A stretch of DNA of 64,000 nucleotides from Emydura subglobosa (Eukaryota; Chordata; Testudines; Chelidae): the NCBI GenBank assembly GCA_007922225.1, contig ML679970.1:26924479-26988478 (forward strand), in the 5' to 3' direction. Made by a program: the position numbers and the translations under genes. The number at the start of each line of letters is the position of its first letter. Position 1 is the stretch's first letter. Below the pieces are notes generated by a model. That model made no database searches. It was not told where the DNA came from and saw nothing but the letters and a program-made list of their open reading frames with translations. This document shows positions 1-64,000 of this stretch, one piece after another.

Positions 1-780
1 GAGGGGGAAAGAGGCTGGTGCTCTCATTTTGAGGGAGGTGGGAAGCTGAGGCTCCCAGCCTAGGGAGTGGGGGAAGTCCAGGCTCCTGGCCTGGGCAGGA
101 ACAATGGAGCCAGGGCATTACAGGGGGAAAATTCTAGCCACCCCTTTCCTATCACATCAGACATGGGGCCAGCCTGGGGTTGGGTGGGGTGAAAGCACCC
201 CCCTATGGCCAGGCTGGGGCTCACACCAGGAATCCTACTTGGGGACAGTCAATGGGGTCCTGTTTGTCAGGGAGTGCAGTCACAATCCCCCCTCCCGTCC
301 TGGCCTAGATCTTATGATCCTTTTACTCAGGGCTTGGGGAAAGTGTGACTCCAGGGGGACACCCCACCAGCCCCTGGGCTAGGCACCACAGGGGAGGGGG
401 CTGCAGTAGGACCAACCACCCATGGCAGGGAGATCAGGAACCCTCCCCCCCATGGTTCAGCAATGCCCACAGAGATCGCCCCATCTCTAGAGCACAGACA
501 CACCCCCCCGCAGCAATCTCCCCCTGCTTGTGTGGCCTGTCCCCCATGCTATTTATTCAGCCCCAAGGAGGCAAGAGAGGATTATGAGATGGGGGAGGGG
601 TGTGAACAGGAGGCATGGACTTGCCAGCTCCTTTCAGGGGTGGGGTGGGGTGGGGTGACGTGGGGTGGCGGCTGAGCAGGATAGAACTGAAGTCTGGGTT
701 GCTCCCTTGTTTTCCCCACCACCACCCATGCCCTCCTCCCAGCTCTGAGCGACCCTCCCCAGCAAAGACACAGAGGCAGA
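1..780. other. Intergenic sequence downstream of PRDX5
   Basis: No coding exon is recognisable on either strand; the short open frames are proline- and glycine-rich GC-skew artefacts. In the human order CCDC88B follows PRDX5, so the next gene is expected to the left of this window. A TTTATT at about 551-556 could be a distal poly(A) signal for a minus-strand transcript, without further support. Confidence 0.5.
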
Positions 781-794
781 GCTGGCAAGAGCCA

Positions 795-800
795 TTTATT
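795..800 (-). terminator. PRDX5: PRDX5 polyadenylation signal
   Basis: TTTATT on the plus strand reads AATAAA on the minus strand, about 235 bases after the PRDX5 stop codon. It fits a short 3' UTR ending near 780. Confidence 0.7.
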
Positions 801-1034
801 CCAGGTTGATACAGAGCACAGTGGGGGATGGGAGCGGTACAGCACCTTCAGGGAGGACACAAGTCCCAAGAGGCCAAAGCCAGCACAGCAGGAGCAGCTC
901 CCTCCCTCCCCCCCACAGGGGGAAGGCCATCATACCATGTGGGGAAAGGGTGCTGCACTGCCCCGCTCTGGGTGCTAGGGCATGGTGGGGAGGGGGAAAG
1001 AGCAGCAGCAGGAGGGACCCTGGCATCCTGGTGC

Positions 1035-4000
1035 TCAGAGCTGAGAGAGGATGTGGTTGGCCAGGCTGCAGGTCAGGCCTGTTCCATCCTCCTCCACATT
1101 GAGAGCCTTCACCACGCCATCTTCCAGCACCATGGAGAACCTGGGAGAGATGGGGGGTGTCAGTGCCAGGGTCCCCCCATGCCATCCTCCAGCACAGAAA
1201 ACTTGGGAGGGGTCAGGGTGAAAGCATAACTGGGGGCGTCCCCTCCCTTCCACTCCACTCCAGGGATTCCTTCTCTCCTCCCTCCACCCTGTCTTCCCCC
1301 ACCATGGAGAACCCAGGGAGGAGATGGGAGGTTTAGTGTGGGGACACAGCCAGGGCTCCCTCCCACATCTCCTAGCCCGCGGCCTCTATCATGGAGAAGG
1401 GAGAATTGGGGGTATGAGTGTGGGGATATAGCCAGGGGGGCTTTACCTCTCCCCAGGGCTTCCCACAGAGATGGAGAAGAGGACTCTGTTTCTTTCCCTT
1501 TCCTCTCCCCTCCATACCCAAGCCCACCCCCCGCCCCCGGCAAGGGGAACACTGCAGGGGCCCATAGTTGCAGCTGCAAGGGTGCATCCTCTCCCCTCTG
1601 AGCTCCCAACACTCATCCCCATGCTTATCGCTTGCCTGCACACACAGGGAACCCCAGCTTTCCCACTGGGGGTATCCCCGAGAGGCTACTGGGGCGTAGG
1701 GAGCCCACAGGGGCATCCCTTACCTTTTGCAGCGATTGGTCCCAAAGAGGTCACGCAGGGTCTCCTTGTCCAGCAGCAGCTCTGTAGCCTGGTGGAGAAA
1801 GGGAAAGCAAGGGAGGGGGGGTCAGATAAGCACCTCCAGGCAGAGGACACTGCCGCTCCCCAAACAGGCCTCTGGAGCTGCCTGGTCCTCAGATACCCTT
1901 TGACCCCAACCCAGATCCTGGTCTTGGTGTGAGGGAGGTGGAACTGGAGGGACAGAATCCTCCATGCCTCTAATGGGGGTGAGAGTCCCAGTGCCCCTCC
2001 CCATACCGTCCCAGAGCAGGAACACCCTCCTGGGGGGCTGGATCTGACAGTGCAGGTAGAGAAGGAGCAGGGAACAGGACAGGCACACGGTGGCAGGGGA
2101 AAGAGGACAGGCACAGGGGGTGGGGTGGGCCCTGAATCTGGCTGTGGAGCTGGTGAGGAGGAGAAGGGCCAGAGACTGGCACACAGATAGGTGGGCAGGG
2201 AGATGACAACTGAGAGTGGTCTAGGAGAATGATGCCCCAGCTGGTGCCTGAGGGTATGGATTGGGGGATGGGGGGGTTACCTTTCCAAAGGCTCCAGTGG
2301 GGTCAGCCAGCATCCGCACCTGGGGGGGAGAAAGGGAGAGGGTTAGGAAGCCAGCGGAGAGGAGCCTGTGAGGTAGACAAGGAGGTTAGCAAGGGCCACA
2401 CCCACTTCCAGGACTACACAACCCACAGATGATCCCTTGCATAACCAACAGCTCCTACCAGGAAGGGAAGTGCCTGCGCCTGCCTGGGTGAGTCACCCGC
2501 TGCCTGCGGGGCAGGGCTCCTGTAGCCTTGGGGTTAGGGTGCTACTGGGTGGGGGAGAAAAGAGACTCCTCCCCTCCCCCTGAGACTCAGCACAATAAAC
2601 CTCCATAAGGACACTGCCCAGGGCCTCGACCCCCTCTCGCTGGGTCCCCTAGTCCCTGCCCTGGGTCCCCTAGTCCCTCCCTCTACACTCCCCATTGCCA
2701 TGGTCCCTGGGACTCCCCACATTCCCCTTGGCTGGTGCCCCCACCTCCCGTCTGTGCTCCTCCTGGCCTGGGCGCCATAGCTCAACCCCCACATGTACTC
2801 CCCCTGCCTTGCCCCCCCTTCACTCCCCTTTGTCCTTGGCCATGTGGACCATGCCCCCTCACCCCCAGCTCCTCTTCCCCTGAGCCCCATGGACCTTGCC
2901 CCCTTCCCCCACACTCACCTTGCCCTGGGCCCCATGGGCCTTGCCCCACTCACTCATGACGAAGACGTCGTTCACGGCCAGGCAGGCGATCAGCTCCATG
3001 CCCTTGTCCTTCAGCGCCCCAGCCTGTTCCACATAGCCTGGCAGGTGGGTCTGAAGGGGGCAGGAAGAGCATTAGTCCCCTAGCATGGGGGGAGGGGCAT
3101 CAGACACCAGCCCAAGGACCCCCCCACCCAACCTGGCCCATGGCATCTGGGGAGAGAGTGGGGCAGCCCAGGGATGCGAGGACGGGCTGAGCTCACAAAT
3201 GGGTCCCTTTCCCATTCCACCCTGCGGCTCCCTTGGCCACAGGGATGGGATGGGGGGTGTGTGGGGGATGTTGTAGGAAACGAGTTCTGGGGAGCTGGGT
3301 GGGGGAGGGGACATTCTAGAATGGGGGGTGGGGTGCTCTAGAATAGGAGGTTGCAAAGGGTGGGCGAAGGGATGCTCTGGAGTAGGAGTGGGTTCCAGGG
3401 AAGGGGGGTGTCTGGGGAGGGGGGTGTTCTAAAATGGGTAGAGCAGTGGGGTGAGGAAAAGGGGGCACTGCAGGGGGTCTTCACCCCTCACCTTGGAGCA
3501 ACCAGGGGTGAAGGCACCAGGCACCCCAAAGAGAATCCCCTTCTTGCCCTTGAAGAGTGCAGCCACATCCACCTTGGTGCCAGGGTCCCCCTCGTACACT
3601 TCCACACTGGGCAGCTTGTCTCCGACCTGGGTGGCACAAGGGGTGAGAGCGGGTGGGAGGCCTAGCCAAGTCCCCTTCCACCCACCACCCAGGCAAGCCT
3701 ATGCCAGACCCCCCAGGGCCTCTCCCCTGCTACCCCCACTCTGGAATCCCAATGAGGCCGTTCCTCTTGCCCCAACTATAGCCCTCGCCCCAGCGCTGAC
3801 AGGGCATGACCAGAACAGATGGGTCTCTGAGCAGCTGAGGGCTAATGGGGGGAGTGTCTCCCTTCTCACCCACCCGGCCCGCTTCCTGCCTTGGAACCCC
3901 CCCAGACCCAGAAGGGGGCAAAGACAACCCTCCAGCTGACGCACAAAGCCTGAGATGAGCCTCTCCATGGCTGGGGGGCAGGACAACCCCGTGGGTACTT

Positions 4001-4900
4001 CCCAGTTATGTCTATGTGGGGGGTTTCTGTCACTCGTTTGGGGAAGGACAAAGTGCAAAGCCTCAGTGACTCAGCACCCCTGCTCTGGAGTTTCCAAACT
4101 AATTACTCAAGGTCATTACTCGCCTCCCCCACTTCCCTGCCCATCATCCCCACCCAATTCTGGGTGGCCATGAACCCCCCTTCACAACCAACCATCCTCC
4201 TTCCCCAGCCTGCTCCCCTACTCCCCCAATCCAGCTCCCAAAAGCCCAACCAGCCCCCCGCCTCCCCCCACCGACACCAACCCAGCTCACACCCACCCCT
4301 TCCCCCAGCCTCCTTCACAATCCAGCTCCCTGACCCCAACCCCCTCCTCCTGCTCCCATCTCACCCCATCACCTAGCTCCCCCTCTCTACAGCCTCCCTT
4401 CACCCCCCGACTCTAACTCCTCCCCCAACTCCACCCCTGCTGCCCCTCCCCCCCTTTCCTTAAACTCACCCCCCAACCAGCCCTTTCTACTCCCAACCTC
4501 CCCCCACCCACCCATGGGTTTGAAGGGATTTGGGAGCTCAGTGCCCCCTTGTTCTAGCCCCAGCCCGCTGGTTTCCCCCTCCCTTGTGAGGCCAGAGCCC
4601 TGGGGGGGGCCTTGCCGAGGGGGGGGTTGTGACCTTCCAAGCTTCAGGGATGTGGGAGCAGGGCCTCAGGCTTGCAGGGTCCCGGGGGGGAGGTGGCGGG
4701 GCCCAGCTGGGGGCTGATTTAAGGGGGCTCCCTGGGCTCGGACTCTCCAGCCCCCGGCCCGGTCTCACCTTAATGGGCGCCATGGCACCTGCTCGGGTTG
4801 CGAAGCTGCGGGCTCTGGGCTGGGAGCCGGGGAGGGACCCGGCCCGCCCCAGCCCTCGCCGGAACACCAGCCCCGCCACTCCCTGCCGCACGGTCCCCAT
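1035..4900 (-). CDS. PRDX5: Peroxiredoxin-5, 6 coding exons
   Basis: Thioredoxin-dependent atypical 2-Cys peroxidase of mitochondria, peroxisomes and cytosol that reduces H2O2, alkyl hydroperoxides and peroxynitrite. Coding exons in transcript order: 4900-4769, 3626-3492, 3050-2919, 2319-2281, 1788-1724, 1140-1035. All have GT-AG borders and consistent phases; the total is 202 aa (human 214). Exon 1 gives an arginine-rich mitochondrial presequence followed by MAPIK, the internal start used for the short form in human. Exon 2 ends with the peroxidatic-cysteine motif PGAFTPGCSK. Exon 3 holds IACLAVND, and the last exon holds the resolving cysteine in GLTCSLA and ends in the peroxisomal signal SQL. 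An in-frame ATG at 4927 would add nine residues. It diverges from TRMT112 across about 590 bases. The identity is secure; only the exact start is open. Confidence 0.96.
1124..1450 (-). repeat. Degenerate tandem copies of the PRDX5 exon 6 junction
   Basis: The acceptor and first codons of the last PRDX5 exon (FSMVLEDG on the minus strand) recur upstream in the intron as imperfect copies near 1185-1205, 1301-1345 and 1388-1447. The first copy keeps an AG and reads FSVLEDG. The other two have lost the acceptor AG. Confidence 0.6.
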
Positions 4901-5487
4901 AGAGACCGCCTGAACGACAGTTGCCATGGAAATAGCCTGGGGGCCCCTCGACCGGGAATGCTCATGCGCCGCAACCGAGACTCTTTTGCATAATATTTGC
5001 ATATCATTGGCGGCTCATTTGCATGGCAGATTGGCACATGGTTTACATACAGATTGCTTTTGATTGGCGGGGTGACACGGCAAGTGGTTTGCACGCTTAA
5101 TTTGCATACAATTAACATATCATTTACGATCAATTTGAGTGTTTTTCTCCTACCTTTTGCGCATATTTATTTCTGAAATTAAATATACACATGTGATTTG
5201 CATACTATTTGCATACGTTAACCTCCTAGTTTCGGGTCTTCTTTCCACCCCATCCGGAGGAAGGCACCTGGGGAGTAGCCGGGAGTCCGGAGAGCGGTGC
5301 CCTGTCTCCGGATCTTCCCGGAACCGTGAGATGTGGGTCCGTGTTTCCCTTTCAGCCGCCGGATCCTTTTAAGTAAGGCACATCCCATCCGGAAGTAGCG
5401 TGGGGGTGCGACTTGAACCGGAAGTAGATTCCCATCGCTTCCTCACCCCCCGCGTGTGGCGTGCGTGACACGTGACACCCCGCGAGG
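4901..5487. promoter_or_regulatory. Bidirectional PRDX5/TRMT112 promoter with octamer cluster
   Basis: The interval between the two divergent start codons has two parts. The PRDX5-proximal half (4980-5220) is unusually AT-rich for this window. It holds five perfect ATTTGCAT octamers at 4995, 5017, 5100, 5196 and 5207, all in one orientation, a near match TTTTGCAT at 4984, and two inverted CCAAT boxes (ATTGGCGG) at about 5006 and 5063. The TRMT112-proximal half is GC-rich with two CCGGAAGT ETS/GABP-type sites at 5389-5396 and 5418-5425. No TATA box is evident. Binding factors are inferred from motif knowledge only. Confidence 0.75.
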
Positions 5488-6886
5488 ATGAAGCTGCTGA
5501 CACACAACATGCTGACCTCGCACGTGCGGGGGGTGCGGCCCGGGGCGGGGTTTCCCCTCCGTATCCAGGTAACGGGGCTCCCCCGCACCCGGAGAGGGCC
5601 GAGCCCAGCGCTGGGTCGGGGTCCCCGGGCTGATTTCCTCCCCCATGGGGGTGATGCCTCCTGCCCCCGGGGGCCCCGCCCCGGCCGCGCCTAGCCCGAC
5701 TGACCCTCCCCCTCCTCCTCCTCCCCGCAGGCCACCGAAGTGAAAGTGAATAACGTGGACTTCAACCAGGAGTTCGTGGCGCGGATGATCCCCAAGGTGG
5801 AGTGGGGGGCCCTGGTGGAGGCTGCGGAGAGCGTGAGTATGGGGGGAGCCGGGGCTGGCCCCGCCCCCGTCCAGGCCAGGGGTGGGAGGAGCTTAGCAGG
5901 GGGGTGGAGCTCGCTTCGGTGCTGGGGTCCCTTGACATGGGGCTGTCATGGCGGGAGGTGGGCGCTGTGGATTGGCAGAGCAGCCTGGAGCCAGGGTTAG
6001 TTGGGTCTGGATCAGTCAGAGCAAAGCTTCTCTCCTGGGGCCAGCATTGTGACATTCAGCTCCCTCCCCCTTACAGCTGGGCCACCTGTCGGACCTGCCC
6101 CCCCAGCTGCCCCCTGAGTATGAGAGCAACGAGGACTTCCTGAGGAAGGTGCATCATGTGCTGCTGGAGGTGAGACACTGCAGCCTCCCCACACTTCCAC
6201 AGCCCTCCGCCGGCTCCCTGCGTGGTGCTGGGCACTGTCTCCCAGGCATCACCAACCCTTGGTTAAGGTTGTACGCAGGGGCCAATGATAACAAACACAA
6301 CTCCTTTCCTGGCCTAGACACTGGGGACTTACCAGCCACAGAGACACTGGGGATCCCCCAGGGTGGGGAATCTCTCTCTGTTGCTACCCTTGCTCCAAAT
6401 GCAGACACGGGCAGTGAGAGTATGCTGATTGGAGGGAGGAGAGATTCTCCCCCTGCCCCAGCTGCATGTAGGAATCCACTCTCAGGGGGCTGCTGAGAGT
6501 CTGGCAGGTGCTGTGGCACTGGGCTCACGGGATCTTCTATGAGTCTGGATTGGCTCATCCAGCCCTGTCTGCCAGCTGCTAAGAATTCCCTGATGGTGGG
6601 GATTTGTGATTGCAGCAAAATACCCCTGTCCCAAAATAAACAAACAAAGGGAGAAGGGAAGGCTGCTGCTCACTCTGGGGAAGTTCCACCCATCCCTGCT
6701 GATGGAGGGGCCTGTAGGGGGCAGAGGACCAGGGCATAGTCTGTCCCTCAGCTGCAGCTGACCTGTGTTTCCTTCCCTGCACAGGTGGAAGTGATGGAGG
6801 GTGTCCTGAAGTGCCCTGATTCTGGCCGGGAGTTCCCTATCACTAAGGGCATCCCCAACATGCTGCTGAGCGAAGAGGAGACGTGA
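5488..6886 (+). CDS. TRMT112: TRMT112 methyltransferase activator subunit, 4 exons
   Basis: Small obligate partner that stabilises several tRNA, rRNA and protein methyltransferases (family knowledge: ALKBH8, TRMT11, BUD23, METTL5, HEMK2). Exons are 5488-5568, 5731-5832, 6077-6169 and 6785-6886, all GT-AG and all in phase 0. They encode 125 aa, the same length as human. The protein starts [15 protein letters not shown], carries [10 protein letters not shown] in exon 2, and ends with [20 protein letters not shown] and the acidic tail EEET. The start is fixed by homology. It is head-to-head with PRDX5 and tail-to-tail with ESRRA. Nothing odd was seen. Confidence 0.97.
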
Positions 6887-7006
6887 AGGGCCTGGGTGGC
6901 CAAGATAGGACAGCCAGGGGGGTCCCTGGGCTGGGAGAGTGTGGCAGTGGGAGGGGGAGTTCCGCAGGGAGTAGAAGACATTCTGGGCTTGTTTGGTTTG
7001 TGTATA

Positions 7007-7012
7007 AATAAA
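7007..7012 (+). terminator. TRMT112: TRMT112 polyadenylation signal
   Basis: A canonical AATAAA lies 121 bases after the stop codon, giving a short 3' UTR. Confidence 0.85.
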
Positions 7013-7212
7013 GCTGTGAGGTGGAGCCTGGCGTGGGGGTGCATCATCAATTAACTGTGCCCCCTTCCCTGCTGGTGCCCTGGAATCTGCTATCCTAGCC
7101 TGGGCTCCTCCCACCCACAGTTCTGCTGGTGCCCTTTTGTTCTAGTCCGCTCCCCGTCCCTGGTTAGCCCTGCGTCCATCTGAGCATCTTCCTGCCCCAC
7201 CTTGCCCCATAG

Positions 7213-7368
7213 CAATGGTCTCCAAACTTCTTACTCTGTGCCCCCTTCCCCTTACTCCTGTCCTGTGAGGGCTGGTAATGGCCTGGCTGTGCCCCCCCCC
7301 CCCCCCCCCCCCCCCAGCCTTCCTCTGCATCCCCCTAGGGGGTGTGTCCCACAGTGTTGGGACCTCTG
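7213..7368. mobile_element. Short hAT-type non-autonomous element
   Basis: It begins CAATGGTCTCCAAACTT and ends GTGTTGGGACCTCTG, the hAT-type terminal pattern around CAGTGGTnCCCAAAC. Flanking 8-mers ccccatag and caccatac match at 6 of 8 positions, a decayed target duplication. A poly-C run fills the centre. It resembles the longer copy at 20292-20781 and lies between the converging TRMT112 and ESRRA 3' ends. Confidence 0.6.
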
Positions 7369-7594
7369 CACCATACGCAATTTCCTCTTGTACAGTTATT
7401 TGGCGTGCATGAGTACCCAGGAGCCCTAGCCCTGCGTGGGTCCCCCATTGGGCCAGGCACTGCTCCCACCCTCAAAACAAGATCAAGGCCTCTCCTGGGC
7501 CAGGTTCTGCACAAACACACAACACGACAACGCACTTGCTCTCTCTTAACTGCTAGCAAGGATGACTCTGGATACGGGCTGTAGATCGCCATGG

Positions 7595-7600
7595 TTTATT
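7595..7600 (-). terminator. ESRRA: Probable ESRRA polyadenylation signal
   Basis: TTTATT (AATAAA on the minus strand) lies about 1.76 kb after the ESRRA stop, next to AT-rich TATATAC sequence that contrasts with the GC-rich surroundings. An alternative signal lies at 8419-8424. The 3' UTR would contain the assembly gap. Confidence 0.5.
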
Positions 7601-8038
7601 CTGGTTCTGGAATATAGCTCTATGTATGTGTGTGTATAGCACCTATACACAAAATAGAGGTATTTATAGTATATACACATACATAATTTAATACAAACCC
7701 CCTCCATGTCACCCCACTTGTTCTGGAAATGGGGAGATGGAGGCTGCACCCCCCCCCCCCGAGGAGAGCAGAGATGAGGGGGGGTCATCCTGCAACAAAT
7801 ATACAGTTTGATATATTGCTATGTACATGTTTCTCAGCATCTTCACCCCCACCCCCCGGGGAAGAAGGGGGCTTATTGCTATGAGCAGCAGAAGGGCAAG
7901 GGGAAATTTGAGGGTGTGTGTGGAGGGGATACCAGCCTCTGTTCCCTTCCCTACGGACCCCCTGAATATGGCCAAGCCTGTGCAACCCCCTCTTACTATC
8001 TGTGCAGCTCCCCTATCCTAGTGCGGTGATCCTCCTCC

Positions 8039-8138
8039 NNNNNNNNNNNNNNNNNNNNNNNNNNNNNNNNNNNNNNNNNNNNNNNNNNNNNNNNNNNNNN
8101 NNNNNNNNNNNNNNNNNNNNNNNNNNNNNNNNNNNNNN
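8039..8138. other. Assembly gap of 100 N
   Basis: Exactly 100 Ns, the usual placeholder for a gap of unknown size. It falls in the predicted ESRRA 3' UTR, so no coding exon appears to be lost. Confidence 0.95.
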
Positions 8139-9355
8139 CCGCTTTCATCACCCCACTGGATTTTCCATTAAAAATCCCACTGGAAGTCCCTGGCTCCAGT
8201 GCCCTCCCCCATGTTTCAAGGCAAAGCATGGGTTTACCACACCTCGCATAAATCTAAATTCCCTTCCCAGGACAGATGAATAAACCCCCCTCATCCCCCC
8301 CTCTCCCAAGCCAGGAGAACAGCCCACGTTCTTCTGCCTGATTCAGGCTCCCAGGCTTTGCTCCCTGATTGAGGGGATCCCAACCTCCCCCTTGCCAAGT
8401 GCATACATAGTTTGTTCTTTTATTGCTTAAAGGGCTATTGTAATCCTCTCACCCCCACTCTGGGGCAGGGGGTGGGAGGCCTCAGGGATCCCCCATTTTG
8501 GGATTGGAGAGGTTATTCTCCCCCATACGTTCTCCCCTAAGCAGAGTTCAGGGACGAGGGGGCCACCTGCCGGGGTGGTGTCGCTATGATGGCCCCCCTC
8601 TTCAGTGAGAATCAGCTGCCCCTGCTGTTACCGCCCACCCCCCTCCAATGCCAAGCTACCTGCAGCCCCAGCACACAATGGCTGTTGGGCAAGCACATGT
8701 CAGCTGGGGGGGTCCCCTGCCCTGAGCCAGGGGCAAGCAGGGACCCCCCAGGCCAGGTCTGCATGTGGGGTTAACACCCCCCCCGCCATACAGCTTTGTG
8801 CTGTTCAGGTCCATTATGGCTTCCATGGGGGGCCCTGGTGCTTTCCCCCCTCCACTAAATCCTTCCCCCCAGCTAATAAGTTAGAATATGGCTTCCAGTG
8901 CATATGGGGGGCTGGGTCCGCCCGTCAGTCTGTCCCCTACCCCCACTGTCCCGTGTCTCCAGCATAACCATCCCCAGCCCTGTGGCCATGCTTCAGCCAC
9001 CTCCACATCAGTCCCCTCCCCACCTTCCACTGTCTGCCCTACTGTCCACATGCATTCCCCCCTGCTCCCGATCCCTCATCGTCCCCCAGCTGGAGCGTCT
9101 GTGTCTGTCCGTCCAGCACCTGTTGTCCCAGTGTCCGGGTGTCTGTCCTCATCCCCACTCCCCATCCATCCCTGCTCCTCCCCAGTGTGTCTTTCCCCTC
9201 CCCCTGGGTCAGTGTGTCCATCCCCATTCCTCCCTGTCCCCCTCTCCAGCATCTATGTGTCTGTCTCCTCTGCCCCAGGTCTGTCCGTCTGTCCCCAGGC
9301 CCCAGTCCATGCGTCTATTCCCCCCACATGGAGAGGAGGGGGACGAGGGGTTGTC

Positions 9356-12755
<3,400 letters not shown>

Positions 12756-13020
12756 GGTTGGGGTGGCCTGCAGGGAGCGACACATGTGGAAGAGGAGGTT
12801 GGGGGGGCAGTGAGAAAATTTCCCCCCATCCGGACTGGCCAATCCCTGCCCTTGACACCCCTCCCTACTGTGGGAGCTCCTTAGGGTTGAGTGCCCTGTA
12901 CTGCCATTCCAGATGCCTGGGTCCCTTTCCACGTCCTGGTCTCTCCACTGGGGGCCATGGAAAGCTGCAGAGGGGAGATTCAGTCCCATACGGCTTGCTC
13001 TGATGTCATAGCTGTGACCC

Positions 13021-13260
13021 CCCCCCCCCAGGGGGGGGCACCCCCCCCCGGGATCCCCCCCCCACACACACACACCTAGGGGCCTCTCTTCCCAGATGTT
13101 CAGCACTCTTCCTCCCCCTCCCAGTGCCAGCTCCAGTATCTCAGGGTTGGGCATGTGACAGGCTCAAGGTCACAAAGAGAGAGACTCTGATCACAGGCTG
13201 GGGGGGGGGGGGGGGGGGGGGAAGGGGGGGGGGTGTGTGTGGGCATGCAAAGTGGGGTCT
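13021..13260. repeat. Poly-C / poly-G low-complexity tracts
   Basis: Two homopolymer-rich stretches (C-rich 13021-13070, G-rich 13201-13235) lie in ESRRA intron 1. Similar tracts occur at 7293, 44670 and 49060. They are likely assembly-error sites as well as real features. Confidence 0.7.
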
Positions 13261-14953
13261 CTCTGCTGCCCAGAGCAGGTTCTGGGAGGGCAAAAGTTGG
13301 TATCAAAATAGCCTCAGCTCTGTGCTCTCCCCACACCTGGCGTGGGAATTAACCCCCTCCCCAGGGCTCAAGTCAACCCAAGCTGCAGGAGGCAGATAAG
13401 GGTCATGGCAGAGGGATTAGTCTGCAGGCCACAGCTCAGACAGCTCCCCACTCCCCAACACGCCCACCTCCACTCTCCAGTGCTCAGAGGGCCCCTGGGT
13501 CTCAGCCCCCTTTTCCCCCCGCTTGACTCAGTGCTGGGCTCTGGGGGAGTTTCTGGGTAGGGGGCCTCTGAAGAGTGGGGCCTCTGCTGGAACTGGGGGG
13601 ACAGGGGCATGGTTGAACTGCCTGGGCTCCCCACTTATGGACCCAGGAAGGGTACTCTTCAGATGGAGCCAATGAGATCAGGGAGGGGTCATAGCCCTAC
13701 AGGGCCGTACCCTCCCCTGCAAACACATATAGGCCAGCCCAGCACCCACATCCCTCCTCCCCCACACTAGGACTAACCTGGCAGCACTCCCAGCCCACAA
13801 GGAGGGGGCAGAAACAGGGATCAGGAATGGAACCCAGGTGTCCGGGATGGCATAGACTGGGTCAGGAATGAATGCTAGAGGCGACCTTTAGTCCAACTTG
13901 GGGGGGGGGGAGGAAGGGGAAATGTCCATGTGTGTTAGCCCCATGTCAGTGTATTCCCCCCGTGTCCATGCATGACATCCCAGTCCCTAGCGTTCCAGGC
14001 GTGTCGGCTGCGTCTGTTACTCTGTCTGTCCCCATGTTCCCGCCCCACCCCCCCAGCGACCTTTGTCCCCTTCCTGCGACGTCTTGTCTCTTTCCTAATG
14101 TCCCGCAGCATAGGGCCAGGGGTGTTACACAAGAGCAGGGGGAGGGGACGTGGGGCCTGGACCCTCCATCATGCCCCACTGTACTTACAAAAGACTGTCC
14201 TTTATCCTCCTACACTCCTCCCCTTCTGCAGCCCCCCAACCTCCATCCTTCCTCTGCATCCAACTATCCATGCACCCTCCTTCCCCCTGCACCCCTCCCC
14301 CCAGCTCCAGCCCAGCCCCAGGCCAACTCCCTGCACTGGGGTTAACCTGGAGCCCTAAGGCACTTCCAGCCCCTGGGGAGAAAGGGGGGAAACTGGCATG
14401 GGGACTGGGATCCAGACATCTGGGATAGCCACTGGGGGAAGACTGGGATTCCCCCCTCCATGCACCCCCATTTCACCCCACCTTTCCCACCCATCCACCC
14501 TCCTTCCCCCTGAATTCCATCCCCCACCCTCCTTTTACATACTACCCCAAACATGCATACATCCCCTCCCCCAGAACCTCCTTCCCTTCTGTAGCACAGA
14601 CATATATAGAAAAGTTGGTCAAACTTTCTCACCCCTCTCCCCAGGAGATGTAATGGATCACAGGAACCTGTGCCAGGAGGCACCCTGGTGCATATGGGAG
14701 GGGTGACACTGCATCTTGCTCCCAGTCCACGCGAGACCCAGTAAATGACATCATCCATCATCTAAATGGGGGGTTCCTGGCCCTAACATGTGCTGAGGGC
14801 AAGGGGGAAGGAGAACTCTGGATTCCTGGTGTTTGTGTGGGGGGGGGGGGGAGTTCCCCGGCCTCCCCATTCTATCCCAGCCTGGCCCACCCCTGTTGTT
14901 TCTATCCACCCGCTCTCCCCTTCAGGGTCAGGCCTTGGGCCAGTTCAGGACTG

Positions 14954-14966
14954 TGACCCTTGACCC
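14954..14966 (-). promoter_or_regulatory. Perfect DR1 nuclear-receptor element
   Basis: The minus strand reads GGGTCA A GGGTCA, two identical hexamers one base apart. DR1 is the classical site for PPAR-RXR, HNF4 and related receptors, and ERRs can use it. It lies in the presumed first intron of ESRRA, about 720 bases past the candidate exon 1 donor. Confidence 0.5.
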
Positions 14967-15119
14967 TGGAGGATTCTGGCTTGACTGGTCATGGTGCCCT
15001 TAGCATAGGGGGCAGGGGCAGTTTGACACCTGTCATTCCCCTCCCCCCTTCCAGTTACTCCAAACACACACTGGCAGGCTGGACAGGGCGCTCACCAGGC
15101 CCTGGGCAGCAGGGGGGCA

Positions 15120-15600
15120 CGAGATGCCGTGTTCCGGCATGAGATCATGGGACGGACACATGGTCACTTACATGGACACATGCTCTGGCACCAGGCTACA
15201 GCTGCTCACGCCTCTGGGAGACTCTGTCTGCCCAGGTGTCTGTGGTTCCCCATGGGTCCCCCCTGTGAGTCTCCAGCCCTGTCCATCTGTGCGGGTGTCT
15301 GTCTGTCCGTCTCCATGTCTGTCCGTGTGTGCTGTCTTGTGGTGTGAGTCTGTCCGTATCCACCATGAATCTGCCCAACTATGCAGCCCCATGTCTGTCT
15401 GTCTGTCTGTCTGTTCCCGGGATATTCCCTGTCCCCAAGTCTGTCTGTGTGTCCCCGTGCCCCGGTAAGTCTGTCCGTGTCTCCGTCTGTCCGCGTGTCG
15501 GTTTGCATGTTCCCACGAGTGTCTGCGTGTCCCCTCGAGTTCCTCCTCGGGTCTGTCTGTCCCTGAAGCGTCCGTCTGTCCCCGCGTGTCCGTGTCTGCT
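15120..15600. repeat. TGTC/TCCG-rich simple repeat
   Basis: Long run of imperfect GTCTGTCC/GTGTCC units, including a pure (GTCT) tract at about 15393-15412. It creates long spurious open frames rich in Ser, Val, Cys and Pro. No gene is supported. Confidence 0.75.
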
Positions 15601-15995
15601 CGTCCGTGCGCTCCCAAGCCCCCCTGCGGAGTGGGAGTCACACGGGCCGGGTGGGGGTCCCCTGCCGCGATCCCGCACTGACCTTGGTGCCCGGCGTGCT
15701 GTGTCCGGGCCGGGCAGGGCTCAGTGGCCCGGGACGCGGGGGGCCGGCCGGGCCATGGGCGCGGGCTCAGCCCGGCTCGCTGCGCTGCGCTCCGAGTGTA
15801 GGACACAAAAGGACATCGCGGCGCACTTCCTCCTGGGCTCCCAGCTGACAAATGGAAGGGGCGGGACCGCGCTAATGAATATGCAGAAGAGGGGTGGAGC
15901 CTGGCTGTCGGCACGCGCTCGGCCCTGGATTGCCAACCTAGCTGCGCCCGCCCACCGAGCTAGCGCAGCGCCCGGCGGGGTGGGGGTCGGGCATC
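15590..15995 (-). promoter_or_regulatory. ESRRA: CpG island and candidate ESRRA first exon
   Basis: CpG-dense block upstream of ESRRA. On the minus strand GCACCAAG|GTCAGTGCGG ends at 15683 and is a credible splice donor for the 5' non-coding exon that the acceptor at 12768-12769 requires. The start site would lie within roughly 15700-15950. The location rests on composition and the donor only. Confidence 0.5.
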
Positions 15996-16813
15996 CTGGG
16001 CTGGGGGAGGAGTCAGAGGGGCACAGACCTGCTGGGAGCATGCGGGGAATTAAGGGGGGCGCTTATTGGGTGCAGGGGGCTGGTGTGAGGGATCATTGGG
16101 GCAGGGGGCTGGATCTGATGGGCACAGATCTGAGAGGAGCCATAATTGGGGGGGTCTGGGGAATCCGGGGCAAGGATTCAGCCCTGCTGGGGGTGGGGCT
16201 GGAAATGATTGGGGCATTTCAGTGGGCAGTGGGGGGTCTATAGAATCAAGGGGAAGCTGTTAGGTGGTGGTGGGCTCATTGGATAGCAGGAGGAAAGGGG
16301 ATCAGTAGGGGGGATAAACCCTGTGGGGGAAAAGTAATGAATAGGGTCAGTTTAGCCCCCACTAAAGGAGGAAGGTCTCACTTTATGGGCAGGAGAGACT
16401 ACTGGGAGCAGGCAGAAGCAGTGTCTAACCCCCCTCCCTTCCCCAGCTTTAGGGTGACTGTCATGAGACCCTGCATCCAGGCCAAACCAGACTCAGGGGA
16501 ATGTACTAGGGAATGGGGGGTTATATCCTGGGGGTTGGGGAGACCCCCTGTGTCCTACTCACCTGATGATCTCAAAGCCCACACATTGATCCATGAACCC
16601 TCAGGAACCAGCCCTGCCCACCCCATGAGAGTGAGGTCAGGGTGTAATCCCCAATGCCCAGAGGGGACATAGAGGCACAGAGTAGGGAAGAGATGTGCTT
16701 CCAGGGTGACACACCCAGGTAGGGGCAGAGCAGGGGAAACATCCTGACCTCATAAACCTCCTGTTCATAAACCTCCGCACCACAGTTCTGGTTCCTGGTA
16801 CCTCCTCCTGGCC

Positions 16814-16833
16814 TTGAAGGTCATTGAAGGTCA
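16814..16833 (+). promoter_or_regulatory. Tandem pair of extended ERR half-sites
   Basis: TTGAAGGTCATTGAAGGTCA: two identical, abutting 10-mers, each containing TGAAGGTCA, a perfect match to the ERR response element TNAAGGTCA. It lies about 1 kb upstream of the candidate ESRRA first exon. The human ESRRA promoter is known to be controlled by such elements through ERRalpha and PGC-1alpha; function here is inferred. Confidence 0.55.
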
Positions 16834-17329
16834 CTTTGAGCCCCTGAGGAGGACCCATTGTTACCTCCACCCCAAGTCACATGGGACCCATCTACCCACC
16901 CCTGTCATGGCCAAACAAATGGCCCTTCCTTAAGTGTCAGTATTAATTCCCCAGGGCAGATCCAACCAACCCAGGGAGCCTAGGGGTGGGATAGCAGGGG
17001 GTTGGGGGTTGGAATTGAGGGGCAGAGCTGCATGTATGCTGCTAACCCAGCTGGCAGGTAAGGACTGAGGCCAAAGCTCTCTGGCTAGGGCCAGTTTAGT
17101 TGCAAACACAGGTGTGACCTGACTTCCCAGGCAGTGGAAGGTTGCCTGGGGCCTTCCCAGCCTCTTAGTGACTGATTGCACTACTCCCCACCCACCCACC
17201 CACCCCACACTGCCTACCCCACCCACTCAGCCCCCTGCCCTGGGGCTATCACACTGGGTGCTGCTACATAGACCCTCACCCAGGTAGGGGCCCCCATCAT
17301 GCTGGATCCTGCCCAGACACACAGTCCCT

Positions 17330-17530
17330 GCCCTGCAAAGCTTCCAACCTAAATAGACAAAGGGTGAGAGGGGAAATTAAAGCATAGAAAGGGGAAGGGA
17401 CTTGTTCAAGGTCAGTCACAGAGTTAGGGAGAGAACCCAGGAGTCCTGGCTCCCAGCACCGCCTGCTTTAACCATTTGACCCCACTCCCCTCCTAGAGCT
17501 GAGAGAAAATCCAGGAGCCCTGGCATGCCC
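17330..17530 (+). mobile_element. MIR-like SINE remnant
   Basis: The order GGGACTTGTTCAAGGTCAG, a cAGAGTTAGGGAGAGAACCC stretch, then AGGAGTCCTGGCTCCCAG is the core and tail of a MIR-type SINE. Further tail copies follow at 17700-17860. The TCAAGGTCA at 17406 belongs to this repeat. Confidence 0.6.
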
Positions 17531-18639
17531 TTTGTGCTCATATAGGACTCCCTGGCTTGGCAGAAGCATCCCGAAGGACCTCTCAGCACAGGGGAAGCCC
17601 TAGGCAGGCACCATCCAGCCAGATTGGGGGGTGGAGGGAATCTCTTTAACCCAGCCTCCTCCACAACCTGTTGAACTGGTCTGGAAAGTCCCCTCAGCTT
17701 AGTGGAGTGGGGGGTAAGCAGCAGGTTAGAACAGGGGCCTAGGAATCAGGACTCCTGGGTTCTATCCCCACGCCTGACTTGTGTTAGAGAGTCCACTCCC
17801 TTCTCCTGGACCCTGCTCATATGGCTCCTGGGAGTCAGGACTCCTGGGTTCGTAGGTGTCAGGTCAGAGAACTCAGGACTAGTACTGCCCCCTGCTGGGA
17901 CTGGACCATGCCAGGCACAAGGGAGATGCCTTGGGGTTCCCAGTGGCACCCACAGGGGCGGGGCGGGGCAGGGGGTCACTAGATGGGCAATCCCCTAGAG
18001 CCCAGCAAGTGAACTGAGGCCCTGCCCTAGGAGAGCAACACACACCTACCCAATTAACATGGCACATGATGCCTGACCAGGGCCCCTCCTCCTTGCTGGT
18101 CCAAACCTTGCTCCTTCCTGCCCTTGTGTCTTGGCTCTGCCCACCTCAGCCCCACCCTGTTCTGCTCTGCTCTAGACACATCCTGCCAAGGTAAGAACTT
18201 CCCTATTCTCAGAGCGCTAGAAACTGCCGCCTACTTGCTGCTCCCAGAGCTAAGGAAAAAGGCAATAGATACCTTAACTCTGCCCCTTGGGGGTGAGGCA
18301 AACACCCAGGCACATGGAAAAGGGTTCACAAAGCAATTCGGAAGCTGGGCACTCATGTGCTCCACACTGGGAGAAGCATTTCTGACAATGTCCCCACGCT
18401 CTTGACTAGAACCAGCTCCTGCACAGAGCCAGAGAGAACCTACAGGAGTCCTGACTCCTCACTAGACTATGCTGCCTCTTACATCCACTACTGAGCCCCT
18501 CCCCTCCCTGGGGTCTCTGCTACCCCCATACCTGCTCCATGTTCCCTTTGGGATGGGGTTCCAGCAATCCCCCCTCTGGTGGAAGGTTTGGGGCATCATC
18601 TCTGACATCATAAGGGGCTGCCCAGTAATGCTATAACCA

Positions 18640-18870
18640 GGCAGGACAGGCATCCCTGTGACCAATATGACACCCTCCTGGTAACCAGGTAACTGTTCCC
18701 ACCCACTACTTAAGTAACTATCCATCCTCCCCAGTAACCACAACAGTAGCCTCCTGTAACCAGGTAACCATCACCCCAGTAACTAGGCAACCATTCTTTC
18801 CTTTCCCCAGTAACCAAACTAGCATCCTCATGGTAACCAGGTAACTATCCCTGTACTCTAGCTGGTGCCT
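18640..18870. repeat. GGTAACCAGGTAAC minisatellite
   Basis: Degenerate tandem repeat with a unit of roughly 50-60 bases built on GGTAACCAGGTAAC and CCCCAGTAAC, with copies at about 18675, 18735, 18760, 18805 and 18830. The core is partly palindromic (GGTTACC/GGTAACC). Confidence 0.6.
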
Positions 18871-19489
18871 GCCCCAAGGGTCGCGTGCTAGGAACTGCTC
18901 AGAGACTGGAGTGTGTTGAATTCTGTGATGTGTTCTCAGCTTTGATTCAGGGTCCCCCCAGTGACCCAGCACCCATCCAGCTGCAGGTACATAGGACCAG
19001 TATCGCTTCCCAACATTTCCCCTGCCATCACAACTCCACCACAACAACCTTGTGTTACTATTCATGACCCAGTCACACAGGGCAGCTACAATGAGCAATG
19101 GTCTCAGGCTCTCTGCAGACCCAGGTAGGCATCGCTGCGTTAGTTACAATCCCTGCAGCTACCACTCCGCATGGCCTATCCCCACAATCCTTCCCCCGAG
19201 CCCTTTAAATATAAAAGGAGAGGGAACCAGTTTTAATTCAGATGCTGACACACGTGAACAGCAACGCTCCAGGTTTAGCAGAGCCTGAAAATTTCACAGG
19301 CAAGCCAGTCAATGCTTTCAGGAGCCACAGATCAACGGGACAGCTGCAGACCATCTCCTGGTTGCTGTCACTTAAAGCAAGGACCCAACTGCAGAGTAAG
19401 TGGAAACAGCATTAAAAGAATCGGATCATTAATTAGTTTTCCTGGATGGTAACTGAGTTAGTGCCCTTCCAAATCGGCTTTCAACCAGA

Positions 19490-19915
19490 GGAATCATAAA
19501 GGAAACATGCCTTATAACAAGAGACTCCAAGAGCTTAATCTGTTTAGTTTAAGAAAGAGAAGGTTAAGGAGTGACTTGATCCCAGTCTATAAGTACCTAC
19601 AGGGGCAAAAAAACCTTTAATAATGGACTCTTTAATCTAGCAGACAAAGGTTTAACAAAATCCAAGGGCTGGAAGTTGAAGCTAGACAAATTCAGACTGG
19701 AAATAAGGCACACATTTTAATAGTGAAGCAATTAACCATTGGAACAATTGACCAAGAATTGTGGTGGATTCTCCATCACTGGCAATTTTTAAATCAAGAG
19801 GGGATGTTTTGTCTCTAAGATCTTTTCTCGTTCAAATGGGAATTAATCATGGCCATCCTATGGCCTGTTATACAGTAGGTCAGACCAGATGATCATAGGG
19901 TTCCCTTATAATCAT
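19490..19915 (+). mobile_element. CR1 LINE 3' fragment
   Basis: 5'-truncated CR1 copy. It contains the typical CR1 tail phrases: AGTTTAAGAAAGAGAAGGTT, a stretch on not-quite-constant AAATTCAGACTGGAAATAAG, and the terminal GTCAGACCAGATGATCATAG. No open frame survives. Confidence 0.7.
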
Positions 19916-20291
19916 GTGGCGATTCTCTTCGTATCAGCTGTTTGTTTACACCAGATGCACCAGTCCTGAAAGAGAGACGGTTGCAAACTGCACAGAGGAT
20001 AATCTCCTCTGTCAGGGATCTCAGACAGAACACCAATGCCTGGGTTTCAGGGAGGGTCTCTATTAGAGAGATACAAACTCCAGCTGCTTACAACAGCTAC
20101 TTCCCAAAGGAATGAGCATTACAAAACTAACACAGCAGATCTTCAAGACTGACCACGGCTTGCAGTACGACTGTGTGAACAGCACACCCTGCCATAGCAG
20201 TGTTATCACCATAGTGTTATACTGGGGACCAAGCATGATGGACACTGCATGGACCCACAACAGAGATCAGGGCCCCATCACCACCATAGAT

Positions 20292-20781
20292 CAGTGGGCC
20301 CCAAACTTTTTAGGTCATGTCCCCCACTTGCCCTTGTTCGTACCCACCCACCTTCCCCTGGGGCTGGGAGCGGGGCCACTGGCCGAGTCAGGAACAGCAG
20401 CCAGGAGCCAAGGCGGCGGGGCTCCGGCAGCCAAGACTAGAAGAGGGTCCACAGTGGCCGCAGGCCAAGTAGGAAACAGAGGCCGAGGCCACTGCTGGGC
20501 ACCAAGGCCACAGCCAGGAGTGGGGCTGCAGTGGCTGGTAGCCAAGGCTGGGATCAGGGCTGGGCGCTAAGCCGGAAACTGTGGCCAGCAGCCAGGGCCG
20601 GGAGCCAAGGCCAGACCCACGGCTGGAGGGTGGGGCCGGAGCACTGCTCGGCCAGAGCAAGGCATGGTGGCATTCCCTTCCCACCCCCCCCCATGGGGGA
20701 TGGCCCAGACCTTGTCATGCCCCCCCAACATTCCTCTGCACCTCCCTACAGGGGGCATGCCCCACAGTTTGAGGACTTTTG
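20292..20781 (+). mobile_element. hAT-type non-autonomous element with 8-bp target duplication
   Basis: It begins CAGTGGGCCCCAAACTTTTT and ends ACAGTTTGAGGACTTTTG, imperfect hAT-type ends. Flanking 8-mers ccatagat and ctatagat match at 7 of 8 positions. The centre is a GC-rich internal repeat of GCCAGGAGCCAAGGC-like units and encodes nothing recognisable. Confidence 0.7.
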
Positions 20782-21918
20782 CTATAGATGCCTGCCATCC
20801 TAACCCTGCCCTCACCAGCTCTGCTGATGCCTCTCAGTCCTGACCTGCCACACTCCCAGACATATTTTTGCTGGCTTTATGGGATAAGGGAGTAGAGGAG
20901 ACTGAACCAAGGAGCAACAAACTCAGTTCACAGGTGACTCCTCACGTCTAAGCCAATTCCAGCCTCTGCAGGGGGCTTTATAATGGAACAAGAATGCGGG
21001 AAGAGGGAGGGCCAGGGTTCCCCACAGGTTTAGGGCTGCCAGCCCTTCACCCCCACAGCACCCCTGATGTTCCCTGGCACAGCTTCAAAGTCCTTGACTG
21101 ATCCAGGGGAAGCCCTGGCTGGTACAGAGTTGGAGGAGTGGGGTTGCTATTCCAATCTATGGCCAACAGGTGGCAGAGTTTCAGCAGCATTTGTGGGGAG
21201 GATTAGGAGTGTGTTGAGCTGAGGATTTAAACTCCTTGAAAACATGGCAGAGTAGGTGCCAGGGAATGGGACCCAGGCCATGACCTGCAGCCTCTACAAT
21301 CTAGCCCTGCCCCCCATCTCCTAGTGCCCCTCAGTCCTGACCCAGTGTCCCCTCCCCTTCCCCTGACAACTGGACCTGCATTCACCTTCCCTGTAATAAC
21401 TCAGCTCTCTAACTCACATACAGCTCTCTTGTGTGTGTGTGGGGGGGGGGGGGGAAGAGGGGAATTGATCCTGTTCATAAGGGGAGGAGGTCTGGGATGC
21501 AGCTGCCTCTGGGGTGGGGTGGGTGCGAGAACATCCCTTGCTAAACACCTCTCCACCACCTGCAGCACAGTGCCCCCTAGAGCTGCACTACAGCATTACA
21601 GCTAGTATCAGCTGCTGGTGAAAGCACCTGAGCCCCAAGCTGCTCCCTGTAGCACAGAGCCCCCTAGTTCTGCTCTTGAGGAAGCAAGGTTAGGCTGGAA
21701 GGAGATAAGATCCATTGTAATTTTGTCTACAAAGTTCCAATTCTCAGTGCATTCTGGGATAGAGAGGTCTGGTGCTTGGGGGGCAGAAGGGGTCAGGCAT
21801 TAGGGCAGTCAGAGATCAGGCACTGGGTGAGAGAGTGGGGTGCAGAGGTCAGGAACTGGGGGTGATGGGGTAGGGTGCAGGGGACTTTGGGGTGAGGCAC
21901 ACGGGGGTGTGGACTCAT

Positions 21919-24900
21919 CTAACCAACCCCGCCGGACCCGGTGCTCCTGGCCCCCAGCTCCTGCCTCAGTTGCTCCACACGCTGCTCCACCTGGTGAGTG
22001 AGCGGGTGCCCTGCCCCCAGATGCCGTCTGTAATCTGGAATGAAAATCAGGTGATCAGCGTTGGCTCACAGTCCCCCCTGCCCGAAGGTCCCTGCCATAG
22101 GGATTGTGGGGGGCACAGTAGGTGCAAGGGCTCCACCTAGTGGACACAAGTGGCTGCATCACAGAATTCTCCCCACCCCCTCCCAGCCCTGGAGGGGGGG
22201 AGGTTAGCCACCCCCCAGTGTTTATGCCAAGCTTTATGTATCCCTTGGGCCTGCTCTTTGGAGGGTTTCCCATCAGTCACCTGGCATTGCATGGCACGTG
22301 CTGACTGGCCAAGGGAAGGGATCTGAAATCAGGATCTTGGAAGAGGAGGGGAGGGTTGGATAGGCTTGGATTCTGGACAGCGTGTCGCTCCACTGCACTG
22401 TGTTGTGTTGTGTTGCACCGCAGGGGTCACGGGGCACTGTGCTGTTCCATTACGTTGCACAACTGGGGGCATGCCGCACAGTGTGGTTGTGTTGTGTTGC
22501 AGGGGGAAAGATCACCTGGTGCAGCAGTGGGGCTGCATTGTGTTGCGGGGAAGGGGTTTCCTGGCACAGCGGTGGGGTTGTTTCGCGTTACACCATGTTG
22601 CCGTGATGCATTGGTAGGTCACATGGTGTCACCCTATTGCATTACACAACACTGGCTGGGATAGGGCCCCAATCCCTGCTGAGCTGAAACCCCCACTTTA
22701 TTCCCCCCATCATCTCTGTCCCCCTCACCTTTCAGGGTCTCTATTAAAATCGCCAGCACCTCCTCCTCCATCAGCCCCAGTAGGGGCAGGGGCACCTGTA
22801 GTGGGAAGAGGGGGACTTACCACAAGGGGCTCTCAGGACTGGGAGGGGGATGTCCCCTTTTCCCTGGCCCTGCAGTGGGAAGGTTTAGTGTCCAGGAGGA
22901 GGGGATCCCCCCCAGCTCTGACTATTCTTGGGGGGATTTCCAAGCACTCATCCATGTCATGAGAGCCTGAGTTCTCAGTGGTGCCCTGAGACTGGGGCAG
23001 TGGACTGCGAAGAGGGGCACAGGACCTGGGTGGGCAGTTAATGTTATGTATGTTCCCTGGGGTGTGGGGGAGCTCAAGGGATCATGAGAGATGCCCTGAT
23101 GAATTCCCGCTGAGGGCCCCAAATTGGAGCATCAGCACTGATGGGGGATCATGGGGGTGGCTGGTTCAGGGGGAGAGAGCCCCATGGGAAGGCATCAGGA
23201 GGGGCGGGGTGATCATGTCTGGAAGATAGGCTGCCATGGGGGATCAGAGAGCTTGTGGGGACACTCTAGAGGCTTGGAGCTGGGGTACTGAGAGGTAGTC
23301 AGGAGAGGCTGGGGACAGGTGCACTGAGTAGGTCAGGGCTCAGCTAAGATGGAGGGGGCTGGCAGAAAGGTCAGGTCTGGGCAGGGTGGGGGTGTACCAT
23401 CGGGGGAGGGAAAGGGGCCAATATGCCATGGGAGGGGGTGGTGGGGACAGACTCACAGCTGCTTTGCAGTCCCGCTCATGTTTCCTCAGCCGGTGCTTAT
23501 AAGATTTATCCTGGGCCAGTGAGGATGCAGAGAGAGCATGAGATGGGAGCAAACACTGTCACACCCACCCTGCATTCCATCCTGACTGCCTGGGACAACC
23601 CAACATCCCCTGCCCCTACCCCACCCTGCCCCCGATCCTGACTGCCTGAGACCACCCAACACCCCCACCAACCCACTAGCTAGCCTGGCCTTCCTGCCCG
23701 TGTAGAGTGCAGACAGAGAGGTGAAGGGGGGGAGGGCCGGGCCAGCCTGTGCCCATGCTCTCTGGGTTAAGGAGCTCTTCAATGCTGGATTCCAGGGGAC
23801 TCACCGGCTGGCACACCCCTGTGGCCACGTCATTCCCAAAGGAACAAAGGGACTGGCTGTGGAGCCTCTGGGGGTGCTGGATCCCAGAGGCCCAGCCCTG
23901 GGCACGGAGTAGAGCCGTGGGACTTGCCCTGGTGAAATGCTGAGCCCAGGGTCTGACAAACAACGAGGCAGCTCCCAAAGGGACTGGAAGGGTAGCGGGC
24001 CCCTGTAGATCCAAGATAGGGGTGTCTGGCTGTACCCACCTGCGTCAGCTGGTCCAGGTGGTAACCCCGCTGGTGTGCCAGCCTCCAGTGGCTGATGCGA
24101 TTCCCTATGGCCCATATAGAGCTGCCTATGCCTGAGGGGGCAGAGAGGTGGAGCTGGGGGTATCAGGGAGGGTTCAGTTTATAACCCCCACCCACCACTA
24201 ATCCAAAAGCACACAGGTATCCCCCTCCTGGTGCTGAGATCCAGCCACCTCTGGGGTAGGAAGCAGGGGCAGTTTATACAGGGGTCCCCCCCGTGATGAG
24301 CTGTCCCCCCCCATGACTCACGTGGAAGGATGGTGTGTGAATCCAGCTGGGCGGGGTGGGCTGAGGTCTCTGAGGTTTCAGCAGCAGGCCCAGGTTCCTT
24401 GTGAGAGGAATCCATTTAGAGCAGCGGGGGGCAGCCCAGATGCCCCCTAACTCCATCCCCAGGCCTTCCCCTCCCTTCCCCTTCAGGCTTTACACCCCAG
24501 TCATCTGAGGCATGGCTTCCTTTCCCACCCCTCCCCCACAGGCAGCCCCTTCTTGGAGTGTACAAGGCAGATGCCCAGATCCCACTGCCCCCCAGCCCTC
24601 CCTCCCTCCACCACTCTCTACCTCCTGACGGGCACTGTCTGGTTCTTCTAGGTCATTGTAGGGTGCGGGGGAGGTGCCTCTGGATGACCTGCAGGTGGGG
24701 AGGGAGTCCTGGTGAGGGATAGTAGCCCCCTGCCCCTCCCCAGATCAGACCGATGGGCCCATGGGTCTCTGATTCCTGGGTATGCCCCAATCTAGTTGTG
24801 ATCCCCCCCGTGACCCACCCATGCTCCCCCAGGACAATTGCCCCATGGATCCATCCCCCGTATCACATATTAACTCCTCCAGCCCCCAATTTTATCCCTC

Positions 24901-26964
24901 CAGCCTCAGCCACTAAAGGTGGAGGGGCCAAGATGCCACCCCCATCACCCTGCTCTTACCCGTCAGCAGGGTCCAGCGTCTGCTCCCCCTGCTCCAGCAC
25001 CCCCTTCTGCAACAACAGAGTGGGTTAAAGAGGACTCAGCTGCACCCCTTTCAGTGACACCCCTGGAGCCCCAATCCCTCCCCCAACACTGTGGTGACCT
25101 CCCAGGAACCCCAGTCTCTGTCCCCCATTCTGCAGTGACACCTGTCAGCACCCCACACCAGTACTGGCACCATACAGGGATTCCCATAATCTGAGGATGG
25201 CATTGATGGGGATGGAGCTTCTCCAAACCATTAACTAAGGGCCCTCCTCCCAACACACCCCAGTCCCATCCCTTACTTCCTGGGCAGTGCTGGGATCAGG
25301 AGGGAGGCTCCACACAGACCTGCAGAGAGAGACGGGGCTTAGCAGGAGCATCATGGATTTACAGGAGTGCACTGTTCTGGCAAGCACGTGGGAATGCCCC
25401 CTGGGTGTGCCTGGTCCTGGGGTTAGGGTAAGCCCTGCAACTCCAGCATGCCCAGATGGGGTCCTAGGCTCCAACCCCCGACAGGTCTCTGTGGCTCCCC
25501 AGCGGGTCCCCTGCACTCAGTGCCCTGCAACAAGCCAGTGCCTCCTGCTCAGAACAAGCCAGTGTTTATTAGTCCTCTGGGATCCAGCAGGGTCCTTAGC
25601 TGAGAACGGAAAGGCAGGCTCAGCCTGGAATCCCTACTGGAAGCCACCTGCCCTATTTCCACCTCCTCCTTCTTCTTCCTCTGCCAGAGCCTCTCTCTCT
25701 GCCCCCCGGCCTGGGTAGTCCAGCGACCTAGGAGCACAGGGCTGGAAGAAACCTGCTGGGCTACTCAATCCCATCCCTGCTATCGCAGCCAACCTGTCAT
25801 AGGATCCTGGTTAGAAATTTACCCACCTTCATCCTCAGGCTAGGTGGGGTGTTTGCCCCCCCACTCCTCCTACTAGGAGACTGCTCCAGACCCTCTCTCC
25901 TCTGCTGGGCACAAACCTGCTTCTCACATCCAGCCTCAGAGGATTCCTGGCCAGGTTATCCCCACTTGATCTTGTGCCAACATTCATAGATTATAAGGCC
26001 TCATTGTGATTGTTCCACTGACCTCCTGCACCCCAGGCCATAAGGCTGCCCTGAATTAATTCCCATTTGAACTAGGCCGGAGCTGTTAGAAAAACCTGGG
26101 CTGGACTTTGGTGGCCCTTTGCTAGACTCCGTTATCACATTTCTGGCAGGTGCCTAGAGACTGGGAGCTAAACTACCTCGTCACCACCTCTTGGTTAAAG
26201 TAGTGCCTGAGGTCCTGTGGTTTCTCTCTGCACAGTGGTGTTGTACTGCTAAGACATCAGGCTGAGGCATTATTACCTGACATCTTTCCTCCAGATTAAG
26301 GCGGGGTGTGAATTTAAAGTGGATTAACTATTCCTGATTAACTCCATATGTGGATGCTCTTGGACCCGGAGCAGAGTGCTTTGTTCCGGATCAGTTCACT
26401 CCGAAATTAGAATTCTGAAATGAGGGTCTCCACACATGGAGTTAGTCTGGCATCGTTAATCAGGAGTAGCTCCTCAGCAGACAAGCCTTGGGTGCCCAGG
26501 TGCAGCCCTGCTGTGTCTGCATCTCCAACTGCCTTGGCTGGCAGGCATGGCAGCCAGTGGGGCTCCCGGTGTCGCCCCAGGGCTCTGTGCCTTGGGACAG
26601 TTCTTGATGGTGCATCTGCCCCCACCTAGAAAGACCAACAGCCATCTTGTCTCCCCTGCCCTAGAGGGGAAAGTAACCCCTTCACGCCCAGGGGGTGGCA
26701 ATCACTTGGACATGGGGAAACTGAGTCACATTTATTGTTCTTACAAATATGGCAGCAATTACCACATTTTCCACAAGGAGACATCACACACACACACCAC
26801 CTCAGGTTTAGTCCAGTATCCCCTCCCCCAGCACATGTGTCCAGCTAATTTGGTATCTTGGCTCAGGGAACCATACAGTCCTGTACCCCACACCTTTGGA
26901 GTGATATTCCCAGCATCCTCTGCTCTCACCGTCTGAGCGATTCCATCTCACCAGCCAGTTCCAT
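21919..26964 (-). CDS. CATSPERZ: CATSPERZ (TEX40), CatSper auxiliary subunit, 9 coding exons
   Basis: CATSPERZ is a small cytosolic subunit of the sperm CatSper calcium channel in mammals. Reconstructed exons: 26964-26930, 25319-25277, 25006-24960, 24688-24622, 24397-24322, 24131-24040, 23510-23457, 22795-22729, 22034-21919. All are GT-AG, phases close at every junction, and the total is 198 aa (human 200). Homology is clearest in the last two exons: VPLPLLGLMEEEVLAILIETL matches the PLPLMELMENEALEILTKAL region of the mammalian protein and is followed by a charged helix. The position between ESRRA and KCNK4 is exactly the human one. Exons 1-5 are short and weakly conserved, so they rest on phase and splice signals. 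The acceptor at 24398 is the least certain; exon 5 could instead begin at ATG 24415. Confidence 0.82.
22380..22665. repeat. TTGTGTTGCA minisatellite in CATSPERZ intron 8
   Basis: Four or more degenerate units of about 65-75 bases centred on GTGTTGTGTTGCA followed by a GGGG-rich segment and TGGCACAG/TGGTGCAG. It lies in the last intron of CATSPERZ. Confidence 0.6.
25740..26070. mobile_element. Decayed CR1-like sequence
   Basis: CR1-tail-like phrases (AGGGCTGGAAGAAACCTGCT; ATTCATAGATTATAAGGCC) in CATSPERZ intron 1, heavily decayed, with no open frame. The family assignment is tentative. Confidence 0.4.
26296..26475. mobile_element. Palindromic MITE
   Basis: The left arm (GTGAATTTAAAGTGGATTAA, then CTATTCCTGATTAACTCCAT) is mirrored by the reverse complement of the right arm (CCACACATGGAGTTAG, then CGTTAATCAGGAGTAG). 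The right end is truncated or diverged. It has a hairpin-like, non-coding structure. Confidence 0.55.
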
Positions 26965-28290
26965 TCCTGCCTTGCCCTGTAATGGGCCAGCAAGCCATTA
27001 ATAGGATGCCCCTCCTCCTTCACAGCTCCTTCCCTGGAAGGGGACTATCCAGAACTTTATGGGGTGCAAGGACTGGAGCTCTCTCAGATGCCACCACCAA
27101 CCCCCTAGGAATTGAGGCCCAGCTCTCCCAGACTCTCTCCTTGAAATTGAGACACAGGCACTCCCCCCCCACCCCCGGAAATTGAGTCCCTTTGCTCCCA
27201 GATTCCTGACCTTGAAATTAGGACCCAGTGCCCCCTGACGTGCCTTCCCCTTGAAATCAGAACTCAGTGCCCCAGATAGCCCCCTCCCCCCATAACTGAG
27301 ACAGAGTCCCCAGATGTCTTCCCATCCAAGCTGCATCCCCCATTATCACCCCATATGTCCTGTTACCTGCTCCATGCCTGGCTCATCTCTACCCTCCATG
27401 ATGCCCCAGGGATTTGGGTCAGCTCAGTGCCTGAGACACCAGGGGAGGGGGAGTGTCAGAGCCAGCAGCCCCCCAGCCCAGTCCCCCCACTCAACCCCTT
27501 CTCATATCCCTGGCACCCAATCATCCCTACCCCAGCACTCCTGCTCAGCCCCCATATCCATCAATGCCCCCCATTCTCTATGCCCCTTGTGGCTCAGTCA
27601 CACCCCCCCCATCTGCCTACCCCGTCACACTCCTGCTAACCCGCCAAACCCAGCCACCCACCTCTGCCCCCCCAAATCCCTCTGCCCTCATTTACTCATC
27701 CTCTCAGCAGGCCCACACCTACACCCTCCCAGTTTGGGGCCCAGAGAGAAGCTGGGGCCTGGAGGGGTTAGAGATCCCAGTGCCCATGTAACCCCCCAAG
27801 GAAGGGATGGACTCGTAGACAGACCCACACAGGCCAGACCCCTGTGGTGCCCTGAAGTGACACCATGGCAACAGGAGAACCCTGCTGGGCAACGGTCTCC
27901 AGGGCCCCACAGCCCACTGCAGGGACCCCAGAATCCCTCCCTCACCCCCAGCACAAGTGGGGGAAGAGGAGACTTGCCCCCCCAAAGTCCCAACCCCCAC
28001 ACACATCCCCTGGGGGTGGAAGACCCTGGGAGGGGTGATACCTCCCATTCTGTGTCCCCACCTTCATCATGCTCCCCTTACTTTCCAGCACCCCTTCTCA
28101 CCTCCCCCCCACTCTGGTTCCTGACCCGCATCAAATCCCCACAGCCCTTCCCCTCTGCAACCCCCTACACCCCTTCCATGCTCCCCCACCCCTCCTGGGC
28201 TTGTGCCTCCTGAACCACCCCCATCCCTGAGACTCTGCGCCAGCCACCCCCACCCTGGACAGACAGGCGGATGCAGTGTCTCTCATTTAG
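26965..28290. other. CATSPERZ-KCNK4 intergenic interval
   Basis: Pyrimidine-rich sequence giving long but unsupported plus-strand open frames made of Pro, Ser, Leu and His. It contains short repeated 'ttgaaattgagaccca' units at 27110-27250. The CATSPERZ promoter should lie just above 26964, where an in-frame TAA precedes the ATG. No further gene was seen. Confidence 0.5.
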
Positions 28291-28297
28291 ATTTTGG

Positions 28298-28303
28298 TTT
28301 AAT
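28298..28303 (-). terminator. KCNK4: Probable KCNK4 polyadenylation signal
   Basis: TTTAAT, which is ATTAAA on the minus strand, lies about 970 bases after the KCNK4 stop in a locally AT-rich patch. Confidence 0.5.
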
Positions 28304-28899
28304 CTGGAAAATAAAAAACAAACAAAATATCTTCCATCAAACAGAGTCAAACAGGCACCTTTGTGTGTGTGTGGGTGTTTGTTTTTTTTTGGGGGGGAGG
28401 GAGTGGGGGGACAGACAGACAGACAGACAGAGGGGGATCGCTGGGTGGACACCTCCACGCCCATACACCACAGGGGGAGGCAGTGGGGAACAGCATTATC
28501 CCTTGTTTGGGTCAATAAACTCCCCTTACACTGAGTGTAGGGGTTGATTTGGGGATGGATCACCCCCTGGGAGTTTGGGGGGTTCAGATATGAGCCCGGA
28601 TCCAAATTACCCCTCCCTGAATATCATTTGGCAGTTTGGTCCCTTCCCCTTTTGGGGGGGGAGATAAGGACTCACCCCGCAGGGCAAATGAGGCACAGAT
28701 TCGGGGAGAAATGGGGGTGTCCCCCCAAGAGCTGCTCCCTAGAAACTCCAGGAGAGGGAGGGTTAATCTCTGAGCTGGGGAGGTAGATGTCTGTGTGCAG
28801 TGGGGGTTCCCTGTATTTGGGGGGGGGTCTCCGGGTACCAGGAGGGGGATCCCTTTGCTGAGCGGGGATGAGGTCTGGTTCTGGGGAGGGACTGTTGGC

Positions 28900-29255
28900 A
28901 CCTTGAGGGAAGGTCAGATGATACCATGGAAGATGGGATGTCTCTGTGCCGGGGGTGCCCAGCTAGTACTGTGGGGCACAGTCTCAGTGCTGGGGGGGGC
29001 AGTTGGCAGCAAGGGGGCAGTTGGCATCACAGGGGATGGGATGTCTCCATGCTGGGTGGCCTAGTTGGTACCATGAGGGAGGGGTGTCTGAGCTGGGGGG
29101 TCCCATTGGCAGTGTAGGGGGTCCAGTTGGTACCATGGGGGACAGGATTTCTCTGTGCCAGGTAGGCCCAGCTGACAGCAGGGGTGGGGGGGGTCAATCT
29201 CCATGCTGTGGGCAGCCCAGCTAGCACCATGCTGCAGGGGGGCAGTGTCCATGCT
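28900..29255. repeat. Minisatellite in the KCNK4 3' UTR
   Basis: About five degenerate units of 60-100 bases share GGTACCATGGGGGA, GGGATGTCTC and TGTGCTGGGGG motifs (28917, 28990, 29030, 29125, 29200). It lies immediately downstream of the KCNK4 stop codon. Confidence 0.6.
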
Positions 29256-29274
29256 GGGGTCCCTCCACTCCTCT

Positions 29275-32200
29275 CTAGACCCCTTCGCCCTTGTGGCGGG
29301 TGCGGCTCAGCAGGTCCATGGGCAGGCCGGGGGGCTGGGCGCAGGTGCGGCGGGGACGCAGGCGGCGGAGTTGACGGGGGCGCTTGACCTGCAGCCCCCC
29401 CTCGCTGGGCGCCTCGCTCTGTGTGTCAGAGCTCTCGTCAATGAAGGCCAGGTTCTCCCCCATGTAGTCTATGGGGTGCAGGCCGCCACCCACGAAGGCT
29501 GCTATGTTGCGGGCATTGAGCTGTGCCACTTGCAGGGCGGTGCTGGGGGAGAGGCGCTCCGGGCCTGGCAAGGGAGGTGGTGGGGAAGGCGTGGCAGGAG
29601 GCGGCTCTGGGGGCGCAGGGGTGGGCGAGTGCCCCTTCAGCGTCCCCACCTTCTGAAGCCTCTCGGGCAGCCCCATGCCTGTCCCCCGTAGCTGGGCTGT
29701 CACATTCCCCGTCCAGCTAGCAGCCTGCGCGGTGAGGCCCCCCATCTGTAGGTTGAGAGGGGAATCAGGGACAGGTTGGGAACCATCCCACTGACCCCCA
29801 CCACATACATCACCGAGCCTCCCCCCTGAGCTCCCGGCCCACATCCCTCCACTGATCCCCCCCACTTATAACCCCAGCCCCTCTGTCTGTGGGGTGAGAC
29901 CTCCCTATCTGTGGGGCGAGAAGGGGGTGAGGGAACTCCCCAAGCCCCTCCTTCACTCACACTGACCCCCCCATACAGTCCCATAGTGCCCCCCAGTCTG
30001 TGCAGTGAGAACCCCCCATCTGTGAAGAGGCAGGGAACCACCCCATCCCTTCCCACTGACATGCCCCCTCTCTACATGAACCACCCCTCTCCCACCCAAA
30101 CACTCTGCTGAATTGGGGGGGGGTGTCAGGGTGACCACCCACATGCCATGGGGTGTGTGTACTGGATATGGGGGAAAGCTCTTTTGGAGGGGAGTGCATG
30201 CTGGGGGGCATGCTGGGGAGATACATGGGTACGTGACCTGTGTACACCAGGCCTGCACCCACCAGTGGGTGTATCTTGTGGGGGGTGAAGCAGTGATGGG
30301 GTCCATGGGGGGATGCGGGGGCTGTGGGTGGAGTCAGAGGATGGGGTCAGTTGGGGGATGGAGAGGACCCATCTCAGCCCACAGCCACAGCAAGCTGAGA
30401 GGTTCAATGGGGGGGTCCTTTGGGGGGTTGGAAGGGTGGTGGTTGGGAAAGAGTCTGTAGCGGGGTACCAACACCGGCCTGTGTATTCTGTGACAGTACT
30501 CGCAGCCAGTTGGGGGGTCATAGGCATGCCAGGGGAGGATGCAGAGTCCATGGGGGGATGCAAACAAGTGGGAGGCAGGGGGTAGTGGGAGTCTGTGGGG
30601 AGTCAGGAAGGTGGGGTGGGGGACAGTGAGGAGATCAGAGAGGTGAGGGGGTGAGGGATCAGAAGGAGGTAGTGGGGGGTCCATGGGAGATGCGGAGGAG
30701 AGGCAGTGAGGGAGTTGCAGGAGCAGGATAGTGGGAGGTTCCATAGGGGGGAGCTGAAGGGGCAGGATGGAGGAAAGTGGGGGTTGGAGGAGTAGGGGGG
30801 TAGTTAGGGGGTCAGAGGGGCAGAATCTGTGGGGGGAGTTGAAGGGGTGGAGGGGCAGTGGGTAGTTGGGGTTCAGTGGGATGGTGAGAGGCAGGATGGG
30901 GGGCAATGAGAGGGTCTGAGGGGTGTGCGGAAGTGAGGGGGTCAGAGAGGCAGGGTAGGGGGCAGTGAGGGTTACCCACCTCGGCCCGTGTGCGCCGGGA
31001 CAGCACCCGCAGCCAGTTGCCAATCATGGTGAGGATGGAGGCGAAGTAGGCCAGGCCCAGCAGGATCCAGAACCAGACCAGGGGCTTGTACCAGGGGTGT
31101 TTGTCCCCCACACCATCACCTGAGGGGGGAGATGCTGAGACACTGCCCCTGACACATTCAACCTCCTCCCTGCACCAGCTGTGCCCTCCCTGCCCCCCAC
31201 CCGTCACCCCACTGTCCCAATCCTCCTGCCAACCCACATAAGAATGGCCATACTGGCCCAGACCAGTGATCCATCTAGCCCAGTATCCTGTCTTCTGACA
31301 GCAGCTTGTACCAGAGCTTCAGGAGGAGTGTACAGAACAGGGCCGTTTGGAGAGATCTACTCATCTTCCCCTCCCGGCTTCTGGCAGTTGGAGGTTTCAG
31401 GTTGCCCTTAGCATGGGGCTGCTTCCCTGACCATCTTGGCCAATAGCCACTGAAGGACCTATCCTCCATGAACTGATCTAATTCCTTTTTGCACCCAGTT
31501 ATACTTTTGGCCTTCACAACATCCCATGGCAATGAGTTCCACAGGTTGACTGTGCATTGTGTGAAGAAGTATTTCCTCATTTATATTAAATTTGCTGCCC
31601 ATCAATTTCAATGTTTTTGGTTTTTGTACTGTGTGACAGGATAAATAATACTTTTCTGTTCACTTTTTCTACACCATTCATGATTTTGTAGACCTCCATC
31701 ATATCCCCCCCGGATGGTCTCTTTTCTAAGCTGAACAACCCTAATCTTTTTAGTCTCTTCTCATTTGGGTGTTATTCTGTACCCTGCATCATCTTTGTTG
31801 TCCTCCTCTGAACCTTTTCCAGTTCCACTATATCCTTTTTGAGATGGGGCAACTAGAACTGGACACAGTATTCCAGGTGTGGGTGCACCATGGATTTATA
31901 TAGTGGCATTAGAATATTTTCTGTCTTATTTTCTATCCTTTTCCTAATGGTTCCTAACATTCTGTTAGCCTTTCTGACCATGGCCATGCACTGAGCTAAA
32001 GATTTCAGAGAACTACTCACAATGACTCCAAGATCTCTAATTTAGACCTCATCATTTTGTATGCGTAGCTAAGATTATTTTTCCCAGTGTGTATCACTTT
32101 GAACTTATCAATGTTGAATTTCATCTCCCGTTTTGTTGCCCAGTTATTCAGTTTAGTGAGCTCTCTTCACAGTCTGCTTTGGACTCAACTATCCTGAGTA

Positions 32201-35200
32201 ATTTTTTATCATCTACAAACTTTGCCATTTCACTGTTCACTCCCTTTTCCAGATCATTAGTGAATATGTTGAACAGCACAGGTCCCAGGACAGATTCTTG
32301 GGGGATGCTGGTATTTTCCTTTCTCCAGTCCAAAAACTGACCATTTATTCCTACCCCTTTGTTTCCTGTCTTTCAACCATTTACTGATCCATGAGAGAAC
32401 CTTCTTTCTTATCCTATGACTACTTTTTGCCAAAGAGCCCTTGGTGAGATAACTTGTCAAAGGCTTTCTGAAAGTCCAAGTTCACTGTATAGATTAGATC
32501 ACCCTTATCAACATGCTTGTTGACTCCCTTAAAGAATTCTAATAGATTCAAGAGCCCCGACTTCCCTTTACAAAAGCTGTGTTGACTCTTCCCCAACAGC
32601 ACATGTTTATCTATGTGTCTGATAATTCAGTTCTTTACTATCATTTCTACCAATTTGTAGTGGTAGTGAAGTTAGACTCAATGGCTTGTAATTGCCAGGA
32701 TCGCTGCGGAATCTTTTCTTTTCTTTTTTTTTTTAAATCAGCATTACATTAAGATATCCTCCAGTCATCTGGTACAGAGGCTTGTTTCAGTAACTGATAA
32801 CAACCCACAGTTAGTAGTTCTGCAATTTCAGAACTCTTGGGTGAATACCCTCTGGTCCTGGTGACTTATTACTGTTTATTTATCAACTTGTTCTAAAATC
32901 TCTTCCACTGACACATCTATGTGGGACAGTACTTGAGACGTATCACCCCAAAAGAATAGCTCTGATGTGAGTACCTCTCCACATCTTCTAAAGTGAAAAC
33001 CAATGCAAAGAATCCATTTAGCGTCTCTGCAATGGCCTTGTCTTCCTTGAGTGCTCCTTTAATACCTTTGCTGTCTAGTGGCCCTACTGCCCGTTTGACA
33101 GGCTTCCTGCTTCTGATGTACTTAAAAAAATCCTTAGTTTTTGCATCTTTAGCAAATTGCTTCTCAAGGTCTTTCTTGGCCGGCCTTATTACACTTGCAC
33201 ACTTTGTGCTTCTTCTATTCAGGGCCGTTTTAAGACCTTCGTAGGCCCTAGGCACACTTGCCTTCCTAGGCCCCCCCGACCGAAATAACTAATTTGATTT
33301 GAAGCTATTAATAAATAGTTTTTAAAATAAAAATAAAAAATTATATATAAATGTTTTTTTCGTAGGCCCTGAAAGTTTCGTAGGCCCTAGCCACTGTGCC
33401 TATTGTGCCTCATGGATAATACGGCCCTGCTTCTATTAGCCTCCTTAGAATTTGACCTCCACATTCCACAGATGCTTTTTTGCCTCTAACAGCCTCCGTT
33501 ACTCTGCTGTTTAGCCATGGTGGCATTCTTTTGTTCCTCGCGTTGTTTTTTCTGATTTGGGGTGTACATTCAGTCTGAGCCTGTATTATGGTGTTTTTAA
33601 ATCACCCCCATCCTGCTTGCAGGAATTTGACCCTTTTAATTTCCGTCTAAGTGGTGTCTTCATTTTTGTGTAGTTCCCCTTTTGAAAGTTAAATGTTTCT
33701 GTGGTGGGGTTTGGGTTTTTTCCCAGTGTTATCGCCCTATAAAGATGCTAAATTTAGTTACGTTATGGTCACTATTACTGAGCAATCCAGCTATAGTTAG
33801 CTCTTGGACCACATCCTGTGCTCCACTTAGGACATCACACCCATCACTCCCCATCCCTTGCTTCTCACACCTCCCACAGTGGGTCCCACCAGGGGCTTTC
33901 TCACACTAGCCCCTATACACACTGGGCTCCCTCTCCCCTTCCCTTGCCCCCCATGAAGCCGTGCTTCCACTGACCCACTCTCCTGCCCACCACCAGCAGG
34001 CTTGCCCCGTGTCGATGCCAGCCCCCGGCCCACCTGCCACATAGTCCCCGAAGCCGATGGTAGTCAGTGTGATGACCACGAAGTAGACGGACTCCAGCAG
34101 GGTCCAGCCCTCCACTCGCTGGAACACAACGGTGGGGATGGTCACGAAGAGGATGCAGCCAATGAGGATGAAGAGCAGGGCGGAGAGAACCCGCACGATG
34201 GTGGGACTCACCTGCCATTTCTGGGGGGAGGGAGGGAGACAGCATCAGAGAAGGACTAGGGGAAAGCCCCTCCCCAAAGACCATCCCTGCTTCCCCTCCC
34301 CCAGACAGAGCCTGACCCCTGAGAGTGGAACCCCCCATCATACACTGATTGCCCCCCAAAACACACACACACACTCACCCCTTTGCCCCCCTCACACAGC
34401 CCCCGGGCAGTAGAGGTACCACTGGGTGGGTTTTGTACTGCTTTGCCATTTAGAAGATTTTCTTTGCTGGGTTTTTTTCACTTGGGACACGTTAAAGCAC
34501 TCTACAGTCCATGCCTCGTAGTTCGGACTGTGGCCCATGTTAGGATAAGGTAAGAAAAATGATAAAATAACATAAAAATATACAGATTGGAGGGGGGTTG
34601 CTAGTTTGTTTTGTAAAACCATTCTCTAATGCATTTTAGTAATACTGATAGTGGGCAATATGACCCTTTTTCTTAGAGGGGGCATGACCAATGGCCGGGT
34701 TTTGTTGGTGGAGGGTGGGGTGACATCCAGGGGCTGCGTTTTGTTAAATGCCGGGTGGCCAGAGGTTGGGTTTTCTGCACCTCGGAGGTGGCCACCCTAC
34801 ACAGGAGGGGAACTGCCCCACACAACCCTGGGGAAAGGAACACCCTCCCATCTCTGGGAGGGGAATCCCTGGAACCCACAGGGTGGGGGTAGACAGTGTT
34901 GGGGGAGGAAACAGACTGGGGAGCCCCCTGGGACAGGAACCACCAACCAAGCTGGCCTCACAAATGGGAGAGGTCTAGTACAGGGGGGCAGACCTAGGCT
35001 CCCTCTGTCCCACTAATGTCTGACTGCTCCTCTGTAGCACCCCTGCTCTGCCCACAGCCCAGAGAGTGGGGGCAGGGGGCACGTGGAGGGACTGCTGGGG
35101 GAGCACAGGAGGCTGGGAGACCAAGGGGGAAGTGGGAGACACAGGAGCAGCTGGACATGAGGGGTGGGGAAGGGGGGAGCACTGAGGGCCCTGGCTGCTG

Positions 35201-36940
35201 GGCACATGGGCCCTGGCTCTGTGGGTGCAGGGATGCAGAGGGCACTCACCAGGAAGACGTCCTCCACCTTGCCAATGGCCTGGCGCAGCGAGAAGCCCAG
35301 GTGATCACCCACCCCAGCCAGCAGCATCCCGAAGAGCGGAATCCCAACCAGAGCGTAGAAAATGCAGAAGAGACGCCCCCCCTCTGTCTTAGGGGATGTG
35401 TTACCGAACCCTGGGGGGGGGGGCATAGAGTCAGCAGGGCGGGGGCAGAACTGATGCCCCTTAATGCTGAACTGCAGCTCCCTGCTATCCCAACCCTGAG
35501 CTCCCCCCCCCTTCCCCGAGCTCTGCCCTCAGTCCCTACCCACAGCACACCCCCACCCCTACGGGCTAGTACCGATAGTGGTGATGATGGTGCCAGCAAA
35601 GAAGAAGGCGCTGCCCATGTCCCAGTTGGTGCTCGTGCCATTAGTGCTGTTGGCTGTGAGGTCAGCACCGGCGCCCATGGCGTCTCTGACATGCTGGGAG
35701 AGATGGGGAGAGGTTAATGCCAGTGCATGATGGGGGTCCCCCAAAACCAGGTCCTGATGCCCCCTCCCCACATCCTTACCCCCTGAACTTGGCTTTCCCA
35801 GAACCCATTTGCCAACCCTTCCCTGACTGCCCCATGGCTGCTGTCCCCAGATATCTGACTGCCCCCCATTCCACCACTCCCCTCTGTCCCTTTCCTCTTC
35901 CCATCTCCCTGACTGGAGCCCCCCATCATTCTTACTCCTACCCCATTGCCCCCCAAATCACCCCAACCTGCATCTGCTTCTGCCCCACCCCAATAACACC
36001 TGGCCCCACCCCTCCTATCCCTCCAGCACTGTCGCTTCCTCTTCCCTCATCTGCCCTATCCCCATCCCCATAGACAAGTCTGATTTTGGCCAATCTCAGG
36101 AGTTTTCCAGCCTTGCCCAAGGGTGAGGGTGAAAAGCCCCTCTGATTGGCTGCCCTTCCCCCACTTTCCCCACCTCCTGGGGAAGGGCAGCCAGTTAAGG
36201 CTGCTGCAGAAGGCAGGTGAAGCTCCCTCCCACCCCCAGGAGATATCAGCTAGAGAAGGGGGTGGGGGAAGAAGGAGCAGCTGGCAGCATTTTCCCAGGA
36301 AGAGAATGGGGAGGAGAGGAAATAAAGCCCGGCATCTTAGGGCAGCCCTGCTCCCCCAATCCAGGCCTGCCCCTCCCAGGTTGGAGGAGGGTGACAAGCA
36401 CCTGGAGTTGCAAGAGGAGGGAGGCAGATGTGGGAGGTAGGGGGCAAATTAATGGTTGGGCTGGGGGGACACAGAATTAATTCATTAGGATTTTGGGGAA
36501 AGCTGGAGGCTCTGCATCATCCTTGAGCCAGCCAGCGAGAGCCTCTTTCTCTCTCGGGACTGACAGCTCTGTAACTGGGTTGGGGGGAAGATTTCCCATC
36601 CCTCTCCATCCCCTCCAGTACCTGCTATCCCCTCCCCAATCCCTTCCCTCATCCTCCTCCAGACAGTCTCCCAGGCCTGTCCACGCTCCCTGCTTTCTCC
36701 CATCCCCCGCCCATCCATGCCCCTCTCCCAACATCTGCCCCCCCCACTCACCGCAATGAGGTCATCCAGCTCCTGGCTGGGCACGCAGCGGTGTCGCTGC
36801 AGGAACTGCTCACGGGTGGCCTGCAGCGCCTCCTGCTGGCGGCTCTCGTGGGGCTGCTCCAGCAGGCGGAAGATGAAGGCGCCACTCACCAAGTAGGCCA
36901 GCACCACAGCCAGTAGGGCCAGCACCGTAGCCCGTCTCAT
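29275..36940 (-). CDS. KCNK4: Two-pore potassium channel TRAAK, 6 coding exons
   Basis: Mechano- and lipid-gated K2P leak potassium channel of the TREK/TRAAK group. Exons: 36940-36752, 35693-35573, 35410-35250, 34220-34034, 31119-30980, 29745-29275; total 422 aa. A three-residue cytosolic N-terminus before M1 ([17 protein letters not shown]) marks TRAAK rather than TREK. The extracellular cap has NST and NGT sequons. The first selectivity filter is TTIGFG and the second [10 protein letters not shown]. Exon 5 carries M4 ([18 protein letters not shown]), exon 6 the tail with [13 protein letters not shown] and [15 protein letters not shown], both typical of TRAAK. An in-frame stop just upstream of the spliced 5' UTR supports MRRATV as start. 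The large intron 4 carries a CR1 copy. The GFG in filter 1 differs from human TRAAK (GYG) and resembles TREK-1. Confidence 0.96.
30290..30965. repeat. G-rich minisatellite in KCNK4 intron 5
   Basis: Many degenerate units of about 45-60 bases combine GGGGGTCAGAGGGGCAG, GTTGGAGG and GGGGAGTTGAAGGGGCAG. It fills most of the last KCNK4 intron and gives a long spurious Pro/Leu-rich frame on the minus strand. Confidence 0.65.
31238..33835 (-). mobile_element. CR1 LINE, minus strand, mutated
   Basis: About 2.4 kb of CR1 in KCNK4 intron 4, with the 3' end at about 31238 (CCATACTGGCCCAGACCAGT). Reverse-transcriptase pieces are readable in minus-strand frames: [31 protein letters not shown] and the catalytic FVDD near 32207-32222. 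Further upstream is the linker [20 protein letters not shown]. Stops and frameshifts break the frame into pieces. A MITE is inserted at 33220. The 5' end is estimated. Confidence 0.85.
33220..33429. mobile_element. hAT-like MITE nested in the CR1
   Basis: 210 bases with inverted ends CAGGGCCG...CGGCCCTG, flanked by a perfect 8-bp target duplication CTTCTATT at 33212-33219 and 33430-33437. It contains internal repeats of CGTAGGCCCT and an AT-rich core. Removing it restores CR1 continuity, so it inserted after the LINE. Confidence 0.85.
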
Positions 36941-38640
36941 CACGCTGCCCCGCCCACTAGGGGGTGCCTGCCCCACCCCCGCCCCGCTCAGGATTGATTC
37001 CTTAGACGAGTAGCAGACAGGCAGTGCCCCATGGTTCTCGGCAGGGTGGGGGGCTGCAGGGGTCAGGGGGTAGCTCACTGCAGGGAGGAGATGCTGAGTG
37101 TGGAGGGAGGCCACCCCCAATACCATCCATACCCCAATTACCTCCAATGCAGAGACCCACATTACACCCCAACACCACCCATAGCCCTCACCCTATATGC
37201 CCTGCCATAACCCAATAGCCCCCGTTGCAGAGACCCCCAATACTATGATAGCCCCCTACTCCAATATACCTTACTGATATCCCCATTCAATATGCCCCAC
37301 CCATAACCTGATCATGCTCACTGCAGAGACCCCCCATTACATCCAGACACCCAGATGGTCTCCCTTCATATACCCCATCCATACTTCCAATAACTCCAAT
37401 GCATAAAAACCCCATAGCTCCCACCCCATATGCCCCACCCATAGCCCCATAACCCTTCAGCTTAGAGACCCCCATAACTCCCACCCTAATACACCCCATC
37501 CACCTCCAATAACCCAACTACAGAGACCCTCCATTGTACCCAATAAGGCTCATCGCCCCCACCGATATGCCCCCATGCCTCCTCCAATGGACCCCCCCTA
37601 CGCAGAGCCCCCCAACCCAATATGCCACAGCCAGTAGCCCATGGTGCTCTGGGGCAGTGGCTCACTGTGGTGGGGGGAGATGGGAGGATTTGGGGAGATG
37701 TCAACTCCCTATAGCCCCCACTGCATAGACATCCCTCTATGACACCTCCTTCCCCGAATACCATGTGGTGCTCCAGTGGGTGGCTGGGGGTAGCTCACAG
37801 CAGAGGAGACCACACCCCAGCACCACACCCATCCGCCTCCAGTAACCCCTGCGACAAAAAGAACCTCCCCATCCTCCACCCCCAAATACCCCAGAGCAGG
37901 ATGGGAAGAGATATTCCTCTTGGCCACCCCCATACTCCCCATTACATAGAGAAACCCCAGTTCCCCAAATACTCCCAATACACATGCTGCTCTGGGAGCA
38001 GGGGTACCTCATTGCAGGGGGAAGGGAGATAGGGTCAGTGTGGGGATATACCTCCACCCATCCCCCATACCTTCCGCCACCCTGTGCCCCTCCACCCCCA
38101 GGGACCCCTGCTCTGCCTCAGACCCCAGGGTGCTCCTGAGAGGCGTAGATCACTCATTGCAAGGGGGTGACAGGAAGTGGGGCATCATGCCGAACCCCCC
38201 CCCCGCACCCCTATCCATACCTTGTCATGCTTGGCGGGAGGTCGGCGAGAAGGCGGGTGGGTAGCCGGCCCTGGCCCCCTCCCTTGGGGATCCCCCCAGC
38301 TCCGCTCGGAGTCTCTGCCCAGTGGGTCCCCCTCCAACTGCTCTCACACAGGACGTCCCTCTCCCCCACCCCCGCAGGCCCAGCCGGACTCGCTCCCCCA
38401 CGGGCAGACGGGGCGGGCCAAGGGGGGACCGGGGGGTGGGGAAGGGACGCTCCGCCAGGCCTTCTGCCTCCCCCGGTCCCCAGCTGGGCAGTAGCGCGCA
38501 GTGCGCACAGACGCCCGGCGGGCAGGGGCTGCGGTGGATGGAGCGCGGCGCCGGGGGGGGGCATGAGACGGCGCCGGGGCTGCTGCCAGGCGATGCTGTA
38601 GCTGGAGGAGCCGGGCTTAAAGGAGCAGGAGCAGCCGGGT
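36941..38640 (-). promoter_or_regulatory. KCNK4: KCNK4 5' UTR, first intron and CpG-rich first exon
   Basis: The coding exon extends upstream as 5' UTR to an acceptor at 37078-37079 (CTCCCTGCAG|TGAGCTACC). A good donor on the minus strand, CATGACAAG|GTATGGAT, ends at 38221, within a CpG-dense block (38230-38640) that is the likely first exon and promoter. Joining the two puts a TGA in frame just upstream of the coding start and creates a short upstream ORF. Confidence 0.55.
37031..38175. repeat. Degenerate repeats of the KCNK4 exon 2 acceptor region
   Basis: A block resembling CATGGTGCTCT...GGGGTAGCTCACTGCAGGGAGGAGAT occurs at 37031-37095 (the real acceptor) and again near 37639, 37761, 37984 and 38125. 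In between are many TATGCCCCACCCATAgcCCC / CCATTGCAGAGACCCCC units. The copy near 37660 still has an AG acceptor; the others have lost it. Confidence 0.6.
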
Positions 38641-40490
38641 GTGTGCTCAGCTGCCAGTGGAGGCGGGGGGAGGGGCACCGGGGGAAACCCCCGCCTCGGG
38701 CCACGGGGCCCACTGGAGACGGTGGTTAACCCCCTTCCCGAGGGGCCGAGACGGTGGGCCGAGGGGAGGGCAGGGGTTAACCCCAATCCTAGGGACCCCA
38801 GAGGGGCAGGGTCTTGGGGGAGTCAACCCCAATCTCGGGGGTCCCAGAAACCCCATAGCAGAGTGTCCCGGACTGCGCTGGGGTCTCCCCTCCCCACCCT
38901 GCCCCATTCACTCACCTGGGTGCCAGGCAGATCTACACCCTACCCAGTAGCTGGGCTCCAGGGAGGGACGGAGGGGGGCTGAGTCTCCCGGCCCCTCCCA
39001 GTCCCGGTTGGGTGCGGGGAGGGGGGAGCAGCCTGGTGCACAGCTGGCTCTGTGCCAGCCCTCCCCCGTCCAACCTGTCAGCCGGAGCCCAATTCACTGG
39101 AGCCTTTCAATTAGCGCTGCCCGCCAGCCCCTGGTGCCGCCACCGCAGGCTTGGCAACCGCGCAGGGGCCACCAGCCAGGTCCATGCCCGGCGCGCCAGC
39201 CTGGCCTCTCCCGGCAGCGGGGCTGTAGGGAGCGGGGCAGGAGAGCCGGCTGCAGGGGCAGCTCCCGCCTACGCCACTCCTGGCTCCTGCCAGCAGGGGG
39301 CGCTGTACACCCCCCTCTCACCCCACCCACACTGTCAGTGGTGCTGGAACTAGGGGTGCTGGGGGGGCGGTAGCACCCCCTGGCTTGCAATAGCAATAAC
39401 AAACACCACACACATGGTTTCCATGGTTTCCAGCAGCAGCACCTCCACTACACAGCCGTGTTTGTGTCTCACACACAGCAAGGTTCGTTTTCTCCAGTGG
39501 GGGCGACAGACAGACAGACAGACACACGTGGTGTCTCTCTTACACCCCTGTCTCACAGGTTGTATCACACACACACACTGTCACACCCCATCGCACACGC
39601 ATCCCAGTGTCCGGCTCCCGTACACGGACTCTCTCACACACACGTTGTGTCACTCACATTGTCACACCCCATCGCACACGCATCCCCGCCTCTGGCTATC
39701 ACACACACAACACTGTGACACACACACGTCTCTCCCACGTTTGACACACTCCAGATAAAGCCACTGCCGCCCAGCCGGTCCCCCCCGTGGCCCGTGGGGC
39801 ACGGGGTCCCGGGGAAGGGGATGGAGTGATTCCCGCCCCAGCATCCCCCTGTATCACTCACTCGCTAGCAGCAGCAGCAGCAGCGCCGGCTCCTCCCTGC
39901 GCTGGGATCCCGCAGACAGGTGCAGCCGCCTCCCTCCCTCACCACCCCCACAATGGGGCAGCTGCTGGCCTGCCCCCTGCAGCCCTGCTGGCCCCCCGCG
40001 CTGCCAAGAACCTCCCCCGGAGCCTCAGGCTGCAGGAGCTGCAGACACACGGGGCGGGGGCTGTTAACCCTTCGGGGAAGGAAAGCATGGAGGGGGGGAG
40101 CGCAGGGAGAGGGCATAGGCTGGTATTAGCACAAGGTACCCAGGGGACAGCATCCCTTTGCCAAGGGATGCTGGGATGATTTTTTGGGAGGGAGGGGTTC
40201 CCCTTGCTGGGATTCCCAGAGCCCCCCCCACACACACTGCTCCCTGGTACTAGAGGAGGTGGCTGGACTCCTGGGTTCCATTCTCAGCTCCTCCACGTCC
40301 CCTGTCTGTGCCCATTTCCCCCCCTGCAGAATGAGATGGGGGCACTGTCCCTCCGGCTGCAGACGCCCAGGTTCTGTGGGGGAGGAGCGCTGTTGTGACG
40401 CTCTCTCACCCTGAAGTGCTGGAGACCTGTACAGGAGGGGGTGTCTCTAGCCCAGGCTAGCCTGAGGCCCCCCCAAGACAGAAAGAAGCA
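38641..40490. other. KCNK4/CENPF-like intergenic interval
   Basis: No coding exon is seen. It holds a (CAGA)n tract at 39508-39523, a duplicated block of about 85 bases (TGTCACACCCCATCGCACAC at 39578 and 39660) and a possible hAT-type fragment. Long frames here come from CA-rich and CT-rich repeats. Confidence 0.6.
39336..39447. mobile_element. Possible hAT-type MITE fragment
   Basis: It starts CAGTGGTGCTGGAACTAGGG and continues with GGGTGCTGGGG / GTAGCACCCCCTGG, as in widespread amniote hAT MITEs; the right end is unclear. Confidence 0.4.
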
Positions 40491-40512
40491 GGCAGGAGCT
40501 GAGGAGAGGAAT

Positions 40513-40518
40513 TTTATT
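40513..40518 (-). terminator. Polyadenylation signal of the CENPF-like gene
   Basis: TTTATT (AATAAA on the minus strand) about 700 bases after the CENPF-like stop, just before the transcript would reach the KCNK4 upstream region. Confidence 0.6.
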
Positions 40519-41213
40519 GGGGGGGAGACAGAGTTACATACAAACCCCAGAGCTGGAGGGACGGACTCCCTGCTCTGCACCACCCCCTGTCCGAGGCACT
40601 TTGGCTGAGCCCCTAGTCGCTGGGGTGGGGGTACTCAACACAGCAGCTCCTCCGAACTTTGGGTGGGTGACATGACCCCCTCTGATTCCCTGAGCCATGA
40701 AGAGAGGGCTTAAACCCCTTCAAGCTGTGGGAGGAGGGCAGAGACTCCAATTAACCCCATTCATTGAACCCCCCCCCCGTTCCTCGTGGGGGGCACTAAG
40801 CAGGTCTGAGCCCCCTTCTTTGTGCCCTCCCCTCCATGTGGCATGTGGGAAGCACCCACAACTTTTAGCACCTTAAGAAAGCCAGGTTGTAAAATAAGTC
40901 CCAGAGGGTTATACGTGTCCAGACATGGGGGGGAAGACTCCCCTTTTCAGTTAGAGGGTGCCACATAGCAGCTGGGGAAGCTTCAGAAAGCATCAGGGAT
41001 CTATGCAGATTGGTGGGGGGCGGGGGGGGGAGGAAGGGGTCACATTTCTTCCGCCCAGGCTGGAAAGAGAATGGAAAGGAATGTGAAACACAAAAAATCA
41101 TCACCTTGCCACCCCCAGTGCAGAGATTCAGCTGCCTCTGGGGTGGAGCCCAGGGGTGCAGAAAGGGGTTGCTCACCCAGAAGTATAGATGCTCTCAGAT
41201 GCTGATGCCTATG

Positions 41214-44200
41214 TCAGGCTCGGGGATCCTCCTCTGGCTCAGCTTTGGGGGCCAGCGGGGCCAAGGGGGTGCTGCCCAGGAACCCCCTCCGAAGGACATA
41301 GGGGCAGGAAGGGCCAGAGGGGATATCGGCAAAACCTGTGGGTAGGGCACAGAGCGAGATTGAAGCTGAGTAACTTGCGGGGCCTGGGCTGTGCTAGGGG
41401 TGAGTCCCCATCCCGGACACCTGGGTCCCAATCTATCACTCTCCTTCCAATGCGGTGCTGGGGGGAAGGGCAGCTGTCTGGGGAGGGATCACAGCCAGAA
41501 TCAATACTGCCCCCCCCCCCTCCTTGCAGAGCTCAGAGTTGCTGGGCAGGATGGAAAATCAACGGGGGGAGAGGGGAAAGAACTCCCAGCCATTAACCTA
41601 GCCGAGCCTGGAGGCAGGGCCACTGGCTGCAGGTGGGGGGTGGTGCACAACTCTCATGTAGGGCCATGGGCACAGTCTGGGATACCTCCCCACACACCTA
41701 TAACACTAACCCTCCCAAACTGGGGCTTGCCCTGCCTGGCACCCCTCTGCTCTGTATCTCCCCCTGAACCTCCTCCACTCAATATCCCCGAGCCTCTCAG
41801 CCTGCAGCTCCTCTGCCCCACAACCTGCCCCACAGCACCCCCCAAATGCTGCCCACACAATAACATCCCATGTGGAGAACAAGGTTCCCCCAGACATGGG
41901 CAGTGCCCCCACCATATGCCCGCTTCAGCCGCCCACCACGCACCTTTCATGACGACCTCGGGCAGCCCATAGGGCTCATACTGAGTGTGGTCAAAGGCTG
42001 CTGAGATGAGCTCCTTGTGGTGCCCGCCCTCGGCCAGCCCCTCCGTCTGGGTCTGGGCATCCTGCATCGCCGGCCAGGGAGTCTGGAGAACTGAGGAAGA
42101 GAGAGGGGGACTCAAATTCGGGGTCTGTCCCCAGGACTCCCCAATGCCTGAGCCTCCACTCATGATCTCCCTTTTCCCAGTGACCCTTCAAACTACCAGG
42201 CCTCCCCATGCCCCCAATAACCCACCCCAAACACCTGGGGCTCTCTCCTCCCCCTGGGATCCATGAAATTGCCCAGGCCCTCCTCCCAAACCTGCGGGCA
42301 GGTGCCAAAGGCAGCGCACCCCATTGATGCTCAGCAGAGCCAGGGGCAAAAGCCTCGATCTCACCCCCCCAAATCGAGGCAAAGTTCTATGTCCCCCCCT
42401 TACCATAAGCAAGGTCCCCCTGGCCTCTGCCCCCTGGGGTCACTGGTGCGGGGGGGGATGAGGTCCCTTGGTGTTGCCCGTCACCAATGACAGATGCAGC
42501 ACATTCTGCTCGGCCCTGGGACTGCCACAGCGCCAGCTCAGCCCGCAGGGCCCGGTTCTCCTGCAGCAGGCGGGAGAGCGCCACCTCCTGCTGGGGAGAG
42601 GGGGGGGGGCAGAGACAGGGGACAGAACCTGTTACCCCAGTCGGAGCAGGGGTTCAGCCCCAGAGAACCCCAGCCTGGCCTTGGGGCAGAGGGGTGAGGG
42701 GGCGACACCAAGACCAGTTTGGTCCAAGATGAAGCTCGCGGATGACAGATGGCTCATGGGGGGGGTGGAAGGGGTGGGCTGGGGCATATGAAGAGTTAAG
42801 GGTGTTTTGAAAGGGGTGGGGCAGTCACATTGTGGGGGGCTATTGGGGGTGGGGGAACCCCAAGTTTGGGGGGGGTAGAGGAGCCCTGAGTTTGGCAGGA
42901 GAGCCCTGGGACACGAGTTGGGGGGATGGGCCAAGGAAGCCCCAGGTCGGGGAGGGGAGTCAGGGGGTGCTTGGGATGGAGGGAATTGGGAGAACTGCCC
43001 TCCCCAAACTCACTCACCTGCTCCTGCAATCCAGCCTGGCCCGCTGGCTTCTGCAGCTCCCACGGGGCATTCTGCAGCTGTGCCCGCTCGCTGTGCCAGG
43101 CCTGCTTCCCCATCAGCAGCGAGGTGTCCACTGGGGCATCCCAAACCCTGCCAGCCACAGCCAGCTCCAGGGCACCGAGGGGCAACTCCGGGGGACAGGG
43201 CAGCTCGGGAGGGGTAGGTGAAGGCAACTTGGAGGGGCCAGGCTCTTGGGCTATGGACGGCAGCTCAGCAGGGGTGGCGGGCAGTTCAGGGGGGCTGGGC
43301 TCTGGGATTGTGGGGGGCGGTTCAGGGAGGCTGGTGGCAGGTGCCTCAGGGGGTCCAAGCTCTGGGATTGTGGGGGGTGACTCAAGTGGACCGGTAGCAG
43401 GTGTCTCAGGGGGCCCAGGCTCTGGGACTGTGGGGGGCGGCTCAGGGGGACCAGTGGGAGGTGTCTCCCCACCCAGCAGTGCCCACAGCCGCCCCACCTC
43501 GGCCTCCAACAGCCCACGGGCCCGTCCTGCCTCCTCCAGAGCCCAGCCCAGCCGCTCCAGCTCCTGCTCCCGCTCGTGCCCCTCGGTCAGCAGCTCTGCC
43601 ATGTGGTGGCTCTGGGTCTCACAGGCCAGCGCCAGCCTCTCTGTCTGCCACCCCAGGATCTCCTGGAGCCGCTGCAGCCGCTCCTGGGCCTCAGCTGCCT
43701 GGGCCTCTGCCTCAGCCTTGCCCAGGGCCAGGGCCCTCAACTCCCCCTGCAGCGCCTGCAGCTCCCCCACCTCCTGAGTCTCCCCCGCAGGCAGGCCAGG
43801 CCCTGGTGCCCCCCAAGCCAGAGCCTCCACCTCTGCAGCCAGGGCCTGCAGCTCTCCCCTTTCCCCCTCGGCCCGGTCGGGCCCCAGCGCCCCTTGCAGC
43901 TCCTGGGCTTCTTCCTCCTTATGTTGCATGGCAGCATCCTGGGACAGAGGCATCTCAGTCAGTGCCCGGCGCTCTCCAGCCTGGTCCTGGTTGCCCTGGT
44001 GCAGCTGCCAGCAGGTTTCCGGCAGCCCCTTGTGCAGGCTCTCAGAGGCAGCCAAGCGCAGCCCCAATGCTTCAGCCCTCATGGCCTGCAGCTCTGGGGG
44101 GCGCCTGGCTCCCGGCACCACATCCCACTGGGCACCAGCCTGCCCACAGCTCGGGGAACCTGTGCTGAAGGACCTGGGGGGGAGGCAAACAGAGCAGAGA

Positions 44201-47200
44201 GGGATCAGTTAGGGCGACAAGGTGCCAGGGGGCTTCCCTGGACCCAAATTGGGCTGGTGCAGGGCAGAAAGAGACCCTCAGACCTCCCCCAAGACCCCCC
44301 ATAGTCCCCGAGAGACACCAAGCCCCCCCTTAATACCCATATTCCCACATACACCACGCCTCCCAGCCCTATTCACCTGCTCCCCTGCAGATTCCCCTAC
44401 CACAGCCCCTGGGCTGCCCCCCCCAAACCCAGAGGACCAAACACCCAACCTCATGCACTGCCCCCCCTTTCGGCATCACCATCTCCCCAGGACCCTGTCT
44501 TCCCTGCCCCAGCCTCACCCTGACCCCACTCCCCCATCTCACCTCTGACCTTCCCAGCTGCCCCTCCTTTCTCAGGCACCCGCTCCAGGCAGCTACAGCT
44601 TGGGGGGAGGGGGCACCAGATCCCCCCAGGCCATGCTGGGGACAGGTGTGTGAGCTCTGACCCTGGCTCGGGGGGGGGGGGGGGGGGGGGTGTGTGGAGA
44701 ATGAGATATGGGCCCCCACCAGGAGGCGCTGGCTCCACTCGCCCATTAAACAGCCCCCTCTGGCCTTTGGCAGTGACACGCCCCTCACCTTGTCTGGGGG
44801 TGTTGGGGGCATGCAGGGATGTCCGTCTGGGGGCCCTGCTGCTCCAGCTCCTCCTGATGGCGCCGCTCCAGCTCCACCAGCCCCTGCAACAGAGAGAGGG
44901 TGATGGGCATCATGACACCCGCCGGAGCCCGGAGTGGGGATGGAGGGGATCCAAGGGACCCCCCTGTGTTGAGGGGGAGGCTCAGCCTCAGCCCCGCTTG
45001 GAAGTCTGTTCTGGGCTGGGGAAGCACTTGGGTGTGGGGGGGCTGTGCCACAGCAGGGGGAATGGTGGGGTGGGGGGCCCAGGAGGGCGGGGGTCTGTTG
45101 GGAAGGAGGGGCTGGCTGGAGGGGGAATTATACACTGGGAGGCAAGGGACTGCGGGGGGGATGGGGTGAGGGGCCAGGGGGCGGGGGAGAGGGCTGTGCG
45201 AAGTGGGGGGGATGGTGCTGTAGCAGGGGGGCTCCCACCTGCCGGTGCTCCCTCTCCTGCTGCTCCATGCGGCGCTGCACAGCCCCCGCTCTCTGCCTCT
45301 GGCTCCTCAGCGCCTCCAACAGCTGCTGCACCCGCCGTTGCAGGGCACTCACCTGCAGGGGGTGGGGGGAGGACTTGTCAGTCTTGGGCAAGCCACTGCA
45401 TGGCTCCATGCCCACCATGCAGAACCAACAGACCAACCCCCTACCCCGCAGCGACCAGGGGCTAAACCCCTCACCCAGCCCCTCCTGATGCACCAGCCCC
45501 GTGTGTCCTGCTGGTTCACCACAGGGGGGAGCAGCTGCAGCAGGAACATGACTGGGGGATGAAGGGGGGGCCTGAGCCTTTCCCCCACCAACCACTTTGA
45601 TTAGCACCTGCCATGTCATTCAATTAAACAAGGGTCCCTGCATGAGCACAGTGTCCTGGTTCTGGCCAAGAAAGGATGGCTGGATAAAACAGAGTGAGGC
45701 ACATAAACCCCATTCCCACACCCGTCCCGGCCCCACTGAAACCTGCATCCTCCGCTCCTGGTCTCCCCCTCTGATCCCTGCAGCCTGCCTGCTCCAAGGA
45801 CTAGAGCCCCACCTCGTGGCCGCAGTCAGCACCACACCCTGCAGCAGCTCCACAAGCCCCCAAGTGGCCCTACCCACCCAGGCTGGGGCTACCCAGCTTC
45901 CCTCTCTCCCACGCTCACCTTAGTGACTGCCTGGTCCCGCTGCTCTGTGCGCTGGGCCAACTCCCGCTGCACTGACTGCAGTGCCCCCCTCAACTCCCAG
46001 GCCTCCATGTCATGGGGGCCGTGCCCCGGCCCTGCGGTGGAGAGGGTAGGGGGGAGAAAAAGCAGTGCTGCTCCCCCACACCGTACCAGGGATTGCCCTC
46101 AATGGCCTGGGATCACTGCCCCCCGGGGCCCTTCCACCATTGTGGGCCTTGTATGGTCTTCCACCACTGGCAACAAGGACTGGCTTGGCCCTCCAGCCTT
46201 CGAGCCCAGTCCTCCCCGCTCTCCCCCCGCAGCCCTTGGCTCATGTCCCCACTTCCCATCATCCACACCACCACTGGACACCAGCTCCGGTTCTCTGCTG
46301 TGCAGACCCTGGACTCAGCGCCCTCCCCACCCCTGTGTAGGTCTTGAGTCAGATGCCCCAGTTAGACACCGACCCCAGCTCCCCTGCAGTCCTCAACCAG
46401 CTCTCTGCACTGCCCCGAACCCCCCTAGAGCAGACATCGGCCCTGTGGGACCACGTTACCCAGAATGCTTCACTGCCAGCAACTGAAGATCAGCCTGGAT
46501 CTAAGGAGTGAGAACAGGCAGGTTCCCCAACACCCCTTCCCTGGCCCAGCCCCTCCCAGGACCCACTCAGAGCCCCACTATAGGGAAGGCAGGTTGCGGG
46601 GCTGAGTGACCTGCTCACAAGGAGAAACTGCCATTGCTAGGTTGGGCATGAAGAGGTTAATTCCCCCCTCCCCTGTCTCGCTCCAACCTCACTGAAATTT
46701 TTACCTTCATTCTCCTGGCTAGGCTCCTTCCCAGGGGGTGGGATTCCCTGATTGTCCTCTGGGGGGGCAGGGCCCCCAGGAGGGACACTGTGCCAGGCAG
46801 CCCCTCGATGCAAGGGTGGCTCCTCCCCGAATGTGGGGCTGCTGGGCTGCAACTGCAGAAGGGGAGGAAAGGGGGTGAGGGCCTTTAATAAATGTATGGG
46901 GCAGGGGCTGCAGGTCAAGACAGAGGGGCACCTGCAGAGGTAGAAGTAGGAGAGCCCAGGCCTGGGCTAGCAGGGGGCTGTGGGTTGGGACTGAGGGACC
47001 CTGGCAGAGCTGGGGTGGGGGATAACAGGGGCTGTGGTTTGGGATTGAGGGACCCTGGCAGAGCTGGGGGAGCCTGGGATGGGAGGGTGGAAGGTGGAGG
47101 CAGGGTGAGGGGCACGCTCTGTACTCACCCTCATGCTGGGTGTTCCGGGTCTGCTCTCTACTCTGGATTTTTGCCTCCAAGCACCCAGCTCAGCCCCTGT

Positions 47201-48565
47201 GGGAGACAGACCTGGTCAGCGCTGCAGGGCCGATGACCAGCTCCCCAAGGGGTCTGACTCTCCCCAGTCCCCTTTCCCCCACAATTTGCCACGAACTCTA
47301 ATCCCCCATCATCCCCTCCCTCCCTGCTGCCCTCCTCACCTTCCTCCTGGGGGGGTGCAGGTCCAGGGGGGCCCCAGCAATGAGTCAGGGGGGTGCTCGG
47401 CCGCAGGTTATCCAGCTCTGCCTGGCACCTGGGGGGACCCCAGAAAGAGATGAGTGCTGCTTGCCCAGTGCCCCTCACACCCAGCCCTGGTGCCCCCAAC
47501 CTCAGCACGGCCCAGCCCAACGCTGCCCAATTCAACCCATCCCCCATAGTTGCCCTGGCGTCCCCCACCCCAACTGTGCCCAACTCAATCTCATCGCCCC
47601 CTGGTGCCCCCAACACTGCCCAACTCAACCCATCCCCACAGTGTCCCCCACTCCAATACCACAAACCGCTGCCCCTCATCCTTCTCTGGGCACCATCCCC
47701 CCACTCTCACTCTGCCCCCCCTGATCCTGCCAACACTGTGCCTCCAGAGCCCCTCACCTTCCCCTGGACACCCCCAACATTGGCCCCCCAGATTCCCCTG
47801 GGCACAGTGACCCCTGGTGCCCTCCACCTGCTCCTGGACAGCACCCTGTTTAGTGCCGTCCCCCCACTTGTCTCAGGCAGTCCTCGGCCTCAGCGCCTGG
47901 CGCACAGCCCTCTAGCACCCCATGATCCTGCTGGCATCCCCATTCCCTCCACGCAGCCCCGGGCAGGTACCTCCGCAGCTCCTCCTCCAGCTCCTCAATG
48001 TGCTGGGTGGCGCGGCCCAGCTGCCCCTCCAACCGGCTCAGCTGCGCCCCCTTGGCCTGGAGCTCCCGGCTCAGCTGCAGGCGCCCGCGCTCCAGCTGCT
48101 CACAGGCCTCCGTCAGGTCCCGCCGCTCCTGGGCCAGCAGCGCCCACGTGCCACGCTCCTCCTCATGCTACGAGGGACGGGGCGTGAGTGTGGGAGGCCA
48201 GGGGAGAGTGGGCACGAGCTGGGCATGGGAACACCAGCTCTGATCTGGCCCAGGGCGGGGGGGATGGCTGGCTAAGGGGCGAGGGCAAGGGGTAAATGCC
48301 CACTCAGCCAGAGTGGCGCTTGGCCTGCTGGGAGCCGTGGGCCGCCCTTCCTGGGTGCCACCCCCCCCCAGGGTGGGAACAGGTGTGGGAGGCACCCATG
48401 TACCTTCTGCCTCTGCTTGTGCAGCACAGCCTCCAGCGTGTCCAGCTGCACCTGCTTCTGGACCCGCTCCTTCTGGGCCCACTCCAGGCGCTGCTCCAGC
48501 TCCCTCACCCCCTGCAGTGCCCGGGCTGGCAGCCCCTCCTGCCAGGCCTCGCCCGGCCAGCTCAT
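41214..48565 (-). CDS. Short CENPF paralogue, 12 coding exons, 838 aa
   Basis: Coiled-coil protein homologous to centromere protein F at both ends. Exons: 48565-48404, 48167-47971, 47428-47340, 47196-47129, 46852-46705, 46031-45919, 45352-45239, 44883-44789, 44173-43018, 42590-42485, 42090-41944, 41335-41214; all GT-AG, all phases close. Exon 1 (54 codons) starts MSWPGEAWQEGLPARALQ, matching CENPF MSWALEEWKEGLPTRALQ, with the same exon length by my recall. Exon 2 continues the N-terminal coiled coil. The 1,156-base exon 9 is mostly coiled coil plus a proline-rich tandem repeat. Exons 11-12 carry GLPEVVMKGFADIPSG then CPYVLRR, the CENPF C-terminal block. The protein is about a quarter of CENPF length and ends PRA, without a farnesylation CaaX box. 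CENPF acts at kinetochores, nuclear envelope and on mitochondria via Miro; the role here is unknown. Confidence 0.85.
43240..43480 (-). repeat. In-frame minisatellite encoding a proline-rich repeat
   Basis: Three to four copies of a unit of about 60-63 bases inside exon 9 of the CENPF-like gene. They encode variations of PPPTIPEPGPPETPATGPLE, a 20-21 residue Pro/Glu/Thr repeat, followed by less regular Pro-rich sequence. The unit length is a multiple of three, so copy number can change without frameshift. Confidence 0.75.
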
Positions 48566-48699
48566 GGCGCCCTCTCCCCCAGCCAGGCCTGGGCCCCTCC
48601 AACCCCTGCTGCTCCCTCCAATGACAGACGCAGCTGGCATGCAGCCGAGATTAGCGAGGATTAGGCCTCACAGCCAGTCACTACCCAGCCCAGAGAGAG

Positions 48700-48905
48700 C
48701 CAGCGCGCTAGGGGGCGCTGGGCTGCAGGGAGTGGGGCAGAGGGCGCTGGGCTGCAGGGAGGGGGAAGGGGCTGCACAGGGGGCACTTGGGAGTGGGGCG
48801 GGAGTTCAACGGGGGAGGCTGGGCCACAGTTAGTGGGATGGGGGCTGTGCAGGGGGTGCTGGGCCGCAGGAATCGGGGCGGGGGCTCAGTGGGGTGCACT
48901 GGGGG
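48700..48905. repeat. GGGCGCTGGGCTGCAGGGAG minisatellite
   Basis: Degenerate repeats of a unit of about 35-50 bases just upstream of the CENPF-like start codon. A CCAAT box is at about 48616. The promoter of that gene presumably lies between here and 49350, but no TATA box or clear CHR element (TTTGAA) was seen. Confidence 0.55.
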
Positions 48906-49984
48906 GCTTCACTCAGCCCCAGGAGATGCTGTTTTTCAGATGGGTGAGTCCATTCCAGGCTCCCCCTCCCTTCCTTCAGCAGTTTCCCTTGCAGACAGGA
49001 CTCGCCTTCCCATCCTGCCCTATAGTCTTGTGCAGTTATTATGTGACTCCAAGCACCTGCCCCCCCCCCCCCCCCCGGGGGGGGAATAGAACCCAGGCAT
49101 CCTGCCTCCCCCTGCCCTCTGCCTGACACCAGCAGCGCACACCCCCCACCTGCACTCAGAAGCAGCCAGGCCTTGTTAGCCTCCCTGCAAGCCAGGCTGG
49201 AGCAGCTCGAGACAGCCGCTCGTTTTCTAGAGGCTGCCAGAACAATGGGCAAGGTCCGGGCGGCTGGAGTGAGCCCGCCTGCGTGTGTTTGTCGAGGGCC
49301 AGCAGGCTCGGGGCGAAGCTGGCTCTCAGAGAAGTGACGGCCAGCCGTGCCCATTCTGATCCTCTCCCCTCCAAGAGCAAGATAGAAGCCAGGAGTCCAG
49401 GCTCCAGCCCCCATTACAATCGCTGCAACTGCATCAATCTAGGAGTCACGAAAGTGTGGGGGGTACATGTGGAGAAAGGGGCCAGCCTCAGGCAGGCAGA
49501 GAACCCAGGCGTCAGGGGCAGGGACCCATCTGGGGAGGGCAGTGGGAACAGCCTCAGAATCCAGGAAACTGGGGCAAGAGCCAGTCCTCAGTGACCTCTA
49601 ACCCCTGCGCCTGGCTGAGCCGGATCTAGCGTCAGCATCTAGCTGATGGGTGAATCAGCTTATGGAGGGATTAGCAGAGGCGAGCAGGGTAACAGCACCT
49701 GCCCTGGGGAGAGGGACAGTGCCACTCCTGCACAGCAAGGGACAGAAGGGATTAGGATGGGCAATATAAAGGGGGCAGAGGTGGAATATATACAGGGCAG
49801 CTATGAGGGCAATGCCTCTCCCAGACCAACAGGCAGCTCCAGCTCCGTTGGCTTTCTCCCTCTCCCCAACCACCTATGCCGGGCCAAAGTGGGGGCAGGT
49901 TGCTGATTAACCCCATAAAATGGGGGGGTTAAAGTCCAAAGAGTGAGAGCAGAGACAGAGTCCAGTGATACACATTACTTGTGC

Positions 49985-50150
49985 CAGCCCAGGGTGGGGG
50001 AAACTACCTGCATGCAGTCTGTAGCAGAGCTGGGACCAGAACCCAGGAATCCTGGCTCCCAGCCCCACCCTTACTCTACCCACTAGACCCCACTCTCCTC
50101 CCAGAGCTGGGATAGAACCCAGGAGTCCTGGCTCCCCGCACCTACAAAAG
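49985..50150. repeat. Tandem MIR-like tail units
   Basis: Two successive copies of a unit of about 70 bases: AGCTGGGAnnAGAACCCAGG, AnTCCTGGCTCCC, then CTACCCACTAGACCCCACTC. The same unit occurs singly at 17440, 49385 and 55530-55640. It derives from a SINE tail and lies at the GPR137 3' end. Confidence 0.65.
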
Positions 50151-50184
50151 CCACACACACAGGCTGTGCCGCAAACACAAACCC

Positions 50185-50190
50185 TTTATT
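50185..50190 (-). terminator. GPR137: GPR137 polyadenylation signal
   Basis: TTTATT (AATAAA on the minus strand) about 530 bases after the GPR137 stop codon. Confidence 0.75.
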
Positions 50191-50721
50191 GAGGCTGGAG
50201 CAGGGAGACAGGACAGCACCAAAGCCTGGGGGTGGGAGGGCAGCGCTGGGGAAAGCTCTGGTAGAAGCCAGGAGCTGGCGTGCATCCTAGGGTGCGAACT
50301 GGCACCTGAGCCATGGTCTGGTGCCCCACTACAGCATGTGACCCCCACAGGGATAGTTCAGCAGCAGGCATGAATCCAGAGGGGGGAGCTCCCAGCATGC
50401 AATGCTCCAGCACATTCGGGGCAGGGGGGAGGAGACAGTCCATTCTTCCTTTGTCCCATGGCCCAGATGCTGGGATCCCTGCCCAAACTGGCCTGTGCTC
50501 TCAGACACTGCAGCGTGTGGGGTGGTGCCAGAGCCATCCCTGTGCCATGGGGAAGGGGGCACTGTTTGGTTGGGGGGTGTTCAGCTGGAGGGGCACAGAG
50601 CTGGGCTCCCCCCAATTCGTATGCTCAGAACTCATCTCTCCAGCCCTCCGCCCTTCACACCGTTGAGTTCTCTGCCCCCATTTCACTAGTGTCCTCCTGT
50701 GACACACGGGGGTGGGCGCAC

Positions 50722-53700
50722 CTAGGTCTGCGGGGTGGAGTAGAGGCTGTGGTGGTGGCTGGCCTGCACAGTGACCTGGGAGAAGAGCAGGGGTGTTGTG
50801 GGGGGCTGCCCCCCCAACCAGTCCGGATCCCTTCCAGTCCGGCCAATGGCTCCATACCAGCTGCCGCTGCCCAGTCGGCCTATCAGGCTGCAAGGCAGAG
50901 AGGGGGGTTACATGGAGTGGGGGATCCACCCCCCAGAGTCCCATCCCACTTCCCAGAGCAGGGTCCCCCACATCTGCCCCATCCCAAGCAGAGCCCCACA
51001 GGCACGAATCTAGAGGGGTTAGCTCCCAGCATGCAGTGCTCCAGCGTCCTGGCAGCCAGACCCCATGGGGAGTCAGTTCCACCCAGAGGCCTTAAAACCC
51101 AGTGGCGTGGGGAGAACCCCGGGGACTCCTTCCCCACCCATTTAGTCTCCCACGGGGGGGAGGGGTTCCTGCTGCTCTCCCTGGGGAAGGGCTTGCTCTT
51201 GTACTGCCTGGGGGGACTGGAAGCTCAGGGGGAGTTACCTGCTGCCCTTCCTGCGGGGGGGCCCCTCGCTCTCGTACTGCCCGGGGTGGTCGAAGAAGTA
51301 GGACCGGGAGCCCCCGAGCTGCCCATTGAGGATGTGGTTGGCGCTCTGCTGGGGGGAACAGGGAGGAGAAGAGAAAGGCTATTACTTGGGGGGAGGGCAG
51401 GTTGCTCTTCACAACTCCTGGGTGGCTGCGATCCACCAGGCTGACCCCCAGGACGAGGGCTGTTCTGCTGCGGAGGGGGGTAGACCCCCCTACCAGACTG
51501 AGGCCTGCGACACCACGTGGGGGTCCCCGCCCCAACTGACCAGCCCCCCACCTGCTGTAACACTCCTGCCCCATAGGGGAGGGGGATTCCCCATAACGTA
51601 CAGCCCAGCCGTGCCATGGGGAGGGGGTTGGAGGATCTCCCATTGCTGTGGGGCACATGGGTGGGTGGGGCTTCCTGACCCTAGGGCCTGGGAGCTGATA
51701 ACTCAGATCCCAGCAGGCCTTGCCTCTTCCTCCCCGGCCTGGCGTAACAAGTGGGTCTACAAACCCACCCTGAGGGCGAGCGTGGGGGCAAGCAGGGAGC
51801 GCACGCTCACAACGCCTCACAACAGCGGGGCCAGCCACCGGAGCCAGCAGCCTGCTAAACAAGAAATGTGCGGGCCCCAAAATCAAGGGATCAAAATTGG
51901 CGTGTTGGGAATTAGGCCCAACTGGTGGACAAAATACCGAGGGGCTGGGCTATCCCAGAAAAGACTTTGGGGATGGGGGGAATCAGGGTGACAACACCTG
52001 CGCACTGAGAGACAGGAGACCAGGAAAAGAAGCTGGCTGCCTCCCCCCCATCTCCTGGGACCCTGACATCCACCATGACACCACTGGACCTTTTCCATCC
52101 TGACCTTAGGAGATGCTCTCATCACAGACAGGGACCCAGAGGACACCTCCACCAGCTTTACTAAATGGACAGACTGTCACCCCCACCCCATGCGTCCTTT
52201 TCCTTCCCCCACTTGTTTCTTCTCTTTCCTCTCCCTCTCCTTTTGCCTCCTGTCTAATGGGAGGCTGGCCCAGCTGGCCAAGACTGCATATTTTGCAGTG
52301 CTGCTGTCAGCCTGCGACCAAAGAGGCAGCTCAAAACGGTGGCCAGAGCAGCCCAAAGCTGGCAGACGTTTGCCGGCCCCCGGAACAGCTGGTTGGACCC
52401 TGGGCCCAGCCTTTCTCCAGCAGTGAGGCTGCAGGTGAGAGTCAGCCCCACAGAGGCTGTGATTCTCATTCGGCCGTGAGTTTTAATTTCCTGTTCCTGT
52501 TTGTCTTGTTTTGTTCCCTAGGGACCAGGGTGGGACCTCAGCAACAACATCAGCTCCAGCCCGTCTGAACTAACTTCTGCTCTCCTCAACGCCACAGTTA
52601 CTACCCCTTTCCTGACTCCTCAGAGGCTGTCAGACGGGTTTTGCCCTTCCACAAACGCCCCAGCGGAGGGAAAGGGCACAAGGGCTGGAGTACCAAACAC
52701 TTCACATTTCAGACACTTTCCCTGATTTGCCTCCTTTCTCTGTATCTGCTACCCACGGGTCAGAGGGCGTTTCATGGGGCTAAGCAGACCCCGGTCTCTG
52801 TACTCAAAACCCCAATTAAACCTTGTTTAACCTGGTTAGTGCTGGACAGTGCCAGGGTCACGCCAACACTTTGGACTCTCTGTGTTCAGTTATTCCTTCA
52901 AAATTAACCCAGCAGGCCCTCCTGCGGCGTGCTCCCCCAATGCCGGGCTCCCTGTGCCCCACCCACCATGTCCTGCGGGGGGCGGTGCACCCGGAAGAAG
53001 CCCACCAGCAGGGCAGTCGGCAGCAGCTCCCACACAAAGAGGATGAGGCCGAAGACAAGGTATCCTTGGTCCCCCAGGTCAGTGATCAGATCCGCCTGGA
53101 GGGGGGGAAGGGGAGACACAACTCAGATTCCTTTGGGGGTCTGGCCCCCAACCCTGGGCGCCCCCTAAATCTTCACCAGCCAGTGGGGGGCTCTGCAGAA
53201 GGGCTGAGGAGCTGCCCCCCAAGGACAGAGAGTAAATGGTGGGAGAGAGGTTGTGCCCAATTCCCCCCAACAGAGAGCTAGGGACAATCAATGTCCCCAT
53301 GGAGGGACAGCCACCCCCCAATCAGCCCCAGCCCCGTCATCTCCACCTCCTCAAGCTGCTGCCCCTGCCTCTCTATTGGTGCCACCCACCTCCCTGGACG
53401 TCCCTCCGCTGTCCGCACTGACCTGGTCCGAGACATTGTACCAGTCGTAGTCAAAAGAGTCCAGCCGGGTGTGGGAGCTCAATGCCAGGGCCACCAGGTT
53501 GTAGCAGGCACGGCTGGCGTGCAGCAGCACCATTGTGCCACCCATGGCCGCCGTCTGGCACACTGTGGTCCCCTGGGTGGGGAGGGGGAAAGACAGACAG
53601 ATGCAGGCTCCATCCCAGGGTCCCAAGCTCCACAACCCAAACCCACAGGACTCCCATCAGCCCCGTGGGCCCCCCCCAAACCCACCCAGCTAGCACAGTT

Positions 53701-56103
53701 TCTACCAGTGCCAGATGGCACCCCAGAGGGGAAAGGCTCCACGTCCCATTTCCCACCCTCAGGGGTCAGGTCGGAGCCAACATTCCCCAGAGGTGAAAGG
53801 CCCCATATCCCATTCCTAACCCCTGAGCCAGCCAGTCCCCCAGCTCTGGGGCTGGATTGGGGCTAACGCCCCCTAGAGGAGAAGGCTGTGTCCCACCTTG
53901 GCCTGCAGGTAGAGGCTGGTGCTTGGTGAGCCGCGAGCCACGAGGCAGAGGCAGAGCGCCAGGGTGATGGCGCCCAGCACAAAGAGCGAGTCGTTGATGA
54001 GGACCCGGGTCAGCACCACGGCCCAAGGCTCAGCCCGTCCCAGCCGCACCACGAATGCGCAGGCCACGTTCACTGCCAGGAAGAGCAGGCTGGCACCAAG
54101 GCAGGCCCCCCGCACCACCAGCCTGCAGGAGAGACTGAGACTGGGGGGCAGCCTGGAGACATGCTGCTCCCCTCCTGCCCTGGGGGGGAAGATCCACTCC
54201 CCAGATCTCTTCCATTCCTGTCCAGCTCCCCGATCCCTCTGCACAGCTTCCCCCCACCCACAGTGCAGCTCCCCCACTCTCCTCCCCCCACAGGCCTCTG
54301 CCCCTCCCCCACCCCATCTACCTCTGCCCCTCCCCCATCCCTCCAGCTTCCCCCTCCTTCCCCCCAGCTCAGTGCCATACAAGCCCCTAAGCAGCTTTGC
54401 TGCTGGGCTCAAAAGATGCTATTGGGGGGGCGGGGCGGGTGCCCACGCATGGAGCCAGCCCAATCCCGCTCCCCCCACCAGACTTTCCTCCAGCAGTGCC
54501 CAGGGAAGGGGGTGGGGGTGGAGCACGGAGCCTCTATGGCCCATTAGGCCAAAGCCATCAGCACCAGGGAGCGCAGGGGACGGAGCCAGGGTGGGGGTGA
54601 GAGGGCCCTAATTCAGTGAAGTGACTTCTGGGTTTTATCCCTGGGTCTGGAAGGGGAGTGGGGTGAAGTGGGTTCCAGGGGGGGCCTCAGGACTCCTGAG
54701 TTCTATTCCCTGCTTGGGGGTGTGGAGGGCCTTTAAGTGACTGCATGGGCATGGAGTGGGGGAGTTTGGGGGGATACTCACAGCCCTTTGGTCATGTTCG
54801 GGTGGTACTTAGCTTTAGCCTTGAATACCACCTAGGGAGAGGGGGCAGAGTTAGGGTCACAGACAAATGGACACCCCTCCACCAGCACATGCCCCTCTCC
54901 ATGTGGCCCCAGGAGGCAGAGTCCAAGGGAGATGAGTTGCAAAACATCAACAAATAGAATACGTCCCCCAACTCCTGCCACCCACAAGCCAGACCCAACC
55001 GCGCTCAGAGCACACCGGTGCCAGCTGGGGGTGCAGCAAAAATTGGGGGGACAGCAGCAGCAGGGGCAACCCCCCATGTGCAGCTCCTCCCCCCTGAAGG
55101 GACAAAGGCTGGATCTCTGGGGCCTCTTCAGCTCCCCCAAAGACTCACCACTGAGGCCAGGATTTCACTTAGAGGGGAAAGACCCCATATCTCATTCCCC
55201 ACCCCTCTAAAAAAGCCAGTGCACCCACCCCCACCTCATCTGGATATAGACTGAAACCAGCGCTCTCTAGAGGGGAAAGGCCGCATCGCCGATTCCCCAA
55301 CCCATAGCTAGCTAACTAGTCCCCCCCCCGTCCCCCTGCACACTTGCTACCCCAACTGATCCTCTCTATGGGGTCCTCTCTATGGGGTAGGGACAAGGCA
55401 CTCAGCATACTAGGACACAACTTTCTGGGATCTGGATGCTCCTATGACCCCATCACTGGGGTTTCTGGGCACCTCCACAAATATTTATGCAAGCAGCATA
55501 TGAAGGGAGTGGGGACTACTGGGTGCAGGGTGGGAGCTGGGAGTCAGGACTCCTGGTTTCTGGCCTCAGCTCTGAGAGGGGAATTGGGTCTGGTGGGTTA
55601 GCGTGGGGATCTGGGAGCCAGGACTCTTGGGTCCCATCCCCAGCACCAAGCAAGGAAAACTGAAGCCAGGTATCCAGAAACCCAAGTTGATGGCTTTTAC
55701 CCACAGGGCTGAGCCCACTCATCCCCAACCTGATTACCTGGGCAAAGTAGAGGTTCATGAGTGTCAAGGTGAAGAACTGAAGGCAGACGGGGCAGCAGTA
55801 GAGCAGCCAGTAGAGGAAGGGACCCAGCTGGTTGGCCTTGAGAGTGTTCTTGAAGTAGAAGGAGAAGAGTGTGGTGCGGAGGGTGGCCCAGAGCAGGCAG
55901 AGGAAGAGGAAGACAGTTTGATAGCTGAGCTTCTTGTGCCGGTAGAGCAGCACCAGCCACAACTGGGCATAGACCGAGAGGAAGAGCAGGGCATACAGCA
56001 CCGTGTACAGTGCCGTGAGCCCCAGCTTGACTGCTGGGGGGAAGGCTGGTGTCAGGCGCTCAGCAGGCACGATCACTGTCAGGTTGCTGGCAGCTTGTTC
56101 CAT
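50722..56103 (-). CDS. GPR137: GPR137 seven-pass membrane protein, 7 coding exons
   Basis: Orphan 7TM protein of the GPR137 family; the paralogue GPR137B is a lysosomal regulator of Rag GTPases and mTORC1. Exons: 56103-55738, 54831-54782, 54122-53897, 53572-53423, 53095-52967, 51348-51239, 50887-50722; total 398 aa (human 396). Exon 1 has a luminal N-terminus with an NLT sequon and TM1-3, including [20 protein letters not shown] and [20 protein letters not shown]. Exon 3 carries TM4-5, exon 4 the [15 protein letters not shown] loop and exon 5 the last TM ([16 protein letters not shown]). The C-terminus ends [11 protein letters not shown]. Exon 6 has a CAGCAG tandem acceptor. A 5' UTR acceptor lies at 56116-56117, so the first exon is upstream in the promoter shared with BAD. 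Confidence 0.96.
53700..53895. repeat. Tandem units 'agaggggaaaggccccatatccc' in GPR137 intron 3
   Basis: Units of about 65-75 bases share CCCCAGAGGGGAAAGG, CCCATTCCCACCC and CCAGCCAGTCCCCCAG. Related units occur at 55155-55320 in intron 1 of the same gene, so this is a dispersed family expanded locally. Confidence 0.55.
55155..55320. repeat. Second cluster of the same GPR137 intronic unit
   Basis: Two copies read TAGAGGGGAAAGACCCCATA and TAGAGGGGAAAGGCCGCATC, each followed by an ATTCCCCAACCC-like stretch, as in the cluster at 53700. Confidence 0.5.
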
Positions 56104-56149
56104 GCCTAGCCGTCTCTTTGAGGGGGAGTGCGGTGAGGAAGGCCTCAAC

Positions 56150-56800
56150 TAGAAGAGGGCTATGAGGGGAAGCATCACCAGAGATCGGGTGGAGGATAGA
56201 GCAGGGCTGGTATGGAGAAAGAGAGGTGCCGGGGGAACGTGGATTGTACCGGAGAGGGTTTGAAGCACCAAGGCGGGATGCCCTGCTGCAGCAAGAAACA
56301 GTCTGTCCTGGGCTGGGGGGTGGGCGACCTGTCTTGGGATGCGGTGATGGGGGAGCACAGCTTGTCCTGGAGGATTTCCCGGTGGGAAATCTGTCTGTCT
56401 TGGCCTGGGGGTGCCACTGCTCTACGGGCCACAGTGTGTCCTGGGCTGGGGATGCCCATGTGATGGGGGCAGGGCTCAGTGTGTCTTGGGCTGAGGTTGC
56501 TGCTGCTATGGGGGGCCACAGCGTGTCCAGAAATCAGTGCCCTTTCTGAAGTGCTGAGTCCGAGATGTCGGGAGGGAGAACCAGCTCCCGTGGATGTATG
56601 GGGAGGGGGGTGTTCCAGCACACCCTGGACACCCCCCCACGACACTTGGCCTGCAGCACCAGCAGTGACCATCACAGTCTCCAGCACAGGAAGAGGCAAA
56701 GTCTGGGGGCAAAAGAAGCCAGGGGGGGCCCAGCAGGCTCAGGCTGCTTCATGGAGGGTGCAGGGGGGGGCAGCACAAGGGCCCCGCTTTACGAGGGGGG
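56150..56800. repeat. Degenerate GTGTCCTGGGCTGGGG repeats in the GPR137 5' intron
   Basis: Repeated phrases (TGTCCTGGGCTGGGG; CCACAGTGTGTC; GCTGCTATGGGG) between 56290 and 56530 form a weak minisatellite in the GPR137 5' UTR intron. No exon was identified. Confidence 0.45.
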
Positions 56801-56999
56801 GGCAGCACAGGCTATAGGGCAATGCCCAGGGCCCGGGGAGGGCTTGAGCCTGGATTCCCAGTTGGGGGGGGGGTCTCCTACGGGGGGGAGGGGAATGCCT
56901 TCAACCCTAATACCCTCCCAGTGCGTGGCTCTTCTCTGCCCCCCAGCGTCACTAGACACCAGGGTCCCCCACTCCTTCCCCCAGCCTGGAGATCCTCAG

Positions 57000-57840
57000 G
57001 GAGGGGCTCTCCTCCCGCTGCGACGCCCCCAGCACGAAGATGCTCGGACTCCTGGGTCCCCGGACTCACTCCCCTCTTCAAAGGGTCCCCTCGCCCTCCC
57101 CCCACTCGGGATCTCCTTTTTCCCTCCCCCGGGGTCCTCGGACACCAGGATCCCCCTCACCCCCTCCCGCCTTAGGGACCTCGGACGCCTGGGTCCCCCG
57201 GCCTCAGTCGCGGCACCGGCGATGACAGCAGCCAGCCCGGCGGCTTCTAGTTGCGCAAAGTGCGTAACCTTCCCCACCCCCATCCAGGAGACGGCTCCGC
57301 CCCCCGCGCAAGCGACGTAATGCGCGTCGGGAATACCCCGGATCATAGAGAACGAGAGGCGAGGCCGGGGAGAGCGCCACTTCCTGCCGCCATCTTAAGT
57401 ACGGGCAAATGAAGCGCCCTCCCATGTCCCCCGGAGCCTCCACCCCAGTGACCACCGCCCTGCTGCAGACCCCAGTGCCCCCTCCCCGGGACCGCCGAAC
57501 AGCCCCTCCAGAGCCCTCAGTGCCCCTGCACTCCCGACATGCCACCACCCCGGTGCCCCAGAGCCCCCCTCGGACAGCCCAGCCCCCCCGCTGGCAGGGA
57601 GTGGAGGGGGCGATCGGTGAAGGCAGCCTCATGACCCCGGGACTGGAGACGGGAGGAGACCCGGTCCCGCACCCCGCTGGGGCCGGCTGAGGTCACCAGG
57701 GGGCAGGGCTTCCCCCATGATGTAGGGCTCTGTGATTGGGCACGGCCGGTGCCAGTCCCTATTGCCCGGGTGACTGTGTCTGGGTGCGCGATCCCGGGTG
57801 GAAATAGGGGGGACGGATTGATAGCAACCCCCCCGCGGGT
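57000..57840. promoter_or_regulatory. CpG-rich divergent GPR137/BAD promoter and BAD 5' exon
   Basis: GC-rich block between the two divergent genes. At 57386-57397 GCCGCCATCTTA matches the YY1 site with an adjacent ACTTCCTG ETS-type site, typical of a TATA-less start; BAD transcription probably begins near here. A donor GCGG|GTGAGTGG ends a 5' exon at 57838, and the partner acceptor TTCTTGCAG|C precedes the BAD coding exon at 58050. A 93-codon open frame (57409-57690) begins right after the YY1 site. Confidence 0.6.
57409..57690 (+). other. 93-codon upstream open frame in the BAD 5' exon
   Basis: It starts MKRPPMSPG and is rich in Pro, Thr and Arg, with no recognisable domain. It lies wholly within the predicted BAD 5' UTR exon and ends long before the BAD start. 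It is likely a chance frame in GC-rich DNA or an upstream ORF; coding is not established. Confidence 0.3.
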
Positions 57841-58066
57841 GAGTGGGGGAAGGGAAAGCCCAGGAGCGGAGGGGGGGCTGGAGGTGGGACAAGCCCGGGA
57901 GCTGGGGGCAAAGGGAGAATCCCAGGAGCTGGGGTGTAGATCCCGGTGTGGGGAGGAGGGGGCCCAGGGCGATCAGGCAGTCGGGGTGCCCTTCTCCCCA
58001 GGGAGGGGCCCGGGGCTGTGCACCCCCTGACACCCCGCTTTTCTTGCAGCGCGGCGCCCGGGCGCC

Positions 58067-58081
58067 ATGCCCCGCCACTGA
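58067..58081 (+). promoter_or_regulatory. BAD: Four-codon uORF two bases before the BAD start
   Basis: ATGCCCCGCCACTGA encodes MPRH and stops two bases before the BAD ATG at 58084. It sits in the same exon (acceptor at 58048-58049), so every transcript using that acceptor carries it. Confidence 0.55.
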
Positions 58082-58083
58082 GC

Positions 58084-59297
58084 ATGTTTCGCATCCAGGA
58101 GTTCCAGGACGAGGTGTTCCCGGGGCGAGAGAAGGAGCCGCCTGCCCCCCCCGAGTCGCAGAGGGGGGACACGCCCGGCTTCAAGCAGCCAGGCACGCCC
58201 GCAGCTGGTGAGACCCCCCACCCGGCCTGGGGGGGGGGGCATCCCTGGACTCAACATGCTCGTTCCCCCCTCCCCAGAGCCTTGTCCATAATGTAGGTCA
58301 CAGACCTTTCCATGGGGCAGAATTTCTGCCCCATATAACACCCAGCTGGGGGCATTCCCCCCTTACAGCTCCCCCTCCACGTGGGATTCCCAGACACACA
58401 CACACACACACACACCCAGTTGCAAGGGCTTCCTGACCAGACCCTGACAGACCCCGGAGAAGGGAGGGGGGGGTCAGTCCCTGAACTCAATCCCTCCGCT
58501 TCTTCCCCACAGAGCTGCGAAGCCGCATTGGGTCAGACCCCCCATCTCTGGAGTCAGAAGTGCAGGATGAGCCAGGCGGGGCATTCTTCCGGGCACGCTC
58601 ACGCTCAGCCCCCCCCATCCTATGGGCTGCCATGCGTTATGGGCGAGAGCTGCGCAGGATGAGTGATGAGTTTGATGTGGCGCTGCAGGTGAGATGGGAC
58701 AGGGGGCAGAAGGACAGGGGATGACCCCAGGGGGAGGTGAAATGGGGGAGAAGGGAGGGCACAACCCCTGGGGGCAGCTGGTACACTCAAACCACCAACC
58801 CGATGAGCTCCCCCACCTTCAGGTCTCAAGCCCAACACCTGTGGTTGGCTGGCACTGGGAAGGGACCCATAAGATGCTGGGGGAGGATTTAGGGAGGCTG
58901 AAAAGACCTCCTTACTCACCTCCGAGGGATCCCTCCAGCACCCACAGGGGGTGGATCTGCCCTTCTCTACTTCATACACAGCGTAAGTGGGGTGGCACTG
59001 CCCAACTGGCAAGGGGCATGAGTGCCAATCAGACAGAGGCGGCTGGCTGGCCCACACAATAGTTCTTGCTATGGGGGGTGAGCATTTGCAATAGGAGGGT
59101 CCTGATGAGTGGAGGCATTTGCAGTGGGTGTGTCCCTGTTGGGCTCTCACTGTCTTCCTCCCCTCTAGGTGCTGCCACGCCCCAAGAGCGCAGGTACAGC
59201 ATCCCAGCTGCACCGGGGAAGCAGCTGGAAGGAGATCTTCCAGGCCTGGTTGGGGCACAGACCAGCCCGTGATGCCCCCCCAAAGAGCCCCAAGTGA
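58084..59297 (+). CDS. BAD: BAD, BH3-only apoptosis regulator, 3 coding exons
   Basis: BH3-only BCL-2 family protein that binds and neutralises BCL-XL and BCL-2 at mitochondria. When phosphorylated it is held by 14-3-3 proteins. Exons: 58084-58207, 58513-58688, 59169-59297; GT-AG, phases close; 142 aa against 168 in human, shorter in the N-terminal half. It starts MFRIQEF (human MFQIPEF). Exon 2 holds the 14-3-3 site RARSRSAPP and the BH3 helix [18 protein letters not shown], with both the R-x-R-S-x-S and RRMS phosphosites. Exon 3 starts [13 protein letters not shown] and includes [10 protein letters not shown]. The N-terminal RHSSYP-type site of mammalian BAD is not visible. It is head-to-head with GPR137 and tail-to-tail with the aldo-keto reductase. 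Confidence 0.95.
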
Positions 59298-59572
59298 CTG
59301 CAGCCCCCTACTGGGGGGATGGGACTGGCCCCTTGAGTGTATGCTCTGTAGGATGCCACCATCTCATAGGAGGAGGGTTCTGCAGAGGGAGATGTTGGGG
59401 GCGGGAAGGTCCTGTATGGGGCATATACCCTCAAACAACTCCCTCCTACCCAACCCAGGGGATAGGCAGCTGCCTGTCTCCCAGTAGGATGGCTCCCTAC
59501 ATCTATCTGGGGGGGTGGGAGGGGCAGGGTTGGGGGAGAGGTTGGGTTTTTTACACAGTCTGGGAAAGTTGT

Positions 59573-59578
59573 GATAAA
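59573..59578 (+). terminator. BAD: Candidate BAD polyadenylation signal (GATAAA)
   Basis: A variant GATAAA about 275 bases after the BAD stop. No AATAAA occurs in this stretch of the plus strand. Confidence 0.35.
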
Positions 59579-59610
59579 AAACATATTTTCTATGGGTGCC
59601 TGCATGACTT

Positions 59611-59616
59611 TTTATT
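59611..59616 (-). terminator. Aldo-keto reductase polyadenylation signal
   Basis: TTTATT (AATAAA on the minus strand) about 510 bases after the AKR stop. It lies within 40 bases of the candidate BAD signal, so the two transcripts would end almost on top of each other. Confidence 0.55.
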
Positions 59617-59699
59617 GCTTCTCTGTTGTGGTGGTACAGCCACAAGCATGGGTGCCCCCTTCCAAACCCAGGCACAAATACAGACATCTATATCCCCCA

Positions 59700-60110
59700 C
59701 TGCCACCCTCCTGTAGCACTCCCCACCCCGGCCACACGCCTCCCACAATTTCCTAACCTGCTGCACTCCCCCCCTGCCCCAGCCATGGCACCATGCCCCC
59801 CTCCTACAGCACTGCCCAGTCATGTGCACCTGTCACCAACTGTTCCCCCCTTGGCCACACACATGTGCCATCACCTCTCCCTTCCTACAACACTGCCCCC
59901 CCCGGCCATGCCCACAAGCCACCATGCCCCCCTCCTGCAGTGCTGTCTCCACCGTGAGTGCCTGCCACTGTCTCCTGGCCACAATGTCCCCCTGGTGCCT
60001 GCCACTGTGTCCCCTCCCAGCAATGCCACCCCCACAGCCATGAGGTCCTTCCATAGGCCCGCCCCCCCGGCAACAGTGCCCCCTGCCCTGCACACCTGCC
60101 CCCCTTCAAT
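59700..60110. repeat. Degenerate CCACCATGCCCCCCTCCT repeats in the AKR 3' UTR
   Basis: Repeated phrases around GCCACCATGCCCCCCTCCTG, CAGCACTGCC and GGCCACA with a period of roughly 60 bases form a C-rich minisatellite downstream of the AKR stop codon. Confidence 0.5.
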
Positions 60111-60124
60111 GCGTGCCTTCCACT

Positions 60125-61366
60125 TTATGTCACCCCGCTGGGGTCCCAACAGTAGCGCCTGCTGCAGTCCATCGTCCCCAGCTCAGCCATGTCCTCAGGG
60201 CTGAGGTCCCAGCCCCAAAGCTGGGCATTCTCGGCCAGGCGGGTGGGGCTGGCAGACTTGGGGATCACCCCCACACCCTGGTGCAGGGCCCAGCGCAGAA
60301 GTACTTGGGCAGGGGTGCGCCCGCAGCGCTCTGCCACCTGCCGTACCTCTGCCCGCCCCACCAGCTGCCCGCAGCCCAGCGAGGCGTAGGCCTGGAGATG
60401 GATGCCATGCCGCTGGCAGAAGTCCCACAGCTCCCGCTGGGCCAGCTCCGGGTGGAACTCCACCTGCAGCACAGCTGGTGGCACCCGGCAGTGGGCCAGC
60501 AGCTCCTGCAGGTGCCCCAGGGTGTAGTTGGAAACGCCGATCGCCCGCACATGCCCAGCATGGTGCATCCGCTCCAGTGCTCGCCAGCTCTCCCAGCGCC
60601 GCTCCTGGTTGCCCTTGTCCCCTTGAGGCTTGCCCTGCGTGCCTGGCCAGTGGATGAGATAGAGATCTAGGTAGCCACAGGCCAGCTGCTCCAGGCTGCG
60701 CAGGCAGGCGGCCTCGGCTTCAGCCTTGCCCTGGTCCCGTGGCCCCAGCTTGGTGATGAGGAAGATGTCATGGCGGGCCAGGCCGTGAAGGGGCAGCAGG
60801 GACCCCAGCGCCTGTCCAATTGCCTCCTCGTTACCATAGACGGCAGCTGTATCAAAGGAGCGGTAGCCATGGGCTAGGGCGGCATCCACGCACTGGGACA
60901 CCAGCTCAGCCCCCTGCAGGCGGAAAGTGCCCATGCCAAGCAGGGGCATGTGGGTTCCACTGTTCAGCAGCACCGTCTGCTCCGTGGGCCTGGGGGATAA
61001 ATGCAGGTTAGGGACGCGGATGGCACCGTCGCTCTCAGAGCAGCTACTCGAGAGAAGGGTGTGCATGCAAAGCTGGGCCACAGCCGTGCACGAGAGGGAG
61101 GGGACACCCATGCAAGCCTGCCCCTCAGCATCCAAGGCGATATGCGTGTGAAACTGCCCCACAAGTGTGCAAGGGGAAGGAGTGGCTCGCCCTAGCCGGC
61201 ACCCCGAGTGTGCACCGCCCTCGCCCTAGGCGGCCAGTGCACCCACCTCCTGCTGCCCGTGCCCCAGGCACTGCCCCGTGCCAGAGGCGATCCCCGGGGA
61301 CCTGTCCCCAACGGGCGCGCACACACTCACTCACCCGAGCCCCAGCCCCACCGCCTCCCCGTCCAT
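60125..61366 (-). CDS. Aldo-keto reductase (YtbE/DkgB-like), 2 coding exons
   Basis: NADPH-dependent oxidoreductase with an AKR TIM-barrel fold; substrates in this subgroup are small aldehydes and glyoxals (family knowledge). Exons 61366-61335 (MDGEAVGLGL plus two bases) and 60989-60125; GT-AG, phase closes; 298 aa, normal for the family. The catalytic tetrad is visible: Asp in FDTAAVYGNEEAIG, Tyr in the same motif, Lys in LITKLGP and His in LIHWPG. IGVSNYT and the cofactor-binding VIPKSASPTRLAEN are present. It resembles fish and reptile genes usually named after bacterial YtbE rather than the human AKR1 cluster. Human has no AKR next to BAD. Almost all of the protein is in one exon, which may reflect an old retrocopy or ancestral structure. 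Confidence 0.9.
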
Positions 61367-61580
61367 GTCTCCACGCAGCTTCCAAACCGACCTCCACGTG
61401 ACCAGACGGCGCAGCCGGGAACCTCCAATCCCCGTCGAGGGGCGGAGCCACTGGGGCAAGGGCCGGAATTAACGGGTTAAAGAGAAAAGCGAGCGCGCGC
61501 ACCTGCGAGGTGTCCGATGCTGGCGGGCACGGCCCGGGCGGGGTGCGCGGCTGCAGACAGGCCGCTCTCCCTGGTGCACG
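61367..61580 (-). promoter_or_regulatory. CpG-rich AKR promoter region
   Basis: CpG-dense sequence (for example GCGAGCGCGCGCACCTGCGAG at 61489-61509) immediately upstream of the AKR start, without a TATA box. Start site not determined. Confidence 0.45.
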
Positions 61581-64000
61581 GCAGCACGGGGCGAAAGGGG
61601 GTGCGCAGTGCACGAATGCACCCCACGCTGCCCCTCGGCGCTTTAGATATGCATGTACCCCAGGCTGCACTTCTGCGCCTCAAGAATAAATTGGGATAGG
61701 TACCCCAAGCTTCACCCCGGCAGGCCAGGTACAGATCGGGGTGTATGGATGTACCCCACGCTGCATCGAAGGCTTAGCTCTACATTCTGGCAAACAGTGC
61801 AGCCTGCAGCCCCTCAGATATAATTCAGAGCCCAGAGCTTGCTGAGACCGCTGCATCATGCTGGCCAACACTGGCTCTTCTCCTTTCCTTGCACTCCCTC
61901 ATCTGTTCGCATCCCTCGGTTCAGATTGGAAGGGTTATGGCGGGGACTGTCTTTGATCTGTCTGTACAGCGCCTAGTGCAATGGGGTCCTGGTCCATGAC
62001 TGGGGTTCTTAGGAGCCACAGTAATACAAATTGTAAAGGGTGAATGCATGCACCCCACATTGCACCTCTGCTCACATGTATCTATGTTACACACCTGCTT
62101 CTCAGTTATAAATCAATGGATGGTGCATGCACCTACCCCACACTGCATCCCTGCACCTCCGCTACAAATTGGGATGCACAGAGTATGCACATGCTCTATG
62201 CTGCAACCCTGCACCTCAGCTATAAATCAGGGTGCACAACGCATGCCTGTACACACACTGCCTGCCTGCACCTCCAGGTGCATGCTCAGCATATGCACTG
62301 TGTGTGTTTGTGTTGCTGCATGGTCCCTACCTGCATACTGCCCCTCTATGTCTCTATGCCTATGGGTCCACACCCCACAGCAATACGTCTGTGACGTGCA
62401 TTCTGCTGTGAGCACTGTGGGTATCTCCTGTGGTAGAGCTTCTGTCCTATTGGAGGCCCCGAGCATAGCACTCAACCCCACACCTGGGACGATACTAAGG
62501 GAGATCTCCTCAGCCCCGGGGGATCCTCTCCCACTCAGGACCCAGCACCAACCCTGTTACCTCCAACTCCATTGACCCCTGCAACCCCACTGGCAACCTC
62601 TCCTCCCCCACCCTATCTCGTTACCCACCGTTCTTGACCCCGGAGAGCTGCCCCTTCTCCAGCACTGTCCCTTAAACCCTCACCTTCTGTGGAAGCTGGA
62701 ACTCCTCCCCTTTATTCCCCCTTCCTCACTTGACCCTGAGGAAGCCTCCACTTCCCTGCCCAACCTTGCCCCCGACCATGTTACTCCCCCATCTCTGGGA
62801 GAGCCCCCTTCCCCCTTGTTACCCCCATTGTCTGGAGGACCCCACCTTCCCTGTTCCCTGCCTTCGCGAGATTCCCCCCCACCAAACCACATTACCTCCC
62901 TCCCAACCCTGGGGAACCTCCTTCCCCTCCTCATCAGACTCCTTCATCCTGCCGCGCCCAAGGTAGCCCCCTCTCCCTTCCCCCTGCTCTGCTCCCCCCG
63001 ATCTGCTCCCCCCGCTCTTCATGGGGGGCAGGACGTGACACCCTGGTGCAGAATCTGGACGAGCCTGCCGGGAGCAGTACGAGCCATCGACCAGCAGAGG
63101 GCGCACCTCATCGCTGCCCGGGCGCTGGTTTGGAAGCACCAACTTGGAGTGGGGGGCGCAGGAGGGAATGAATCCCGAGCCACCCCCCTCCACCTATGAG
63201 CCCGCTCCCCGACTCCATAGTCACCTCCCTCCCAAGGGAGCCCCTCCCCTTATGACCCCAATCCAGACCTCATTACCACCTGCAGACCTAGGTGTCCTCT
63301 CGGACCCCCGATCCCAGCTCAGACCCCAAAAGCCCCCCACCCCAAAGGAACACCTGACCCCAATCCCATAGACCTTCCTCAAACACAAGAGCTGCCCCCT
63401 GCTTGACCCCATAGCCTCGCACCGCCGCAGGAAGCCCCTCCATACCGATCCCCACAACGCGTGCCCCATCCCATGGGAGCACCCACCTGCCAGTCCCCCG
63501 CCCCATGGGACCCCCACACTTCATAGCTCCCTCACCCCCAAGGGAACCCCCTCATCTTCCAGCCTGGCATCTCCTGTCCTGCGCCCTCCTGGCCCCCGCT
63601 GCAACCCCAGCAGATTTCAGCGTTGCCCTGCCCACCACCTACCAAATTCCCCACCATCACCGTAAAGCCGGATCCACCAGGGGAATAAACCTGGCACCCC
63701 TCCCATACCCCCCAAGGGAATATACCTGAGCCCCCCAACTTAACCAGTACCGCCACACACCTGCCCTCCGCCGCTTCCCGCACTGGGGGGGGGGGGTTGG
63801 GAGGGGATCAGATAAGGACACAGACACACACACCCCGTCCTGAGCCACAGACAACGGGCGTGTCTGAACACTGTCGGGGGGGGGATTTCGGGGACACATC
63901 GAGAACAGGAATACAGAGGGGGTAGGGGGTGACTGGGACCTCCCCCCACAGCCAGCGCTCCCACCCTCCCCACAGCGCCCCCTGCTGGAGTAGCCAGGAA
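61581..64000. other. Gene-free right end with repeats
   Basis: 61620-62400 has tandem-like units around 'atgcatgtaccccacgctgca' and 'cctcagctataaatcaggg' (period about 60-90 bases). An L2/CR1-type tail at about 61880-62040 includes GGGACTGTCTTTGATCTGTC and GTACAGCGCCTAGTGCAATG. 62580-64000 is C-rich with no recognisable exon. PLCB3 would be expected further right if human order holds. Confidence 0.5.
61880..62040 (+). mobile_element. L2/CR1-type LINE or SINE tail
   Basis: GGGACTGTCTTTGATCTGTC, GTACAGCGCCTAGTGCAATG and the terminal TAATACAAATTGTAAAGGG match the common 3' tail shared by L2-like LINEs and their SINEs. Confidence 0.5.

Follow-up and report, generated by a model that had tools for sequence, protein, structure and literature searches.

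The locus studied here lies within a 64,000-nucleotide window of the Emydura subglobosa genome and is characterized by a minus-strand gene of 7.35 kb (48565-41214) whose product resembles CENPF at both ends; we refer to it as the CENPF-like gene. It comprises 12 exons (Table 1), and the spliced product has 865 residues. All of its 11 introns are of the GT-AG type with phases that close, and the start and stop codons, at 48565 and 41214, set the same limits as the first-pass annotation of this DNA, whose 12 coding exons with closing phases are thereby upheld; its length of 838 residues is not, as the model gives 27 residues more. The coding frame has no internal stops. The two alternative frames of the spliced sequence contain 19 and 28, and shuffling the exon nucleotides 500 times gave a mean of 19.1 stops with a minimum of 7. 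This is a real and intact gene. A read-through of GPR137 or KCNK4 is not favoured: there is a likely AATAAA of GPR137 at 50185, and the CENPF-like gene has its own at 40513. No CpG island was found at exon 1 (o/e 0.33), Rfam gave no matches at gathering scores across the whole window, and the promoter scan, built for bacterial sites, was uninformative.

Table 1. Features of the CENPF-like gene (positions in the window)
Feature	Position	Strand	Basis or remark
Exon 1, aa 1-54	48404..48565	-	Start codon 48565-48563, purine (G) at -3; CENP-F_N match begins
Exon 2, aa 55-119, coiled coil, remainder of CENP-F_N block	47971..48167	-	Splice model, Pfam
Exon 3	47340..47428	-	Splice model
Exon 4	47129..47196	-	Splice model
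Exon 5	46705..46852	-	Splice model
Exon 6, second coiled-coil stretch (aa 232-301) begins	45919..46031	-	Splice model, heptad scan
Exon 7	45239..45352	-	Splice model
Exon 8	44789..44883	-	Splice model
Exon 9 (1156 nt), coding for acidic coiled-coil stretches followed by a proline-rich region	43018..44173	-	Splice model, heptad scan
Repeat of 60 bp (20 aa) in about 3 copies, exon 9 proline-rich region	43286-43467	-	
Exon 10	42404..42590	-	Splice model
Exon 11, 3' end with GLPEVVMK and first base of G826 codon	41944..42090	-	Splice model, Pfam
Intron 11, phase 1, inside G826 codon	41336..41943	-	
Exon 12, GFADIP..PYVLRR block and 23 more residues, stop ends at 41214	41214..41335	-	
Likely poly(A) signal AATAAA, about 700 nt beyond stop	40513..40518	-	Sole AATAAA on this strand, 39000-41214

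The N-terminus of the protein matches the Pfam domain CENP-F_N (PF10481) with 118.8 bits against a cut-off of 37.7 over residues 1-127, a match that spans positions 1-127 of the 304 in the profile and hence only its first part. The C-terminal region matches CENP-F_C_Rb_bdg (PF10490) with 68.5 bits against a cut-off of 21 over residues 807-846, both cut-offs being Pfam gathering scores. The earlier proposals that exon 1 represents the CENPF start, and that exons 11-12 carry the CENPF C-terminal block, are thus borne out. When the minus strand is scanned without splicing, each end domain is recovered in two pieces, which end at most two residues from the exon boundaries of the model; three of the four reach the cut-off by themselves, and the exon 11 piece does not (19.5 bits vs 21). 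The heptad scan detects a pattern from residue 57 to 126. Searches against solved structures matched none related to the C-terminal piece and gave 27 matches for the N-terminal piece (best E 0.038), none of them CENPF. In the N-terminal block, 62 of 126 residues (about 49%) are shared with human CENPF. The protein is almost certainly a paralogue of CENPF.

Human CENPF (also CENP-F, mitosin or LEK1) has 3,210 residues (PMC6028960), and several of its parts were not found in the 865 residues of the CENPF-like protein. The leucine-zipper domain (PF10473) had no match in the full-length Pfam scan, from which most matches above an E of about 0.1 were filtered, and none, at E up to 0.01, in the scan of the minus strand before splicing; one sub-threshold match (15.3 bits vs a cut-off of 34.5) falls within the N-terminal block. 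The CaaX box is absent, as the first-pass annotation had claimed, the C-terminus being EEDPRA. A motif search of the protein gave no KEN box. The basic C-terminal tail is likewise absent: 23 residues follow R842, and residues 777-865 have a pI of 4.8. Read by eye, exons 10-11 show no recognized counterpart of the Bub1-binding kinetochore-targeting region or the Nup133 site, which in CENPF lie ahead of the Miro motif (PMC6028960). A longer CENPF with further exons in the introns is unsupported: 7.35 kb is too short to encode 3,000 residues, and the minus strand from 40501 to 49502 yields only the end-domain pieces at E up to 0.01. Two further activities were considered and set aside: Rb binding, as in the Pfam name, because the protein has no LxCxE motif and the authors of PMC6428352 detected no CENPF-Rb binding in yeast; and dynein light chain binding via TQT at residues 790-792, a single three-letter match that is likely due to chance.

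The C-terminal block is, judged by its residues, the experimentally mapped Miro-binding motif of CENPF, an identification that we add to the first-pass annotation. In human CENPF, G2988 and F2989 are reported as essential for Miro binding (PMC6428352), and D2991 and the ILR at 3001-3003 are predicted to make a salt bridge and a strand, respectively (PMC10897228). The CENPF-like protein matches these with G826, F827, D829 and VLR at 839-841, and the spacing is identical. Further, the intron 16/exon 17 junction of mouse CENPF is placed at or next to the glycine G2871 (PMC6428352), and intron 11 of the CENPF-like gene falls at the equivalent glycine. Miro-binding motifs in general are reported to be highly divergent and poorly predictable from sequence. 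The motif of the CENPF-like protein sits within the 68-bit domain match.

From these correspondences, the protein is likely to bind Miro. We propose that it would form a coiled-coil dimer via the N-terminal block and the stretch of residues 232-301, with F827 filling the hydrophobic (ELF) pocket that the first EF-hand domain of Miro1/2 provides, and the VLR strand joining the Miro GTPase1 domain; the protein would reside on mitochondria as a Miro client. Without farnesylation, KEN box, leucine zipper and recognized kinetochore or nuclear-pore parts, it may be free of much of the mitotic work of CENPF. Its role might be either the tethering of mitochondria to a partner of the N-terminal block, or competition with TRAK, MYO19, MTFR and CENPF for Miro.

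The Miro-CENPF interaction couples mitochondria to microtubule tips (PMC4538849, PMC6428352), and the CENPF-like protein could conceivably act as the same kind of tether, with its N-terminal block on microtubules and its C-terminal motif on Miro. The microtubule sites of CENPF are in its first 385 and last 187 residues, and these ends are reported to be strongly basic (PMC6028960). The CENPF-like protein retains a match to the first 127 residues, which covers only 127 positions out of 304 in the Pfam profile for the N-terminus, and the basic C-terminal site is gone. Moreover, the N-terminal 127 residues of the CENPF-like protein are acidic, with a pI of 5.4, against 8.5 for the human CENPF stretch. 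With the N-terminal block acidic and the basic tail gone, it is doubtful that the protein still binds microtubules, and we entertain the tether only tentatively.

The neighbours bear on the origin of the gene. Among solved chains, the joined K2P exon pieces match KCNK4 best (287.9 bits), followed by KCNK10 (266.3) and KCNK2 (261.2). The last ESRR exon gives 69.9 to 71.9 bits with ERR1, at most 68.4 with ERR2 and at most 63.8 with ERR gamma, the ESRRA call being only 1.5 to 3.5 bits ahead of ERR2. BAD and PRDX5 were matched by solved chains so named. The remaining neighbour we take to be GPR137 from its hydrophobic segments; no Pfam match was obtained on its strand. A Pfam scan of the plus strand from 48601 to 53702 was empty. 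Of the earlier placement between KCNK4 and GPR137, the KCNK4 side stands on a solved-chain match and the GPR137 side on this putative assignment. By gene content the locus is of the KCNK4-ESRRA type (human 11q13), not the KCNK2-ESRRG type (1q41) of human CENPF. This, together with the domain and CaaX results, supports the first-pass proposal of a distinct, shortened CENPF paralogue keeping both ends.

Human CENPF is on the same strand as KCNK2 and upstream of it, like the CENPF-like gene relative to KCNK4, and the gene list cited next follows map order. The genes reported as deleted in one case, with 1q41 among its deletions, are SMYD2, PTPN14, CENPF, KCNK2, KCTD3, USH2A, ESRRG and others (PMC6503150). 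Since KCNK4 and ESRRA are paralogues of the CENPF neighbours KCNK2 and ESRRG, the CENPF-like gene is probably a 2R ohnologue of CENPF on the KCNK4-ESRRA chromosome, a survivor of two rounds of whole-genome duplication in ancient vertebrates. For the KCNK4 locus, one human list has BAD, ESRRA, GPR137, KCNK4 and PRDX5 but nothing resembling CENPF (PMC6283835); such lists may be incomplete, as another, with five genes for a segment of 95.6 kb, leaves out PRDX5 (PMC3547038). The gene is apparently missing from the human locus through loss. The literature searched yielded no account of another CENPF gene in vertebrates, in line with the first-pass annotation, which knew of none, and nothing usable on the duplicated block. 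Multiple members in animals are not unheard of: nematodes have two CENP-F-like proteins, HCP-1 and HCP-2.

The strongly shortened middle would also fit a later, lineage-specific partial copy of CENPF that was shortened after arrival. The presence of introns, one at the CENPF position, rules out a retrocopy, and any other copy would have had to land by chance beside a KCNK2 paralogue, on the same strand and upstream. With about 20,000 gaps between genes to land in, we estimate the chance of hitting any of the four next to KCNK4 or KCNK10 at about 1 in 5,000. The N-terminal identity to human CENPF also suggests age, and we consider such a copy unlikely. An ohnologue turned mitochondrial Miro client, with several CENPF mitotic parts shed, is the best explanation overall, and we favour it moderately; for the fuller account, in which 2R left vertebrates with two CENPF genes, the second lost in humans and kept here beside KCNK4 as a dedicated Miro client without most of the kinetochore machinery, we put the chances at about even.

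Membership of the CENPF family would also suit a miniature CENPF that serves kinetochores or nuclear pores in germ-cell divisions; exon 10 begins, as read by eye, with a leucine-containing, helical-looking stretch (below the heptad-scan threshold) upstream of the C-terminal block, and many tissue-restricted genes likewise have no CpG island at their first exon. Such a role is improbable given the missing leucine-zipper match, CaaX and KEN boxes, with no Bub1 or Nup133 region recognized by eye. A decaying, unexpressed relic might also have no CpG island at its start, but 865 codons without a stop (vs about 19 stops in shuffled exons), intact splice sites at every intron, the retained published Miro contacts and an AATAAA of its own, apart from the likely GPR137 one upstream, make this very improbable. 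That the genome has no other CENPF, this gene being CENPF itself in shortened and relocated form and not an additional family member, is scarcely credible with the gene at KCNK4/ESRRA rather than KCNK2/ESRRG and with several parts behind the published kinetochore work of CENPF missing.

Mice with F2872A in the CENPF Miro site are viable and fertile, with no apparent phenotype (PMC6428352), which raises the question of what purpose the mitochondrial CENPF pool serves. A natural paralogue with the Miro site retained and much else shed would amount to an evolutionary experiment on this mitochondrial role and, if the reading as a 2R-derived Miro client is true, to a natural separation of two CENPF functions. 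Animals with the CENPF-like gene could reveal the selective advantage of the Miro contact, and if the gene proves to have been lost on the way to humans, this could help to explain why mammals seem able to dispense with the contact. If the gene is an ohnologue, CENPF would join the duplicated block of KCNK2/KCNK4 and ESRRG/ESRRA.

Several known proteins offer points of comparison. Like CENPF, the CENPF-like protein has a CENP-F_N start, a CENP-F_C_Rb_bdg domain near the end and coiled coils between, and its gene has the intron at the Miro-motif glycine and a TREK/TRAAK-type K2P gene as neighbour. Unlike CENPF, it is without leucine-zipper match, CaaX, KEN and basic C-terminal tail, and has an acidic N-terminal block, a proline-rich repeat in mid-protein and a locus beside KCNK4, not KCNK2. 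CENP-E, a large coiled-coil corona protein, has been considered a possible distant paralogue of CENPF (PMC6028960), but neither a kinesin motor nor the CENP-E family is among the Pfam matches of the CENPF-like protein. The Miro clients TRAK1/2, MYO19 and MTFR1/2/1L (FADV/FADI/LADI) have a comparable short motif, whose pocket residue is phenylalanine or leucine; no domain shared with the CENPF-like protein was found outside the motif, and the latter has a CENPF-type coiled-coil start. The published motif letters of MTFR2, FADI, are those of the CENPF-like protein.

The CENPF-like gene between GPR137 and KCNK4 has 12 coding exons running from an ATG to a stop codon, and these limits coincide exactly with those of the first-pass annotation; the length of 838 residues proposed there gives way to 865 with the exon edges set in this analysis. 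All 11 introns are bounded by GT-AG with closing phases. The frame is open from start to stop, as against 19 and 28 stops in the other two frames and a mean of 19.1 stops (minimum 7) when the exon letters are shuffled 500 times. The stop codon is followed, after about 700 nt, by an AATAAA. The start of the gene lacks a CpG island (o/e 0.33), and islands are seen elsewhere in the window.

A Pfam scan of the full protein listed 10 families, two of them above their cut-offs: CENP-F_N (residues 1-127; 118.8 bits vs a cut-off of 37.7) and CENP-F_C_Rb_bdg (residues 807-846; 68.5 bits vs 21), which bears out the earlier claim that both ends of CENPF are present. The third-ranked family, SPATA24 (21.3 bits, under its cut-off of 27), probably reflects a coiled-coil resemblance. 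Both domains were recovered again from the unspliced minus strand, each split at most 2 residues from the edges predicted for the exons. In that scan the part of CENP-F_C_Rb_bdg encoded by exon 11 scores 19.5 bits by itself, below the cut-off. Against human CENPF, 62 of 126 N-terminal residues are identical in an ungapped alignment scoring 309 (at most 75 in 200 shuffles), as are 19 of 25 residues of the C-terminal block. Between the ends the protein has coiled-coil stretches, the heptad signal exceeding the 99% shuffle threshold at residues 57-126 and 232-301 and in parts of 463-567. The same middle part contains a proline-rich repeat, with about three units of 20 residues each.

The leucine-zipper domain of CENPF has no Pfam match in the full protein or the unspliced minus strand, and the 865 residues likewise show no CaaX box, no KEN box and no basic tail; the lack of a C-terminal CaaX box had been noticed at first reading. 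The microtubule sites of CENPF are described as two highly basic regions, one within the first 385 residues and one within the last 187; regions that bind Bub1 and Nup133 lie close to the C terminus (PMC6028960), and an interaction with Nde1 is reported (PMC7199848). The first 127 residues of the new protein have a pI of 5.4 (4.9 for the whole), and the protein terminates 23 residues past R842. Because of this loss of charge a microtubule link would be possible but weakened. As read from the sequence, the Bub1 site appears to be absent.

In order of transcription, the minus strand carries a gene we take to be GPR137, the new gene, KCNK4, ESRRA and PRDX5; past GPR137, the plus strand carries BAD. 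By its scores the K2P channel gene is KCNK4 (287.9 bits, scored on four exon pieces that make up part of a longer protein), not KCNK10 (266.3) or KCNK2 (261.2); Ion_trans_2 is also matched. The last exon of the nuclear receptor is closest to ERR1 (69.9-71.9), with a narrow lead over ERR2 (68.4), and ERR gamma scores 63.8. PRDX5 matches solved chains so named; an assembly gap of 100 N separates it from ESRRA. The 21-base word GAACCCAGGNGTCCTGGCTCC occurs in 10 copies with at most 3 mismatches (0.07 expected), and resembles a repeat of turtle and crocodilian genomes, which hints at the species group.

Positions of features in the window
Feature	Position	Strand	Remark
CENPF-like gene	48565-41214	minus	ATG to end of stop codon
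AATAAA	40513
TQT triplet	42044-42052	minus	exon 11
KCNK4	about 30.8-37.2 kb	minus	at least 4 coding pieces recognised; closest match among structures is KCNK4
BAD BH3 stretch	58485-58721	plus	matches solved BAD peptides
Assembly gap	8039-8138
GAACCCAGGNGTCCTGGCTCC dispersed repeat	17433-17851, 40258-40278, 49089-50135, 55540-55634
CpG islands	near 4.7-5.4 kb, 15.2 kb, 56.9 kb, 61 kb

KCNK2/KCNK4/KCNK10 and ESRRA/B/G are families of the two vertebrate whole-genome duplications (2R). We take human CENPF and KCNK2 to be adjacent and in the same direction, and a published list of deleted 1q41 genes to be in map order. That list, as excerpted from a case with the 1q41 and three other deletions, has SMYD2, PTPN14, CENPF, KCNK2, KCTD3, USH2A, ESRRG, SPATA17 and more (PMC6503150). 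For the human KCNK4-ESRRA locus, an excerpted alphabetical table entry gives BAD, CCDC88B, DNAJC4, ESRRA, FERMT3, FKBP2, GPR137, KCNK4, MACROD1, NUDT22, PLCB3, PPP1R14B, PRDX5, STIP1, TEX40, TRMT112, TRPT1 and VEGFB, and no CENPF-like gene (PMC6283835). An excerpt on a 95.6 kb segment of this human locus names BAD, KCNK4, GPR137, ESRRA and CCDC88B (PMC3547038); this list is incomplete, since PRDX5 is omitted. Given the window neighbours and the human lists, the relation of the new gene to KCNK4 and ESRRA mirrors that of CENPF to KCNK2 and ESRRG; we infer that it is a 2R ohnologue of CENPF lost in the human lineage. Nothing usable was found in the literature on a duplicated KCNK/ESRR block, and none of the literature matches listed describes a second CENPF gene in vertebrates, in keeping with the first-pass annotation.

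The Pfam label of the C-terminal block refers to Rb binding, and a binding site for the mitochondrial GTPase Miro was mapped there later (human residues 2977-3020; PMC4538849). The new protein has the Miro-site residues G826, F827, D829 and VLR 839-841 with the spacing of human CENPF; intron 11 interrupts the G826 codon. By residue match there is a strong case that this motif would dock onto Miro at the mitochondrial surface. Since known Miro clients reportedly use one common pocket (PMC10897228), the new protein could also work by competition. In the best-supported mechanism its coiled-coil stretches would also form a dimer, and the N-terminal block would join some further partner. About 35 residues ahead of the Miro motif is a TQT triplet (residues 790-792), which resembles the core motif of binding sites for the dynein light chain LC8 and may be due to chance.
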